Shown: piece by piece, positions 1 to 64,000 of the stretch
Layout of the letters: each line of letters opens with the position of its first letter
How positions within the stretch are numbered: position 1 is the first letter of the stretch
From: Methanolobus bombayensis
GTDB taxonomy: Archaea > Halobacteriota > Methanosarcinia > Methanosarcinales > Methanosarcinaceae
Assembly (NCBI RefSeq): GCF_017873415.1
Contig: NZ_JAGGKD010000002.1
Coordinates: 310,001-374,000 of the forward strand
Direction of reading: 5' to 3'
Length of the DNA: 64,000 bases
The notes under the pieces: model-generated
Database searches by the model: none
Told to the model about the DNA's origin: nothing
The model's input: the letters and a program-made list of their open reading frames with translations, nothing else
Made by a program: the position numbers and the translations under genes

Positions 1-1065
1 ATCAATCTTGATGAAGGATTAAGAAGAACAGTACTTGCCGAAAAAACTGATTTTGCCACGACAATGTCATCAAATAACGCTCATCTAATTGACACACAAT
101 TCTCCCTAGTAATTGATGTTACATACCGCTGTAATGGTAATTGTTCATACTGTCAGTGGTCAACTAACCAAGAAGCCAGACTCGATGATGAAACCAATTC
201 CAATATTTTAATTCCAAAAAAGACCATAGAGTCTCTTGATGTTGAAAGGGTTGTACTTTCAGGAGGAGAGCCCCTTATACGCAACGATCTTGAGAAGATA
301 ATTTCATATTATGCACAAACTAATGTCAGATCCATCATCCTCATAACCAACGGACTCATCCTTACAGAAGAAAGACTTGATAGTCTGTTAAGTGCAGGTC
401 TTACAGGAATTACATTTTCACTCGATGGTATTTCAGATAGAGTTGCCTTTGAAGCACGAGGGCTTAGCAAAGAGCAACATGATCTCGTATTAAATAATAT
501 CTCTAAGGTCCTGCAAAGAAGGAAATTGGACGATAATATTGAGATCGGCATTAATGCCGTTATATCAAAAGCGAATCTCGATTCTGAAATAATGAGCAAA
601 CTGGTTGATTTCTGCAATTCTCATTCAGTTGATTGTCTGAAGTTTAATTCTCTTTTTGATGACGGTTTTGTTTCTAAAAATGCACCATGGTTGTTATTGG
701 ACAAAGCAGATGCATCAGAAGTGATCCATATAGGTGAAATGGTTGTTAGAAACTGTCATGTCAAAACCAATCATATAAATTTCTGGACTGCGCTAGCATC
801 TGTTCTTGAAGGAGGAGAGCTGGATGCAACTTCCTGTGGACTGAAGGATCGCCAGGCAATTGCTATAAGAGGAGATCTCAAGTTTTGTTTCTGGAACAAC
901 AATGCAACATACGGCCAAACCTATGATCAGCTGAACATAGAAAATGTGATGCAGGCCAGAAAACGGTTTGCTGAAACAATTCACCTATGCCAAACCGGAG
1001 CTTACTGTTTCTGTCTGCAAAATTTTAATCATCAATGGAGAATGTCAAATGGTAATCACAATTGA
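1..1065 (+). CDS. Radical SAM domain protein (5' end outside window)
   Basis: Radical SAM enzyme that probably binds a 4Fe-4S cluster and cleaves S-adenosylmethionine. The frame is open from base 1, and the first in-window ATG (base 64) has no ribosome binding site, so the true start probably lies upstream. The cluster motif CNGNCSYC (C-x3-C-x2-C) follows a beta strand (VIDVTYR), and the GGEP SAM-binding motif (SGGEPLIRNDL) follows about 45 residues later. A C-terminal group of cysteines (TSCGL, FCFW, CQTGAYCFC) looks like a SPASM/twitch-type auxiliary cluster. Its 3' end overlaps the downstream glycosyltransferase start by 17 bp, so they are co-transcribed. The substrate is unknown. The context (glycosyltransferase, SAM methyltransferase) suggests modification of a surface glycan or a small peptide, which is inference. 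Confidence 0.8.
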   Translation: MNLDEGLRRTVLAEKTDFATTMSSNNAHLIDTQFSLVIDVTYRCNGNCSYCQWSTNQEARLDDETNSNILIPKKTIESLDVERVVLSGGEPLIRNDLEKIISYYAQTNVRSIILITNGLILTEERLDSLLSAGLTGITFSLDGISDRVAFEARGLSKEQHDLVLNNISKVLQRRKLDDNIEIGINAVISKANLDSEIMSKLVDFCNSHSVDCLKFNSLFDDGFVSKNAPWLLLDKADASEVIHIGEMVVRNCHVKTNHINFWTALASVLEGGELDATSCGLKDRQAIAIRGDLKFCFWNNNATYGQTYDQLNIENVMQARKRFAETIHLCQTGAYCFCLQNFNHQWRMSNGNHN

Positions 1066-2155
1066 TGTAGTGATCCCTTCGTATCGTTTAAATGAGAAAT
1101 TCCTGTTACCAATCCTGGAACTTGATAAACCAGATGATTGTAATTTAAATTTCATCCTGATCGCTGACAATCCAGGTATCAAAATACCGGAATCTTTAAA
1201 CCCGTATATCGATCGTGGTGTTCTGTCAATATTCATCAATGAAACAAATTTAGGTGCTCATACCAGCAGGAATGTAGGGATAGACAAGAGTAAAAGTGAA
1301 TGGGTACTGTTCCTTGATGACGATATCGTACCTGATGACAATATTCTATTTGCCTATGTTGAAGCAATACAAAAAGAGGGAGAAGATGTTCCAGGATTTG
1401 TAGGCTTAACAGAATATCCTGCTGCACAGACTATTTTCACAAAAGGTGTTCTTTCAAGTGATATTTTAACATTTTTCATCCTTCCCCGATATTACACTGA
1501 AATGGCATGGGGAGTTACAGCAAACATTCTGATAAAAAGAGATGCAATAAAAGACATCCGTTTTTCAGCATCCTTCCCAAAAAAAGGAGGGGGAGAAGAT
1601 ATCGACTTTTGTCTCAACATAATTTCGGGGTGCAGCAGACGTTTTGTTTGTTTACCATCTGCAAAGGTCACTCATCCCTGGTGGGAAAGTAAAGAAAGTG
1701 CATACAAACGTTTCTTCAGATGGGCTTACGGTGACAGCTTACTGCCTAACAAGCACCCGGAACATAGATACTATAATTTGCCAAATGTCATAGAGTTTAC
1801 TTTTATTGCACTGATGTTTGGAATTGCAGGTTATGCACTGAATATTCACATACCATTGTTACCAGTTGTCTGCGGCATATTTGTTGGTGAGTTTTTTGGA
1901 GAATGGTTGAAACTGGGAATATTGAAGAAAGAATATTCATTATCAAGAGCATTCATCTCTATGACTATCAGAGCTTCTAACGACATGGGCAGATTGATAG
2001 GAAATATTTCAAGGAAAAGAGTTAATGGATTATTTGAAAGGTTCGATTATTTTTGTGATGGAATACATGTGAAACACGAAAAAACGTGGGCCTTGGTCAA
2101 GTTTGTAATGAGTTTGATCTTCATAGTTGTGTTTCTTGGAATTTTAAAAGTCTAA
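1049..2155 (+). CDS. Family 2 glycosyltransferase with C-terminal membrane segments
   Basis: GT-A fold glycosyltransferase. The N-terminus reads IDVVIPSYRLNEKF, followed by NLGAHTSRNVGI and the metal-binding acidic motif FLDDDIVPD, typical of GT2 enzymes using nucleotide-sugar donors. An acceptor-side motif (GGGEDIDFCL) corresponds to the ED element of GT2 active sites. Two hydrophobic stretches near residues 250-290 and one at the extreme C-terminus suggest membrane attachment. The start at 1049 is chosen because GGAG lies about 8 bp upstream and the protein then begins directly at the first beta strand; an earlier in-frame ATG at 968 would add 27 non-homologous residues inside the upstream gene. 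It likely transfers sugars in cell-surface polysaccharide or glycoprotein synthesis; donor and acceptor cannot be read from sequence. Confidence 0.85.
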   Translation: MVITIDVVIPSYRLNEKFLLPILELDKPDDCNLNFILIADNPGIKIPESLNPYIDRGVLSIFINETNLGAHTSRNVGIDKSKSEWVLFLDDDIVPDDNILFAYVEAIQKEGEDVPGFVGLTEYPAAQTIFTKGVLSSDILTFFILPRYYTEMAWGVTANILIKRDAIKDIRFSASFPKKGGGEDIDFCLNIISGCSRRFVCLPSAKVTHPWWESKESAYKRFFRWAYGDSLLPNKHPEHRYYNLPNVIEFTFIALMFGIAGYALNIHIPLLPVVCGIFVGEFFGEWLKLGILKKEYSLSRAFISMTIRASNDMGRLIGNISRKRVNGLFERFDYFCDGIHVKHEKTWALVKFVMSLIFIVVFLGILKV

Positions 2156-2167
2156 TCGGGGTTTAAC

Positions 2168-3412
2168 ATGCAAGACGTAAAATTCAGATTGAAGGATTTT
2201 ATTAAAAATGAAAAGATAATGGATGCTGTTGTCCTCCTTGATGAAAAGCTCAAATACGACAAAGAATTTTTGTTGCTAAGATCTTTATTATGGGAATACT
2301 TAAGCGATATGGATTCCGCATGCAGAGACGTGCGAAACTATGAGGGTACAAATCATTTCATAAAAGACATAACATATGCAAGGATCTTGTCAAAGCTTGG
2401 TTATGTCGATAAAGCCAGAACTGTTCTGACCAATTACTCTCTGCTCAACAGCAGTGGAACTCAAGTTGATCCAGAAGGTATTCCATACTCGCAAGGAATT
2501 GTCTACAGATCATTTGACATGGAAAGGTTAGGTTATAGTAATTTCAGTGATTTCAAGGAACTATCAGAAGACACTCCATTTTTCTATTCATTAGCAGACA
2601 CACTGTTGGTTTTAGGTGCATATCAGACCTTGAAAATGGCACTGGAACAAAAAAGATCTGGTCTTTTTGACCTGCTGGAGAATTTGAGCACCTATGACAG
2701 GTTACCACCTGCTGAGGATCTGGAATCCAATAAACCCTATGTCAGATCTGCACTTGAAAATGTGCGTGGGTGGCTATCAATTGAAGAAGGTTTACTACTA
2801 CAAGAACTTGCAAAACAGGTTTGTGACTCTGCTCAAATAGTAGAAATAGGATCGTTCCAGGGAAGATCAGCGATATGCTTAGCTTCTGGTATCAATGATA
2901 ATGGTACAAAGCTCCATTCGGTAGATCCTCATTTTGGAATTGAAGCTTATGGAAAAAAAGATTCTTTTGACCATCTACAGGAGAACATCAAAGCAAGGAA
3001 ATTGGATACTCATGTAGAGTATATCGTTAAAGAGTCATTGACTGCAGCAAACGAGTGGGAGAAGACAAATATTGGCTTGCTCTTTATTGATGCTTTACAT
3101 GACTATGATAACGTGAAAGCGGATTTTGAATCCTGGTCAAAATACATCTTAGATGGAGGATATTTGCTATTCCATGATTCAGTTCAGTCTGGAGTAAATA
3201 AGCTGTTATTAGAAATACTGAATGAAGAAAGTCCATTTGAGCCATTGGGACTTCGGGATTCACTGTTCGTCTTTCAAAAAACAGGTATGATTGACGAAAA
3301 AAAGAGGTCTTTCTTTGTGGATTACCTGCAGAGCAAAGGACAAGATTTTGAAAATTGGTATCAAAGAGACCGGCGTAATGTGCTGTTTTTTGCTGATCAG
3401 GTGTTAGACTAA
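2168..3412 (+). CDS. Class I SAM-dependent methyltransferase with N-terminal helical domain
   Basis: The C-terminal half is a Methyltransf_24/CmcI-type Rossmann methyltransferase: motif I VEIGSFQGRSAICLA, acidic motif II HSVDPHFG, and LLFIDALHDYDNVKADFESW followed by GGYLLFHDS. The N-terminal about 190 residues are helical and resemble degenerate TPR units. GGGG lies 8 bp before the ATG, and the gene begins 12 bp after the glycosyltransferase stop, so it is the third gene of the radical SAM operon. It probably methylates a sugar or other small molecule made by the same operon; the exact substrate is unknown. Confidence 0.8.
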   Translation: MQDVKFRLKDFIKNEKIMDAVVLLDEKLKYDKEFLLLRSLLWEYLSDMDSACRDVRNYEGTNHFIKDITYARILSKLGYVDKARTVLTNYSLLNSSGTQVDPEGIPYSQGIVYRSFDMERLGYSNFSDFKELSEDTPFFYSLADTLLVLGAYQTLKMALEQKRSGLFDLLENLSTYDRLPPAEDLESNKPYVRSALENVRGWLSIEEGLLLQELAKQVCDSAQIVEIGSFQGRSAICLASGINDNGTKLHSVDPHFGIEAYGKKDSFDHLQENIKARKLDTHVEYIVKESLTAANEWEKTNIGLLFIDALHDYDNVKADFESWSKYILDGGYLLFHDSVQSGVNKLLLEILNEESPFEPLGLRDSLFVFQKTGMIDEKKRSFFVDYLQSKGQDFENWYQRDRRNVLFFADQVLD

Positions 3413-3423
3413 AAATAATATTT

Positions 3424-3517
3424 GTATCTGCATAGTTCAATAGCTATCATCGTGGAATGTGCTGCCTGTGACGGGATGATTGTGTTGTTTTTAGTTATGC
3501 AGAAATGACGACGGGTT
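3424..3517 (+). repeat. CAACGG repeat element, copy 1
   Basis: About 95 bp closely matching 8101-8200, running from TATCTGCAT through GGGATGATTGTGTTG to a downstream TTTATG/ATTATG. In one frame it reads a hydrophobic stretch, then E-C-A-A-C-D-G-M-I-V-L-F. Relative to copy 2 one T is missing near 3434, which breaks the upstream frame, so this copy probably does not express the peptide. It lies directly after the methyltransferase gene. Confidence 0.6.
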
Positions 3518-3616
3518 TATGTTTCATTGTTTTTCCTTTTAATTATTCTGTAGACTTTTTAAAGGCACATTTATTTTACAATTGGCTTAATATATTATTA
3601 CTGTTTATCTGTACAT

Positions 3617-4741
3617 ATGATTAACAAGTCTGAGCTCCAAAAATTCTTTCTCCTGGAAAATGATCAAGATTTATTCGAAAAGGCTCTTCGTCCCCGGTCA
3701 TGTGGAGGAAATGCAGAGTTCGAACAGCTCGCACTATACGGAGATTCCGTAATCAACATGCATCTGTACAATTATTTCATTGACAGAGGATGGATGCTGA
3801 AAGGGCAGATCAATGGGTACAAAGAAACGATACATAAAGAATCAGTAATTAAAGTATTTGCAGAGGAATTTTTAGGTATTCAGGCATTTATGCATCCCTT
3901 GGACAGAACGTATAGTCCAGAAGAAAGAGATTTGGCCGAATCCTTCGAAGCATTGCTTGGTGCAGCTTTTAAGGAGAATGGACTTGATGCATGCAAACCA
4001 ATTGTTTATCGTTTCATTGATTTTACTCTGGAAGAGCAAAAAAAGTTGCAGGAACAAGATGTCTTTGACCCTTCGCAAAACTACAAGGGAAAGTTGCTTG
4101 AGTTGTTCCAAGCTGAACATTTAGAGAAACCTGTGATTGAACCTAAAGAAGAATTGTTACCAAATGGAAGGAAGGCTTACCAGTTCATCGGAAATATTTG
4201 TTTTAAGGGTGTACCATATGAGGTTTGTACTTCTCAATATTCAGAGACGAAGAAGGCAGAACAAGAGGCTTCTTATATAGCTCTTTGCAGGATATCAAGG
4301 GAAAATCCCGAGTACGGAAGGTTTGATCCTGCACTTGACACCCAATTAGTAGAAGAAGTTTCAATCAAACCAAAAGCATCTCTCGATTGCGAAGAGCTTG
4401 TTTTCTATAGAATGCATTCTGAGACCAAGAAAGAAGTAAGTACCGGCAACGGGGAACTGCTTGTGGACTGGGCAAACCGCAAGGCAAAAAAAGATGCACT
4501 CCGGATGTTAATTCTACTCAGCGGCAGACTCACTGATGTGAGTACAACCTGTTGGCTTTGCGAGACCATTGAAGGGGGATTATTGTGCTTGATCAATTTA
4601 AGGCTGGGAGATGAGATGTATTTTGCATTTGGAACCGGGTCCAGTAATACACAAGCTAAAAAGAACGCAGGGAAAAATATGATGGTGCAATCCAATGTCA
4701 TTCACTGGATTGAGGAGCATTATGCCGGTAAATCAATCTAA
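3617..4741 (+). CDS. RNase III-like protein with double-stranded RNA-binding domains
   Basis: Residues 20-135 match the RNase III fold: FEQLALYGDS corresponds to the ERLEFLGDS signature and LAESFEALLGAAF to the DxFEALLGA signature. Residues about 155-225 form a classic dsRBD ending in ETKKAEQEASYIAL. The C-terminal region (about 250-370) contains a second, diverged dsRBD-like segment ending TQAKKNAGKNMM. Of the canonical acidic residues, E36, D43 and E111 are kept, but the second Glu of the signature is Ala39 and the Asp of the second motif is Glu108, so cleavage activity may be weak or lost. At 374 residues it is longer than bacterial RNase III (about 230). RNase III is sporadic in archaea. 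It stands alone, with its own AT-rich promoter region. Confidence 0.75.
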   Translation: MINKSELQKFFLLENDQDLFEKALRPRSCGGNAEFEQLALYGDSVINMHLYNYFIDRGWMLKGQINGYKETIHKESVIKVFAEEFLGIQAFMHPLDRTYSPEERDLAESFEALLGAAFKENGLDACKPIVYRFIDFTLEEQKKLQEQDVFDPSQNYKGKLLELFQAEHLEKPVIEPKEELLPNGRKAYQFIGNICFKGVPYEVCTSQYSETKKAEQEASYIALCRISRENPEYGRFDPALDTQLVEEVSIKPKASLDCEELVFYRMHSETKKEVSTGNGELLVDWANRKAKKDALRMLILLSGRLTDVSTTCWLCETIEGGLLCLINLRLGDEMYFAFGTGSSNTQAKKNAGKNMMVQSNVIHWIEEHYAGKSI

Positions 4742-5173
4742 TATTTAATTTTCAATTGTATCGGAGATTATGATGCTCTTCTAGCAAAGTGTGAGTCCTC
4801 CTCGAAGAGGTTCCCAGCTTGAAAGAATGAAATTGGATTATTTTGAGCCAAATAATGCCCCATTAATCTGGTTCAATAATGACTCAAAATTTGATTTTGT
4901 CGTATTAGAAATGTTTGATTTTACTTTATTGCGTCTTTCGTAGAATTCCTTTGCATGGATTAATTTGCTATTGTGTCCATTCAATTTCTGAGAATTAGGT
5001 ACATTCTCTTTGTTATCATCGTTATTGTTTTTCAAAATCAATATCCTAATATAAAATCAACAACATTATATTCCTAAAGTATTTTAAAACTTGATGATTT
5101 TAGCTATTATGGAGTATGTAAGTGCAATCTAGTAAAAACTTATGTAAAAATTTATATTAAAGTGAGTTTTAGC
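4742..5173. other. Intergenic region, no convincing gene
   Basis: About 430 bp between the RNase III-like gene and the zinc-finger gene. A minus-strand TTG-started frame of 67 residues (4838-5041) exists but is low-complexity (Asn/Lys-rich) and has only a weak upstream signal, so I do not call it. The last 100 bp are very AT-rich and probably hold the zinc-finger gene promoter. Confidence 0.4.
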
Positions 5174-5854
5174 ATGAGAAACTGTAAGTGTGGAACGCAG
5201 TTAGATTCTAAAGGATACTGTCATCACTGTCAGCAGTATATAGTCTCCTATAAGAATAAGACTGATTTTGAAGAATGTAGTATTTGCAATAAGCGTTTTA
5301 GAGATTTTTCAGACTATATGGATCATCTCAAAAATCATCCAAAATGTGATTATTGCCAGGAAAGATTCCTCTCAGAAGATGCACTAAAAAAACATATTGA
5401 ATCTAATCATAAATGTCCTATATGCAATGAATACTATTGCTCAGTTTCAAAACACCTTGTCATGGCGCATCCTTATTGTGAGTTATGTGAAAAGAGATTT
5501 TTAAATTGGGATATTTTTAAAGAACACATGAAGGATCATCCAAAATGTGAGTATTGTGGAAATAATTTCCAGGACAAGATACATCTTGATTCTCATATAC
5601 TAGAAAAACATCAGTGTCACGTGTGTAACCAATATTTTAGTAATGTTGGAGAGCACATCCGTGAGCAACATCCATTCTGTAACATATGCATTCAGTATTT
5701 TTTTGATGAAAAATCTTATGAGCAACACAATCTGCAGGAACATACACATCAATGTACCTATTGTGACAAAATTTTCAAGCTCAAGGCAAACTTAGAAGAA
5801 CATAAATCAAATAGTCATAATGTGGTCAATCCGTGGAGAAGAATTGAGTCATGA
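5174..5854 (+). CDS. Poly-C2H2 zinc-finger protein (eight fingers plus a zinc ribbon)
   Basis: After an N-terminal zinc ribbon (CKCG...CHHC) there are eight consecutive C-x2-C...H-x3/4-H fingers, beginning CSIC, CDYC, CPIC, CELC, CEYC, CHVC, CNIC and CTYC. Fingers 1-3 and 4-6 form a duplicated three-finger unit of about 67 residues, sharing the HPKC(D/E)YC and C-x2-CNxY(Y/F) junctions; fingers 7-8 are a partial third unit. Such arrays bind nucleic acid or mediate protein contacts. Multi-finger C2H2 proteins are common in eukaryotes but rare in archaea. ATG 5174 is preferred over GTG 5162 because GTGA lies 8 bp upstream, but the choice is uncertain. The C-terminus runs 35 bp into a DUF429 remnant, implying a recombination junction. 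Target unknown. Confidence 0.8.
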   Translation: MRNCKCGTQLDSKGYCHHCQQYIVSYKNKTDFEECSICNKRFRDFSDYMDHLKNHPKCDYCQERFLSEDALKKHIESNHKCPICNEYYCSVSKHLVMAHPYCELCEKRFLNWDIFKEHMKDHPKCEYCGNNFQDKIHLDSHILEKHQCHVCNQYFSNVGEHIREQHPFCNICIQYFFDEKSYEQHNLQEHTHQCTYCDKIFKLKANLEEHKSNSHNVVNPWRRIES

Positions 5855-6260
5855 ACTGGAATCGATGAATTTTTGTCAGAATCCCCACCTTGCTCAATTT
5901 GAAGAACAAAGGAAATTCTTTGAGGTTTACCCTCATCCAGCAATAGTCGTGCTATTTGATATGGATAGAATCTTGCAATACAAACAGAAATCCGGTCGAA
6001 GCTATGATACAATAAGGGAAGCATTTCAAACTTATCAATCAAAAATAAAAGCTCTTAAAGGGTTGAATTCATCTCTAGCTCTTAATGATGTTCTCGATGT
6101 AGAAGTAAATGGTTTAAAAGGAAAGAACCTTAAAGCCTATGAAGATACTCTGGATGCTGTTTTCTGTTCCTACCTGGCATATTATACATGGGCCAACCCG
6201 CAAAATTGTCATGTTTTTGGCAATATGGAAGAAGGATACATTTGCACACCTATCCAATAG
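5820..6260 (+). pseudogene. DUF429 (RNase H-fold predicted nuclease), N-terminally truncated
   Basis: The 146-residue frame corresponds to the C-terminal part of DUF429 proteins: EVYPHPAIVVLF, a LKYK-like segment, then YEDTLDAVFCSYLAYY and FGNMEEGYICTP, close to the family's DALxCAxxAY and GDxEEGYIxxP motifs. The N-terminal about 100 residues, including the GVDxCKxGW strand with the first catalytic Asp, are missing. The frame begins inside the zinc-finger gene on another frame, which fits a deletion or recombination junction near 5815. Probably non-functional; a shortened product cannot be excluded. Confidence 0.6.
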
Positions 6261-6345
6261 TATTCTGAAGATTGGTTCGATGTGGTATTGTTTGGAGATG
6301 ATACTTATAGTAAACCATATAAACATTAAGTAAAAAGTAAGATTT

Positions 6346-6639
6346 ATGGTTTCAGAATTACAAAAGAAAATAGAGGCAAAAAGAAAACAGAAACTGCAGG
6401 CAGATTCAAAGAAAATACGCAATATTTCCGGTTTCACTTCTGATGAAATTATGGAACATTACATTCCAAAAACAAAAAACATTAGTTGGTATCAAACAAA
6501 TTGCATTGGAATTGATGAGATACCCGAAAAAGCAGTTAATGGACATCGCGGAGGAACACCATTCTATACAAAGGATAAGAAAATTATGAGGTCTGGTGAT
6601 TCAACATGGTATCAACTAGATATAAAGCCTTTTAAGTAA
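6346..6639 (+). CDS. Hypothetical small basic protein
   Basis: 97 residues with a Lys-rich, probably helical N-terminus (VSELQKKIEAKRKQK) and a C-terminal half rich in aromatic residues (ISWYQTNC, TPFYTKDKK, STWYQLDIKPFK). No family recognised and no transmembrane segment or cysteine motif. The upstream Shine-Dalgarno is weak. It follows the DUF429 remnant on the same strand and is convergent with the next gene. Confidence 0.45.
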   Translation: MVSELQKKIEAKRKQKLQADSKKIRNISGFTSDEIMEHYIPKTKNISWYQTNCIGIDEIPEKAVNGHRGGTPFYTKDKKIMRSGDSTWYQLDIKPFK

Positions 6640-6650
6640 CATCGAATACA

Positions 6651-7121
6651 TCATTTTTTTATTATAGATACATTTTTATTAGTATTCACATGATTCAATA
6701 AGTTTGCATATATTTCATTAGTCTTCAGCGGATGATAGTCAGAATAGTGTACACTTATGTCTTTTCTGGATATTCGATATCCAAGAATTTCCTTTAATAT
6801 TTTACTTGCTGCACTTCCCCGACATGAGTGGAAATTTGCTTGATATGTAGCCCATTTCCCAAATTTATAAAATAAGCCACTACTAAAAACAAAAGGTTTG
6901 TTTTGCTCAAGCGGTTCAACAATGTACTTAAACACTTCCCTACTAATGTCTTGTGCAGGTGAAAACTGTGGGCAGTCATCTCCAAGGAATTTTTCGAAAT
7001 ATTCTAACAACGTATCTTTTTTGTTCCCAATATCAGTGACAACTAAAAAATTTCTATCATCGAGAGATAATGTATACGTCACTTCACCGTTTTTTATATT
7101 ACATTGATTTGTCTCATTCAT
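6651..7121 (-). CDS. Hypothetical protein
   Basis: 156 residues, not recognised. ATG 7121 is chosen over the upstream TTG 7139 because GGAG lies 8 bp before it. It reads as a soluble alpha/beta protein: an N-terminal beta-rich part (EVTYTLSLDDRNFLVVTDIG) then a mixed helical part (KASKILKEILGYRISRKDI). No catalytic motif is evident. It sits among accessory fragments and converges with the gene at 6346. Confidence 0.5.
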   Translation of the reverse strand: MNETNQCNIKNGEVTYTLSLDDRNFLVVTDIGNKKDTLLEYFEKFLGDDCPQFSPAQDISREVFKYIVEPLEQNKPFVFSSGLFYKFGKWATYQANFHSCRGSAASKILKEILGYRISRKDISVHYSDYHPLKTNEIYANLLNHVNTNKNVSIIKK

Positions 7122-7203
7122 ATTTATTCTCCATGTCAAAAAAGGGATTATACTTCCATTACATGACAGAAACCAGACACAAAACTATTATTATCATTTG
7201 GTC

Positions 7204-7395
7204 TTATTTGAAATGTACGACTCGGTATGCAGACCTTTGAAATTGCGCATTACCAATAAAAGAGCAAACACGAATAACTCTGTCAGGAGCAATTTCATAA
7301 CTACTTTCATTTAAAGGAGTACTATTGTAGGAATAGATACCTTGAACCCATTCACAGACATTTCCGTACATATCATTCACCCAAAGACTACCCAC
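7204..7395 (-). pseudogene. C-terminal fragment of a formylglycine-generating enzyme (FGE/sulfatase-modifying) domain protein
   Basis: The frame reads VNDMYGNVCEWVQ, then DRVIRVCSF and RSAYRVVHF, matching the terminal part of FGE-sulfatase domains (NDMxGNVWEWxxD, RVxRGGSW, RxAxR). The two substitutions W to C (CEW) and GGSW to CSF sit at usually conserved positions. Only about 60 of the about 250 family residues remain, and the 5' part overlaps the end of the membrane-protein gene at 7377, so this is a decayed remnant. Confidence 0.6.
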
Positions 7396-7562
7396 ATTAT
7401 AAGTCCAATAACACAGCCAAATATAAACACTACTACAAAATAACTTGCTATAGTACCAAGCATACCAAGTGAAATGCCCTCCAAAGATGCTATTGCGGCC
7501 CTCAAAGCTAGCATTATTGAAATTCCAACAATCATAACAATTATGTCAGATGCAGATCCCAT
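7377..7562 (-). CDS. Small two-helix membrane protein
   Basis: 61 residues with two hydrophobic helices (about residues 6-24 and 36-60) joined by a short loop (RAAIASLEGISLGM). ATG 7562 is preceded by GAGGTG at about 5 bp, a strong ribosome binding site that decides the start. It lies 45 bp downstream of the DUF6508-like gene on the same strand, so the two probably form an operon. Function unknown. Confidence 0.55.
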   Translation of the reverse strand: MGSASDIIVMIVGISIMLALRAAIASLEGISLGMLGTIASYFVVVFIFGCVIGLIMWVVFG

Positions 7563-7607
7563 TGAAAGCACCTCTATTTTGCCCTCATCTGGCAAGTCCT
7601 ACGAGAG

Positions 7608-8042
7608 TCATGCTTCAGCATTTTCATCACTCTCTTTCAATAGTTGTGCTGCACGGTGACAGATACCAGTAATTAGCCCTGTCTCAAAGCAATCGGCAAT
7701 TGCTCCATCACAGAATCGTTCGCCTCGGATGATTGCTGTGAGTATGCGTGCCAGTTGTTCAGGTGTGGCTTTATTCAGAGCATCAGGATTATTGCGAAGC
7801 TGCTCAGCCTCTGGTGTTCCCATCCATGTAGGCCAGTCAAATCCGTTAAGCACCCAACCATACTCACGTGATATTTTAAGGAACTCCAAGGCAACCACTG
7901 AGAAACAATAATATGGCATCTCCATCACACCGGGATGTACTTCTTTGGGTTCGCTCCAGTGACCAAAGCTGAATTCAGGATCTTCAAACATCGGCAGGAA
8001 TGCCACCAGTGCCTGCAAGCGTTCACTCAAATCGTCTGTCAT
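7608..8042 (-). CDS. DUF6508-like protein
   Basis: 144 residues. The C-terminal segment ARILTAIIRGERFCDGAIADCFETGLITGI resembles DUF6508 (LTAIxRGERFxxGxIAxxxExGxL) - the family assignment is from memory of the motif. GAGGGTGA lies immediately upstream of the ATG. Soluble, no enzymatic motif seen. Probably co-transcribed with the small membrane protein at 7377; divergent from the CAACGG element at 8075. Confidence 0.6.
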   Translation of the reverse strand: MTDDLSERLQALVAFLPMFEDPEFSFGHWSEPKEVHPGVMEMPYYCFSVVALEFLKISREYGWVLNGFDWPTWMGTPEAEQLRNNPDALNKATPEQLARILTAIIRGERFCDGAIADCFETGLITGICHRAAQLLKESDENAEA

Positions 8043-8074
8043 GGTTCACCCTCAACAATTATATGTCTTAATAT

Positions 8075-8170
8075 ATGCGTTCTGGGTTATCCGTTTTTAG
8101 TATCTGCATTAGTTCAATAGTTATCATCATGGACTGTGCCGCCTGCGGCGGGATGATTGTGTTGTTCTAA
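8075..8170 (+). CDS. Putative 31-residue CxxC membrane micropeptide (CAACGG element, copy 2)
   Basis: ATG 8075 opens a 31-codon frame ending TAA 8170. The predicted peptide is hydrophobic throughout (ISSIVIIM, MIVLF) around a central DCAACGG. Comparison with copies at 3424, 58771 and 60150 shows several synonymous differences (GCT/GCC, TGT/TGC, ATC/ATT, TTT/TTC) while the hydrophobic-CxxC-GG pattern is kept, which favours coding. Against it: no clear ribosome binding site, and GCCGCCTGCGGCGG is identical in three copies and can fold as a hairpin, so an RNA or DNA role is possible. Confidence 0.35.
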   Translation: MRSGLSVFSICISSIVIIMDCAACGGMIVLF

Positions 8171-8200
8171 GTAAAACAGAGTGGCGAACAGGATTATGAG
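8101..8200 (+). repeat. CAACGG repeat element, copy 2
   Basis: Similar to 3424-3517 over about 95 bp. The similarity extends past the peptide stop (AGTxAxxCAGAxxxxCGAxxxGxTTATG), so the repeated unit is larger than the possible peptide. Contains the GC-rich core GCCGCCTGCGGCGG at 8139-8152. Confidence 0.6.
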
Positions 8201-8203
8201 TTC

Positions 8204-8713
8204 ATGTCATTCTTAGGCAATGAGGAAACACCCATGAATCATAAAAATGCCTGGGGAGGTGACTATAAAGGAAAACTTATCCGTTACAGTCTTGGGCATA
8301 AATATACCACAGATATTCTTCAATTGTGTTTTGAAGGATATGAAAATGAAGACAAAGGATTCTGGTTATCACTTCTTTATGCTTTAATAGAAGGAGCAAG
8401 TGATGCATTTGACATCGATCGCCAGGATCTTGATGGATGTCTTTATCCTTATATTGGAAATCCAGACTCTTTAGCTCTCTTATTATTTGACAATGTACCA
8501 GGTGGTGCTGGGCATGTCAAGAGAATTGCACAGGATGAATATTCAATTTCACAACTCCTTGAAACCACATATATGAAAATGAAAGGATGTACTTGTGGTG
8601 ATGAGGAGGATGCAAGTTGTTATGGCTGTTTAAGGACTTTTGCCAACCAGTTCTGTCATGACGAATTGAACAGAGGAAAAGTGATTAAATTTTTGGAAGA
8701 ATATTGTTTGTAA
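8204..8713 (+). pseudogene. C-terminal DUF1998 (DrmB/MrfB-type) fragment
   Basis: 169 residues matching the tail of DUF1998 proteins: LALLLFDNVPGGAGHVKRI, then a zinc-type cysteine set C-T-C-G...SCYGCLRTFANQFCHDELNRG. This domain normally ends DrmB of DISARM or MrfB/helicase proteins of over 600 residues. The helicase or N-terminal part is absent and no other DISARM gene (drmA, drmC, drmMI/MII) is next to it, so it is best read as a remnant of a lost defence locus. A short expressed protein remains possible because the frame is intact. Confidence 0.65.
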
Positions 8714-8804
8714 AATAAAGAAAAGAAGAAAAAGCACCATTACAAAGGAGGATTCTCCAGAGATACTGATTTAGCTCCTACTCTAAAACAAAGGTGATGC
8801 ATAA

Positions 8805-9125
8805 ATGATTATTGAAATACACGGAATAGAAATCGAAATCCACGAAAGATTTGGCGAATGCCGGGTAATTTCAGCTAATGGTAAGCCTATAAATGAGAAA
8901 CTATTGAGCAGGATTCTCACTGGAACTGCAGCAGAAAAGGACTTTGGAGTGTTCGCTGTGGGTGGCTCCATTCAGATGTTTGCTCGCGAAGAAATGGGAA
9001 TACGCATCAACCTTCCAACGTTTAAACACAATTCGACTCCAGAGGAGTTCACAGAAGTTCTTAACCGTAGGCTAACTATGATTGAAGATGCATTTGAAGA
9101 GAGAGCAAAACGTGGGTGGAGATAA
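8805..9125 (+). CDS. Hypothetical protein
   Basis: 106 residues; the N-terminus is beta-rich (IIEIHGIEIEIHERFGECRVIS) and the C-terminus helical (TPEEFTEVLNRRLTMIEDAFEERAKRG). AAAGGTGATG precedes the ATG by about 5 bp, an excellent ribosome binding site, supporting expression. Family not recognised. It follows the DUF1998 remnant by 90 bp and may be its former operon partner. Confidence 0.6.
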   Translation: MIIEIHGIEIEIHERFGECRVISANGKPINEKLLSRILTGTAAEKDFGVFAVGGSIQMFAREEMGIRINLPTFKHNSTPEEFTEVLNRRLTMIEDAFEERAKRGWR

Positions 9126-9239
9126 ATGAAAGTGGATATACACAGAAAATAAGTGCTGAGGTATAGAAAAAGAAATGGGCATTAGTTACCTAATTTTCAT
9201 ACCATTTTCACTAATACCAATGTCCATAACTTCATCTAG

Positions 9240-9482
9240 AAATACTATTCAGTATCTTTGTCTGCTGGAAAGTATCCTAATATTCCTAAATTCTTCAACA
9301 TGATATCAGATAATCATGAAATAGTTGGAGATACCAAGTTCCATACAATGTACAATGGCTAGAGGGACTTCCTACCACCTACAAAGTTTGCTACAATTGC
9401 AGAACATGAATGGCTCTTTGAAAAACATGAGGTTAAGCATAAATATCTGAGATCTGGAAATGATAGGCAAATTCCAGAATAA
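9240..9482 (+). pseudogene. Decayed or amber-containing reading frame
   Basis: A frame open from 9240 to TAA 9482 is interrupted only by TAG at 9360-9362. It reads protein-like on both sides of the amber: PNIPKFFNMISDN and GDTKFHTMYNG before it, then RDFLPPTKFATIAEHEWLF after it. The first in-frame ATG is at 9300. No Shine-Dalgarno and no recognised family. In a methanogen with pyrrolysine, UAG might be read through, but decay is the simpler explanation. The rest of 9126-9687 shows nothing else. Confidence 0.35.
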
Positions 9483-9687
9483 TGATTGAATAGGTATAGT
9501 TACTTGATGATGGAGTTCATTTCTTTATCTATGAGGTTTGTGAGGAACAGATTAAATGATTTGTAACATGATTAACTCATGTATAAAGTATCTTCTGATT
9601 TTGAGAAATAGTAAAGTTAGGTAGATATGTCTAAAAGCATATTAATTCAACAACACCTTTATAAGAGTCCAATATAATTAGAAGTCG

Positions 9688-10368
9688 ATGAATATAACCA
9701 TTTTTACAGAGGAGTCTGGAGTTAAGTTACCAGAAATAAGGAAATGGAAGAAATCATCTGGCAAAGGGAAGGATATTAGCAAAGATGAAGTGCTAATATC
9801 ATTGCTGAAAAAGAACGATCTTTCTTTGCCAGAATACGATATTGAATTAGAAATGAAATATCGTAACGTTTTACATGAGTTTCTCAGACCAGCAAAAACA
9901 ATGTTTGCGAGTATGTTTTTCGAGGTTCTTAATTTTAAAAATGAGTTGTCAAATTATGAGCATACATCTCTTTACATAATATCTGGTAGATATGGTCTTT
10001 TAAAAGAAGATGAAATAATAGTACCATATATATCTAATATATCGAATGTTGGTGATGTCAAACTTTTTGATAAGAGGACTAAATTTTGCAAAAAAATGTT
10101 TGAAGAAGCAAAGGAATCCGATCTTATACTTATGTTTTTACCATCTTATTTCATAAATTATTTATTATCAATCAACTGGTTCTCTTGTTTAAATACAAAT
10201 ACTACGGTTGTATTAGTTACAAGTAAGAATTTTAAAAACAACTTTTCTGATATGCCTAATGTAAAAATACTAGAAAGAAAAGGTGTTGCGAGAATAGGAA
10301 TTTATAACCGAGAAGAGATTATTTCAATAATTAGTTCATTAAATACTAATTGTGACAATACTCTTTAG
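9688..10368 (+). CDS. DUF6884-like protein beside BREX
   Basis: 226 residues with the motif YIISGRYGLLKEDEIIVPY in the middle, reminiscent of the S-x-(K/R)YGLL element of DUF6884 and TGT-related proteins. The C-terminal half is alternating beta/alpha (SDLILMFLPSYFINYLL, TTVVLVTS). It converges on brxA with a 40-bp gap, so it has its own promoter (TATA-rich sequence 9640-9680). A defence accessory role is inferred only from position. Confidence 0.55.
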   Translation: MNITIFTEESGVKLPEIRKWKKSSGKGKDISKDEVLISLLKKNDLSLPEYDIELEMKYRNVLHEFLRPAKTMFASMFFEVLNFKNELSNYEHTSLYIISGRYGLLKEDEIIVPYISNISNVGDVKLFDKRTKFCKKMFEEAKESDLILMFLPSYFINYLLSINWFSCLNTNTTVVLVTSKNFKNNFSDMPNVKILERKGVARIGIYNREEIISIISSLNTNCDNTL

Positions 10369-10408
10369 TATCGCTTAATCTAATCAAAATATATTCAAAT
10401 GATAATGA

Positions 10409-11161
10409 TTATATTCTTAGTTCTAAAAAATCCTCGTCTATACCATGTGATATTATGTTTATTCTAGTTGTTTTTTTGGAAATATAATCTGCACTTATTA
10501 CTGGCAATTGGAACGAAAAAAGTGCAGGTGAGTTGGTTAATATTTTCAAAGATCCTTTTCCATCTGGTATTGTGTATAATATTGATTCAATAAGTAAAAA
10601 AGATACATCTCCACTATCAATATTAATTCGTGATCCCCGTTCATAATTTCCGGTGCAATCAGAATCTTTTAAAATTCCCCATGCTATGAAAGAACGAATA
10701 ACAAATTGAGCATTTCTACTAACTGTTTGCCTATCACCATATTGCTCTTTAAGCCTATTAATTATCTGCTGATGAGTGATTTTATCCTGAAGATTTAATA
10801 ATCTTCCAATATGCAATGCTACATTAAACCAAAATGGATATACGGCAGAAATCATTGCCCAATGTATTGCAATAGTTTGAGACGGATGTTTTTGTAATAG
10901 TTCAAGTGCAAAATCCCGAAAATCCAAGAGATCTTTCTCAGGAGACACCCATACTTTCATCAAATTACTAACAGCAAATTTGCATGTATTTTCACTGCGT
11001 TGTTCCTCAGATCCATCACCTTTGTGATTCAGCAGGTAATCATTTAACTCTTTTCTTATTGAAATTTCATCCATTCCTGCAAGAAGCATGCTGGATGTTT
11101 TTTCCATCCATTCATAGCGAATAAGCTGTTTAATACCAATGGAACTGTGTCTTTTACTCAT
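10409..11161 (-). CDS. brxA: BREX system protein BrxA
   Basis: 250 residues; matches BrxA (DUF1819-like) by the tryptophan- and helix-rich layout, with AIHWAMISAVYPFWFNVALHIGRLL in the middle, a wHTH-like segment (QIINRLKEQYGDRQTVSRNAQFVIRSF) and a C-terminal beta region. BrxA is a small DNA-binding protein needed for BREX function in studied systems. Its ATG shares one base with the pglZ stop (TAATG), so translation is coupled. It is the last gene of the operon, the normal position in BREX type 3. Confidence 0.8.
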   Translation of the reverse strand: MSKRHSSIGIKQLIRYEWMEKTSSMLLAGMDEISIRKELNDYLLNHKGDGSEEQRSENTCKFAVSNLMKVWVSPEKDLLDFRDFALELLQKHPSQTIAIHWAMISAVYPFWFNVALHIGRLLNLQDKITHQQIINRLKEQYGDRQTVSRNAQFVIRSFIAWGILKDSDCTGNYERGSRINIDSGDVSFLLIESILYTIPDGKGSLKILTNSPALFSFQLPVISADYISKKTTRINIISHGIDEDFLELRI

Positions 11162-13161
11162 TAAACGTTCCTCTTTTCAAATACTACCAATGGTACGATA
11201 ACTTCTTCAATTGAAATCCCACCATGGCCGACTATACTTTCCCCTTCTTTTACAAATGCATCGCTTCCCGCAGTTACCAATGGAAAATAACCAGGTGGTA
11301 AACCGATAGGATTCCATTTTATTGCAAAAGGTAATGTTTTGGCAACTGAATCTCTAAGTTCTAAAGTTGGATAAACCCTGACTCTCTCGCCACGAGTTTC
11401 AGCTATAGATCCTTCCGATGGACGTCCTTTTCCATTACATTCTATATTGCCATGGTCTGATGTTAGCCATACTTGATAATTGTTATCCAAAAGATAGCCA
11501 ATTAGAGAAGAAAGGAATCCTCCTTCAGACCATTGTTTGATCTGATTGTGCATTCCAGAGGCACCTAGTTGCATTCCATGCATAATCTTGTCAACCTTAT
11601 CAATAACCAAACCAATGGCCTTGATTTGGTTTAGATTAAAACTTTCATCCAGAATCTCACAAACATTGCCATCTCCTAAGCTACGCTGATAAGCAATTTT
11701 CTGACGTGATACACCATAGTCTTCCCAGAACTGGCGCCACATGTTACCTTCATTGTTTGTTGTGTTAATTGATTTTGGATAGGAAATAGGTGTTCTTCCT
11801 GAGAATACTGCCTGTCTTGATACGGAAGTCAATGTAGGTATCCAAGCAAAGGTTGCTGATTCTTTCATAACCAAATTAGGATCTTGTTCATGGAGAGTTT
11901 TTTTGATAGTGACCCACTGGTCAAGGGAAAGACCATCAACAACAACAAGAGCTAACCTAATGTTCTTTTCAGATTCAAGTTCCCTAGCCATGCGGCGAGG
12001 AACATGATGAAGCATTGCAGGATTTGTTGGAGGAAGGTTGATCAGGCTAGTATAGCGTTCAAGCATCCAGTTTCTGAACTCATTGTTGACTAAAAAACTG
12101 GTCTGCTTGAATCGTTCCAGTTCATTCACTTGATTGGTTGTATGAATAAGTGCCCTCAATTCTGCCCATTTCATTGCAAAGTCAATCCACTCTGAATAAA
12201 GGGAATCTAAAGAGGGAATTCCATTTTCGATTATCTCGAAAAGACCATTAATACGAATGTTAGGATCATTGACATTAATTTCAGATATACCGCTTTTGAT
12301 CCAGGGATTTGTTTCTATATTTGTGCCAGATTTTTGAACTGGTGTGAGTTTACCCTCAACAAAAAGATTGTCAACGTAAACGCGGATGTCTTTGTGATCG
12401 AATGGTAATGTAACTGGTCCTGCATATTTCAGATTGTAAGCTGATGTTTCTTTAATAACATGGTTTCCGTGAGCCAGCACATCAAGAAACGCAGACCAAC
12501 GTTCCTGTAGAAACGCAAAAAAATCTCCATCCTCGGAGATAATAATGTCAAGTGGCCAATCATTAAAATGATTGTTATCTTTTAAGATTTGAACCAGTCT
12601 ATCAGATAAGATTGACGGTAGGTTAAGCTTACTGTAGTGAATCCTAAGCAGTGTACGAAGTAGTTCTATATCGTTATTGATAATATTTGGTACAATACCA
12701 AAAACATGTTGAAGTACAAAATCCTTAGTGCCATTATCACCTAACTTGCCTGGAGAATATTTGTTTTGAGCAGCAAATAAGTTTTCCAGGAAACTACGAT
12801 CAAGTTTTTCGATGACAGAATAACTTAGATTGGGAAAAATGTTGCCAAGACTAAATTTCAATGGTCTTCCAGCATTGAGAAGATCATAAGGAATGGAATC
12901 ATTCTCTGCGTCATTTATTCGAAGTATAACTGTTTGTTCAGGTTGTTTTCCTTGATCCCATTGAGTTCTATACCCAGATTCATATGCATACCTGAATTCA
13001 ATAGAGTCTTTGAAATCAATCAGATCAAAACCACGGTTTTTGAGTTCAAGCGAGAGTTTTTCTTCAGTCAGCAGATCATCAGGGTCAATTACAATGATAA
13101 GCTTGCTTATGTCTGGTACAAACTCGTCAAGTATTGTGTCTCTCCAACTACCTGGATTCAT
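11161..13161 (-). CDS. pglZ: BREX phosphatase-like protein PglZ
   Basis: 666 residues of the alkaline-phosphatase superfamily: the PglZ core ALVVVDGLSLDQW (metal-binding Asp), then VWLTSDHGNIECNGKG and GHGGISIEEVIVPLVVFE (metal-binding Asp/His). PglZ is the signature component of all BREX types. ATGA overlap of 4 bp with the end of the upstream helicase gene; GGAG lies just before. The N-terminal about 350 residues are the less conserved BREX-3-type part. Confidence 0.9.
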   Translation of the reverse strand: MNPGSWRDTILDEFVPDISKLIIVIDPDDLLTEEKLSLELKNRGFDLIDFKDSIEFRYAYESGYRTQWDQGKQPEQTVILRINDAENDSIPYDLLNAGRPLKFSLGNIFPNLSYSVIEKLDRSFLENLFAAQNKYSPGKLGDNGTKDFVLQHVFGIVPNIINNDIELLRTLLRIHYSKLNLPSILSDRLVQILKDNNHFNDWPLDIIISEDGDFFAFLQERWSAFLDVLAHGNHVIKETSAYNLKYAGPVTLPFDHKDIRVYVDNLFVEGKLTPVQKSGTNIETNPWIKSGISEINVNDPNIRINGLFEIIENGIPSLDSLYSEWIDFAMKWAELRALIHTTNQVNELERFKQTSFLVNNEFRNWMLERYTSLINLPPTNPAMLHHVPRRMARELESEKNIRLALVVVDGLSLDQWVTIKKTLHEQDPNLVMKESATFAWIPTLTSVSRQAVFSGRTPISYPKSINTTNNEGNMWRQFWEDYGVSRQKIAYQRSLGDGNVCEILDESFNLNQIKAIGLVIDKVDKIMHGMQLGASGMHNQIKQWSEGGFLSSLIGYLLDNNYQVWLTSDHGNIECNGKGRPSEGSIAETRGERVRVYPTLELRDSVAKTLPFAIKWNPIGLPPGYFPLVTAGSDAFVKEGESIVGHGGISIEEVIVPLVVFEKRNV

Positions 13162-16088
13162 AGTTCGCTCCTTTGTATTTGCATTAGTAAAAGTGGTTTT
13201 ATCTCTGGCACTGTCTGTTTTGCAATTTCAAGCTCTTTTTTCCATTCGTTCTCTTCGGAAATACATTTAACTAAACGGTATTGGCGAACTTCAGGTAGAC
13301 CTACACGCTCTATAGCTTTTCTTCGGACTTCAAATGCATGATTTCCTCTTGTTTCTTCATGTTCAATGGCAGATGTATGTTCTTGTTGAAGGGCATTAAA
13401 TAATTCTTGCCCAGAAGATTCAGCAGCATTGACAAGTTTTTCATATACATCTATGGATGCTGTGTGGTCAAGAGAATGTAAAATTTCCAGTTTTGTTGTC
13501 TGCATGATATCCCATATATGACGGGCGGTTGGAAGGAATAACTTCCCTTCGTCAGATACAAAAACACTAAGATATCGTCTCCTTATTTGCGGAATGGTCA
13601 TGGTATGGCTGCCATAGTGTATTCCTGCTAGCAAGCGAATTTCAAATAATCCCCACAAACCGGATATGTTGGATGATAACTCATCTATAGATACGCATGG
13701 AATTGGCTGGCCGGAAGCGAACATTGGTAGGTTAAGTGCCAGTCCTCTAATCCTGTTGTCTTCCAGATTGAGTAGCACAACATCATTGTTAAGTTCAGCT
13801 TCCTGTGAATTGAATGTGCAATTCTGAGAAACTTTACTATCGGGCCACATTAGTTCCCATGACTTTTTTTTGCGAACTGCCTGACCTCCATGAGAGTTGA
13901 GATAACCAACGGTCATACGTTCAACCCAATGAGGTAGTGGATGTGAGCGAAGACGTTCTGCGGTTTGCATATCAGGTTCCTCGGAGATTCCATAGATGGG
14001 TGATGATTCGCGAATCTCATGAATTTCTTCTCGGATCTTGGACACTGTATGATCAACTGAAGCTTCAACATTGTCAGGATCAATAATTGCAGAAGCAAAG
14101 ATGCCTTCGAATAATTCTCCGGCCTGAGCGGAGTCAAGCACATCTCCTGTTTTGTCGGTACCAAACTCATTAAGAATTATTGAAAGCTTCTGCTCAAGGA
14201 CTTCTCTTACCCTAAATTCTATTGAATCCTGAAAAAGGAAGTTTATTGCTCTTACAACCTTGGCCTGGCCGATACGATCAACGCGGCCGATACGTTGCTC
14301 CAGTCTCATTGGGTTCCATGGGATATCATAGTTAATGATAACATGACAGAATTGCAGGTTCAGACCTTCACCACCTGCATCCGTGGATATAAGTACACGG
14401 ACTTTTTTGCAGAAATCGTCCTGAACCCTTTTTCTTTCGTCCATATCCATGGAACCATTAAGTGTTACTACAGAGATACCTCGAGCTTCAAGGAATTCCT
14501 TGAGCATCTGCTGAGTAGGGACGAATTCGGTGAATATTAGTAATTTAAGGTCTACCTCATTTTCATCAGCCTGGAGTTGATAAATCCATTCTATTAATGC
14601 TTCTGCTTTAGCATCGGGTCCTTCTTGCTCGCATTTGTAGGCAGCTTCCAGAAGTTTTTCCACCTGGATCCTTTCATTCTGCATGGCAGAAATACGTGAT
14701 TTGAGAAGTTCATCAAGCAATTCTTGCCCATCCATGTCATAAAGTTCATCAATGTCATCACTAGAACCTGTTATATCTTCTAGACGCTGAGTAGTTCGAA
14801 GTTCTATGTCTTTAAGGGCTTCAATCCTACGTTCCAGTGTAGTTCGAATAGCCCTTGTACTTGAAACCACAAGCCTTTGCATTAGTATCATCAGGAAGCC
14901 AATATGCTGCTTCTTTTCCCTTAGTGCCTGATTGTATCCTTCACGAACGTATTCTGTTACTGCCTCATAGAGCATCTGTTGTGATTTGTGGCGTACTTCC
15001 CAGGCAACAGGTACCATCTTTGTAACACGAGGTTTGAATAGTGGTTCCCCTTCTCCATCAACTGCTTTACGTTTCTCTGTACGGATTACATACGGTGCCA
15101 CTCGTTCACGGGTAACACTATCCATGTCAGGGAATGTTTTGTCATCCAGTAGACTCATCAAACGATGAAATGCATCACTTTTACCCTGATGTGGTGTTGC
15201 GGAAAGTAATAGAAGATACGGTGCAGCCTCTGCCAGCCCTCTTCCTAGCTTATATCTGGCAACCTGGTCCGTACTACCTCCTAGTCTGTGTGATTCATCA
15301 ACTACTACCAGATCCCACCCTGCAGTTATCAAATCTTCAAATCTGGAGCGGTTATACTCATCAATACGTTCCTGACTCCATCCTCTACGTTTGTCCATAG
15401 GTTTGACTGAGTCAAGGGATACTATCACCTGATCGAATATCCTCCATGGGTTTGCATGCTGTAATTCAGCAGATTTATCTAAAAACTGGAGTTTAGTGCC
15501 CTGTGTCCAATAGCCAGAATGGTTACCACTGATTATTCTTTTTATCATACCAAGGTCTTCACCAAAAACGAGCTGGAAATCTTCATTGAAGTGGGTAAGC
15601 ATCTCACTGGCCCACTGTGTAGCCAGACCCTTAGGCGCAACTACAAGAATACGACGAACCAGACCTCTTAATTTGAGCTCACGCATGATAAGCCCTGCTT
15701 CAATGGTCTTTCCGAGGCCAACCTCATCAGCCAGCAGGTACCGTACCTTATCTCCAGAAACAGCTCTTGAAAGGACACGTATCTGATGTGGAAGCGGAAT
15801 GACATTCGACTCCATTGGAGCCAAAAGCACAGGCCCGTCCGAATCATGTGAACCTCCCTCAAGTACCTCAGCTACCTTTGCTGCTGCAGCTACATAGGCA
15901 ATCCGATTTGTCTCAATCTCCGGCTGTATCTCTGCAGTCAATGCTCGCAATGCTGACTGTGGAACCCTGACCACAGTATCCTGATTTGGAAGCCAGATTC
16001 GGTAAACTATGTTTCCCCACAGGTTTTGTTCTTCGATCACCTTGCAGGGTGAGTTATGAATGGTAGAGTACTGCCATTCTTTAATCAT
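13158..16088 (-). CDS. brxHII: BREX type 3 SNF2-family helicase BrxHII
   Basis: 976 residues of the SF2 Snf2/RapA type: motif I LLADEVGLGKTIEAGLIM, motif II VVVDESHRLGG (DESH), motif III LLLSATPHQG, then helicase C motifs ISTDAGGEGLNLQ and RLEQRIGRVDRIGQ. It probably translocates on DNA and remodels it with the methyltransferase and PglZ. The start overlaps the preceding UvrD-like gene by 8 bp (ATGATTAA), so the inserted pair keeps translational coupling to the BREX operon. Intact by length. Confidence 0.9.
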   Translation of the reverse strand: MIKEWQYSTIHNSPCKVIEEQNLWGNIVYRIWLPNQDTVVRVPQSALRALTAEIQPEIETNRIAYVAAAAKVAEVLEGGSHDSDGPVLLAPMESNVIPLPHQIRVLSRAVSGDKVRYLLADEVGLGKTIEAGLIMRELKLRGLVRRILVVAPKGLATQWASEMLTHFNEDFQLVFGEDLGMIKRIISGNHSGYWTQGTKLQFLDKSAELQHANPWRIFDQVIVSLDSVKPMDKRRGWSQERIDEYNRSRFEDLITAGWDLVVVDESHRLGGSTDQVARYKLGRGLAEAAPYLLLLSATPHQGKSDAFHRLMSLLDDKTFPDMDSVTRERVAPYVIRTEKRKAVDGEGEPLFKPRVTKMVPVAWEVRHKSQQMLYEAVTEYVREGYNQALREKKQHIGFLMILMQRLVVSSTRAIRTTLERRIEALKDIELRTTQRLEDITGSSDDIDELYDMDGQELLDELLKSRISAMQNERIQVEKLLEAAYKCEQEGPDAKAEALIEWIYQLQADENEVDLKLLIFTEFVPTQQMLKEFLEARGISVVTLNGSMDMDERKRVQDDFCKKVRVLISTDAGGEGLNLQFCHVIINYDIPWNPMRLEQRIGRVDRIGQAKVVRAINFLFQDSIEFRVREVLEQKLSIILNEFGTDKTGDVLDSAQAGELFEGIFASAIIDPDNVEASVDHTVSKIREEIHEIRESSPIYGISEEPDMQTAERLRSHPLPHWVERMTVGYLNSHGGQAVRKKKSWELMWPDSKVSQNCTFNSQEAELNNDVVLLNLEDNRIRGLALNLPMFASGQPIPCVSIDELSSNISGLWGLFEIRLLAGIHYGSHTMTIPQIRRRYLSVFVSDEGKLFLPTARHIWDIMQTTKLEILHSLDHTASIDVYEKLVNAAESSGQELFNALQQEHTSAIEHEETRGNHAFEVRRKAIERVGLPEVRQYRLVKCISEENEWKKELEIAKQTVPEIKPLLLMQIQRSEL

Positions 16089-17940
16089 TTAGCAACCCCA
16101 TCTCCTTTAAAAAGCGAGAAGGTTGCTTATGCCATCCAAAATATTCATTTGCATAACTCAAATACAGAGATTTTGATGCACGAGTAATTGCTACAAAACA
16201 GTTCCTTCTCTCTTCTTCTACTGATTTATCTCCACTTTTAACTGCAAAATAAGTTGGGAACTGCTCTTCAGCTAATCCTATGATAAAAACGTGCTCAAAC
16301 TCCGTTCCTTTTGCAGAGTGAACTGTTTGTAATCGGACGCAATCTTTTCCAATTGACTTCAACTTGGGCGTTAAATCCATTTCTTGGAGAAATACGTGGA
16401 GTCCAGCATTTCCTTCATAAGTATCCTCAATGTATTGTGCAATTCTCGTCCAATTTTCTTTATCGTCTTTGTAATCAGGAAATAAATCATCATTTTCATC
16501 GTCACTATTCAAGTGATCGAAATGATTAATGTATATGTCAATAAATTTTTGAAATTGGATTGTATCACAAAGATAAGTGATTCCGGCATTACAAACTGGA
16601 TTCAATATTTCACTTTGAGAGGCAGTATCAAAGAAAGCACGAAGCAAAGAACTACCTTCAACATGTGCTTTGGCAGAGATATCTTCAGCTGATAGTACTA
16701 AACCGTTTATATCAGTTGCTGATGCACAAAGCTTGTTGAGAACACTACGAGAGTTAGGTGCATTGGCCAATTTAAGGCAAAAATACATTGTCAGTAGAAT
16801 AGGACTTGAAAAATCTTGATTCTTGCTGACGATTTCTGCATTTATTCTATGCTCATTTAAGTACTTATTTGCAGCAGTAAGTAGTTTATTGCTTCTTGCT
16901 ATCAATAAACATTTATCTCTACTTTGTAGAGGGATACTGTTTATCTCATTAGCTAGACCTAAAAGCTCGTGCTCAAAATTTTCATATGATGTTAATTTTA
17001 CTGTGCCGCTTTCATTACTGAACGGAATCCCAGGTGTTTTTGTATGAATTCTATAGGAATTATGTTCAATGAGTTTGTTTGCTATTTCTACGATTTCTTT
17101 TGGACAACGGTAATTATATGGGAGTTGCAGGACTTCTATATTGTAATCGCTTTTAAGGGATTCTAATCTCTTTGGATCAGCTCCATTCCACTGGAAGATA
17201 ATTTGGTCTTCATCTGCGACAACAAAAATATTTGCATTTTTGGGGGGAGCTAATAATTTAAGTATTTTATATTGAGCTAGATTTGTGTCTTGAAACTCGT
17301 CTACGCAGATATACTTGTACACTATTCTTAGTTGTCGAGCAATACGTGGTTTTGTTTCAAGAAGCTGTCTTGTGAAGTATAGCATAGACCCAAAGTCTAG
17401 TTGATTTTCTTTTAAAAGTGCTTGAATGTACTGATTAAATATTGATTGAAGTTCATAACATTCATTTTGATTTTCAGGACCAAAATATTCTGGTAATTCC
17501 TCAACAGAAATCCCATGTGTGAACATGGTGTCTATCCGATTTAATATGTCTTCGGGATTATCAACGTCAAATTCCTTAAGGATGGTAATTCGATCTTTTA
17601 TATCAGTTATCACCGAAAAGTCTGGTTTAAGATTGAAATGACTCCCATGTTGGCGCAATAAATCCGTGCAAAATGCATGAAAGGTACGCAACTGAACTCT
17701 ATTATCCATATGCCCAAGTAACACACTTATACGGTCTTTCATTTCTTTTGCTGCTTTTACTGTGAATGTAAGACCAAGAATACGAAAATTTTCATCTGAA
17801 CTATTTTGTATAATATTTGCGATTCTCATAGTCAATACAGCTGTTTTACCAGATCCCGGTCCGGCAAGTACGAGAAGGGATTTATCTCCCCATTCAACTG
17901 CTTGGCGTTGACTTTCATTTAGCTGAAAAATTGATATCAT
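16081..17940 (-). CDS. UvrD/PcrA-type SF1A helicase, Gabija GajB-like
   Basis: 619 residues with all SF1A motifs: LAGPGSGKTAVL (Walker A, K32), VDEFQDTN (motif II), DEDQIIFQWNGADP (III), LPYNYRCP (IV), LQTVHSAKGTEFEHVFI (V), RRNCFVAITRASKSLYL (VI). Its ATG overlaps the stop of the OLD-type gene (ATGA), the arrangement of gajA-gajB. In Gabija the helicase partner senses DNA/nucleotide state and works with GajA. GajB proteins are usually near 500 residues, so this is somewhat long. A general repair helicase is the alternative, but the coupling to an OLD/TOPRIM gene argues for a defence pair. Confidence 0.8.
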   Translation of the reverse strand: MISIFQLNESQRQAVEWGDKSLLVLAGPGSGKTAVLTMRIANIIQNSSDENFRILGLTFTVKAAKEMKDRISVLLGHMDNRVQLRTFHAFCTDLLRQHGSHFNLKPDFSVITDIKDRITILKEFDVDNPEDILNRIDTMFTHGISVEELPEYFGPENQNECYELQSIFNQYIQALLKENQLDFGSMLYFTRQLLETKPRIARQLRIVYKYICVDEFQDTNLAQYKILKLLAPPKNANIFVVADEDQIIFQWNGADPKRLESLKSDYNIEVLQLPYNYRCPKEIVEIANKLIEHNSYRIHTKTPGIPFSNESGTVKLTSYENFEHELLGLANEINSIPLQSRDKCLLIARSNKLLTAANKYLNEHRINAEIVSKNQDFSSPILLTMYFCLKLANAPNSRSVLNKLCASATDINGLVLSAEDISAKAHVEGSSLLRAFFDTASQSEILNPVCNAGITYLCDTIQFQKFIDIYINHFDHLNSDDENDDLFPDYKDDKENWTRIAQYIEDTYEGNAGLHVFLQEMDLTPKLKSIGKDCVRLQTVHSAKGTEFEHVFIIGLAEEQFPTYFAVKSGDKSVEEERRNCFVAITRASKSLYLSYANEYFGWHKQPSRFLKEMGLLND

Positions 17941-19754
17941 TGAGCACCTCCAGAAAGGCCATTAACTTTTTCAAGAATCTGTTTTATTTCTTCCGGGACA
18001 GCATCTGCTCCTCTATCTTTAATTAACATAATTGCATTAAGTGAAGCAGCAGGCTTTGAAAAGTGTCTTTTGAGGCAAGCATATACCTGATTCCAATATT
18101 CAGAAGTTCCCTCTTCTGCTGTAATTTCAGGATTTGATCTGTCTTCTAGTTTTCTGGCTACATTCAAAGCTTGACCTGGTTTCTCGGGAAAAGTTTCTTT
18201 CATTTCTTCTAATACTTGTTCCCAAGTAGCAGTTGGATAAGTAGTAGTAGTATTATTTATTCCATCTAAATAAGGATCTCCATAACCTGCAACACAAAGA
18301 AGAACATCCATGTTTGACTCAGAAAGTTTTGTAACATATGTAGACTCGTCTCTTCCATTCAACAAATTATTTGCACTTCTAATATACTTATCTCCGGCTT
18401 GATCATTATCTGCCAACAAATGCCAATCAATACCAAGGGAATCTGCCACTTTGATAAATAAACCAGGACCACCTGCTTGACTATATTCGACAATTCGCAG
18501 ACCGCATTGATGTATATCAATTTCTAATATTTGAGCACATTCGGACATTACAGAAACGTCAGTCTCACCCTCAACAAGTAACCATTTTTTAGCAAATAGT
18601 AATTCTCCACGATTTCTTCTAACTTGGTGATTAAATTTCCTCAACTCCTCAGGAGTCAAGCAATCCTTTTGAATTATGTTGCATTCGCATACATTTGACA
18701 TTCTATTCATTCTTCTAAGATTTTCAACAGGCACTTCCGACAGAATGTCACCTGAATGAGTTGCAATAATCTTTTGCCCTGGCAAATTACTTAAAATAGG
18801 CCAAATTGCACGAATTGCATTGGGGTGTAAGTGTGCTTCTGGTTCTTCAATCGCAATTATTGGCTCTGCTAAACGGTTTACATCGACTTTTATTCGGGTT
18901 TTTAAATATGCACTAAAAAGAAGAAGCACGCATAGACTCTGAGTACCTTCTCCATGGTTATAGATAGGAACTTTTGTATTAGTGACGGTAGGAATGTTTA
19001 CATCTGTGTATCGTATTGTTTTATAAAAATCAGCTGGTTTAGGATCTATGCTAACATTATTAGCATCTCCTACAGAAATAAGAGTTGAAAGTTGCTTTAC
19101 TTCGGTAACAACGTCCTGAAATGACAAGTGAGAACCAACAATTTTTTTATTTACTTCTTCTAGTTCAGATTCTAATTCGATTCTGGTATCATCATTTAAG
19201 CTTTTACTTTTTAAAAAAGCTGACCAAAATGTAGCTTGGCTACGAAATTCTTCTTTTGCATCTCTAAGTGCAGAAAGATAATAAAAAGGACGTAGTTTTC
19301 TTATTTCTTTAAGAAAAGACTGCTTACCTACCATTTCATTGTCAGCATCATCCAAAAAACAATAACTTTGTTTTAGTTCCCCTTCTTCATTATCGAACCA
19401 ACCACTTGTACGCAATTTAATCTTTGAGTACTCTTCACCAACAATTACTTCATTTAATGTTTGTATTATTTTCTCATCCCATGGATGTTCCTCTGTTTCC
19501 TCATATGTAAATGTGAGATTTATAGGTAAAAACTGTTCTTTCTTCTTTATCTCATTGTTACGGTAAAAATCATATTCTGAAAAATTGAAAACTCGATCTG
19601 ACTTTATTAAATTCATTCCTATGCGTAGTGCCTCTAGTACAGATGTTTTTCCACTATTGTTTTCCCATATCAATACAGTAATGTCATGATTGAGCTCAAT
19701 CTCTAATGAAGTGATACCACGAAAATTTTCAATCTGGACATTTGTCAAGAACAT
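17937..19754 (-). CDS. OLD-family ATPase with TOPRIM nuclease domain, Gabija GajA-like
   Basis: 605 residues. N-terminal ABC/SMC-like ATPase (NVQIENFRGI; Walker A region IWENNSGKTS; Walker B IAIEEPEAHLHP; ATHSGDIL) followed by a TOPRIM domain with LLVEGETD (catalytic Glu) and LLADNDQAGD (DxD). This is the GajA/OLD layout: a nicking endonuclease regulated by nucleotides. The first Gly of the P-loop (normally G-x-N-N-x-G-K-T) is Trp30 here. The start at 19754 has GGAGGGG just upstream and follows the pglXI stop by 1 bp; the 19769 ATG lies inside pglXI. Inserted between pglXI and brxHII. Confidence 0.8.
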   Translation of the reverse strand: MFLTNVQIENFRGITSLEIELNHDITVLIWENNSGKTSVLEALRIGMNLIKSDRVFNFSEYDFYRNNEIKKKEQFLPINLTFTYEETEEHPWDEKIIQTLNEVIVGEEYSKIKLRTSGWFDNEEGELKQSYCFLDDADNEMVGKQSFLKEIRKLRPFYYLSALRDAKEEFRSQATFWSAFLKSKSLNDDTRIELESELEEVNKKIVGSHLSFQDVVTEVKQLSTLISVGDANNVSIDPKPADFYKTIRYTDVNIPTVTNTKVPIYNHGEGTQSLCVLLLFSAYLKTRIKVDVNRLAEPIIAIEEPEAHLHPNAIRAIWPILSNLPGQKIIATHSGDILSEVPVENLRRMNRMSNVCECNIIQKDCLTPEELRKFNHQVRRNRGELLFAKKWLLVEGETDVSVMSECAQILEIDIHQCGLRIVEYSQAGGPGLFIKVADSLGIDWHLLADNDQAGDKYIRSANNLLNGRDESTYVTKLSESNMDVLLCVAGYGDPYLDGINNTTTTYPTATWEQVLEEMKETFPEKPGQALNVARKLEDRSNPEITAEEGTSEYWNQVYACLKRHFSKPAASLNAIMLIKDRGADAVPEEIKQILEKVNGLSGGAQ

Positions 19755-19755
19755 C

Positions 19756-22551
19756 TCATTCCCCTCCAACCCTTGTCACAGCCTGATCATACCACATCAA
19801 CAACTTCGGATCCTCTTCCAGAACCTTGTTTGGTATCAAATCAGCCACTTTAATTATAGTCGAATAATCCCTCTCCTGCCAAGCTTTCTTAAACCCAGCT
19901 CTCACAGCCTCCATCCTGAATACTTTGAGTTTCTTGGTTGATTGCTTGTACTCATCAAACTCCTTCAACAGCGACTTCTCACGCAGCTTTTCCAAGTCAC
20001 CTGCTTTGTTTGGATCAGGAACATACCATCTATCTTTAGCCTTAGCCATCAATGCAGAATCATCTTTCTGCAGGTTACGCATCTCCGGCCAGTTACTGGA
20101 AAGATAACTATGTATCTGGCTTGGTACATCTCCAACACCATCATATTTCAGGAAATTTTGGTTCAGCAGTTCCCTAAGATCCAGTTGCTGCTCATTCTTG
20201 CTCCAGCCACCAAGTTCCTGCATAAACTGCGGATTGATATCCTGGAATGTCTGTGGCTTTGCCTTGAGGAGCTGGCGTAACCACTGAATTGCAGAAGCCT
20301 CGTCAGAAACGAAAAGTTTTGTCTGGACAAGCTGTCCTGATGTCAGTTTCTTTCGGTCATACTCTGCAGCCTGCTCTGATAAGAAATACATGCCATCTCT
20401 TTCAATGAATCGTTGTCCAAGTCCAATCTGGAATTCTTGACTTGAGATTGGTACAGGATATCCTTTACGAACATAATAAGCTACCATCTGATCGAAAAGA
20501 ATGCGTGGGTCACGTTCTGGTATCAGTTGTAGCATAGAACCCTGATATTTGGTGACTGGCAAGTATTCTAAATGAGTTCTTAAGAAATCCCATACTCCTG
20601 CTTCTGTTTGAGCTTCTTGCTGGAAACGTTCTTCGAAACCACCGTTAGGTTTGTAGGCAGAGATTACTAGGTCTTGTTTCACGGCTGTTGGTGTAGTAAC
20701 TGCGTTGAAGCTACCTTTCTTTTTATCCAATGCTGATACATTGGCAACAACAAACCCTGCATCATTGAGTGCCGTCTGAATGCCATTCCAAACCGATGCA
20801 TTTGTATTAGAAAACTCTATCGTCATCCAGCGGCCTGGTTTAAGTATTCTGTATGCTTCTTTAAAACATTCAGTCATAAGTTTACGATATTCAAGAGCTC
20901 CTTTGCCCTGAACACTATTTTCAATTGCTTCAAGAGAGTTGTCTGTCACGACTTTAAGCCAGTGTTCCCATAATAAACTCAGTTCAGAATAATTGAGGTT
21001 AGAACCAAAAGGTGGATCTAAAAAAATATAATTTATCGAGTTATTTTGCAAACTTACTAATGAAGTACTTGATTGACAAGTACTGACATAATCGTGATTA
21101 CTAAGAGGAAATGAAATTTTTCTTCTTGACGATATTGAACTGAGTATTTGATTGTATATATTCAATTCTTTTATGAGAGATGGAATGTATAAAGTGCCTG
21201 ATAAAGGACCACCTCCAGCTCCCCAGACGCCACTTTGATATGTAAATCGATATAGCTTTGTAATTTGATATGAAACTTTTGTGATTAGTAAATTAAATTT
21301 AGAGGATGACACGTGCTTCTTCATTTTTGCCAAAACCCATAGATTCCGCTTTGAATAGAAATGATGAATGTGCGTAATCCCTATTCTAAGTGGTTCTCCT
21401 GTCTTCGCACCTTGTGGAATTTCAGTTGTTGGAAACCAATATGGAATCTCGCTATTTTCAATCGTTTCAATCAGCCTTAAATCCGATTCATCAAGCATTT
21501 TCTCAAAGCGTTTTCCATCTACTGAATAATTAATCATAACAGGGACTTGTTTTGCTTGTTTGATGGTCTCCCTAATAACAGAATCATACTTAGTGACCCA
21601 TGCTCGTTCCATATTACGTTTGCTAAGTTTTGCTGAACAATGTGGACATGAGAACTGGTCATTGACTTTTCCTGCATCTTTATCTACGGCAACTTCCCAA
21701 AAAACCATCTCATTTGCACATTCAGGACAAACAAAAACATCAGACCAAACTGTATAGTTAATCTTTCCTATCCTACCATCAGTATGCTGAGTCTCGTACA
21801 TCCAGCCGCATTCATCTTCGACTTTTTTCAAGATACTCTTAGCTTCTTTCTCAAATCCCTCCACACTTACAGGTGTGTTGTAATTGTAAGCAATAAAAGT
21901 AGCTGCAGGAGAGAGATCATTAAGGACTGCTCTGCGCACACCAAGCTTTGAGAAAGGTACCCAACGAGTATTTCCATCGTCGCTGGTCTCCTGCTGTAAA
22001 ATGGTTCCGTCAGGTTTGACCTGGTAGCCGAGGGATTCTACTGTCTTGCGGTCACCACACATTTGTGCAGCTACACCAGTCATGCCTGTGCCACAGAAAC
22101 CATCAAAGACGATATCTCCGGGTTCAGTATAGTGAAGAATGTAGCGCATAATGGCTTTGTGTGGAACTTTTGTTGGATATGGATGATACTTGTACACTGG
22201 ATCGTACTTTCCTTCACTTACATCAGACGCAAAAGGTTTCCTATGATGGAGATTGTCTGCTGATTTTTCAGGGTTCTCTGATTCCCATTCATTAATGAAA
22301 TCTGAAATCCAAGGATTTGGACAGGCTGTGTAGTATGGTGGATCGCTTAAATGTAGGATATCTTCATCCGAACCGATAGGGAAGCCTTCTATCTTGCGGA
22401 ATTCAGGATCCTGTAGTTTTTCACGCAGCTTTTGGGTGAAGTAGGTACGGCGTTCTTCTTCATTTACGAAGGCCATGCCAAGGCAGGTGACCTGCTTTGA
22501 AGATTTGCTGCTACCTTCGGAGAAATTATCATATAGAGTGGTATCAGTCAT
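19756..22551 (-). CDS. pglXI: BREX type 3 adenine-specific DNA methyltransferase PglXI
   Basis: 931 residues. SAM-binding motif I FDGFCGTGMTG at residues 149-159; an early DPPYYTACPNP segment (69-80) typical of DUF1156-like methylases; catalytic DPPFGSN near residue 515. A zinc ribbon (CPEC...CPHC) lies between motif I and the catalytic motif. It probably marks host DNA at a non-palindromic site for self/non-self discrimination. It starts 9 bp after brxC. Intact, full length. Confidence 0.88.
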   Translation of the reverse strand: MTDTTLYDNFSEGSSKSSKQVTCLGMAFVNEEERRTYFTQKLREKLQDPEFRKIEGFPIGSDEDILHLSDPPYYTACPNPWISDFINEWESENPEKSADNLHHRKPFASDVSEGKYDPVYKYHPYPTKVPHKAIMRYILHYTEPGDIVFDGFCGTGMTGVAAQMCGDRKTVESLGYQVKPDGTILQQETSDDGNTRWVPFSKLGVRRAVLNDLSPAATFIAYNYNTPVSVEGFEKEAKSILKKVEDECGWMYETQHTDGRIGKINYTVWSDVFVCPECANEMVFWEVAVDKDAGKVNDQFSCPHCSAKLSKRNMERAWVTKYDSVIRETIKQAKQVPVMINYSVDGKRFEKMLDESDLRLIETIENSEIPYWFPTTEIPQGAKTGEPLRIGITHIHHFYSKRNLWVLAKMKKHVSSSKFNLLITKVSYQITKLYRFTYQSGVWGAGGGPLSGTLYIPSLIKELNIYNQILSSISSRRKISFPLSNHDYVSTCQSSTSLVSLQNNSINYIFLDPPFGSNLNYSELSLLWEHWLKVVTDNSLEAIENSVQGKGALEYRKLMTECFKEAYRILKPGRWMTIEFSNTNASVWNGIQTALNDAGFVVANVSALDKKKGSFNAVTTPTAVKQDLVISAYKPNGGFEERFQQEAQTEAGVWDFLRTHLEYLPVTKYQGSMLQLIPERDPRILFDQMVAYYVRKGYPVPISSQEFQIGLGQRFIERDGMYFLSEQAAEYDRKKLTSGQLVQTKLFVSDEASAIQWLRQLLKAKPQTFQDINPQFMQELGGWSKNEQQLDLRELLNQNFLKYDGVGDVPSQIHSYLSSNWPEMRNLQKDDSALMAKAKDRWYVPDPNKAGDLEKLREKSLLKEFDEYKQSTKKLKVFRMEAVRAGFKKAWQERDYSTIIKVADLIPNKVLEEDPKLLMWYDQAVTRVGGE

Positions 22552-22560
22552 TTTTAGTCC

Positions 22561-25500
22561 TCATTCCAGCACAATACGTACCTTATTCGGATCCTTGCCT
22601 TTTGTTAAATTATCCACATAGTCATTGAGCATGCTTTTGAGTTCAGCAGGGCTTACGGGTCCTATTTCGGTCATTTTCTCGATAAACTCTGATTTTTTTA
22701 CTGGAACTTTTTGCAGGCCGGCCAGAACAGTTCTGACTATCTGTATGAATTCATTGTTCAAAGGTTGAGGCAATTCTCCTTTAGAAATAAAATCCTGAAC
22801 AAGCTTCTTGTCATCATCCTGAAGAAGCTGATTCACATTATCCTGTGTCACAGGGTCTTCCAGATTGTTCAGAAGTGTTGTGGTCCATTGCTCAGTTATC
22901 TGGTCCAATTGCAATTCCATTTGATTCAGGAGATTTGATGCCTGTACTTCACCTTCTACTGATGGTTTGAATTGACAATGTGGGCACATCGGACTTGAGA
23001 CAAGTTCCTGCTCTGTAAGATTAAAACAACTCTTCAGTCCTGCCAAACGATTCTGAAAATCAGTCAGTTGCTGCTTTGGCATCAGGTCAATACCTGCCAG
23101 CTTAACTAAATTTTGCAAACGTGTATCATTCATCAATGCTGATTTCTGTTTGTCGTCATTGACACCCAGACGTGACTTGGAGTGTAATGTACTGTAAATA
23201 TTGATGTAATCCTGCTTAAGCTGCTGCAGTTTTGTGTTTATTGTCTGAGATCGATTGGATAATTCAGAGAGCTTTGCCTGTTCTAGATGTATCATGACAT
23301 CATTACGTGTAGCTCTCAAGCGATCCACCCACTCATGCTCGGAAGGAAGTACTGTTTCTGCAGTGGTCAACCATGATACAATGCTACTTTGATTCATTAC
23401 GAACTCACGTAAGGATTCGAGTTCATCCAGTGCTTGAACAGCATTTTTATGAGAAGAGACTTCTTGAGCACTGTAACTGAAATTCTTAAGTTTTCCTGGT
23501 GTTGAATAAACCTGCAATGATTCAAAGAATATTTTTGCATCCTCTATCCCACTTGTCTGGTTGGCCAGTTCAGTACCAATAAGCAAGTTCTTTCCCCAGA
23601 AAGATACACCTTCTTTCAGTACTTGTTGTGCCATAACAAGACGAGTGACAATTTTTCCCACTGCATCCTGAAGGTTCTGCACAGGCTCATCCTTTCCTTG
23701 GGTAAGGAGTAGAGCCATTCCTGGTGACATGTCCAAAAGCTCGAAAACTGCCTTAAGTGCAGGCATGTTCCAGTCTTTTGGCTGTTCAATATGCTTGAAC
23801 CTAATTAGTTCATCCATGGAAGCAGCAGCCAATTGTTGAAGTCCTGTAGCATCGAATTTTTTACCAGGAATAGATAGTACAATATCACCAGAATGTACAA
23901 GTGCAGCAAGAACAACTACTACCCATTCAGGTTCAAGCCTTGAACCTCCTGGATTCATATATTCAAGTCCATTGTCATCGAGAATTATCTCGCTACGGTT
24001 AACAACTTGTCCATGTCCTTTGGATTTGAATGTCTCAAGGATAGAATTCGCATATCTAGAACCATGTGGATCTGTCTTTTCCCCATCCAGCAGTTCCAGA
24101 GCATCCAGAACAGCAACAGCCTGTTTTGTCCGGCTCTGGCCGGCAATAGCCCTCAATGCATCCTGAGCAGCCTGCTGTCTATTGTTTCCTGTAATCATTA
24201 CTGAGAATATTGGATAATCTGGAGCCTGATCTGCAAAGTGTGGTTCCAGACATACACCTGCAATAGTATTGACCATATCGCGGAAGTTAACACTCTCATG
24301 TGAAGTTAAACCAGGCAGACCTTTTATTGACTTTCCTTTTGCCCACTCGGCCATCAATTTAGTTCTTCCCTGATATGTAATCTCAAAAGCATCAGTCATA
24401 TGTTTCTGCAGCCATTGTACCAGTTTCTTCAGGAATTCATTCGCTTTTGACTCATAGGTTGCTTTAGCATGTCCCGAAGATGTAGATGCAAGGTCTAAAG
24501 CTGCAGCATACCCTTTTAAGGCAGAATGGAAATCTTCATCTGTTCCTTTCAGTCGGAAAAATACCTCATCAGAGTTCTTTTCATTTATGTAACGCGTTAA
24601 TTTATTACTGTAATCAAAAACCTGAATAAAGTACAGATAAAAATCCCTCTGAGGCACAGCAGTGGAACGCTCGTCAGGTGAACCGAAGAAGAGATAACCT
24701 GTCCGTGCTGCCCTGTGCTCCCGCCATTCAAGTTCATGTTGCCATATCTTATATCCAGTAACATATGTTGAATCTGTAGATTCCATCACCCGCTTAAGTG
24801 CTTCATAGTAATAGCGGTCAAGTTGTGACTCCTCAAGACTTTCAGTCCTCTTTTCTATTAAAGCATCAAAGTCATCCGTCTTTTTTAGATCAAGGTAAAA
24901 CTGATGGTTTTCTTGGTTGAAGGAAATAAACTGTCCACTTACGGTCTTATGTATTTCACGTAGGACCGTTTCCACATGGGTTTGAAGATCTTTTTCGAGG
25001 TCATCCCCACCCATCTCAGCAATCATAGGTTCAAAAAGTAAAAGACTATCACGCAATTCCTCAGCCGTGGCACCAAGACTTGCATATATGTCGCCTGTTG
25101 TAAGGCGGTGCACAGATAGAGCATGTATCAAACGCAAAGCCATAGGCTTATATTGCGGTCGGGTAAACGCCTGCTGTATACGGGATTCTAATACCTGACT
25201 ACAATCAACCACTGCTCTTATTTCAGGAATTGAACGGAATGATGAATTCTGCTTCAGTGTATCCCAGTAACTGTCAAAAGATATAAGCCCAGGATAATCC
25301 TCAGGGACCTCTTTATCCATAATCGATTTCATTTCTATGGAAAGTGTTTTGAGTACTTCACGTTTCTCTATTATTTTCACACGCTCAAAGGTATCAATAT
25401 AATCTGGGTGTACTGGGAAAAGACGGACAAATTCATCCATCCTTTCATTAAGTCCACCATAGAACTTGGCAAAAGGAGTCAGATATTCACGAATCTGTGC

Positions 25501-26301
25501 CTGCTGATCAGTTGTTTTCTTAAGTAAACGTTCAGAAACGACAAATTTCACATCACTACGTGCAATTACAACCTGCTCAAAACGATCCTTCACTCTGCGA
25601 ATACTGTCAGCTACAAATGCAAAACGTGGACTATCAAATATAGCTTCCTGCACACCAGCCATAAAGCGGAAACGTAGGTCTTTACAAACTTCACCAATTT
25701 CCCTCAAAAAATTAAGATCAAGCATTAGTTCCTGATCTTTACGTGTACGTAAATAGTCTAAGAGTTCATCCACAACCAGGAGCAATCCATGATCTGGGTA
25801 TACTTGGTGAAAAGCTGTCATCATTTCTTCGAAGGCAGTTTTATGGCTGATCACTTGACCTGCTTCAGGAAAAACATAATTAACTTGCAACTCCTCAAGT
25901 TTTTCCTCAAGTATGGCTATCAGAATATCACGTAATGACATGATAGATGAGCCAATTTCGGTACGAATAACTTTGAACCTGCCAGCAATCTGTTTAGCAG
26001 AATCAGAAACATCCCCATGGTTCAATGAATCTAACAAAGAATCGTCTTCAGCAAGGCTGGATATTACTGACATCAAGTGAGACTTACCAGTACCATAATT
26101 ACCAACAACCAATATTCCTTTATTATCCATGGGTTGATCAAATTGTAATTGAGGAATAACAAGATCAGTAAGTCTCTCTGCCATTTCATCTGAAATTACA
26201 TATGTATCAACTAAATGATGAGCTGCATTGGATTTGTCAGCATCTCGTAGCTGAACCACCGATTCAATTGGATCGAATTGGATAAGATCTTCATATTTCA
26301 T
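22561..26301 (-). CDS. brxC: BREX ATPase BrxC (DUF6079)
   Basis: 1246 residues. AAA-type P-loop GNYGTGKS at residues 67-74 and Walker [13 protein letters not shown] near residue 178, followed by long helical regions. A zinc-type pair (CPHC) lies near the C-terminus (about residue 1130). DUF6079/BrxC proteins are the large ATPases of BREX types and assemble on DNA. It starts 13 bp after brxF, so the two are co-translated. Confidence 0.88.
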
Positions 26302-26314
26302 GTTTTACCTACCA

Positions 26315-26797
26315 TTAGTCATTATTGTTGCCGTTTTCCATTTCCACGATTAATATATCGTCTATATCATAGCTTCTATACTCTGCAAGACCGGGTTCAG
26401 CATATATCAGCTTTCCATACTCTAAGTACCCATTCCAGGATGCTATAATGACGTGATTTCTTGAGATTTTTTGCAGGATTTTGAGAGGATCTGTCTTTAA
26501 TTTTCTATCAAAAAGAATCTCAAGGTTGTCCAAAACCTTAATTGAAGGATTTTTACTGATAACATCCATTAAAATATCAGAGATACGAAGAGAACGTTGC
26601 TTTGGTGTCAACTCAATTAATTGTTCCGAAATACTCAAATTAACGTTAATTACTGGTACACCAAGTTCTTCTGCAACATCTTTAAGAACAGCCGTTTTAC
26701 CTGAGTCTGATTTCCCCACTAACAGAACAAGCTTGTGATAAAGATCATCTGCATCTTTTAGATATCGTTTTAACTCGTTTTGAATTGTGTGTACCAT
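26315..26797 (-). CDS. brxF: BREX type 3 P-loop protein BrxF
   Basis: 160 residues with P-loop GKSDSGKT at 28-35 and Walker B-like IKVLDNLEILFD. BrxF is the marker of BREX type 3 and its usual first gene, as here. It opens the eight-gene operon; a 139-bp AT-rich gap with its probable promoter separates it from the upstream helicase gene. Role in BREX is unresolved, presumably ATPase partner of BrxC. Confidence 0.85.
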   Translation of the reverse strand: MVHTIQNELKRYLKDADDLYHKLVLLVGKSDSGKTAVLKDVAEELGVPVINVNLSISEQLIELTPKQRSLRISDILMDVISKNPSIKVLDNLEILFDRKLKTDPLKILQKISRNHVIIASWNGYLEYGKLIYAEPGLAEYRSYDIDDILIVEMENGNNND

Positions 26798-26936
26798 ATT
26801 TTCTCCGCACCATTACTTAAACTCATTAATTATTTTTAAATTTGTCTATTTTTTAATTATAAAACTGCCATTTAAAAATGCCTTAAATGAATATCTTCAT
26901 TGTTAATGCAAAATTTCATAATTTTGCGTAGTAATA
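26798..26936 (-). promoter_or_regulatory. BREX operon promoter region with hairpin
   Basis: 139 bp of very AT-rich sequence between the SF2 helicase stop and brxF. On the minus strand it contains TATA-like TTTTATAATT at 26860-26869. A perfect 8-bp inverted repeat GCAAAATT-tcat-AATTTTGC (26908-26927) sits 10 bp after the helicase stop and could be a transcript-end hairpin or operator. Only pattern evidence. Confidence 0.4.
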
Positions 26937-29153
26937 TTAGGTAATCCTCCTCGCTTCTAAAATTGATTTCAATTTATCAGGATCTCTTCCAGAAATAAGC
27001 AACAACCAATGATGACCTGGAATATTGACCATTGAATCATTACCATGTGCAATTCTCAATAATTCAAGCCATCTGGCATCTGAAATATATTCATTTTCAT
27101 CTTTAAGCAGATGTATCAAGATCTGACGTGGTGAGAACTCACCTTTACCTGAGCTTTCATCCAATGATTTGATAATATTGCTAGCTTTGATAGTACCAAA
27201 ATCAGAAGTTGTGATCTCAGAATGCTTTGAGTAGTAGTCATAGATGATTTTTTCCGAAATCAATTCAAGTTCATTAATCTCTGCATTTGATTTATCATAA
27301 AGCTCAGCTGAGATTCCCATTTTGGATGTTACCTCTTGGACCCAAGCCAGGTCACTCAGATAACTAAATGAATCCTCTGAATTGATAAAGCTCACTGATC
27401 TTGGTAAAGCAACGAAATGATGAAATACAGGTTTTTTATCTGGTCCTTTTCGTAAAACACGACCCATACGTTGCACAAGCTGCAATTTGGTCTTGGCTGA
27501 AGAAATATTAATACCAATTTCAGCATCTGGTATATTTATTCCTTCATCAAGCATTCTAGGGGCAATTAGGACACCGCTTTTGCATTTTTTGAACATTTCA
27601 AGTTCATATTTTACTTCTTTCTCCTTAAGGCCTGAATGAATCCTATAGGCGTTCAAATCACTTGCCAGTGCTCCATATATTCTTTCACAGGTTTCTATAT
27701 CCATGGAAAATATAACACACTTTTTGTTTTTACCCTCATTTAATGCCAGTTGGATTCCACTCTCTATTTTAGGGCTTGATTGATGAATGATTTTTCTTCT
27801 CTGAAAAATCAAACCAGTTAATTTATTCCACTCTTCAGGAACATCTCTACCTCCGTAGCGTGCCTTTTCCATGATTTGTACAAAATCAGATATGCTGTCA
27901 AACTGAGTATATTTTCCATTGGACAGTTCTCTGATTTTTACTGAATAAGTTGCATTGATATAATTCAATACGTTTTTGATTTTCTCTGTAATATTATCAA
28001 ATTCTCTTTCTTCTGCGATATCTAAAAATGTTTTATGGATATAAAGTTTGAATTCAGGAATAATACCCCTTTCTCTGGCATCCTTTAGTGTGAATTCATA
28101 CACTGTTTTACCAAGATATTTATCAAGTATTCTCTCACGTTCACCTCCTTCTACAGTAGCTGACAAACCTAGTTTCCACTTAGAAGGAACTGTTAGAGCA
28201 TTTCTATATTCCTTACCTGCTCCATGGTGGACTTCATCAACAATTAATAGATCAGTTGGATACAAATCTGGATTTTTATATACCGTCTGCAAAGTATTGA
28301 ACTGAATCCTAAATTTATTCTTAAAAGCTAAATCCCAATCATAATCTAAATTCTTATCAGCTATAAGTCCAAGCTTTTCAATTGCCTCTGCTCTCCATTG
28401 ATTAAGTATTGCTTTGGAATGGGCAAGAACCAAAACATTCAATTTTCCATGAGTATTGAACAAACGTTCGGCAATCGCAAGTCCAACTAAAGTTTTACCA
28501 CTAGCAGTTGCCATTTCAAGAATACCTTTTCCTCCGTTTACAAGCCATTTATCCAAGGCTTCGGCTTGATGAGGCCATGGTTTTAGCATCAGCTTAGGCT
28601 TAGTTGAAAGATCAGCCAAGTATTCTTGCGGAGCATACAAATTATTAGAGAAATTATCAAGTTCATCACAAGCAATCAACTTAATGAACAGCTCTATTGC
28701 AAAAACAGAGCTTCCGATTGAAGAAACTCTATAACAATCATCTATTATGGATGTTTCTTTAATACAATCCATAGATATCTTTTTTAATAAATTTAATTGA
28801 TGTGTGAGTGAAAAAGGCCTTAGAGTTGAAATGACAGATTTGCGGAAGGCTGAAAAATCATTATTGAAATTAACTGATAATTGAGTGTTAATCTTTTCTC
28901 CAACAACGTTAAGAGAGGCTTCAGCCACAAAATTTTCTAACTTTTTGTAATTGGAAGGGTCATAGAAATCTAGCTGTAACACAAAACGGTTATTCTCAGG
29001 GTCATATTTGTGATCATAATAACTAAGCAACTCTGCGTCTGCAACTCCAAGTGCTGAAGCAATAGGAATGCCTATTAACTTCTTTTCATTAAAGTATTCA
29101 AAAGAAAGATTATCATAATTTCTCATCCACTCTTTTTCATGAGGAAACATCAT
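26937..29153 (-). CDS. SF2 (XPB/SSL2-like) DEAD/H helicase
   Basis: About 738 residues: motif I MATASGKTLVGLAIA near residue 215, motif II LIVDEVHHGAGKEY (DEVH), motif III GLSATVEGGER, helicase C motifs VIFSMDIETCERIY and LVQRMGRVLRKGPDKKP. The N-terminal about 190 residues have no recognised domain; the C-terminal about 150 residues are helical. The original frame opens at TTG 29165; ATG 29153 is chosen but the site is weak. It is third in a co-directional unit with the genes at 29251 and 32347; probable roles are duplex remodelling or defence. Confidence 0.8.
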   Translation of the reverse strand: MMFPHEKEWMRNYDNLSFEYFNEKKLIGIPIASALGVADAELLSYYDHKYDPENNRFVLQLDFYDPSNYKKLENFVAEASLNVVGEKINTQLSVNFNNDFSAFRKSVISTLRPFSLTHQLNLLKKISMDCIKETSIIDDCYRVSSIGSSVFAIELFIKLIACDELDNFSNNLYAPQEYLADLSTKPKLMLKPWPHQAEALDKWLVNGGKGILEMATASGKTLVGLAIAERLFNTHGKLNVLVLAHSKAILNQWRAEAIEKLGLIADKNLDYDWDLAFKNKFRIQFNTLQTVYKNPDLYPTDLLIVDEVHHGAGKEYRNALTVPSKWKLGLSATVEGGERERILDKYLGKTVYEFTLKDARERGIIPEFKLYIHKTFLDIAEEREFDNITEKIKNVLNYINATYSVKIRELSNGKYTQFDSISDFVQIMEKARYGGRDVPEEWNKLTGLIFQRRKIIHQSSPKIESGIQLALNEGKNKKCVIFSMDIETCERIYGALASDLNAYRIHSGLKEKEVKYELEMFKKCKSGVLIAPRMLDEGINIPDAEIGINISSAKTKLQLVQRMGRVLRKGPDKKPVFHHFVALPRSVSFINSEDSFSYLSDLAWVQEVTSKMGISAELYDKSNAEINELELISEKIIYDYYSKHSEITTSDFGTIKASNIIKSLDESSGKGEFSPRQILIHLLKDENEYISDARWLELLRIAHGNDSMVNIPGHHWLLLISGRDPDKLKSILEARRIT

Positions 29154-29250
29154 AGTTGCACACAACCCTTATTACAAGAATTATTAATTAATTGTACAGC
29201 CGTATTATATTTATACAAACTATATATTGTTTTTGAGTAGGGTTGGAAGT

Positions 29251-32200
29251 TCATACTTCATGAAAACCACATATCCCCTTATAATCGCAGAACCTACAAT
29301 TCGGCTCCTCCCTCACCTCAAAGTCCTCAATCAAAATTCGATCCACTATCTCCCTTACTCTCTCAACAACAGCTTCAACACCTTCTTCACTCACATCAAT
29401 CAATCTCATCTCAGCAACATCAGGATTCACATACATATGGCCTGCCTGCACAGGTAACCTACCATACTTCTCCTTCACAGCTAGACAGTAGAGTGCTATC
29501 TGGATATCTTCACTCAATTTCTTCTTTGGATAAGGATTCTTGTTAGTCTTGTAATCAATGACAATGTAATCCTCATCAGGTGTCCTGTCGATACGATCAA
29601 TATATCCTCCAAATTTGGCGCCGTCAAGATTCAGGTCGAACCATTCTTCAACCTCAACCGTCTCGTTAGGATTTGCAATCTCAAAGTCCATCCAGAAATC
29701 GAGCATTCTTTGCATTCTGTCGTATTCCTGATGTTCCTGAGTTTCTGAACTAAAACCCGAAGGATTCCATCTAGAATCAAGAAGTTCCCTAGCCTTTGAG
29801 ATATCAGGAGTCTCTCCCTGCATATTTAATTTGGACATTTGTTCATAAACTGCATGCACGTCTGTACCTACCTGGAAGAAGGTCTTCTGTGGCGTTGGTA
29901 TTTTTAGCACATAGCTGTACTTGAACTTAAGTGGACAATCTTCATACATCCTGATACCAGATGCCGAGAAACGCATGTCACCATCCACAAGAGGAGGTAG
30001 CCTTCCATCGACCAGTGCTTCAAGTTCATTAGGTGGCATGGGACTCACACGCAGCAACTCCGATGCATCGAAAGTCTGCAAGTTTCCTTTCTGTTCAAGT
30101 TCCTGTATCTGGGCAAGCACTACCAGCGACTCCACAGCTTGCCTGAGCTGGCCTTGTCCCATGTAGATTCTGGCAAGCCTCTCGAACTCATCCTTTTTTC
30201 TTTTCAAAACAGAATCTTCAACCAGTTCACACCTTTCCTCACATTGAGGAGCTTCGATAAATTCCACAAGAGAATTATCTGTATATCCAATCTGTTCAAG
30301 GAACTCGCTGGGTTTGACACCACGCTTATTGCCTGTGTACCTCTCAGGGAACACCAAATATAACTGCTCCTTGGCCCTTGTCATTGCCACATATGCAAGC
30401 CTGCGTTCTTCCTCTAGATGCAGTATCTTCTCATCTGCATCTCGCTGCACACCTTTTGCAAGCTCTGTAGGTACAGTGAACTTCTTGCGTGTAAATCGCA
30501 ATGGAAGATGCCTTGCAGCCATATCACAAACAAAGACAGCCTTTGCTTCCTTGCCTTTGGATTGGTGTATGGTCATTATCTTAACAGTATTATCATCACT
30601 GGATTCTCCGTCCTCTATCTCAAGGTTGAATACCAGATCCAGGTACTCAATAACAGTCTCAAATTCAGAGCCTCCATCGATAAGCTCCAAATCCTCCACC
30701 ATCTCAATGAGTGAATTAAGGACCCTGAGATTCTTTCTGGACTGAGCGGTATCCTCTTGTAACTGTGAGCGATAGATATCCGTCATATCCATCAGCAGAT
30801 GCTTGACAGTATCAGATGGAAGATGGTTCTTCTTGTAGCTGGTGAGCTCCTCCAACCTCTCAATAACAGAACTGATAAGAGCTTCCTGGGTAATGCCAGT
30901 CTCTTCAAGGTGATGTAAGAGGACTGAATAGATGCCATCTCCCTGAATATCGTCATCTTTACTGAGCTTACGTGCAAGCATATTGATCTTCTGTAGGTTA
31001 TGCTCGCTCAATCCCTCTCTTCCAAATACCTTTGCAAAGGCAACACCATTGTTGAAGGGGTTTGCTACCACCCGCATGTAAGCTATGGCTTCCTGCACTA
31101 TAGGAAACTGGTTCAACTGCAGCGATCCTACGTACTCCACCGGTATGAGATACTTACGAAGAGCATCACTGAACTTCTTACCATCGGCACGTTTCCTGGT
31201 AAGGATATAGATATCACTAGGATTCAGTCCCTGCTCAGTTACCAGCTGGTTAACCTCCGATGCCACCCACTCAGCTTCACTTGCATCATCAGGCGCTTTC
31301 ACGACATTAACCTTTGAACCGTTACCATTTGCAGAAAGAATCTCCTTTTCTTCCCTCTCCGGATTTAAGCCAATGAGTTGCCTTGAAAGTTCAACTATCT
31401 GTGAAGTGGAACGATAGTTAAGCTCCAGAGCTATCTTCTCAAGGTCAGGATAATATTCCTGTAACTGTCTGATGTTGGAGAGATAGGCTCCACGGAACCT
31501 GTAGATACACTGATCGTCATCTGCTACACAAGTAAGATTTTTGCCGTCAGACAGTAAATTAACAAGGTATAGCTGGGAATAGTTAGTGTCCTGGAATTCA
31601 TCAACAAGGATGTAATCATAGCGATTTCTTACCTTGTTCTTGACAACATTATTGTTCTCAAGCAGCAAGCATGTCTTTGAGATCATGTCATCGTAGTCAA
31701 GGAAACTGTTGCTATGCTTGTACTGCTGGTAGTGGTCATAAAACCTAGCAAGATCCCGCAGTTTCAGGAGAGTGTCAACTTTTTCCTCATCCAGTTCTAC
31801 TTCCGAAGATAACTGTGTATCAACATAACTATGAATGTCTGAAGGCAAGATAAGATGATCATGGAATTGTGAAACACCCTCAAGCAGGCTGTCTATAAGG
31901 TCATACGGAGAATGCGGGATTATGATATTCTCAAAACCGAAAGTATCGATATGATTTATGCCCCATACATTCGAATGCTCCTTTGATATCAGCCGGACAC
32001 TAGAATTTATGCCCAGATCAAAGGAGAATTCTCTGATGATATTATTACAAAACGAATGGAATGTTGATACATCAATGCCACTTCCAGTACCAATAATATT
32101 CTCGATTCTTTCCTCCATTTCCCCGGCAGCTTTTTCAGAAAAGGTAAGTGCAAGTATCCGATCGGGTTTCAGACCATTCTCTATAAGGTTGACAACCTTC

Positions 32201-32310
32201 TCAGTAATTGTAAATGTCTTTCCTGAACCTGGACCAGCTAGTATGAGTGAGGGACCTTCTGTATAGGATACAGCCCTTAACTGGCCAGAATTTAGTTTTG
32301 ATTCAACCAA
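29251..32310 (-). CDS. UvrD-type helicase fused to Fe-S PD-(D/E)XK nuclease (AddA/AdnA-like)
   Basis: 1019 residues. Helicase motifs: LAGPGSGKTFTI (K31), VDEFQDTN, ADDDQCIYRFRGAYL, LNYRST, TIHQSKGKEAKAVFV, RRLAYVAMTRAKEQLYLV. The C-terminal about 230 residues are a RecB/Cas4-type nuclease: GGYIDRID, VIDYKT catalytic strand, and an iron-sulfur staple made of CPLKFKY plus C-x2-C-x5-C (CRFCDYKGIC). It should process DNA ends as a single chain. The start is TTG with GGAGAG at a good distance. It lies 36 bp after the Sm/TPR gene and 97 bp before the SF2 helicase, so one operon is likely. Confidence 0.85.
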   Translation of the reverse strand: MVESKLNSGQLRAVSYTEGPSLILAGPGSGKTFTITEKVVNLIENGLKPDRILALTFSEKAAGEMEERIENIIGTGSGIDVSTFHSFCNNIIREFSFDLGINSSVRLISKEHSNVWGINHIDTFGFENIIIPHSPYDLIDSLLEGVSQFHDHLILPSDIHSYVDTQLSSEVELDEEKVDTLLKLRDLARFYDHYQQYKHSNSFLDYDDMISKTCLLLENNNVVKNKVRNRYDYILVDEFQDTNYSQLYLVNLLSDGKNLTCVADDDQCIYRFRGAYLSNIRQLQEYYPDLEKIALELNYRSTSQIVELSRQLIGLNPEREEKEILSANGNGSKVNVVKAPDDASEAEWVASEVNQLVTEQGLNPSDIYILTRKRADGKKFSDALRKYLIPVEYVGSLQLNQFPIVQEAIAYMRVVANPFNNGVAFAKVFGREGLSEHNLQKINMLARKLSKDDDIQGDGIYSVLLHHLEETGITQEALISSVIERLEELTSYKKNHLPSDTVKHLLMDMTDIYRSQLQEDTAQSRKNLRVLNSLIEMVEDLELIDGGSEFETVIEYLDLVFNLEIEDGESSDDNTVKIMTIHQSKGKEAKAVFVCDMAARHLPLRFTRKKFTVPTELAKGVQRDADEKILHLEEERRLAYVAMTRAKEQLYLVFPERYTGNKRGVKPSEFLEQIGYTDNSLVEFIEAPQCEERCELVEDSVLKRKKDEFERLARIYMGQGQLRQAVESLVVLAQIQELEQKGNLQTFDASELLRVSPMPPNELEALVDGRLPPLVDGDMRFSASGIRMYEDCPLKFKYSYVLKIPTPQKTFFQVGTDVHAVYEQMSKLNMQGETPDISKARELLDSRWNPSGFSSETQEHQEYDRMQRMLDFWMDFEIANPNETVEVEEWFDLNLDGAKFGGYIDRIDRTPDEDYIVIDYKTNKNPYPKKKLSEDIQIALYCLAVKEKYGRLPVQAGHMYVNPDVAEMRLIDVSEEGVEAVVERVREIVDRILIEDFEVREEPNCRFCDYKGICGFHEV

Positions 32311-32346
32311 TCTAATCTCTCCATTTTAAAAACATCTTTACCTTGT

Positions 32347-34890
32347 CTATACCTTGATTTCCGAAACACATGAGTCTGCCATGAAATCCTCCAAGACCTT
32401 GTCTTCATGGCATTCCAAATCCGATACCAGATTCTCATCATAATTTCTGCCAAGTTTCATCAGTACTGTTTGTTGGGAACGGATGACCCTTTCAACATCT
32501 GGCTGGATATCAAGAGATCTCTCAAGTGCTTCAAGGGCCTGCTCATATTCACCGGTATTCATCAAAATGACACCTTTGTAATACCATGTTTTTGGATTAT
32601 CCCTGCCTAATTCAAGAGCTGCTTCAATATCCTCCAGAGCTTCATCATTTCTGTTCAAACCAGACAGCACAAACGCTTTCTTTGTAAGAGCCTTGATATT
32701 ATAGGGTTCAGATGAAAGAGACCTCTCAAACCAGTGAAGTGCTTCTTCTAAATTGCCCTCTTTGGAAAGGATGTATCCTTTGCAGAACATGGATTCTGCA
32801 TGATAAGGAGCTATATCCAGAGAACGACTAACTGAGAAGTATGCTTCCTGATATTGGTCCTTTTTGAGGTGGGCTGCAGCTTTCCAGGACCATGCTGAGA
32901 AATTATCCGGGTTTAACTGAAGAGCCCTGTCAAAAGCATGAATAGAGTCATAATAATTCTCAAGAAGGAAACAGGATATGGCTTTGTTAGTCCATGCCTC
33001 TTCAAAATCAACCCTGAATTCAATTGCCTTTTCAAAGTACTTGAGCGATTCTGCAAATTCACCTTTTCTCATAAGGCAGCATCCCTGGCCAAACCACGTT
33101 CTGTGATTTAGAGGGTTAATTTCTAGGGCTTTCACAAAACATTCAAGTGCTTCATCGTATCTTCTGGAATTGAAGTAGGCCACTCCCTTTGCATGACATA
33201 TACTTGATAATGAAGAACTTTTTTCGGATGAATGTTCAAAGGCCATGAGAGCTTCATCATACTGCCCAAGCTGAAGGTGTGTGACACCTTTATCGTACCA
33301 TTCCTCTGTGGTTGTAGGGTTGAGACTGAATCTCTTGCTTCCTTTGTTGAGCTCCGATTTGCAGACCTGTTTCCACTTTTCACGTAAATCTACCGCAGTG
33401 ATATTATCAGGATCAAGCTCAATAGCTTCATTTATATGACTAAGGGCACTCACAAAGTCCTCTTCCTTTGCAAAAGCTTCTGCCAGTTTGATGATATTAT
33501 CGAGAATAATCTGTGATAGTATCTTAACTGCAATTGCCTGGCCTTCTTTACCTTTGGATGGTTCAAACAACACAGGTATCTCGTTGCCCCATCTGACACT
33601 ACTTAGCTCTGATTGTAGCCCTTCATCAATGATATCCTTGTGATAGAAATATCTTTCAATGCCTTCTGAATCTCTTATGAAACCATACCCTTCATTTTTG
33701 AATGCATAGATGTTACCAGACATGAAGGTAGTTTTTCTGGATTCTGAAGCAATTTCAGGGCACATGTCCTCGGGAATATTTTTCCCATCATCTGGAGGGC
33801 TAGGACGAGAACTAACTTTTCCGAGGATGTCTTCATATTCTTCACATGAAATTATGTTAAGCCCGCTAAAAGATGAAACAAGCATTTGGGATATCTGATC
33901 TTTTTCAAGATGCACCATGTCCATCAGGGATTTAAGATGCGCAGCTTTTTTATAATCATTTCTTTTATAGAGTACAAAGATAAGGGATCTTATCAAAAGG
34001 TTCCAATTATTCCTCATTTCCAGATCTTTATTGTTCAAGTCCATCAGATTATGTTCAACTACCTTTGAAAAAATGTAGAAATCGTTTGCTTTTTCACCAA
34101 GTAAGCAAAAAGTTATCCATGCATCAAGGTCCATTGATGGAAGAACAAAATTGAAGTAAATACCAAAGTATCGATAAGCACTCTCCACATCTTGAGCATA
34201 AAGCGATGCGCAGGCAGCATTATAGATGAATTCCACTCTATCCTCAGCCAGGAAAGCCTTCATGAATTCAATTGCAGCAGAAACATTGTCATTTATCATG
34301 GAAAGGAACATTCCTGCCTTATAATTGAAAATGCCACAGTAAGGATATGCTGCTGCTATGGTTGAAAGCTCTTCAGCCAGATATGACAATTGTGACAAAT
34401 TATTATTCTTTAGCGCATCCCTATACTGGTTGTTGACCTTTTCCCATGTTTTCTTATGCTCCTGACTGCCAGAGAAATTCAAGTTTGAAGGTAGACAAAT
34501 ATCCATATCCTTCAGTTGGAATGATCCGGTCAGAGTGGAACCTTTATTGAAGTCCATGGTCAGCTTGTTCAACTCGGCCATTAAACCAAGATTTTCTATT
34601 GTCTCATCAGCAGTAATAGGTAAAGACGAAACGTTTATTTCGGCGTTGGAAACACAGGGTTTAAAATCAGTAGCAAGTTCAGACTTCACCTCTTTATAGT
34701 CTGTTTCCATTTCCCACATGTTTATAGAATGAATATTGATTCCCCTGACCCAGTTTCCATTCCTAACTATAATATAACTGTCTCCTATATCTTCAACGAA
34801 TCCTTTTACAACCTTACCATCGTTCAGAAACAGAGAGATTTCAAAACCGTTTTTAAGATATTTTTTTAGTTCAGACACACTCTCACCCAC
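32347..34890 (-). CDS. Sm-like / cold-shock / TPR multidomain protein
   Basis: 847 residues. Residues 5-60 look like an Sm/Hfq-like barrel (FEISLFLNDGKVVKGFVEDIGDSYIIV). Residues about 395-460 resemble a cold-shock domain (GNIYAFKNEGYGFIRDSEG...YFYHKDI). From about 480 to the end are ten or so TPR repeats (YDKGVTHLQLGQYDEALMAF, WFGQGCCLMRKGEFAESL and so on). The mix implies RNA or single-strand nucleic acid binding plus protein scaffolding. GTG start. It is the first gene of the three-gene unit with the UvrD-nuclease and SF2 helicase. Domain calls are by eye. Confidence 0.7.
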   Translation of the reverse strand: MGESVSELKKYLKNGFEISLFLNDGKVVKGFVEDIGDSYIIVRNGNWVRGINIHSINMWEMETDYKEVKSELATDFKPCVSNAEINVSSLPITADETIENLGLMAELNKLTMDFNKGSTLTGSFQLKDMDICLPSNLNFSGSQEHKKTWEKVNNQYRDALKNNNLSQLSYLAEELSTIAAAYPYCGIFNYKAGMFLSMINDNVSAAIEFMKAFLAEDRVEFIYNAACASLYAQDVESAYRYFGIYFNFVLPSMDLDAWITFCLLGEKANDFYIFSKVVEHNLMDLNNKDLEMRNNWNLLIRSLIFVLYKRNDYKKAAHLKSLMDMVHLEKDQISQMLVSSFSGLNIISCEEYEDILGKVSSRPSPPDDGKNIPEDMCPEIASESRKTTFMSGNIYAFKNEGYGFIRDSEGIERYFYHKDIIDEGLQSELSSVRWGNEIPVLFEPSKGKEGQAIAVKILSQIILDNIIKLAEAFAKEEDFVSALSHINEAIELDPDNITAVDLREKWKQVCKSELNKGSKRFSLNPTTTEEWYDKGVTHLQLGQYDEALMAFEHSSEKSSSLSSICHAKGVAYFNSRRYDEALECFVKALEINPLNHRTWFGQGCCLMRKGEFAESLKYFEKAIEFRVDFEEAWTNKAISCFLLENYYDSIHAFDRALQLNPDNFSAWSWKAAAHLKKDQYQEAYFSVSRSLDIAPYHAESMFCKGYILSKEGNLEEALHWFERSLSSEPYNIKALTKKAFVLSGLNRNDEALEDIEAALELGRDNPKTWYYKGVILMNTGEYEQALEALERSLDIQPDVERVIRSQQTVLMKLGRNYDENLVSDLECHEDKVLEDFMADSCVSEIKV

Positions 34891-34990
34891 ATTCAGTATA
34901 AATATACTTTGTTCGGATTAAAGTCTTTTTATTTGGTTCTATGAACTTTTATGACGTGAAGTTGATTAGAGATTTATTTCGTTTTTAGTA

Positions 34991-35029
34991 GGCAGCATTG
35001 CCCTATCAATGACATATGCTGCCTTTTTT
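34991..35029 (+). terminator. Orphan intrinsic-type terminator hairpin
   Basis: GGCAGCAT (34991-34998) pairs with ATGCTGCC (35016-35023), an 8-9 bp stem, followed by TTTTTT. It lies in a gene-free gap with no plus-strand gene ending before it, so it may end a short untranslated RNA. Not tested. Confidence 0.35.
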
Positions 35030-35070
35030 CCTTTCCCATAGTACCACCTGTTCTCTTACCCGACACATCC

Positions 35071-35111
35071 CATTCACCAATCAATACACGAGTATTATTG
35101 ATTAGTGAATG
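35071..35111. promoter_or_regulatory. Near-perfect 16-bp inverted repeat upstream of the CARF regulator
   Basis: CATTCACCAATCAATA (35071-35086) and TATTGATTAGTGAATG (35096-35111) are inverted repeats with one mismatch and a 9-bp loop. It sits 130 bp before the CARF-HTH gene and between the divergent defence operon and it, a fitting operator for either. The rest of 34891-35240 is AT-rich promoter sequence with no gene. Confidence 0.5.
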
Positions 35112-35240
35112 TTTACTATATACAAATTATATCTGATATAAACTTTATGATAGTTATTACGTACAAAACTATATAGAAACTTATAGATAACCGCATCTAA
35201 TGAAAAACAAATATATACTATTCATTTTAATACAAGAATA

Positions 35241-35840
35241 ATGAACAATTCAACTTTAATAACCACTCTTTACAATCTTGAACCTGTATTGGTTTGTGTA
35301 ACTCGTCTATCACCTTCAAAAATAATCATTTTAACAGAAGAGAATGCAGTTGACAGGAAAGTTCAGGCCGAAAACACTCTTGAAGCCACTTTTGGAAAGG
35401 TAATTGAAATTAAAAAAACAATAACATCGCTCTATGACCCTGTAAGAGTTGCAAAAGATGTTGTAGATATTATTGAAAAAGAACATGCATTGGGTAGGGG
35501 TGTTCTGATAAATGTGTCAGGTGGAAGAAAACCTCAAGCCTTCGGTGCATTATATGGTGCCTTTGCAAGAAGTGACATGGTCAAAAAAGTAGTGTACGTT
35601 ACTGAAGAAGATAATTTCATGATTGAATTCCCTATTTTGAGCTTTAACCTATCACCTACAAAGAAGATGATTCTTGAGATAATTCAGAATGGTAATGTTG
35701 CTGTAGAGAATATTGCTGCTACTATAGGTATCTCCAAAGGAATGACATATAATCATTTAAGGGAACTTAAGACCATGGGATATATTTCGGATGATGGTGG
35801 GTATTCACTGACAGATTCTGGAAGATTGGCAGTGATATAA
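35241..35840 (+). CDS. csa3: CARF-HTH transcription regulator (Csa3 family)
   Basis: 199 residues. N-terminal CARF Rossmann domain with the characteristic NVSGGRKPQA at residues 91-100; C-terminal winged helix (about 130-199: LEIIQNGNVAVENIAATIGISKGMTYNHLRELKTMGYI). Csa3 proteins regulate CRISPR genes, and the CARF fold binds cyclic oligoadenylates. No cas gene or CRISPR array is visible in the window, so its target is unknown. It is divergent from the Sm/TPR-UvrD-SF2 unit, which it may control; this is inference. Confidence 0.82.
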   Translation: MNNSTLITTLYNLEPVLVCVTRLSPSKIIILTEENAVDRKVQAENTLEATFGKVIEIKKTITSLYDPVRVAKDVVDIIEKEHALGRGVLINVSGGRKPQAFGALYGAFARSDMVKKVVYVTEEDNFMIEFPILSFNLSPTKKMILEIIQNGNVAVENIAATIGISKGMTYNHLRELKTMGYISDDGGYSLTDSGRLAVI

Positions 35841-35931
35841 GCACAATATGTAATAGCAACGAATGTACTTCTAACGCAAAGAATTGGATAAAAGAAGATA
35901 TTAGCTTATCTACTCAATGTTGTGGAGATCT

Positions 35932-36369
35932 TTAACCTTCAATCACTTTTCCATTTTCATCATGGACAACTTTCCACTTTTTTGACATCAACATGTTTTT
36001 TGGTAATTCATGAGCTTTCAGGTCAATTGACGCCATAATTTCAGCAGTATTACGCTTTGTATGCGTAAGAGCTTTCATTTTTATAACTGAATAGTAAAAC
36101 TCTGATACAGGAATTACCTCACCTGAAATACTGGATGTAGGTGCTTCATTAGTAAACTCTTCATCGTCTTGTGAGTCGCTTTTTACACTATCTATTAATA
36201 GTGATTTAAAATTATCCGGCAAAACATCAAAATGGATATTAATGGCGTCCATGATGACTGCCTCATCAAGAAATTCAGCATCTTCTGGGCGTATTTGCTT
36301 CATAATAATGAAGTAGATATCTCCTCTGTGGATTTCTTCAGCAGTTAATGCGCATTGAGTTATTTTCAA
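35932..36369 (-). CDS. Hypothetical protein
   Basis: 145 residues with a TTG start 7 bp after AAGGTGA. Alpha/beta, acidic in the middle (SDSQDDEEFTNE). ITQCALTAEEIHRGDIYFII at the start; C-terminal HDENGKVIEG. No recognised motif. It converges with the Csa3-type gene. Confidence 0.5.
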   Translation of the reverse strand: MKITQCALTAEEIHRGDIYFIIMKQIRPEDAEFLDEAVIMDAINIHFDVLPDNFKSLLIDSVKSDSQDDEEFTNEAPTSSISGEVIPVSEFYYSVIKMKALTHTKRNTAEIMASIDLKAHELPKNMLMSKKWKVVHDENGKVIEG

Positions 36370-36995
36370 TCTAATGTCACCTTATGCTGTATTAGATAAA
36401 TCTATGCCTTCAAGATATACATGTTTTTCATTTGGAATAACTTCTGTTGTATTGGAGGGAAAAGACCAAAGAGAAAGTTAGCTTTGGAAACATCAGTGCC
36501 TTTCAGCATTGCCACGTTTCTATTGCTTCTAGATGTATTCTATAGAATGCCACTATAAAACGTATCACTTTAACGTATCCATATTTCAATTATATAGTGT
36601 GCAGCATATCGAAAATTCGTGGTGACAATAAATTCATATACGTTGAAACCATAACAATTTTTTCCAAATGTCCTTGAGATGTGCAAGTTTTAACTTTAAC
36701 TTTTAATTCATAGTCGCAACGTATGTCACTTTTTGGCAAATCCATATACCTTAAGGCCATAAAATCAAAACTTACATACATTGAAGGGTTTTTTAAGTTA
36801 TTCAACAAATTATACAACTTTATTTTTAGATTTAAGCTTTAATAATCCTTGTTTAGAAACCTATATATAGCATCAGATGGTAATTTACCATGTTTATTCA
36901 AATTCAAAAAATTCAAATGATCAGTTTCTACTGAATGCGATTTCAAAGCGGGAAACTATACATTTGAGCTCAAAAAACTGGAATAGCTTGAAGGT
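36370..36995. other. Gene-poor gap
   Basis: About 625 bp without a convincing gene. A minus-strand frame at 36590-36817 (75 residues, TTG start; ATG alternative at 36781) has plausible amino acid composition but no ribosome binding site or homology I recognise. The rest is AT-rich and may contain promoters. Confidence 0.35.
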
Positions 36996-37139
36996 ATGAA
37001 TATGAAAATATCCTCTCATCCATTGATACGGCAACTTGCAGAAATTGACCCTGAGATGCTGCCACTCTTCTCCCCAACGGAAAGGGCGGTCATAGAGACT
37101 TGTAAGGACATAGTAGAAAAACAAAATGAAGAGAATTAA
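36996..37139 (+). CDS. Hypothetical 47-residue protein
   Basis: ATG 36996 (or 37002) to TAA 37139. The peptide is charged and well-formed (KISSHPLIRQLAEIDPEMLPLF, then SPTERAVIETCKDIVEKQ), not a shadow of another gene; GAAGG lies upstream. Too short for confident family assignment. It converges with the zinc-ribbon gene. Confidence 0.45.
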   Translation: MNMKISSHPLIRQLAEIDPEMLPLFSPTERAVIETCKDIVEKQNEEN

Positions 37140-37156
37140 AAGGAATCATATGGACT

Positions 37157-37690
37157 TTATACCAATAAATAAGTATAGAGTTCATATTCTCCCTTTTGTA
37201 TTTTTGTCCGAATACCCTGCGCTCTATTTTTGTAGTCCATTGTCATACGGAATTTCTTCCCTTTGTTGACTTTTTTGTTAATCGTAAAACCTCTTTTCCA
37301 CCGATTTTCATATACGTCAACTCTCTTTAAGAGACGAGAACTCAGCTTATATTTGACTTGAGGTCTGCCTCTCTGACCGTTCTTGCGAGGTACCTCCTTT
37401 TTGAGTACAAGATATCCACGTCTTCTTTTCTTTGCCTGCTCATAATAGCGGGAATATCTGTGAAGAATCTTATATACGGCACTCCGGTTGACCTTATGTT
37501 TTCTATTAGGATTCTTGTTGACAAGCTCGGTAAGCTCATCAACAGTCCTATATTTATTTTCATTGTCCTTCATAGTTTGGAACAACAATAATTTCGCAGC
37601 TCCTACCCGACCCCTATAAGAACAATAAATGCATAGTGGATACTCAGGATATTCTTTCTCATATCCGCATGAGGGGCATTTACTTTGCAT
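37157..37690 (-). CDS. Zinc-ribbon / winged-helix DNA-binding protein
   Basis: 177 residues. N-terminal zinc ribbon (CPSCG...CIYC) followed by a helix-turn-helix region (TVDELTELVNKNPNRKHKVNRSAVYKILHRY) and a strongly basic C-terminal half (KKRRRGYLV, RKNGQRGRPQVKYK). The ATG at 37690 follows GGGTG at a good spacing and is preferred over the GTG at 37702. Upstream on the minus strand lies the integrase, so this may be an element regulator or recombination accessory. Confidence 0.6.
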   Translation of the reverse strand: MQSKCPSCGYEKEYPEYPLCIYCSYRGRVGAAKLLLFQTMKDNENKYRTVDELTELVNKNPNRKHKVNRSAVYKILHRYSRYYEQAKKRRRGYLVLKKEVPRKNGQRGRPQVKYKLSSRLLKRVDVYENRWKRGFTINKKVNKGKKFRMTMDYKNRAQGIRTKIQKGEYELYTYLLV

Positions 37691-37899
37691 ATATTGTGGC
37701 ACCCGATAATTTTTTTACTATTATATGTTTAGACAACGAAGGCTGCCTTCATTGCTGTGCAATGAAGACAGATGGAGTGAGTGAAAGCGCTCCGCTTGAA
37801 TGGACGAAGATGCATAACCATACATGCCAAATTATTACGCACTGTGTGTATTCAATCAATGCGTGAAGCTAGTTGGACATGGTTGCGGTATACATCGAC

Positions 37900-39114
37900 C
37901 TATTTTTCCCCAAGAAAGCTTCCCATTTTCTCAGCTATCATTGCCTGAGTTGACGGATTGGACAATAAAAGACTCAAAGCATCAGGAATCTGCTCACTTG
38001 CTTTTTCCATTTCCCGAGCCATCTGCTGATCTAGGACAAGACAGCACTGACTGCAGAATCGATCTTCAGGTCGAAGTACATTACTGCATCTTGGACATTG
38101 TTTTAACGTGATATGACGCTTATCTTCTATCTTGATGCCATACTTCTCATAGATACGGTCATTCATCTCTTTGTCAGTAAAATTGGCATAGACCTTGAAC
38201 ATCCTTGTGGAACCCTTTGACCAGCCAGCACGATGTTTGATCTCCTGCTCATTGAGGTCATCATATATCCAGTGAGTAATGGCCATATGGCGGAAACTAT
38301 GAGGGTTCACACGCTTTTTGATTCCTGCTCTCTTCCCAACATTCTGAATTGTAACTCGAAGGCTTTTATAGCTCATAGGCTCATGCTTTTTATTCAGAGT
38401 GACCCACAAAGGAGCTTCAGGGTCATCTTTGAAAGGATGTACAGCTATCCACTGATTAAGGAAACCTGTTGACCATGTTAGAGGAATACCTTTTGCCGGA
38501 GTTGTCTTATTTGCCATACCGGTCTTGGATAAATAAACCATAGAACCATATTGTGTGAACTCTACATGCTTTATCCTGCAGGAAGCAAGTGCTCCAATTC
38601 GCATTCCGCCATCTGCAAGTACAGCAATTAGTGCTTTATCCCTTGGGTGTCTACAAGCTCCCATTAATTTATCGAACTCTTCCTTTGTCAAAAGGTCCGA
38701 TGGCTGGACAGGTGTATCTAAAGTCTTCAGTTTCAACTTCTGCACCCATTTAGGAGGTTCATCATCAGACATGACTCTGAAGAATTTCTTTGTCACCTTC
38801 TTATAGGTCCGCAATCCTGTCTCCTTAAGTTTACGTTCAACCTGAAGATTCAACATAAGTCTGTTGAAATCATCTTCTTCTAAATCCGTGAGAATTGTAT
38901 CAACACCCATTTCACGCAACCTTTGTGCCATACGAGTGATATAGTTCAGGTATCCTACGATAGTCCCCATTGCAAGATCTTCAACCTGAACTTTAGTTAT
39001 AAATTTCTCTATAACCATCTTATTTTCATCTGAAATATCTGAGTTTTTCAGCCGTTTCATTCCTTGAATGAAACCAGTATTGAACGAATGCACGTCATCT
39101 ACATCACTTGTCAT
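37900..39114 (-). CDS. Tyrosine recombinase (integrase) with C-terminal zinc ribbon
   Basis: 404 residues. N-terminal SAM-like domain; catalytic core with GGMRIGALASC (Arg I), NPHSFRHMAITHW (His-x2-Arg), HRAGWSKGSTRMFKVYA (His/Trp and Tyr nucleophile). The C-terminus carries CPRC...CSQC, a zinc ribbon seen in archaeal integrases. Probably mediates insertion of the element containing the viral remnants to its right. A hairpin at 39155 just upstream might be part of its attachment site. Confidence 0.88.
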   Translation of the reverse strand: MTSDVDDVHSFNTGFIQGMKRLKNSDISDENKMVIEKFITKVQVEDLAMGTIVGYLNYITRMAQRLREMGVDTILTDLEEDDFNRLMLNLQVERKLKETGLRTYKKVTKKFFRVMSDDEPPKWVQKLKLKTLDTPVQPSDLLTKEEFDKLMGACRHPRDKALIAVLADGGMRIGALASCRIKHVEFTQYGSMVYLSKTGMANKTTPAKGIPLTWSTGFLNQWIAVHPFKDDPEAPLWVTLNKKHEPMSYKSLRVTIQNVGKRAGIKKRVNPHSFRHMAITHWIYDDLNEQEIKHRAGWSKGSTRMFKVYANFTDKEMNDRIYEKYGIKIEDKRHITLKQCPRCSNVLRPEDRFCSQCCLVLDQQMAREMEKASEQIPDALSLLLSNPSTQAMIAEKMGSFLGEK

Positions 39115-39154
39115 AGTATGTAGTACGCAAGATAGGACTATAAAGTTTTCTTTG

Positions 39155-39173
39155 ATAGCCCGTGCCGGGCTAT
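39155..39173. other. Perfect hairpin beside the integrase gene (att or regulatory candidate)
   Basis: ATAGCCCG-TGC-CGGGCTAT, an 8-bp perfect stem, with AAAATTTTTT following. It lies 41 bp upstream of the integrase start. Could be a terminator of plus-strand transcripts, an integrase operator or part of attP/attL. Confidence 0.35.
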
Positions 39174-39579
39174 AAAATTTTTTAGATAATCCTCTTATAA
39201 TTGCGATTTTTTGGCTTTACATTCACAAAAAGTCATATACGTTTCGGCTATTTTATGCGCAACTCAAAGGATGAACTTTAAGCTAAGTTTTCGTTAATTC
39301 AGATAAGTGGTTTAAGAACAGCATCAATACATTGTTTTGGTTTTAACACAACTTTAGGATCTTTACGGGAATTATACGTTAGAAATGACATAGGGCGCGG
39401 TTTTCACCGCATATAAAGCTATTGGGGGGAGATTACTCTGTGGTTCATTTAAAATTAGAGAAGTACTGAAATTATTTCTAAGTTAAATTTACACTCAAAT
39501 ACTGGAGATTTCTACAGAGCGCAAACTCCATATTCAATAGAATGGAATATAAATACCATAAGTTTCAAACAAACAGTTC
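39174..39579. other. Gene-free interval
   Basis: About 400 bp with no gene. Contains a short hairpin (GCGGT-tttc-ACCGC near 39398-39411) and TATA-like ATATAAAG at 39412. Otherwise unremarkable AT-rich sequence. Confidence 0.35.
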
Positions 39580-40113
39580 TTAACTATAAGTATAGTTATT
39601 CTTCAACCCGATTTTCATATTGCTTTTATGGACCAGATTTCCATCTGTATCTTCGACAGATATGTCGAGTTCATACACTGAGGATGGCTTCCTTTGAACT
39701 TCAAAGGTTATTGGTTTATCAACAGAAACATCTTCATATGGTCTGTGCTTTCCAGCGGCTAATGTTGTGCCATCTTCCTTTATTTTATAGTCAGCATATA
39801 GGTCAATCTTCTGTTCTGGAGTACTAGGAACATATGTGAAGACCAGAAGATCTTCGTAACCGTAGCTTCTCGCAATCAAAAGGTCGTTATCCAGGTCTTC
39901 ACCACTTCTACTGGCAACCTGGTCCATTGTTGTTGATATACAGATCATTAGCTGGTCGTTATCCAGGTTTTCCTCACTTATTCTGACAACCTGTTCACTG
40001 CTCGTCTCGACAGTATTCACAGTGAAGTATAAGTTGCCAATTATGGTGACTGCAGTTAAGACAACAGCCACGGCAATTAAGAATACGATAACCCACTTTA
40101 TAACTTTGTTCAA
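39580..40113 (-). CDS. Membrane-anchored exported protein of unknown function
   Basis: 177 residues: an N-terminal transmembrane anchor (IKWVIVFLIAVAVVLTAVTII) followed by an extracytoplasmic beta-rich domain with two similar acidic segments (ISEENLDNDQLM, SGEDLDNDLLI). TTG start preceded by GAGGTGGT. Function unknown; upstream of the TnpB element on the same strand. Confidence 0.6.
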   Translation of the reverse strand: MNKVIKWVIVFLIAVAVVLTAVTIIGNLYFTVNTVETSSEQVVRISEENLDNDQLMICISTTMDQVASRSGEDLDNDLLIARSYGYEDLLVFTYVPSTPEQKIDLYADYKIKEDGTTLAAGKHRPYEDVSVDKPITFEVQRKPSSVYELDISVEDTDGNLVHKSNMKIGLKNNYTYS

Positions 40114-40140
40114 TTTCTACCACCTCAAATGTCGATTGGT

Positions 40141-41664
40141 GAACTCCTCCTCCCTGCCAGCCTTCGGCTGTCGAGGAAGGAGCTTCCTACGAGTGTAAGT
40201 CTCATTTCGTAATCATTCTGTTGGGAATGATTCCGATCAACAAACCTGTTTGTCGTAGATTATCAATCATTGATTGATAGCTTGTCCACAAAGCATTATG
40301 TTTGAAATACCTTAAGAGAATGTTCACGCTACTATTCATATCTCTGTCAAGAATATTACCACAATAATCACATTCATATGTTCTGTAATCAAGTGGCATA
40401 TTCTTGATAGCTCCACAAATACAACATTTTTTCGAGGTATAAGATTCATCAATTCTTATTACTCTCTTACCCAAGCTTTCAGCTTTGTAGGTTAAGAATT
40501 GAGCAAATCGTCCTATATGTCCTGAATTATGAGTACCACGATTGGTACTCCTATCTTTTTTATTTGCTTTAGGCTTCTTTGAAGCCATTTGCTTAACATC
40601 AAGTTTACCAATAACGATGGTATTGGCATCCGTATTATCAACTATATTTCTGGTAATTTTATGCTGGTTATCTTTCAACTGATTAGATGATTTCCTTTTC
40701 ATTCTGACTAAATTCTTATTCAGTTGTTTCCATTTCCTACTTTTATTCTTGCAATTATCTCTTCGAGATTGAATTGATTGAATTTTAGGCTCCCAATACT
40801 TGTCTGATCTTTTATTCTTTAATTCCTTGAATTTGCCATCAGAATCAACCATTGTTTGTTTTGAACTACCAATATCAATCGCAAGATAACTATCATTATT
40901 ACTATACTTTTTTTTAGGTACTTCGTAAGTAATTGAGATGTAAAAATCCTTGTCTTTCTGATAAATATTTACCTGATCAATATCAGTAGCTTTACTGAAT
41001 ATTTGTTTTTCAAGCAAAGTAACAGGAAGTTCAAATTTTAGAGATATTCCAGAAGGATGTTTGTGTGAGAAATCAATGTAGATTTTATCTTGTTGCGAAT
41101 ACTTAATTTCTGGTTTATGAATCCTGGTATCCATTGATTTACTTACAAGAACATTATCATTGGAATCAGTTATACTAAATCCGGATTGATTGTAAATCAT
41201 TGTAGTGAAATACTTTTTACCTTTGAATCCAGGAGGTCTTGCGTTAATATCTTTGTTCTTTCTCAAGTTGAAAAAAGACTTATAATCGTTGTCAAGACAT
41301 TTCAAACATCCTTGTAGTACTTTGGAATATACTATATTATAATCAGGAAACCTTTGCTTAATTTCAGGTAATTTATTTTGCTGTTGAATATAACCAATTT
41401 TAGTCTTATTTCGATATGCATCCTGACGTTCTTTCAAACCAAAATTATAAATAAGCCTACATTTCTCCGATAGATTCCATAGAACAGATTCCTGTTCTGG
41501 AGTAGACTGTATTTTAATTGGTAATGTCAATTGCATAAAAAATACCTGTTTTATATTGTGATTTAAGATTATTTAATTGTTAGTGTTTGATACTGTTTTT
41601 TGATTGGTTTATGACGCTTTCATCTCCTACCTGTCGCTACGTTCCGAGGAAGGGGACTTCTCAC
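40141..41664 (-). mobile_element. IS200/IS605-type TnpB-only element
   Basis: A single tnpB gene flanked by related hairpins: right end 40144-40182 (CTCCT...CAGCC-ttc-GGCTG...AGGAG) and left end about 41625-41658 (CCTACCT...AGGAAGG). Both contain CGAGGAAGG. No tnpA is present, as in IS1341-like elements, so it would need a transposase in trans. The right-end hairpin sits where TnpB guide RNAs (omega/re RNA) end. Exact ends uncertain. Confidence 0.55.
40202..41536 (-). CDS. tnpB: TnpB RNA-guided nuclease family protein
   Basis: 444 residues, intact. RuvC-I strand LAIDIGSSKQ (Asp) and RuvC-III ILDRDMNSS (Asp) are present, with a zinc ribbon CCICGAIKN...YECDYC just before. The RuvC-II position, normally (V/I)-E-D/N-L, reads IVIGKLDV, lacking Glu; an acidic alternative (RIDESYTSKKC) follows. 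TnpB proteins cut DNA using a guide RNA made from the element's right end. A loss of activity or relocation of the Glu are both possible. Confidence 0.85.
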   Translation of the reverse strand: MQLTLPIKIQSTPEQESVLWNLSEKCRLIYNFGLKERQDAYRNKTKIGYIQQQNKLPEIKQRFPDYNIVYSKVLQGCLKCLDNDYKSFFNLRKNKDINARPPGFKGKKYFTTMIYNQSGFSITDSNDNVLVSKSMDTRIHKPEIKYSQQDKIYIDFSHKHPSGISLKFELPVTLLEKQIFSKATDIDQVNIYQKDKDFYISITYEVPKKKYSNNDSYLAIDIGSSKQTMVDSDGKFKELKNKRSDKYWEPKIQSIQSRRDNCKNKSRKWKQLNKNLVRMKRKSSNQLKDNQHKITRNIVDNTDANTIVIGKLDVKQMASKKPKANKKDRSTNRGTHNSGHIGRFAQFLTYKAESLGKRVIRIDESYTSKKCCICGAIKNMPLDYRTYECDYCGNILDRDMNSSVNILLRYFKHNALWTSYQSMIDNLRQTGLLIGIIPNRMITK

Positions 41665-41744
41665 TTTTGAGTTAAAAATAAGTATTCAGGAAAAATCCTG
41701 AATACTAAAAATTCCGTTTTTTATCTATCTGAGCATGTGCTACC

Positions 41745-44700
41745 TTATGCTGGTGCAAGAGGAAGTACTAACATCTTCTTGATATTGCCGTCTGCATTAT
41801 CAGTGTAGAACACATAGAAATTTGCTCCATCGTTGACGATTGAAACTGCGTTACCTCCAACCACTATGGAGCTGTTAGTTGCAGAAATTCCATTGTAGCT
41901 TGTCTGAAGGTTACTTCCATCTTTGCTACCCACAACAATATCTCCAGAGAGCACATCGTGCGAATAAGCTGAGGTTGCAGATCCTATCGATGCAGAGTTA
42001 ACAAAGCTTATCAAATTGCCGCTGACAGATAATTCAGAGGACAGTGGATTGGTGTGTTTATACAAAGCATACTGTTTACCATCTCTTGTTATAAAATCAT
42101 AGATGGCAACAGAACTTCCACTCTTGTATATTTCAGATGTACTACCTGAGCCCAGATTTGATTTAACGACAACTGAATAATACGAATCCGCATAACTCAT
42201 ACTCTTGTCATAGCGCTGTTGGTGGCTCAAAATATAATAATTCTTATTTGAATCTACTGTTATAAAAGAGCCTTTCAGATAATACATACCGATGTAATCT
42301 GCACCACCCCAATGTTCATAATATCCATTGTACACTACATTCTTATCAAAAGATGTCGAAGAATTGGCATACATTATATCATCTTTTTCTCTGTAACCGC
42401 CTAATTGTCCACGTGTATCGGTGTAGGTGATATGAGCATCACCATCAATATCCACAGCTATATCCGGCTTGGAGCAGGAGCCACCATTATTTGAAAGGAT
42501 TAGTTCTTCAGTGTTCCAGTCACTTCCATCGAATACACGATATCCGATCTTACCGTCTGTCGTGTAGGCAGCATGGATATTGCCAGAACTGTCAATGGCT
42601 ATTCTGCCCTCTGTTCCATTTCCAACCCAGGATTCTCCGCTCCATTTCCCATTTGATTCCTGGTTGTAATACAACTTACTGTTCCTGTGATATAGGACGC
42701 CGGTGAAGTCTGATCCTTGCTCTGCATCAAGCAATGTTCCTGCAGGCACAAGGATAATCTCTTCCCACATTGCATAGACAGTGATGTCGTCAGTTATGAC
42801 AGTTGCAGTCGTGAAGGAAGTACCTGAACCATCGGATTCAGTATTCCATCCTTCAAAGGTATGGCCTGTCTTTGTTGGTGCAGCTGGCAACGAATCAAGA
42901 GTTGTACCATAGTCTGCAGTGTCACTGGTAGGAGAAGCATCAACGTCGCCACCATTCTTGTTGAAGGTCACGGTATAGCTAATAGGCTTCCACATTGCGT
43001 AGACAGTGATGTCTCCAGTCACAACGGTTGCAGTTGTGAAGGAAGTACCTGAACCATCTGACTCAGTGTTCCAGCCTTCAAAGGTATGGCCTGTCTTTGT
43101 TGGTGCAGTTGGTAACGAATCAAGAGTTGTACCATAGTCTGCAGTGTCACTGGTTGGAGATGCATCAACATCACCACCGTTCTTGTCGAAGGTAACAGTA
43201 TAGGTAGCAAGTTGCCACGTTGCATAAACTGTGATGTCTTCTGTCACCACTGTTGAACTGGTGAATGAACTTCCAAGACCATCAGGCTGAGTGTTCCAGC
43301 CTTCAAAGGTATGGCCTGTCTTTGTTGGTGCAGCTGGTAACGAATCAAGAGTTGTACCATAGTCTGCAGTGTCACTGGTTGGAGAAGCATCAACGTCACC
43401 ACCGTTCTTGTCGAAGGTAACAGTATAGCTAATAGGCTTCCAGACAGCATAAACTGTAATGTCGCCATTCACAACGGTTGCAGTTGTGAAGGAAGTACCT
43501 GAACCATCTGATTCAGTGTTCCAGCCTTCAAAGGTATGGCCTGTCTTTGTTGGTGCAGCTGGTAACGAATCAAGAGTTGTACCATAGTCTGCAGTGTCAC
43601 TGGTTGGAGAAGCATCAACGTCACCACCGTTCTTGTCGAAGGTAACAGTATAGCTAATAGGCTTCCAGACAGCATAAACTGTAATGTCGCCATTCACAAC
43701 GGTTGCAGTCGTGAAGGAAGTACCTGAACCATCTGATTCAGTGTTCCAGCCTTCAAAGGTATGGCCTGTCTTTGTTGGTGCAGCTGGTAACGAATCAAGA
43801 GTTGTACCATAGTCTGCAGTGTCACTGGTTGGAGAAGCATCAACGTCACCACCATTCTTGTTGAAGGTCACGGTATAGCTAATAGGCTTCCAGACAGCAT
43901 ACACTGTGATGTCGCCATTCACAACGGTTGCAGTCGTGAAGGAAGTACCTGATCCATCTGACTCAGTGTTCCAGCCTTCAAAGGTATGACCAGTTCTTGT
44001 TGGTTCGGAAGGTAAGGAATCGATTGTTGAGCCTTCCGCAACGTTTTTGCTAAGTGGATTAGCATCTGTGTCACCGTTGTTTTTGTTAAATGATACAGTA
44101 TATACCATAGGAGCAATGGTTATGGTACTTGTTCCAACAGTTGCAGAAGCATCATTTGAAATTGCTTTTACGGTTACTGTACCCATTCCAGTAGCGCTTA
44201 ACAATCCATTTGCATCAATCATAGCATTGCCGGTTCCATTGATAACGGACCATGTTACGCTGCTATCAGTTGCGTCAGCAGGTAACACATCTGCATTCAT
44301 TTGCAGGGTCTCACCATTCACAATCATTGTAGCTGAACCTGCTCCAGTCACACTGATATCGGTTACAAGTATTGGATCAACAGTAACAACCATGCTCCCT
44401 TCAACACCTGAGGCATCGTTAGCTGTTGCCTTCACCGTCAAATTGCCGACTTCAATTGCAGTCAATAGGCCATTTACATCAATTGTAGCACTACCGGTTC
44501 CGTTGATCACTGACCATGTGACACCTTTATCGGTTGCATTGAAAGGAAGTACACTGGCATTCATTTCTAATGTCTGGCCACTGACAACATTGGCCACTGA
44601 ACCTGCAGCGTTTATAGTGATACCCGTCACAAGCACAGGAGGTTCGGTCACTATGACCTGAAGTGTTCTTTCAACACCTGAAGCATCGTTAGCTGTTGCC

Positions 44701-45242
44701 TTTACGGTAATATTCCCAAGTGCTTTTCCAGTGAGCAATCCATTTGAGTCAATAGTAGCATTCCCTGTTCCGTTCACTACGGTCCAAAGAACAGTTTTGT
44801 CAGTTGCACTTGCAGGCACCACATCTGCATTCATTTGCAGTGTTTGATCAAGTATGACATTAGTAGCTGAACCTGTTCCAGTTACAGTGATACCTGTGAC
44901 CATTATGGGTGTTGCACCTGCACTTCCTGAAGACGATGAAGAACTCTTTTTACTGCCTGAAGTTATTGGAATCAGAACTTTTTGCTTTAGAATCTTATCA
45001 ACAGGCTCCATTTCACTAGAATCATCAGGTGTAGCGAAATAGACTTTTTCATTTTCACTATTAGATGAGTTTATTTCATTGTAATCAACTTCTGATACAT
45101 TATCAATTACAGTTTTGTCATTTTCAGAATCATTATCTAAACATCCACTTGTTGTAACAACAAATGCGAATATCATAACCACAAGAATAAGAAAGAACGA
45201 CCTGCCAAACAGGCCTTTTTTATCGCTAAACCTATTTTTCAT
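41745..45242 (-). CDS. Large repeat-rich surface lipoprotein (BIG2 and Listeria-Bacteroides repeats)
   Basis: 1165 residues. N-terminal signal ends in a lipobox-like VTTSGCLDND, suggesting a lipid anchor. Three BIG2 Ig-like domains (each about 78 residues with NGLLTGKA/NGLLTAIE/NGLLSATG) are followed by six tandem 75-residue Listeria-Bacteroides repeats (GHTFEGWNTESDGSGTSF, ITVYAVW), then a C-terminal about 300-residue beta-rich domain resembling WD/propeller-like or sialidase-like repeats (IAIDSSGNIHAAYTTDG, IAVDIDGDAHITYTD). The start at 45242 has GGTGG 5 bp upstream. Extracellular, adhesion or cell-contact role inferred. Confidence 0.8.
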   Translation of the reverse strand: MKNRFSDKKGLFGRSFFLILVVMIFAFVVTTSGCLDNDSENDKTVIDNVSEVDYNEINSSNSENEKVYFATPDDSSEMEPVDKILKQKVLIPITSGSKKSSSSSSGSAGATPIMVTGITVTGTGSATNVILDQTLQMNADVVPASATDKTVLWTVVNGTGNATIDSNGLLTGKALGNITVKATANDASGVERTLQVIVTEPPVLVTGITINAAGSVANVVSGQTLEMNASVLPFNATDKGVTWSVINGTGSATIDVNGLLTAIEVGNLTVKATANDASGVEGSMVVTVDPILVTDISVTGAGSATMIVNGETLQMNADVLPADATDSSVTWSVINGTGNAMIDANGLLSATGMGTVTVKAISNDASATVGTSTITIAPMVYTVSFNKNNGDTDANPLSKNVAEGSTIDSLPSEPTRTGHTFEGWNTESDGSGTSFTTATVVNGDITVYAVWKPISYTVTFNKNGGDVDASPTSDTADYGTTLDSLPAAPTKTGHTFEGWNTESDGSGTSFTTATVVNGDITVYAVWKPISYTVTFDKNGGDVDASPTSDTADYGTTLDSLPAAPTKTGHTFEGWNTESDGSGTSFTTATVVNGDITVYAVWKPISYTVTFDKNGGDVDASPTSDTADYGTTLDSLPAAPTKTGHTFEGWNTQPDGLGSSFTSSTVVTEDITVYATWQLATYTVTFDKNGGDVDASPTSDTADYGTTLDSLPTAPTKTGHTFEGWNTESDGSGTSFTTATVVTGDITVYAMWKPISYTVTFNKNGGDVDASPTSDTADYGTTLDSLPAAPTKTGHTFEGWNTESDGSGTSFTTATVITDDITVYAMWEEIILVPAGTLLDAEQGSDFTGVLYHRNSKLYYNQESNGKWSGESWVGNGTEGRIAIDSSGNIHAAYTTDGKIGYRVFDGSDWNTEELILSNNGGSCSKPDIAVDIDGDAHITYTDTRGQLGGYREKDDIMYANSSTSFDKNVVYNGYYEHWGGADYIGMYYLKGSFITVDSNKNYYILSHQQRYDKSMSYADSYYSVVVKSNLGSGSTSEIYKSGSSVAIYDFITRDGKQYALYKHTNPLSSELSVSGNLISFVNSASIGSATSAYSHDVLSGDIVVGSKDGSNLQTSYNGISATNSSIVVGGNAVSIVNDGANFYVFYTDNADGNIKKMLVLPLAPA
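42757..44107 (-). repeat. Six tandem 225-bp coding repeats
   Basis: Units of 225 bp (75 residues) within the lipoprotein gene; units 2-6 are nearly identical in DNA sequence, unit 1 more diverged. Such identity suggests recent unequal recombination or gene conversion and could cause assembly collapse or copy-number change. Confidence 0.8.
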
Positions 45243-45368
45243 CTTACCACCCATTTTGCAAAACAGTTTATATAAAAATATTAGTCGACCGTTTTTACAA
45301 AACTACTTCTAAATGGATAGATGTGAGCTACTATGTATAAAAACATTTCTAACTATTTGAAACAGATA

Positions 45369-45710
45369 CTAATCATAATGATGAGAGAGAATCCTATGTA
45401 GAAAGAGCGTCTTTGTAGAAATCCTCACAGCTTCTTCTGTTAACACATAGGAATCTTCAATTGCAGCTGCAGAGATCAGGTTCATTTGAGAATCTGTATA
45501 TAGCAATGATTGTTTGATGATCTCTGTGATGATATTGTCCAGTTGATTCACATAGGTCTTTGATCCAAATTCCCTACGGACATTGTGGACAAGCTCTCGC
45601 TTATAGTCCATGGTCCTTAATCTGAATACTCTCTCCATGGTGCGTTCTAAAAGCGAGATAAGCTGATTCTCGACCCGAATAAGTTCTGGAGATTTCAGAA
45701 GTGACGTCAT
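45369..45710 (-). CDS. Hypothetical viral protein
   Basis: 113 residues, helical, no recognised domain. It lies 9 bp downstream of the portal gene on the same strand, so it is probably a viral structural or connector gene. ATGACGTC start. Confidence 0.5.
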   Translation of the reverse strand: MTSLLKSPELIRVENQLISLLERTMERVFRLRTMDYKRELVHNVRREFGSKTYVNQLDNIITEIIKQSLLYTDSQMNLISAAAIEDSYVLTEEAVRISTKTLFLHRILSHHYD

Positions 45711-45719
45711 ATCACCTGA

Positions 45720-46946
45720 TTATTCCCCTTCAACCGGGAATCCGCCCCATTTGAGAAGCTGTTCTTTTGTAAGAACTCCGCTATTGTACCATTCTATTAC
45801 ATCACGGGATTCCAGCTGTGGTCGGCTCAGCTCCTCGAATTCTATCCATACAGAATCTTCCGTTTTGTTCATGAGTCGAAGACGCATATTGATGGCACTG
45901 TTAGCAATATTCCGGACAATATGCTGCAGACCTTCCAGGACAACCATGCGATCCTCTTCGGATACATATCCAGCAGCATAGGTGGATCCTTTCGTATCGC
46001 CCATGCTTAGAGGGGACTGCAACAAGCCTATCTGAATATCCGTTTCCAGAGATTTCTTGAATGACATAACATCTAAAGACCCCTTTGCATCCACTGGAAT
46101 AACATCCAGGCCCACTGCAGCAATATCCTCGTTCTCCGAGAGATATTTGTGTTCGTCAAGCCATGCATCTATGACCTTCTGAGCATCCTCTATGCTAACA
46201 ATTTCCTGCTCAACCAGTTTCTCAAGGAGCTTGAAGTCAATAAGATACCTACCATTGCCGTATTTCTTAACAAATGAAACGTATCCGTGGTTGATGTTCA
46301 GCAGGTTCCGGATACTAAGTTCAATGGGTTTCATCATGGAAGCACCATAAATGCCGTATGTATCTCGCTTGCGGGAATCCTTCTGAACAGTATCCCAGGC
46401 ATTGTAGGAACCATAGACAACATCGTTAATCTTCAATATCTTTCTTTTAGCCTTGTCACTTTCATTGATAACAATAGATCCAGTGGGGGGTGTGAGGATT
46501 TCTTTAGGGTTCATTTCGCCAACAGTAAAATCCTCTGGAAGAATAGTTGTATTCTGCATGAGCAGGGGTATCAGAGAGAAGGTCTCTGCGTTCCCGTTGG
46601 GTAGTGCCACATATGTTCCGTCCCTGCAGAGAAGCCTGGCAAGTGTCTGCACCTGCTCAAGGAAGTTGACCTTAACGGACCATCGCTCAAAATCTTTAAT
46701 GATCTTGGAACCGGTTCCATCAAACTGCATGCCTTTTACCAGGGAAAGTGCCAGTTTGTTCAAAGATGTGGAAACATGTGGAGTGCAAGTTGAAAGCTGC
46801 TGGTAATATTTGAACCGGCTATCAGTGTCAAAGTTCTGGTATCCTCCTAACTTGGTAGATGTGTCTGTTCGTTTGATACCTGCGGATGCCATGAGAGTAA
46901 TCGGCTTATTATGTGGGTCATTGATTGTGGCATTCAGACGGACCAT
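45720..46946 (-). CDS. Tailed-virus portal protein
   Basis: 408 residues resembling HK97/SPP1-type portals: an N-terminal alpha/beta part (TPHVSTSLNKLALSLVKGMQF, LLCRDGTYVAL), the stem region LSIRNLLNINHGYVSFVKKYG, and LLQSPLSMGDTKGSTYAAGYVSEEDRMVVLEGLQHIV followed by IEFEELSRPQ. Portals form the DNA gate of the procapsid. Length is near the family norm. Intact in frame; other head genes are missing, so the provirus is defective. A microgene block (46954, 47148) precedes it on the same strand. Confidence 0.75.
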   Translation of the reverse strand: MVRLNATINDPHNKPITLMASAGIKRTDTSTKLGGYQNFDTDSRFKYYQQLSTCTPHVSTSLNKLALSLVKGMQFDGTGSKIIKDFERWSVKVNFLEQVQTLARLLCRDGTYVALPNGNAETFSLIPLLMQNTTILPEDFTVGEMNPKEILTPPTGSIVINESDKAKRKILKINDVVYGSYNAWDTVQKDSRKRDTYGIYGASMMKPIELSIRNLLNINHGYVSFVKKYGNGRYLIDFKLLEKLVEQEIVSIEDAQKVIDAWLDEHKYLSENEDIAAVGLDVIPVDAKGSLDVMSFKKSLETDIQIGLLQSPLSMGDTKGSTYAAGYVSEEDRMVVLEGLQHIVRNIANSAINMRLRLMNKTEDSVWIEFEELSRPQLESRDVIEWYNSGVLTKEQLLKWGGFPVEGE

Positions 46947-46953
46947 GGATGCC

Positions 46954-47151
46954 TCACAGGTGTTTTTTGAGTAGAGCCTTCGCTTCTACAGTGGTGATTT
47001 TACCATCTTCCAGTGACTGCAGAATCTCGTAGACGAAGGATTTTCGTTCTTCTGCGGTCTTGTTCTTCCACCAAAGCTTTGCCCTTATGACTATGCCTGC
47101 ACCAATTCCTATCAGAAAAGTAGCTGCTTCAGTTGCATATGATTCTATCAT
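46954..47151 (-). CDS. Small viral membrane protein
   Basis: 65 residues: one hydrophobic segment (ATFLIGIGAGIVIRAKLWW) and a helical C-terminus ending ITTVEAKALLKKHL. GGAG lies upstream of the ATG, which overlaps the stop of the zinc microprotein gene (ATGA). Co-directional with portal. Holin-like is possible but unproven. Confidence 0.55.
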   Translation of the reverse strand: MIESYATEAATFLIGIGAGIVIRAKLWWKNKTAEERKSFVYEILQSLEDGKITTVEAKALLKKHL

Positions 47152-47303
47152 GGTTTTCTGCTCCTGGGTTCATGTTGGCCACACCATTCATCAGAGGGAA
47201 CTAGCGGAAAACCAACCTTCGCAACTGGAGACTCGCGTCTGCAAAAACCGTATGTGGGAGCAGTTGGCTTGTAAAAAGTGCATGTAGAACAGGTATCAAT
47301 CAT
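47148..47303 (-). CDS. Viral zinc-binding microprotein
   Basis: 51 residues with CSTC at the N-terminus, FCRRESPVAK in the middle and DEWCGQHEP near the C-terminus: the C-x2-C...C-R-x-x-P...(D/E)-W-C-G pattern of small phage zinc proteins. ATG at 47303, TGA at 47148. Its stop overlaps the start of the membrane microprotein. Four cysteines could bind one zinc. Part of the viral block with portal. Confidence 0.6.
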   Translation of the reverse strand: MIDTCSTCTFYKPTAPTYGFCRRESPVAKVGFPLVPSDEWCGQHEPRSRKP

Positions 47304-48058
47304 GCAGTGGAATCAGAATGCTGCAATTATATAAGTTTAATACATGCTTTTGGAAAAACACTAAATATATGGAAGTAGATGGGATTTTCTAAAGGAAAAT
47401 TGAATTATATGAAGGAAAATACGAAAGCAGATAAGCTTTTAACTCTTAATTCACAAATAAAGAACGGTTGGATATGTGGAAACAACTTGTTGCAAATGAG
47501 TTTCTTGTCGTTTTTCTACGGAAATTAAGCGACAATTTCAGGCAACAAGAGGACAAGTGAAAAACGATATTAAAAAGACAAAATCAACAAGTAAAAAATA
47601 TAATTGAAAAACCTAAACCTAGTTTTTGAGTTCCTGCAAGCTTACATTAATCTTAGATTGTAATTCCTCACTTATCTTGATCAATTTATCTGTTTTTGGT
47701 ATTTCTATTTCTTTGTTGTTGGATTGACTGATTTGATCAATAGTTATTTTCCTTAATCTTATTAATGTCAACATACCAGCTTTTATCGCTGATTTTTTTT
47801 CATTTTCCTCATCAGGATGCAATCTCATTAAGGCATTTTTGAAAAAAAGGTGCTAATAAAAAAATGATCAATCGCAAAAACAAAAATGAAAATACAGCTT
47901 TATTAATAAATTATAATTCTCGGCGAATCTTAATAACGCTACCTATACGTAAAGTGAGTTGATTCTAATAAATAAATTCCATGTTAAAAAAGGTGTATTT
48001 GCACCATACGTGGAAAGTTTTTAATACCCACTGATACCTTTTATTAAGTATGACAAAA
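47304..48058. other. Gap with one possible minus-strand gene
   Basis: About 755 bp of AT-rich sequence. A minus-strand frame at 47619-47828 (69 residues, ATG start, helical and Lys/Glu-rich: KSAIKAGMLTLIRLRKITIDQI) is plausible but has no ribosome binding site. The last 150 bp is the probable promoter region for the QueG-like gene (TATA-rich AATTATAATTC near 47909). Confidence 0.35.
47619..47828 (-). CDS. Possible small helical protein
   Basis: 69 residues, charged, ending in SEELQSKINVSLQELKN, no recognised family. No Shine-Dalgarno visible. Might be a small toxin-antitoxin or viral gene; uncertain. Confidence 0.35.
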   Translation of the reverse strand: MRLHPDEENEKKSAIKAGMLTLIRLRKITIDQISQSNNKEIEIPKTDKLIKISEELQSKINVSLQELKN

Positions 48059-48080
48059 AAGAATCATTTCAATGATTCTT
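48059..48080 (+). promoter_or_regulatory. 10-bp palindrome in the leader of the QueG-like gene
   Basis: AAGAATCATT (48059-48068) and AATGATTCTT (48071-48080) are a perfect inverted repeat with a 2-bp spacer, ending 10 bp before GGAGG of the next gene. It could be an operator or a leader hairpin controlling the methyltransferase cluster. Confidence 0.5.
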
Positions 48081-48101
48081 CTTTTGTGTTGGAGGAAAAA
48101 T

Positions 48102-48878
48102 ATGAGCTTAAAAGAAGAGATCAGAGAAAAAGCCTTTGAAGTGGGATTCCAATTATTTGGTGTTTCTGACATCAATAAACTGGAAGAAGCCGAGTTCCCG
48201 GATGACAGAGGACTCATGAGACCATCTGAAGTCATGCCGGAAGCCAAATCTGCATTTGTTATGGGTCTGGTACTCTGGGATGAAGGACTGAATACTGCTA
48301 TATCATCTGTCAGCACCGGGGATTTTTCTGGCGGAGAAGCTGACTACTACAACATGTATTATGAGGTTACAGAAACCAGGGGATGGCGTCTGGTTTCCTG
48401 GCTAAATGAAAAAGGATACAAGGCAATACCAACTCATTTAGTTCAGGAAAAGATAGCTGCAACTCTTGCAGGACTGGGCTTTATAGGACACAACACTCAG
48501 GTAATAACTCCCGAGTATGGTCCAAGAGTGCGATGGATGACAGTACTAACAGATGCGGAACTTGAACCGGATGAACCTTTCACAAGGGACCTGTGTGCAG
48601 AACAGCTACTCTGTCAGGAAAAATCATTGTGCGTCAAAAGTTGTCCGTATAGTGCACTAATTCCAGGACCATCCCAGGGAGTAGAACCCGGAAAGAAACT
48701 GATCTACGACAAATGCGTTGTTTCACATGAATTCGATAAGGAAATTTCTTCTAAGCATGAGAAACACATACGTCGCATAACGGAGAGAGGATTCATGGAA
48801 TGTACCATCTGTAATCTTGTCTGTCCTTACGGTTACCCGGTCGATGAAAATGTAATTCCTGAAAAAAGAGGCGATTGA
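48102..48878 (+). CDS. QueG-like double 4Fe-4S protein (reductive activator candidate)
   Basis: 258 residues, start at ATG 48102 after GGAGG (an earlier ATG at 48072 would lie inside the palindrome). N-terminal domain like epoxyqueuosine reductase/reductive dehalogenase (IPTHLVQEKIAATLAGLGFIGHNT), C-terminal ferredoxin cysteines CAEQLLCQEKSLCVKSCP and CTICNLVCPYG for two clusters. QueG-type proteins are cobalamin-linked, and RamA, which reactivates corrinoid proteins, is an Fe-S protein, so it might reduce the corrinoid protein at 51196; this is inference. Transcribed with the methyltransferase cluster. Confidence 0.75.
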   Translation: MSLKEEIREKAFEVGFQLFGVSDINKLEEAEFPDDRGLMRPSEVMPEAKSAFVMGLVLWDEGLNTAISSVSTGDFSGGEADYYNMYYEVTETRGWRLVSWLNEKGYKAIPTHLVQEKIAATLAGLGFIGHNTQVITPEYGPRVRWMTVLTDAELEPDEPFTRDLCAEQLLCQEKSLCVKSCPYSALIPGPSQGVEPGKKLIYDKCVVSHEFDKEISSKHEKHIRRITERGFMECTICNLVCPYGYPVDENVIPEKRGD

Positions 48879-49000
48879 TAAGATCACATATCATTACATT
48901 CCTTTTTTAATGAATTGTTACAATTTACTGCTTAAAACAAAACTTACATTTCTTGCTCTAGGTATTCATGTCTTGAAAACTAAAATCGGAGGATTGGAAT

Positions 49001-49786
49001 ATGCCATCTTTATACCTGATATCCTGTCGTATGTTTGAAGATGAACTAGTTAACATATTTGAAAGAGAAGATGAAAATACCCGATTGCTATTGGTAGAAA
49101 ATGAGAACATCGAAGGAATTGAAAATAAATTTACAGAAACATCAGTTGGATACGAAAAAATATCCGTTGAAGATATAACTTCCAGAACAGAATCCACTGA
49201 TGAATTTGTAGTTGTATTGAATATCCTGGAGTTTGCACTGGATGCAGATCCTTCCATTCTCAAGGATAAGGTCTACATGACCATCGAAGAAAAAGGAAAC
49301 TTATTCGATGGAATACTGATCTTTTATGGTCTTTGTGGCAATGTACTTGGAGCGATCGAATCTGATTTTGCCCAGCTAGGCATCCCGGTGAGAATACTGA
49401 AAGACGACGATGGGAACATCGTGGATGATTGTATCTGTGCTGCTTTTGGCAACAGAGGTACATATGTTGAAGCTGTGACCGGTGGAAACAAAGGAGAAGG
49501 CATATACTTCCTGACCCCGATGCAGGCAGCGAACTGGAAAGAAATGCTTGTTCTTGCAAGAATGACCTCGGACCCTGATGATATCGAAATGACAAAAATG
49601 GTATTTGATTATTCCGGTTACAAGAACGTCGGAAAAGTATCTACAGGATTATGTTACGAGAAAAAATTCGACGAGACTGTTGATGAATTTGCATCACTCT
49701 TTGATTTTGAAAAGAAGCTATTTGAAGGGTCAACAAAAGTTGCAGATCAGAATTATGAGTCCATCAAGAAAGAGATTATGAACTAA
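49001..49786 (+). CDS. DUF1638 protein
   Basis: 261 residues. Recognisable by ISCRMFEDEL at the start, GILIFYGLCGNVL in the middle, and YFLTPMQAANWKEM. DUF1638 proteins occur near methanogen methyltransferase genes and contain a conserved Cys/His set; their exact job is unclear. Start has GGAGG about 8 bp upstream. Lies between the QueG-like and Orc1 genes, same direction as the methyltransferase pair. Confidence 0.8.
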   Translation: MPSLYLISCRMFEDELVNIFEREDENTRLLLVENENIEGIENKFTETSVGYEKISVEDITSRTESTDEFVVVLNILEFALDADPSILKDKVYMTIEEKGNLFDGILIFYGLCGNVLGAIESDFAQLGIPVRILKDDDGNIVDDCICAAFGNRGTYVEAVTGGNKGEGIYFLTPMQAANWKEMLVLARMTSDPDDIEMTKMVFDYSGYKNVGKVSTGLCYEKKFDETVDEFASLFDFEKKLFEGSTKVADQNYESIKKEIMN

Positions 49787-49843
49787 TTTCACAGAAAGTG
49801 CATCTGATATGAACTAAAAAAGCTGCATTTTTTACATATTTAC

Positions 49844-51043
49844 TTATTTATTTAGTAGCCTGTAATCTGAATAAAGAACTTCTTTCAGCTTATCCATGTT
49901 CTCGTCTATTGAGATCAGGCGAGTTTTTCCAAACCGTCCTTTGCTTCTTACAGGCGCATTTATTATCCCAAGCATATCAAACTCAGCTATGATCCGGGAA
50001 ACACTCGAACGACCAAGAATCCTTAAATCATTACGGCCAGCCAGTTCTTTGTATCTTACTTCCACCTGACCAGTAGTAACTTTGTCATTTAATTCTTCAA
50101 TTAGTTGAACTATGCTTGCGAGCATTAATTTTGATTGGACAGGAAGGCTTTCTATAATCTCAAAAAAGCAATCCTTGTTCAATTCTTCATGAGCAAGCAG
50201 TACATGTTCTTTTGTTATTTTTTCCAGGCTATTCCTTTCAGTGATCTCACCTGCAGTGTCAAGCAATGCCAATGCTTTACGTGCATCACCATCTTCCTGA
50301 GATGCAATTATTGAACATTGTTCAACAGCTTCTTTATCGACAACTCCTTCTTCAAAGGCAAGCTCTATACGATCGTTTAAAATCAGGGAAATTTGCTCAA
50401 TGTTATAAGGTGGAAATACAAAGTCCCTTTTATTAAGGGATGAAATAACCCGGGGATCTAATTTTTCTGAAAAGAAAAGGTCATTTGATATACCTATGAT
50501 CCCGATATGAAGACCATTTTCAATATTCATGTTCTCACTTGCCCTGCTTAAATTGTAAAGAACATTATGGTCCTTGAGCTGGTCAATTTCATCAAAGACC
50601 AGGATTATTGTTGACTGGCTTTTATTGATAACTTTCCAGAGTATGCTGTAATACTCTCCTATGGAAAGACCACTTCTTGGAACATCAGCATCCTGGTCAA
50701 TACTCTTGATTATTTCAAAAATGATGTGACTTGTACTGTTTACTTGTTTGCAGTTCAGGATGATAGTATTTACATTCCTGTTTTCTCTTAATGTGATTTC
50801 ATTTAATATCCTGAATACATATCTAACAACGGCAGTTTTTCCTGCACCGGTTTTTCCATATATGAACGCATTTTTCGGTTCCCCGTTAGAAAGTACAGGT
50901 TTCAATATATTAGCAATATTCCCTATTTGCTGGTCTCTGGCAACAAGAGTTTCAGGTAAGTATTTTGGAGATAGCGCAGATCTATCTCTGAATATTTTCA
51001 TATCGCCTGTTCCGAATATATTGCTTTTCATAAAATCATCCAA
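49844..51043 (-). CDS. Orc1/Cdc6 family replication initiator
   Basis: 399 residues. AAA+ P-loop GKTGAGKT at residues 63-70, Walker B ILVFDEIDQL, sensor I IGISNDLFF, sensor II DGDARKALALL, and a C-terminal winged helix. Typical Orc1/Cdc6 length. It is on the opposite strand to the flanking metabolic genes. Extra Orc1 paralogues commonly belong to integrated plasmids or viruses, consistent with the neighbouring integrase and viral genes. No origin recognition box was seen in the 151-bp gap on its 5' side. Confidence 0.85.
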   Translation of the reverse strand: MDDFMKSNIFGTGDMKIFRDRSALSPKYLPETLVARDQQIGNIANILKPVLSNGEPKNAFIYGKTGAGKTAVVRYVFRILNEITLRENRNVNTIILNCKQVNSTSHIIFEIIKSIDQDADVPRSGLSIGEYYSILWKVINKSQSTIILVFDEIDQLKDHNVLYNLSRASENMNIENGLHIGIIGISNDLFFSEKLDPRVISSLNKRDFVFPPYNIEQISLILNDRIELAFEEGVVDKEAVEQCSIIASQEDGDARKALALLDTAGEITERNSLEKITKEHVLLAHEELNKDCFFEIIESLPVQSKLMLASIVQLIEELNDKVTTGQVEVRYKELAGRNDLRILGRSSVSRIIAEFDMLGIINAPVRSKGRFGKTRLISIDENMDKLKEVLYSDYRLLNK

Positions 51044-51195
51044 AATATCTGATAGACTATAATTCAGTAGGCAGGTGGATTATTTAAAGGTTTACAACTG
51101 CTTTTTTAGTCTGATTGGGATTTTTCACAAAGACGAAACACGGATATATTATAGCCTCTGAAAACATATTATATCCTTTCTAAAGGGGAACTGCA

Positions 51196-51843
51196 ATGCC
51201 AGCAAAAGAGGAACTGCTTGTAGAAGCATATGAATCGTTCGTAGAGATCGATGAAAAGAAAGTATTTAACGTCATTGAAAAATGGATTGATAGTGGATAT
51301 GAAATTAAAGACCTTTTAGAAAAGTTCGCAGAAGCTCTTACTGAAATTGGAAGAAGGTTCGAAGAAAAGGAATATTTCCTTGCCCAATTGGTGAATTCAA
51401 CATTGATATTTGATAAAGCATACAAGCTCATTGCTGAAAATATGGCTGAAAAGGCCATCGAAATGAAAGGCAAGGGAACTATTGTAATGGCTACTGTAAG
51501 AAATGACACTCATGATCTGGGAAAGAACATTGCAGCCAGTATGCTCAGGATAGCAGGATTTAACGTTATTGATATCGGAAAAGACAAGGCTGCATCAGAG
51601 ATAATCGATGCAGCAGTTGACAATGAAGCTGACATCATTGCAGTTTCCTCTATGACAAGTACCACAATGAGAAATCTTGAAGAACTGATTGGTCTCCTAG
51701 AAGAAAAAGAGATCAGACAAAATATAAAAGTGATTGTCAGCGGGGCACTTGTTACTCAGGAGTATGCCGACTCCATAGGAGCTGATGCATGTGCCAGAAC
51801 TGCTACAGAAGCAGTAGAGATCGCTGAGACTTTTGTGAGTTGA
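51196..51843 (+). CDS. Methyltransferase corrinoid protein (MtmC/MtbC/MttC family)
   Basis: 215 residues. Helical cap domain (1-90) followed by a B12-binding Rossmann domain: VRNDTHDLGKNI at 102-112 provides the D-x-H-x-x-G cobalt-ligand motif (His106), then SSMTSTTM and IVSGALVT. It should accept a methyl group from the adjacent methyltransferase on cobalt(I). AAGGGG lies upstream. 41 bp before the MtmB-like gene; same operon. Methylamine-family corrinoid proteins cannot be told apart by sequence alone, so the amine is unassigned. Confidence 0.85.
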   Translation: MPAKEELLVEAYESFVEIDEKKVFNVIEKWIDSGYEIKDLLEKFAEALTEIGRRFEEKEYFLAQLVNSTLIFDKAYKLIAENMAEKAIEMKGKGTIVMATVRNDTHDLGKNIAASMLRIAGFNVIDIGKDKAASEIIDAAVDNEADIIAVSSMTSTTMRNLEELIGLLEEKEIRQNIKVIVSGALVTQEYADSIGADACARTATEAVEIAETFVS

Positions 51844-51884
51844 AGAAATGGATGTATTATTATAGTTCCTAAAGGTGAGTTAAG

Positions 51885-53246
51885 ATGGTAGATATCCACA
51901 GCTATTTGGAAAAGGCAATGCAGGGCGAAAAAAGGGATGAACATAAACATGATATGGAAGTTTTCAGGCAATCCCAGAAACTTGCTACTTCCCATGGCAT
52001 AACTTATGATGAGGATGAATTTATCCCTTCTGAGACGGAGTTTGCAGATTCGGTTTTTGAAGCAGCTCTGGATCTTTTACTCAAAGTAGGAGTCTATTGT
52101 AGCGATACAGGCAGAGTTATAAAACTGGATGAAGACGAAATATTAAGTTCAATTAAAGTTCCGAAAACACTGGAAATCGGAAGATTCAATGAAGTTGTAT
52201 CTGTTCCAAACCGATATACTATGGATTCGGAACCCCCTGTTATTATAGGCGGTCCGATGGGTGGTACAGTATCCGAAGAATACTTCCTGGAAATACACCT
52301 AAGTTCCGCATACGAACCCTTAATACAGGGTGTTTATGGCGGCGCAATGGAGACTATGGGTGGCAATTACATCCAAGGAAAAAGTCCCTATGGATTGCTT
52401 GCTACATTAAAGGAAGCTAGACTTGAAAGGTTTTCCACTAAAATAGCTTCAAGAGAAGGACTTGCATTGATGGGACCCTGCACACCAACAAGTTCTCCTT
52501 CTTATATGCTTGTATCATCTGACGAAATGTATTCAAGAAATGATCCCCAGGAAGTTTACCAGTTGAGCGAGATCAAAACTGACTTTGAAACATTCAACAA
52601 GTCAATATTCCATCTTGCACATGGGAACAAATTCTTTTCAAGCCAATCTGCAGTATTAGGTGGAAATAGCATCGGATCGGCAGAAGGACTTGCTATAGTA
52701 GATGTTGCAGAGACAATACAGTCTAAAATGATCACCGGAGCAAATTTCCATGTGTCAGGATCAGTTCATGCAAGTACAAATTCATCTTCAGCAAAAGAGG
52801 TCATCTGGGCTTCCAATATGGCTTCAATTGCCATTTCCCGAAATATGCAACACTATACAGCCAGACACTACTTTAACAGGGCCGGATGTTGTACTGATAT
52901 GATGTTCTATGAAACTGCTGCCCAGGCAATTGGCGACACTGTAAGTGGGAGGGATATTCTTATAGGTCCTGTTGGTGGTCGTGGAGCATTGATAGACCAA
53001 TCATCAGGTCTCGAATCCAGATTTATGGGTGAAATTGCTCATATGGCAACGCATCTTACAATGGAAGATGCAAATGCTGTCGTGAGCAAGATCTATTCAA
53101 AATATAAAGACAGATTGTTAGATTCTCCAAAAGGTAAACCCTTCAATGAGTGCTATACATTAAAGTCGGAATACAGCATGATTCCGAATGAGGATTACTT
53201 GAATCTTTACAAGAAGATTTTTTCGGAGATAGAAGGTTATTGCTAA
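51885..53246 (+). CDS. MtmB-family methyltransferase lacking pyrrolysine (Met196 at Pyl position)
   Basis: 453 residues, aligned by eye over its length to monomethylamine methyltransferase MtmB: GGPMGGTVSEEYFLEIHLS, KSPYGLLATLKEARL, and SGRDILIGPVGGRGALIDQSSGLESRFMGEIA match MtmB segments. MtmB's active-site segment GMGV-Pyl-GPETS corresponds to GLAL-Met196-GPCTP, encoded by ATG 52470-52472, not TAG. Pyrrolysine is the residue proposed to activate the amine, so this protein probably uses another methylated substrate or works differently. AGGTGA precedes the start. Co-transcribed with the corrinoid protein. Non-Pyl members are well known in the related MttB family (for example MtgB) but I know fewer in MtmB. 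Confidence 0.85.
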   Translation: MVDIHSYLEKAMQGEKRDEHKHDMEVFRQSQKLATSHGITYDEDEFIPSETEFADSVFEAALDLLLKVGVYCSDTGRVIKLDEDEILSSIKVPKTLEIGRFNEVVSVPNRYTMDSEPPVIIGGPMGGTVSEEYFLEIHLSSAYEPLIQGVYGGAMETMGGNYIQGKSPYGLLATLKEARLERFSTKIASREGLALMGPCTPTSSPSYMLVSSDEMYSRNDPQEVYQLSEIKTDFETFNKSIFHLAHGNKFFSSQSAVLGGNSIGSAEGLAIVDVAETIQSKMITGANFHVSGSVHASTNSSSAKEVIWASNMASIAISRNMQHYTARHYFNRAGCCTDMMFYETAAQAIGDTVSGRDILIGPVGGRGALIDQSSGLESRFMGEIAHMATHLTMEDANAVVSKIYSKYKDRLLDSPKGKPFNECYTLKSEYSMIPNEDYLNLYKKIFSEIEGYC

Positions 53247-53413
53247 ATTTACAATATGAATAAAAATTACTTTGCTGAGTGTTCATGTTATTTTGAAACA
53301 GACTTCCAAACGGTAACTCAATAATTTAAAGAGTAGTTCTCTATATTTTAAAGTGTACACTTTTTTCACCTTATATATTTCCCATAAAAGTCCGAGTCAC
53401 CTGATCATAATCT

Positions 53414-53620
53414 CTACACCAACCTCTTCTCTCTTAACTTCTCAATCACAAGTTCTGCGGTCTCTTCCACCTGCTTTTCCCTGAGATTATTCTGCATCTT
53501 CGAATAATATTCTGCAATGAAGTCCACCGCCTGGCTCTTGTTGCAATCCTGCTCCTTCATCACTCTGTGGAGTACTGCGGTCGTATTCTTGCTCACGGTT
53601 GCATAGAGTTTTGGTCTCAT
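53414..53620 (-). CDS. Small RHH-like viral protein
   Basis: 68 residues: a short beta strand (PKLYATVSKNT) then two helices (TAVLHRVMKEQDCNKSQAVDFIAEYY), resembling a ribbon-helix-helix fold, with a coiled C-terminus. GAGGT precedes the ATG and the gene starts 2 bp after the terminase remnant stop. Probably a viral regulator or terminase accessory. Confidence 0.55.
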   Translation of the reverse strand: MRPKLYATVSKNTTAVLHRVMKEQDCNKSQAVDFIAEYYSKMQNNLREKQVEETAELVIEKLREKRLV

Positions 53621-53622
53621 AA

Positions 53623-53832
53623 TTACCTCGGTCTTGTTTTGATAAGTGCTGACATATTCAGTTTCTGCGGTCCGTACCTTGATTTACTAAGCTCTGACAA
53701 CGCCCATACAAGTGCATCCACTCTATCTGGACTACTTCCTTCTCCCGGAACCCAGTCACACATCTGGTCCTCAAGAGCAGGGAAGGATCCTACGTGGTGA
53801 ACTTTGCCTTGCTCGTACAGAGCACTCTTCAC
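53623..53832 (-). pseudogene. Terminase large subunit C-terminal fragment
   Basis: The frame reads ALYEQGKVHHVGSFPALEDQMC, then GSSPDRVDALVWALSEL, the nuclease C-terminus of large terminases (VHHVGxFxxLEDQM, SPDRVDALVWAL). The ATPase and most of the nuclease domain are missing; sequence homology ends near 53832. A remnant of a tailed archaeal virus. Confidence 0.7.
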
Positions 53833-54026
53833 TAAAAGCTATCCTGCAATGGCAATATGCCAACGAGGAAAAAATGATGATACGTTCTGAGAGTGGAAAA
53901 GGAGAGTACAGATCAATAGTTATTTCACATGCTGCTAATTGGGACCAGTTGGATGAAAATGAGAAGTTTGCTTATGATATGGTGTTTCGGTCTTTGAAAG
54001 ATATGCAGAGAAAAATTATCAGCTAA
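53833..54026 (+). pseudogene. C-terminal fragment of an unknown protein
   Basis: The frame (WQYANEEKMMIRSESGKGEYRS, then LDENEKFAYDMVFRSLKDMQR) is protein-like from about 53833, exactly where the antisense terminase fragment begins, suggesting a rearrangement junction. An in-frame ATG at 53875 could serve as start. No family recognised. Confidence 0.35.
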
Positions 54027-54063
54027 TGGTGATTAGATTTTCTTTGCCAAACAGCTAACGAAA

Positions 54064-54420
54064 TCATTTCATTAAACCACTCACATGCGCAATATACTGA
54101 CCCGATTCGGTTATTTTTGTGATAGTTCTTCTTCCTACCTTTTCCCGTTGAATATATCCCATATCCTCAAGTCTTTCCAGATATCGTTTGTTTAGTAACA
54201 TCAAAAGATTCCTTTTTTTAGTTCGTCGTTCAGACTTGTGGATATCTTCAGGCAGCTTTTCGAAGCCCTGGACTTTCTCTTCCTTCAGGATACTGAAGAA
54301 CTCTTCACTGTCCATTCCTTCAGGTTTCAGGGAAAGCCTTGACAATAACATTTTACTAACGTCATCTGGCATCATTATCTGGAAATTTAGGATTAAAAGA
54401 TAATTTCTCAATCGACTCAA
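54064..54420 (-). CDS. Predicted winged-helix regulator
   Basis: 118 residues; the C-terminal part KRYLERLEDMGYIQREKVGRRTITKITESGQYIAHV is a wHTH recognition helix plus wing. The true start may be at ATG 54375 (MMPDDV). Near the DUF-like gene at 54453 on the other strand, so it may regulate it. Confidence 0.5.
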   Translation of the reverse strand: MSRLRNYLLILNFQIMMPDDVSKMLLSRLSLKPEGMDSEEFFSILKEEKVQGFEKLPEDIHKSERRTKKRNLLMLLNKRYLERLEDMGYIQREKVGRRTITKITESGQYIAHVSGLMK

Positions 54421-54452
54421 CGGAAAATTTACTCAAATCATCTCAGAAAAAA

Positions 54453-54881
54453 TTGATTAATAATGATTTGAAAAAGCCTAGCTCTTTCGATGAATTACTA
54501 CAAGCACTTCAAGATGAGAATATAAAAGATATGTCACTTCTAAGAGATGGACTCTCAATAATGATTCTTCACTATCTGGCAGGCGTTACAAAAGAAATAG
54601 AGTGGGATGTAAATCTTGATCAGTTCTATAGGATACTTAGTGAAGAGGTAGGTAAATTGGGAGAATTAACTTCCAGTTCTATAGAAATCCAGAAAATTTT
54701 CAAACCGGTAAGAGATAGATTAAATATTACTGAAATTAAATTTGATGACTTACTTGTCAAGTGTTATGGAAAAGATTGGGTGCGTCTTGAAGTAGGTACT
54801 TCTATTTTTGATAAAGACACAAAACTTGTTATTTCTGGAAACAACAAATATCGTTACATTAAATTATTGAAAAAGCTGTGA
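54453..54881 (+). CDS. Hypothetical protein
   Basis: 142 residues with TTG start; mostly helical, with a C-terminal beta part (KDWVRLEVGTSIFDKDTKLVISG). No recognised domain. Divergent from the wHTH gene at 54064. Confidence 0.45.
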   Translation: MINNDLKKPSSFDELLQALQDENIKDMSLLRDGLSIMILHYLAGVTKEIEWDVNLDQFYRILSEEVGKLGELTSSSIEIQKIFKPVRDRLNITEIKFDDLLVKCYGKDWVRLEVGTSIFDKDTKLVISGNNKYRYIKLLKKL

Positions 54882-54988
54882 AGCAGATTTAGTGCTTGAT
54901 TTTACTAATCAAGTTTTGTAGAGAAATCTGCCTCCTATGAACAAAAACCCATAACCTATAAATAATACGAAACTAAATCATAATTATT

Positions 54989-56419
54989 ATGTTCCGTAAT
55001 TTTGTTAACCGTGTTCAAGAACTGGAATCTCTTAACAGGGATTATAACTCCAGTGACTTTTCATTTACCGTCATCTATGGACGCAGGCGGGTTGGCAAAA
55101 CAGAGCTTATCCAGCAGTTCGTGAAGGATAAGCCTCACATTTTCTTTCTGGCGGATATGCGAGGAACACTATCCAATACTCTTAGATTCAGGAAAAGAGC
55201 TTCAAGCCTGTTCAATGACATGGAACCTGCTGCTGAGACATTTGATGGTGTGTTCGAATACATAAGAAGACAATGGAAAGAAGACCGGAAACTTGTTATT
55301 GTTATCGATGAGTTCTCTTATCTGGCACAGGCTGATGAATCCATACCATCGGTATTCCAGCTAATTGTTGATGAGATACTCAAAGGAAGATCTTTCCATC
55401 TTATTCTCTGCGGTTCTTCCATTTCCATGATGGAAAAAACAACCCTTTCCTATTCAAGTCCTCTTTACGGCAGGCGAACAGGACAGATACAGGTCATGCC
55501 TTTAAGTTTCCATCACATTTCCGGTTTTTTCCCGGGATATAAGCCGGAAGAATTGATGCAAATATATGGGGCAACAGGAGGCATACCTTTCTATCTCAGG
55601 TTCTTTGATCCTGAAAAAGGATTTTACGAGAACCTTGAACAGTCAATTTTCTCCAAAGAAGCTGTACTTTATGCAGAAGGTGAATTCCTGCTGCGTGAAG
55701 AGTTAAGAGAACCTGCCACCTACATGAACATACTTTACTCCATCTCAAAAGGTGCATCAAGAGCAGGAGAGATTGCTGCCGGTGCATTCATAGAAACAAA
55801 GGATCTGTCCTATTATGTAGATACGTTGATGAAACTTGGATTCTTAAGAAAAGAGCATCCTGTCGCAGAAAAAACATCTACTCGTAAGACAATTTATGTT
55901 ATAGATGACCCTTTCCTGCGTTTCTGGTTCAGGTATGTGCTGGTACACAAGGATTCCATAGAAGCAGGCGACAGTTCACATGCTATTGAAGACCTGAAAA
56001 AAAGTTATGATCGTTATCTGGGAGAAACATTTGAGCAGGTCAGCAAAGAAATGCTCATGGATCTGAATCTCCATGACAGACTTCCATTCAAGTTCAAGTC
56101 TATTGGAAGGCAGTGGGGAAAAATACCTAAGATGCCAAAAGGGAAAAACGATTATGAAATCGATCTTGTGGCCCTTGACCCGGAAACAAAGAATATACTT
56201 TTCTGTGAGTGCAAATGGCAAAAGCAGAAGATCAATGCAGATGTCTATTACAGTCTGAAAGAGAAGGCAGCTCATGTGAAATGGTTCCCTGAAAGAAAAG
56301 AACATTTTGCCCTTATCAGCAAGTCCGGTTTTACTAAGAACTTGCATGAGATAGCAAAGCAGGAAAATGTTTTGCTGCTGACATTGGAAGATTATCTTTC
56401 AGATTCTACTGTAGAGTGA
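54989..56419 (+). CDS. Archaeal AAA ATPase with DUF234 nuclease-like domain
   Basis: 476 residues. FVNRVQELESL, P-loop VIYGRRRVGKTEL (residues 30-42), Walker B IVIDEFSYL, sensor ILCGSSISMME, then a wHTH and C-terminal DUF234 with a PD-(D/E)XK-like IDLVALDPETKNILFCECKW. Such proteins are frequent in archaea and probably belong to mobile or defence-related ATP-dependent nucleases. Full length for the family. Confidence 0.85.
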   Translation: MFRNFVNRVQELESLNRDYNSSDFSFTVIYGRRRVGKTELIQQFVKDKPHIFFLADMRGTLSNTLRFRKRASSLFNDMEPAAETFDGVFEYIRRQWKEDRKLVIVIDEFSYLAQADESIPSVFQLIVDEILKGRSFHLILCGSSISMMEKTTLSYSSPLYGRRTGQIQVMPLSFHHISGFFPGYKPEELMQIYGATGGIPFYLRFFDPEKGFYENLEQSIFSKEAVLYAEGEFLLREELREPATYMNILYSISKGASRAGEIAAGAFIETKDLSYYVDTLMKLGFLRKEHPVAEKTSTRKTIYVIDDPFLRFWFRYVLVHKDSIEAGDSSHAIEDLKKSYDRYLGETFEQVSKEMLMDLNLHDRLPFKFKSIGRQWGKIPKMPKGKNDYEIDLVALDPETKNILFCECKWQKQKINADVYYSLKEKAAHVKWFPERKEHFALISKSGFTKNLHEIAKQENVLLLTLEDYLSDSTVE

Positions 56420-56529
56420 TTGACAGTTTTCACTCCTTGATGAAGAGAATGTCTTCAATCCCATTCACAAAAAATCATTCTGTAAAAGTCTATAGAAGAT
56501 TGAAATGATGTGATAATTATTTTATACGG

Positions 56530-57129
56530 TTATTTATTGAAGTCTCTAATTACTTCAATTATTCTGTAAACCTGTGTTGATGGATTACTTTCCGTACTAT
56601 TTAGATCAGTTCCGTTATCAAGGTGAAGTTTTTCCAGTTTTTTAGCGTTTTTCACTGCTGTATCAGTTAGAGGTTCAAGAGTTTGAAAGTAATCTCTGCT
56701 CTTACTGTAATCTGTAATCTGTCTTTTTAAAAGTTCTATCAAACCTTCGTTTTGAAGTGATGCGTCTGTATAGCTAAAATGAAGAAGGAACCAGAGTTCA
56801 AAGGAGGGGTTTGAGAAGCACATATTGATGGATCTTCCGGCATACCTGTATGCTTTTGAGATATTGTCATCTGTGTTCTCGTCGCAATCAAAGACGCACC
56901 AGATGGAATCACCACCGTTGATGTCCAGATCTTGCACCTTTTTTTTAGCAAATTTAACAATGCTTCCGACATCTTTACGGCTTGATGGAATAGGAATGAC
57001 ATCGACGTTGTTCTGTGGGGTTCTGTAATTTTCAAAGTACATTGGTTCGGTCTTTTCACCTTCACAGATTATGATCATTTTATTCCTTGTAGGTCTTTGA
57101 CCACGTTTTCTTCGGCTGTAGTCTCCCAT
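56530..57129 (-). CDS. rloB: RloB-family TOPRIM protein
   Basis: 199 residues. MIIICEGEKTEPMYFENY gives the TOPRIM Glu and WCVFDCDENTDD the Asp-x-Asp. RloB homologues occur with an AAA ATPase in restriction and defence islands, like the DUF4435 TOPRIM of PARIS. It starts 12 bp after the ATPase gene, so they form an operon. Effector nuclease role is inferred. Confidence 0.8.
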   Translation of the reverse strand: MGDYSRRKRGQRPTRNKMIIICEGEKTEPMYFENYRTPQNNVDVIPIPSSRKDVGSIVKFAKKKVQDLDINGGDSIWCVFDCDENTDDNISKAYRYAGRSINMCFSNPSFELWFLLHFSYTDASLQNEGLIELLKRQITDYSKSRDYFQTLEPLTDTAVKNAKKLEKLHLDNGTDLNSTESNPSTQVYRIIEVIRDFNK

Positions 57130-57141
57130 GTCAAAATCCCC

Positions 57142-58404
57142 TCAGGATGAGATGAATGGCAGTGCTCCGTATCTTCCCATCAGGTATCCTTTCAGGATGT
57201 TCTGATCTTTGCGAACCTGGAATTCCAGAAGTGAATAAAGATCCGTATTCCCTGCATCAGCATCTTTTTCAGTGAACCATATCTGATCCCTTCTGAATAT
57301 CTCATCATTGAGCAGGTTGGTGTTATGGGTCGTTATTATTAACTGGGCATTGTTCTTATTGTAACTCTTGTCATGGAAGAGTTTGACCAGGTGTTCACTA
57401 AGCATTGGATGCAGCTTTAGTTCCAGCTCATCTACAAACAGGACCTGCCCTTTATTTAGTGCATTCAGCCATGGTCCTATTAGAGTGAAGAATCTTCTTG
57501 TACCATCGGATTCCTCAGTGTTGAAATCAAATGAGATGCTGTGTTCCTTGCCATCTTTATCTTTTACAAGGTGGAATGTGTTGATGTCTATTTTTTGCAA
57601 CTTCCCATTAGCTTTATCAAAGCCTCGTGGCAGATGGTTCGTTATTTCAACCGGAAGTTCAGTAGGATCTATGTCTTCTATACTTGCAATAATATCCTTT
57701 AGACCAAGGTCTGCTCTTTCAAGTGATCTCAGAATGGCTTTTTTCGAGTCGTCATCCTGATTGAGCATTTGTATTGTATATTCACCCTGCTCTGATAATG
57801 TCCTTGCACCAATTATTCTCAGGTCTTCCCTGAACCATTTGAAGGCTTCCAGGGTCTTAGCGTAATTCTGCTGTGCGGAGTTGGAGAGATAAAGGACATT
57901 ACTCAGAGTTCTCTTTGAGATATCGTTCTGAACTCTTTTATCAATCGTGAATTTGAATTCAGTTGTGTTTCTTCTTTCAAAAACGAGTGCTTCCCTGTTG
58001 TTCGGGTAATAATAAAGTTCTTCATCGATTATCTTTGTCCTGTCATATGATACAGCATACCTGTACCTGACATTGTTCTTGATGAAAAACACACTGAACC
58101 TGCTGGGCTTAGACATACATTCCGGTGTCAGCTTGAACGGCTCGAATGGAAGCAGATCTCCATCCTGATTCTTGACCGACGTCATCACCAGATTCTGCAG
58201 GTTGAACATTGCTAAAAGAACATTGCTCTTTCCGGATGCATTAGCCCCATAAACGACAGCACTTTTCACCAGCCTGTCATTTTTCTTCAGGGCATCCGGC
58301 TCGATCAGATTCTCCTCAAGCGCCCTGTCTGATGATGCCAGTAAACTAAAAGTGATCTCATCCTTAATTGAGCGAAAGTTCTCAGCTTTGAATTCAATTA
58401 ACAT
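57142..58404 (-). CDS. rloA: AAA15-type ATPase, RloA-like
   Basis: 420 residues with an SMC-like head: FKAENFRSIKDEI, P-loop VVYGANASGKSNVL, signature LFVDELELKLHP, and a D-loop THNTNLLN. Pairs with the RloB TOPRIM gene as in RloAB and PARIS-like AAA15-TOPRIM modules, in which the ATPase detects phage proteins and releases the effector. The start is chosen at the N-terminal beta strand MLIEFKAENFRS. Confidence 0.82.
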   Translation of the reverse strand: MLIEFKAENFRSIKDEITFSLLASSDRALEENLIEPDALKKNDRLVKSAVVYGANASGKSNVLLAMFNLQNLVMTSVKNQDGDLLPFEPFKLTPECMSKPSRFSVFFIKNNVRYRYAVSYDRTKIIDEELYYYPNNREALVFERRNTTEFKFTIDKRVQNDISKRTLSNVLYLSNSAQQNYAKTLEAFKWFREDLRIIGARTLSEQGEYTIQMLNQDDDSKKAILRSLERADLGLKDIIASIEDIDPTELPVEITNHLPRGFDKANGKLQKIDINTFHLVKDKDGKEHSISFDFNTEESDGTRRFFTLIGPWLNALNKGQVLFVDELELKLHPMLSEHLVKLFHDKSYNKNNAQLIITTHNTNLLNDEIFRRDQIWFTEKDADAGNTDLYSLLEFQVRKDQNILKGYLMGRYGALPFISS

Positions 58405-58522
58405 ATCGATACCAACTTATTATATGGATTTAATTGTAATTTTCGTGATTTTTACGAGTATATCGAAGATAAAACATGATTATATTTAAATTAATTGCTA
58501 ATTGATGATTTCAATTTTAGTA

Positions 58523-58852
58523 TTAATTACAAAATACCCTTTCTCTGTTCACCCAATATCGACCTGCTCCTTGTATTTGTCTCTTCAAGTCATTTATAAA
58601 ACTTTGAATGAGGTTTTCATACTCTAATTTTAAATTTCCATTTGTAATAATCAAAGAATTGATCTCATTTAGTGTAATCAATGAAGTATTTCCTATACTA
58701 TGGATTTCAAGCTCCATTTTCGACAGTTGAAGGCTGGCAGGCTGGGGAAATTGACTAGAAACCAGTACAAGCATCCCGCCGCAGGCGGCACATCCAATAA
58801 TAACCAACTTTGTTGATTTCTTAAGTTTCCACTTCCATAGAGGGGGTCCCAT
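58523..58852 (-). CDS. Membrane-anchored protein with CAACGG segment (element copy 3)
   Basis: 109 residues: basic N-terminus (WKWKLKKSTK), a hydrophobic helix LVIIGCAACGGMLVLV, then an extracytoplasmic helical domain. The nucleotide core matches the other CAACGG elements, including an identical GCCGCCTGCGGCGG. Here the segment is part of a longer protein, supporting a coding role for the motif. Start uncertain. Confidence 0.5.
   Translation of the reverse strand: MGPPLWKWKLKKSTKLVIIGCAACGGMLVLVSSQFPQPASLQLSKMELEIHSIGNTSLITLNEINSLIITNGNLKLEYENLIQSFINDLKRQIQGAGRYWVNRERVFCN
58771..58800 (-). repeat. CAACGG element core, copy 3
   Basis: Reverse complement matches copies at 3424 and 8101 across the GCCGCCTGCGGCGG core and flanking hydrophobic codons, with similarity limited to about 40 bp. 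Confidence 0.55.
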
Positions 58853-58975
58853 TTGAATGAAGCAGTGAACTTTGTAAATATCTCCACTTCATGAAAGGGG
58901 TTGTTTTTGCTTGAAATGCTAAACCTGTAAATATGTTCACTTCCATGAAGGGATTCCATTTGATTTATGATACGG
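58830..58975. repeat. Three degenerate tandem repeats of about 55 bp
   Basis: ACTTCCAT/ACTTCATG/ACTTCCAT begin units near 58830, 58887 and 58940, sharing GGGG tracts and TGTAAATAT. On the minus strand they look like GGAAGTGxAxATATTTAC. Too diverged and too closely spaced to call CRISPR repeats. Confidence 0.4.
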
Positions 58976-59052
58976 AGCATGATTGATGTGAGAAACCTTA
59001 CAAATGACAACGTATATACCTAATTAGCATACTTACTACAGAGGAGTTACAT

Positions 59053-59232
59053 ATGGAATCATTGGATATCTACGCATTTGATCAGTATCTGTCCACAATC
59101 ACTGTGGAAAATATCCATGAAACAATGCATTTCCGAAAAAGGATTGACACTCGTTTTGGAGAGGAGTTTTCAAAAGAAGTTTACCACACCATCTTCGATT
59201 GCACACCAGTAGGTATGAAGATTACGATTTAA
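59053..59232 (+). CDS. Hypothetical 59-residue protein
   Basis: ATG after GAGGAG at 7 bp. Well-formed charged sequence (SLDIYAFDQYLSTITVENIHE, FGEEFSKEVYHTIFDC), no recognised family. 90 bp before the DUF2283 gene, so likely in operon. Confidence 0.6.
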   Translation: MESLDIYAFDQYLSTITVENIHETMHFRKRIDTRFGEEFSKEVYHTIFDCTPVGMKITI

Positions 59233-59322
59233 TAATAATATTTGGTGTAAAGGACTTAGATCCTATCCAATATTCTTTAGTGACATGTTTTAAAGAAACA
59301 TCCAAGAGGAGAATGAGAGACG

Positions 59323-59700
59323 ATGAGCGAGCGCAAGAGTAAGCGTGATGGTTCAACCGATTATGATTATCAAAATGACAGCTTTTTCGCATATTCTAAA
59401 GGTGTGAAATATAAGTCATCCATCGATGTAGATGGAATAATTTTGGATATCGGTGAAGACAATTCTATCATGGGTGTGGAAATTATTGATGCCTCTCGTA
59501 GATTTGGAGTTAAGAAATTCGATGTTCAAAAATGTCAGAATCTGAATGTAAACATTGATATTTCCCCAAAAACAATCGAATTAAAGTTAACAATGAGTGT
59601 CCAAAAAAGAAATCACAAGCTTCTTCGTGAAACCGGTGTATCTACACTCAATTCAATGAATTTACCTGCGGGTTCAGAATCGTTGGCCATTGTTGCATGA
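59323..59700 (+). CDS. DUF2283 protein
   Basis: 125 residues; DYDYQNDSFFAYSKGVKYKSS then GIILDIGEDNSIMGVEIIDASRRFG is the DUF2283 signature (YDxENDxxYI, GIILDxDExGxIxGIEIxDAS). Small beta protein often in toxin-antitoxin-like contexts; its function is unknown. Longer than the about 70-residue norm owing to a C-terminal extension. Confidence 0.75.
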   Translation: MSERKSKRDGSTDYDYQNDSFFAYSKGVKYKSSIDVDGIILDIGEDNSIMGVEIIDASRRFGVKKFDVQKCQNLNVNIDISPKTIELKLTMSVQKRNHKLLRETGVSTLNSMNLPAGSESLAIVA

Positions 59701-60149
59701 AACAACACCAACTACTTTTTTAGTTATTCCATCTCCATTGCTAAGTACCTCTCTTTTCTTCTCACTCTGCATTACTACTCGCAATATCTCAGGCAAAGGG
59801 GAAATTCATCAAAGAAAAATACCTGGCATATACTTTACTACGTCGGCTGAAGTGGAATGGATCCATCATTCATAAAAGACATGCAAAAGGCACATTCTAG
59901 TTTTGAATGAATGAACTTTTTGATATACACGTATTTTATGCGTTTTGCGCGTATTTTACGCGTATTCGTGGTATGTCAGAAGATAGCCAGGATTCTCAAA
60001 TATGAAAAAAGCGTAATGTTGTTTTCAAAAGAATACTAGATATTGCATGTTTCAGGTTGTGCTGGAAAAAGCTGTAAGAGGAGTTTTGAAATAGGTTCAT
60101 AATCAAAAGATAAAACAAGTGGATTCAAATCTATAATTCTCTTTAGTAA
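59701..60149. other. Gene-free interval with short GCGTATTTT repeats
   Basis: About 450 bp without a gene. Near 59929-59970 occur repeated CGTATTTTA(T/C)G motifs and CGCGTA-ttt-TACGCG. Nothing else recognised. Confidence 0.35.
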
Positions 60150-60203
60150 CTAAAAACAGTACAGCCATCCGCCGCAGGCGGCACAACCCATAGCAATTAT
60201 CAT
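60150..60203 (-). repeat. CAACGG element, copy 4 (17-codon frame)
   Basis: ATG 60203 to TAG 60150 reads a hydrophobic peptide with GCAACGGWLYCF; DNA core identical GCCGCCTGCGGCGG. Shows the hydrophobic-C-x2-C-GG pattern of the other copies. Lies directly after pth2. Confidence 0.4.
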
Positions 60204-60243
60204 TGAGAAACTCCATCCTATAGATCGTATGCTACTGTTTTCA

Positions 60244-60603
60244 TTAGAATAAACTCAGTTTCTTTGTTAATTTATCAATATCTTCACTCTTCATCGGAAA
60301 GAAAACCAATGCTGTAATTGTCCCTAGTTCGACTTCTGTCCTTCCAGCATCGCGTATGAGTTCACAGATGTATCCTTCATCAATGGTTTTGTCTCTGAAG
60401 TTCAACAATTTGGTTCGATTCTTGGTCTTCAGAACGACTTTCTTTTGTTGTTTTCCATCATCGAACCATTCTTTAATATCATCAAGAAGGTCCAGATTTT
60501 TGAGTAGTGGAGTTATAGATGCATGAGCAACCTGGACTCCAAGTTTCCCGGGAGATATTTCAACATCTTCAGGTATCACGATTACTTGTTTGAATTCCCA
60601 CAT
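60244..60603 (-). CDS. pth2: Peptidyl-tRNA hydrolase, archaeal type
   Basis: 119 residues: KQVIVIPEDVEISPGKLGVQVAHAS, then VVLKTKN and IRDAGRTEVELGTITALVFFP. Matches Pth2 in length and motifs (KxxxQxAHA, DAGxTxxxxGTxT). Releases peptides from tRNA. The lysine of the usual active site region (GK) is kept; an acidic substitution sits before KLG. A chromosomal housekeeping gene, or an extra copy. Confidence 0.85.
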   Translation of the reverse strand: MWEFKQVIVIPEDVEISPGKLGVQVAHASITPLLKNLDLLDDIKEWFDDGKQQKKVVLKTKNRTKLLNFRDKTIDEGYICELIRDAGRTEVELGTITALVFFPMKSEDIDKLTKKLSLF

Positions 60604-60791
60604 ATTTTTTACTTCACAACTTATTTGTTTTCAAAATGGATGAAATTGACGATTATAATCTATAACTCTGGTGTATTTTGAGACAATAATTCAATAAATA
60701 AGAAAATTGATTTTTTAATGTTTCTCATCAGAAGTATTTTATAAATCAAGCGTTTTTTAGAAGTAAACATCACAAAAAGTAGGAGGATAAA

Positions 60792-60965
60792 ATGACTGGA
60801 AAATATTTAACAGAAGACACTCTTGTCGTTACACCGGAAGGTTCTGAAATAATCGCTGATGTTTTGCTTGCTGAAGATTCCAGCACTAAATCTGAAAAAA
60901 GAGTTGATCTCCGCAGAAGTCCAGAAGAAACAAGGAAAATCCTTCGTGAGATGAAACTCAAATAA
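60792..60965 (+). CDS. Hypothetical 57-residue protein
   Basis: ATG after AGGAGG (60781-60786). Charged, with KSEKRVDLRRSPEETRKILREMKLK at the C-terminus and a beta-hairpin-like N-terminus (TLVVTPEGSEIIADVLLAEDSS). Too small for family assignment. AT-rich promoter region upstream. Confidence 0.6.
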   Translation: MTGKYLTEDTLVVTPEGSEIIADVLLAEDSSTKSEKRVDLRRSPEETRKILREMKLK

Positions 60966-61232
60966 TTACAAGCAGAATAATTCTCTGATTAGCTTTTTCT
61001 ATCTTGTAGAGAACTATCACAAGGAAATAGCAGTGCAAAAAGGTCTACAGGAAAATTAAAAGAGAAAAGATGAAACTACACCTTGACTTACATAAATTGA
61101 AGTCCTATAAAAAGACCATGTTTAAATAATTTTGAAGCCAACTAACTGCCAGTCATGAAATGTGAAGAGAGAGATCCTGTTAAAAGTGGCAATGCAGATT
61201 AAGGATGTTGATTCTTATTGGATGGTGAAAGG
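60966..61232. other. Intergenic region
   Basis: About 265 bp, no gene recognised; probable promoter of the AlbA_2 gene. Confidence 0.35.
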
Positions 61233-62672
61233 ATGAACCCTCCAGCATCTCAACTTGTCACCATGCCAGAGGGAAAAACGCTGGAGTTCAAGCGTGACAT
61301 CTCCTCGCCCAGAAATATCCTTAAAACACTTGTAGCATTTGCCAACACAGCAGGAGGGCGTTTGCTTATCGGGATAGAGGATGATACCAGGGAAATACTT
61401 GGAGTAAAGAATCCTCTAGATGAAGAAGAACGTCTTTGCAACCTTATAGCTGACAACATAGAACCCCGTTTAGTTCCAAATGTTGAGTTACTCTCTCTTG
61501 AGGATAAGACCCTGCTAAGTGTAGAAGTTTATCCAAGCGGTCTGCGCCCTCACTGGATGAGAAAAGAAGGGTCAGATGAAGGTGTTTATGTCCGACTGGG
61601 TTCTACTAACCGAAAAGCTGACAGGGAACTTATTGCAGAGCTTAAGCGTACCACTGCGGGTATATCTTTTGATGAACAACCACTTCCAGACAGGACCGAT
61701 GATGATCTGGACTTTGAAGCTGCATCAGCTTGTTTTGAAAGGCACAGGAAACGTGTGAAAAAGGATTTGGAATCCCTGCGCCTTGTTGTCCTGCATCAGG
61801 GACATCTGGTACCTACAGTAGGTGGCATGTTGCTTTTCGGAAAGGACCGTGAAACAATCTTCCCGGATTCATGGATACAATGTGGACGGTTCATCGGTAA
61901 GGATAAGGCAGACATTTTCGATCATATAGATATCCATGAACATCTACCTGTGGCAGTTGAAAAAGTAATGGAGTTTCTCAAGAAACATGCCATGCGAGGT
62001 GCGGATTTTTCAGAATTGAGACGTAAGGATGTATGGAGCATTCCACTTACCATCCTGCGTGAAGCAGTGATCAACGCTGTTGTCCACGGTGACTATTCAC
62101 AAAGAGGAGCACCTGTCAGAGTCGCCTTTTTTGATGACCGCATCGAAATAGAGAATCCTGGCATACTGCTTCCAGGTCTGACAGTTGAAGACATGCTGCA
62201 AGGTGTTTCCAAGATACGTAACCATGTAATTGCTCGTGTTTTCAGAGAACTGGACCTGATAGAACAATGGGGAAGTGGCGTTCGCCGGATGTTCAATGAA
62301 GCTGAAGCTTTGGGGCTTCCTCAGCCTGAAATTATTGAAGTGGGAATGAGAGTGAGGTTGATCGTCTATCTGGCTGAAAGGATCAAAGTTGAAACTTCCA
62401 CCCCAATTACGGCTGAAGCAGAGTCACGGCTAAAGTCACGGCTAAAGTCTGAACTTGCGGCTAAAGTAGTTCTTCTTCTGGCTGAAGGTGAAGCAAGCAA
62501 AGCTGAACTTGCTCAGGGACTGGGACATAAGTCTGTATCTGGAGAGCTGCACAAGCAGGTTAAAATCCTTCTGGAACTCGGTTATATTGAGATGACAATA
62601 CCCGATAAACCACGTAGTAGCAAGCAGGAGTATCGTCTTACGGTTGATGGTGAAAATTTGTTGGATGGATAA
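61233..62672 (+). CDS. AlbA_2 / GHKL-type ATP-binding transcription regulator
   Basis: 479 residues. N-terminal AlbA_2 domain (TLEFKRDISSPRNILKTLVAFANTAGGRLLIGIEDD), a central GHKL-like ATPase segment (REAVINAVVHGDYSQRGAPVRV...RIEIENPGILLPGLTVEDML), and a C-terminal winged helix (LLAEGEASKAELAQGLGHKSVSGELHKQVKILLELGYI). ATG 61233 chosen because GGTGAAAGG is upstream. Regulator or defence-related ATPase; no target visible. A duplicated SRLK-SRLK stretch precedes the HTH. Confidence 0.75.
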   Translation: MNPPASQLVTMPEGKTLEFKRDISSPRNILKTLVAFANTAGGRLLIGIEDDTREILGVKNPLDEEERLCNLIADNIEPRLVPNVELLSLEDKTLLSVEVYPSGLRPHWMRKEGSDEGVYVRLGSTNRKADRELIAELKRTTAGISFDEQPLPDRTDDDLDFEAASACFERHRKRVKKDLESLRLVVLHQGHLVPTVGGMLLFGKDRETIFPDSWIQCGRFIGKDKADIFDHIDIHEHLPVAVEKVMEFLKKHAMRGADFSELRRKDVWSIPLTILREAVINAVVHGDYSQRGAPVRVAFFDDRIEIENPGILLPGLTVEDMLQGVSKIRNHVIARVFRELDLIEQWGSGVRRMFNEAEALGLPQPEIIEVGMRVRLIVYLAERIKVETSTPITAEAESRLKSRLKSELAAKVVLLLAEGEASKAELAQGLGHKSVSGELHKQVKILLELGYIEMTIPDKPRSSKQEYRLTVDGENLLDG

Positions 62673-62754
62673 TTATGTTCATAATAGCTCATTTCTAACA
62701 TTCTCTTGTTTCTATTGGAAGTTTACGAATAACGGGGTGTAGGGGTAGAGAAAG

Positions 62755-62896
62755 CCTACGACTTTACAGGTTGTCCGACAATTACTATTGGTAATAATAA
62801 AAATCCTTCATTTTCGATTTAAAGGCTTTAAATGCCTTCTTTTTCATATGATTTTGCCATAAAATGAAATTATCGGACAGCCTGTTTAGTCGTAGG
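62755..62896. mobile_element. 142-bp MITE-like element
   Basis: 29-bp terminal inverted repeats, 25/29 identical: CCTACGACTTTACAGG... at 62755-62783 and its complement at 62868-62896. The short AT-rich interior (about 84 bp) holds a hairpin AAGGC...GCCTT and no gene. No target-site duplication is evident. Non-autonomous transposable element is the likeliest reading. Confidence 0.6.
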
Positions 62897-63039
62897 ATGA
62901 ATCGTACCCCACTGACTGTTGATAAACTCATCATAACAACATTGGAATCGTATCTCATTGAACAAAAAAAGCAAACATTCCAAAGCAATATTAAAGTAAT
63001 AAGAAAACAATATACTGTTGTTGATTTTAGAGTGATATC

Positions 63040-64000
63040 ATGGTCAGAAAAGAAGGTCAGAACTGTAGAAATCTCAGGTTTCTGATCCACCCTAATCCTG
63101 AACAGGAAGTAAAGATGGAAGAAACTCTGGAAACCTGCAGGAAGTTATGGAATGATCTTCTCTCAACAAGAATTAACCTCTATGCTATCTATGGATTATA
63201 TCCAGATTCACAAATGCTGGAAAAACAACTCAAGTTCTTTGACTATGCTAACAATATCCATTCTCAAGTAAGGCTTAATGTTTTTGAAAGAGTTCAACAA
63301 GCATACTTCAAGTTCTTAGATGATATCAAAAATGGCAGACTTAAAGGAAGCAAACCAAGAAAAGGAACTTTCGTCAAAAGAAAGGATGTTCCTGCAGCAA
63401 ATCCTCCTTATTCTCTTCTTGGAAAAAAAAGTTCGAAACCTATCAAATATGATGGTCTTCTTCGAAAAGGACATCCAAGATTCAAAGGTAAAGAAAACTA
63501 CTATAGTTTCACATACAAGCAACATGGAAATGGTTGGGAACTAAGAGGAAACAACTTGTTCTTGTCTAAGATAACTGATAAGAACAACCTGATAAAGATA
63601 GATGTTAAAACGATATCCTTAATGGTCAATTGAAAACATGTACGATCAAAAAAGAAGGCAAGAAATGGTTTGCTTTCATAACAATTGAACTTCCTGATTA
63701 TCCTGAACCAATCATACCACTAACTATGGTAGGTATCGATCTAGGATTGAACAATTTGATAGCAACATCTGATGGTAAATTCATCGAACCACCAAAGTTG
63801 CTCAGGAATGCAGAAAAAAGATTAGCAGTTGAACAGAGAAAACTCTCCAATATGGAATATGGCTCTCAGAACTACCTTAAACAAAAACGTAAAGTGAACA
63901 GGATTCACAGAAAAGTTAAAGGTACTCGCAATCATATTTCACATTGTCTGAGCAAGTTGCTTGTAGCAAAATACGACCTGATAGTATTTGAAGATTTAAA
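63040..64000 (+). pseudogene. tnpB: Frameshifted TnpB (IS200/IS605-type), runs off window
   Basis: A 197-codon frame (63040-63633: HPNPEQEVKMEETLETCRKLW, KGHPRFKGKENYYSFTYKQ) continues after a frameshift near 63605-63625 in the +1 register with MVGIDLGLNNLIATSDG (RuvC-I Asp) and LIVFEDLK (RuvC-II Glu) at the window end. The shift is in a short homopolymer-free region, so a sequencing error is possible. The MITE lies 144 bp upstream. Confidence 0.65.

Follow-up and report, generated by a model that had tools for sequence, protein, structure and literature searches.

The window analysed here, 64,000 nucleotides of Methanolobus bombayensis DNA, encodes a relative of the monomethylamine methyltransferase MtmB in which pyrrolysine (Pyl) is replaced by an ordinary methionine. 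This raises the question of what such an enzyme demethylates and which proteins serve it. Judged from its sequence, the protein, here called MtxB, is rather probably a corrinoid methyltransferase that feeds coenzyme M, with a quaternary amine as its likeliest substrate. The features of the locus that bear on this reading are the following, in the order of their coordinates:

about 48102..48878, plus strand: QueG/reductive-dehalogenase-like 4Fe-4S protein (profile match; a neighbour by position only)
49001..49786, plus strand: DUF1638 protein, probable corrinoid reactivation factor (profile match, co-occurrence)
49844..51043, minus strand: Cdc6/Orc1-like AAA ATPase with Walker A motif GKTGAGKT (profile match)
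51196..51843, plus strand: mtxC, cognate-type corrinoid protein of 215 residues with D104-x-H106-x-x-G109 (PF02310 and PF02607; MtqC branch in the tree)
51873..51878, plus strand: AGGTGA, presumed ribosome-binding site 6 bases upstream of the mtxB start (read in the sequence)
51885..53246, plus strand: mtxB, Pyl-free MtmB-family methyltransferase of 453 residues (profile match, phmmer alignment, tree, predicted model)
52470..52472, plus strand: ATG codon of Met196, which faces Pyl202 of MtmB (alignment and codon reading)

The mtxB reading frame is intact without internal stops, and both mtxB and mtxC are preceded by good ribosome-binding sites. In the profile search MtxB matched PF05369 (MtmB) with 514.5 bits against a cut-off of 25 (E 3e-154), covering residues 2-451 of 453 and profile positions 1-447 of 450. 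Its AlphaFold2 model (pLDDT 87.5) superposes on the MtmB structure 1nth with a Z of 54.5 and an rmsd of 1.7 Å over 444 residues, so that a chance match to the family is excluded. The next family by fold is MttB/MtgB, with a Z of about 22 and 10% identity to MtxB. In the whole-length phmmer alignment to the crystallised MtmB of Methanosarcina barkeri, Met196 of MtxB (ALMGPC) stands opposite the TAG-encoded residue X202 (GVXGPE) of 1l2q, and its codon is ATG, which rules out a misread amber codon. The full-length likeness to MtmB and the ordinary methionine at the Pyl position, both noted in the preliminary description, are thus borne out.

Of the five MtmB-family genes in the host genome (3.12 Mb in 35 contigs), two contain a single in-frame TAG and three contain none. 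The two TAG-containing mtmB genes imply that the pyrrolysine system is in use in this organism and that the Pyl-free genes are additional to it. We searched 112 Methanosarcinaceae genomes for relatives of MtxB and found a sharp identity gap: about fifty Pyl-free genes are 54-67% identical to MtxB, and all others at most 34%. The high-identity clade that holds MtxB, with 48 sequences, is called W in the following. It is confined to Methanosarcinaceae, as no near relative of MtxB was found elsewhere among 393 Halobacteriota genomes. Within the family W occurs in most Methanolobus and Methanococcoides, including 9 of 11 Methanococcoides genomes, and in half of the sampled Methanohalophilus. In a 71-sequence maximum-likelihood tree, drawn from Halobacteriota only and with long branches outside W, the W proteins, the Pyl enzymes and the MtqB type described below form three separate clades (100/100 each). 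MtxB is the deepest sequence of W, the remainder of which is supported at 94/89. The tree also covers what could have undone the interest of Met196, namely a recent point mutation or a gene that groups outside MtmB. MtxB falls within the MtmB family; 38 of the 48 W sequences have methionine at the Pyl site and the rest Leu, Phe, Val or Ile, which rules out a recent loss of Pyl by point mutation and establishes Met196 as conserved within a clade. MtxB is 63-67% identical to the W proteins of Methanococcoides, and its closest relatives, in the same range, carry Met and not Pyl. About 140 positions are near-invariant in W, which points to strong selection on the protein. MtxB is the most deviant sequence at these positions, differing at 11 of the 140 (Y328H among them); its methyl donor may therefore differ from that of its cousins, which may be poor guides to its substrate. 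Another deep group of Pyl-free relatives of MtmB was seen in Methanosarcina and others (L111, L112, L146, L212, L213, L214 6853-8208 and L215), roughly 23-34% identical to the W, MtqB and Pyl groups and bearing Asp, Val or Asn among the pocket residues.

The active site of MtxB appears to have been rebuilt for something other than monomethylamine, in line with the other substrate that the preliminary description had proposed. Glu259, Gln333 and Tyr335, which we take to be active-site residues of MtmB (1nth), are all kept in 11 of 11 Pyl sequences and correspond to S253, H328 and F330 in MtxB. Across MtxB and W, Pyl202 is replaced by Met, Glu259 by Ser or Gly, Gln333 by His or Tyr and Tyr335 by Phe or Trp. 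The pair at the Gln333 and Tyr335 sites is always Gln and Tyr in the Pyl enzymes, Tyr and Phe in three MtqB-type proteins, mostly Tyr and Trp in W, and His and Phe in MtxB. Compared with Pyl-containing MtmB (1nth, 1l2q), MtxB therefore shares the fold, the length and the glutamate at the Glu229 site (E223), whereas it is only 30-32% identical, belongs to a clade of its own and has replaced Pyl202, Glu205, Glu259, Gln333 and Tyr335.

The preliminary description regarded a Pyl-free MtmB set as new, a view that is now out of date. In March 2026 Kashyap and colleagues described MtqB, a homologue of MtmB without Pyl from Methanococcoides methylutens Q3c; it demethylates tetramethylammonium (37 nmol/min/mg), choline (42) and, weakly, monomethylamine (11), and they presented this as the first demonstrated function of a Pyl-free MtmB (PMC13044021). 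MtqB has a conserved Met and Cys in its active site, and its gene lies directly downstream of a corrinoid gene (PMC13044021). Two main kinds of Pyl-free MtmB are found in Methanococcoides genomes, W and a presumed MtqB type (L143, L144, L145), the latter assigned by gene order, mutual identity and motif. The three MtqB-type genes lie directly downstream of a corrinoid gene, L143 and L144 are 77% identical, and at the Glu259 site, where both W and the MtqB type have lost the glutamate, they carry a CMCP motif that probably represents the Met and Cys of the MtqB paper.

MtxC, encoded 41 bp upstream of mtxB, matches PF02607 and PF02310 above cut-off and contains the cobalt-ligand motif DxHxxG as D104THDLG109. 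With the profile for methyltransferase-cognate corrinoid proteins (TIGR02370) it scored 144.8 bits, below the cut-off of 215.3, and an MtqC-type protein also fell narrowly below it (204.0). In the corrinoid tree MtxC sits on the MtqC branch (17 sequences, 100/99), apart from MtmC, MtbC and MttC, and it is 44-46% identical to the MtqC group versus 24-35% to the other three. A corrinoid protein beside the methyltransferase, as originally described, is thus present, and the two proteins would form a working pair. The direct junction of such a gene with a W methyltransferase exists only in the window: in Methanococcoides the W gene has no adjoining corrinoid gene, two genomes carry an orphan window-type corrinoid gene 41-47 kb away from the W gene, and four have W and lack the window-type corrinoid protein. 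In Methanohalophilus the window-type corrinoid protein, the window-type DUF1638 protein and the W methyltransferase occur in exactly the same four of eight genomes, and W is missing from the other four.

The corrinoid, DUF1638 and QueG-like genes that had been grouped with mtxB are all present, but the four named genes do not form one uninterrupted run, because the Cdc6/Orc1-like gene on the minus strand, which the preliminary description does not mention, intervenes between DUF1638 and mtxC. Phaeobacter needs DUF1638, together with a RamA-like protein, to make methionine by the corrinoid-dependent route (PMC5764234), and a study on glycine betaine names it in the same role (PMC12478193). A sequence search for solved relatives of the DUF1638 protein found none. 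Within Methanococcoides and Methanohalophilus, DUF1638 relatives of at least 62% identity and the window-type corrinoid protein are found in exactly the same genomes, five and four respectively (Fisher p 0.002 and 0.014, without correction for shared ancestry), and in three Methanohalophilus genomes close relatives directly adjoin mtxC. These patterns support the earlier suggestion that the DUF1638 protein is a probable partner of the methyl-transfer module. It is not exclusive to MtxC, since DUF1638 is common in Methanolobus genomes without the window-type corrinoid protein. The QueG-like protein fared worse. Homologues of 83-84% identity occur in two genomes (G016 and G017) that have no W enzyme at all, and its association is not significant with W proteins of at least 61% identity (Fisher p 0.18) while it reaches p 0.005 with the window-type corrinoid protein, neither value being corrected for shared ancestry. 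A role as dedicated corrinoid activator is unsupported, as its phyletic pattern does not follow the methyltransferase.

The Cdc6/Orc1-like gene has relatives of 45-50% identity in 14 genomes, the window's own included, all of which have a W enzyme of at least 61% (p 3e-15, uncorrected for ancestry); one broken copy aside, the remaining Orc1-type proteins reach at most 43%. It usually lies directly downstream of the W methyltransferase and is followed by a hydantoinase-A-like gene (Methanococcoides; L076, L077, L147-L150). In the window it diverges from mtxCB, so that two different arrangements exist across genomes. In a Methanohalobium genome (G029) one relative lies at the very beginning of the second contig, a position that would suit a plasmid initiator. 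No convincing origin-like repeats were found near the gene in the window. It may be the relic of a replicon that carried the methyltransferase gene, or a regulator. The hydantoinase-A-like gene that borders it in Methanococcoides may be a specific partner, though its family is multicopy, often with 5 to 13 members in a genome. In one genome of the Methanohalophilus group (G033, L200 6058-10825) a hydantoinase-A-like gene stands on either side of the DUF1638 gene, which hints at a possible service of this ASKHA-like family to corrinoid proteins.

A phage-type integrase (37900-39114) and a protein like TnpB/OrfB (40202-41536), both encoded in the window, suggest that the methyltransferase cluster belongs to a variable island. 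At 10409-26797 there is a BREX-like defence set with BrxA, PglZ, BrxHI, PglXI, BrxC and BrxF as best PADLOC models, with a Gabija-like GajB/GajA pair (16081-19769) nested between its helicase and PglX genes. An RloB-like protein beside an AAA_21 ATPase forms an RloAB-like pair at 56530-58404. Spread on viruses was considered and dropped, as a search for close relatives of MtxB among viral contigs returned none.

Two W paralogues of the host genome and their subclades hint at substrate and end point. One (C2:72757-74109; L073 5758-7128) has Ile at the Pyl site and, like its Methanolobus and Methanohalophilus cousins in a total of eight loci, is divergent from a gene for a BCCT betaine/choline/carnitine transporter, which scored 603.5 bits with NF047988, just below the cut-off of 650, and 495.9 with TIGR00842, above 407.55. 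The pocket of this subclade differs, with Arg or His at the Tyr335 site and in some members Lys at the Glu229 site. The other (C6:115283-116629; L075 8260-9633) has Leu at the Pyl site, is convergent with a Pyl mtmB and divergent from an MtbA gene; its subclade lies beside Pyl genes in Methanolobus, head to head with the MtbA equivalog (665.5 bits, cut-off 600). Together with the pocket likeness to MtqB and the position of MtxC on the MtqC branch, these linkages favour a quaternary amine as donor and coenzyme M as end point. Still, BCCT transporters may import osmolytes, which counts against the linkage as a hint to the substrate. In the mechanism that we propose, the TIM barrel of MtxB would bind a methyl donor that needs no activation by Pyl, most likely a quaternary ammonium compound. 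Met196 would fill the Pyl site, and the catalytic Gln and Tyr of MtmB would be exchanged for His or Tyr and Phe or Trp, with Ser or Gly for Glu259. The methyl group would pass to cob(I)alamin on MtxC, from which MtbA would transfer it to coenzyme M for methanogenesis, and the DUF1638 protein would re-reduce inactive Co(II) together with a RamA-type protein, of which the host genome encodes four. In its logic this resembles MtgB and other Pyl-free members of the MttB family (COG5598), also Pyl-free relatives of a Pyl enzyme that demethylate quaternary amines onto a corrinoid protein, although they belong to a different family by fold and identity.

An unlikely alternative is that MtxB does the work of MtqB on tetramethylammonium and choline, in a system joined from a W enzyme and an MtqC-type corrinoid protein. 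MtxB and MtqB share PF05369 and the absence of Pyl, the corrinoid protein is of the MtqC branch, the order mtxC-mtxB is that of mtqCB, and the aromatic changes at the Gln333 and Tyr335 sites match. Yet MtxB is only 28-29% identical to the MtqB-type proteins, has SSQS where all three of them conserve CMC(P), and carries Met at the Pyl site where they have Val, Gln or Ile; moreover, three Methanococcoides genomes contain both MtqB-type and W genes, which speaks against identical roles. Orthology in the strict sense is ruled out by the separate clades and by the motif. The donor might also be another methylated compound that is independent of Pyl, either a sulfonium such as DMSP or a tertiary amine such as N,N-dimethylethanolamine. 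Such a choice would suit a pocket unlike even that of the other W proteins (C199, S253, H328, F330), and Methanococcoides vulcani, by the title of a cited paper a user of betaine, choline and dimethylethanolamine, has a W gene. We nevertheless consider it distinctly improbable, as both the genomic hint from the BCCT genes beside the cousins and the biochemical precedent within the family exist for quaternary amines only.

Most improbable of all is an MtxB that transfers no methyl group and binds MtxC or the Pyl enzymes as a non-catalytic or regulatory paralogue. The loss of Pyl, Glu259, Gln333 and Tyr335, the many genomes (most of them) without a corrinoid gene beside W, and the Cdc6-like ATPase as the conserved neighbour of W in Methanococcoides would all agree with it. 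However, E223 and the fold are retained, the near-invariant positions of W speak for strong selection, and the MtqB-type proteins lack the same residues although MtqB is active (PMC13044021).

Overall, W is a real and conserved Pyl-free clade of the MtmB family, and MtxB is an atypical, deeply branching member accompanied by a corrinoid gene of its own, in a kind of system that is already known. It is quite possible, though we would not call it probable, that W represents a third functional class of the family besides those for monomethylamine (Pyl) and for tetramethylammonium and choline (MtqB), with a substrate new to methanogenesis, and that the lineage of the window, with its deep position, altered pocket and adjoining corrinoid gene, has specialised further. 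Among the many Pyl-free homologues of MtmB, just one has a known function. The genera that carry W live in oxygen-free and often saline sediments, in which methane formation is driven by methylated amines, and naming the W substrate would give the carbon cycle a further source of methane. For expression, the window offers a compact mtxC-mtxB pair, unlike the orphan genes of other genomes. The substrate would also show whether the loss of Pyl in the MtmB fold repeatedly yields quaternary-amine demethylation.
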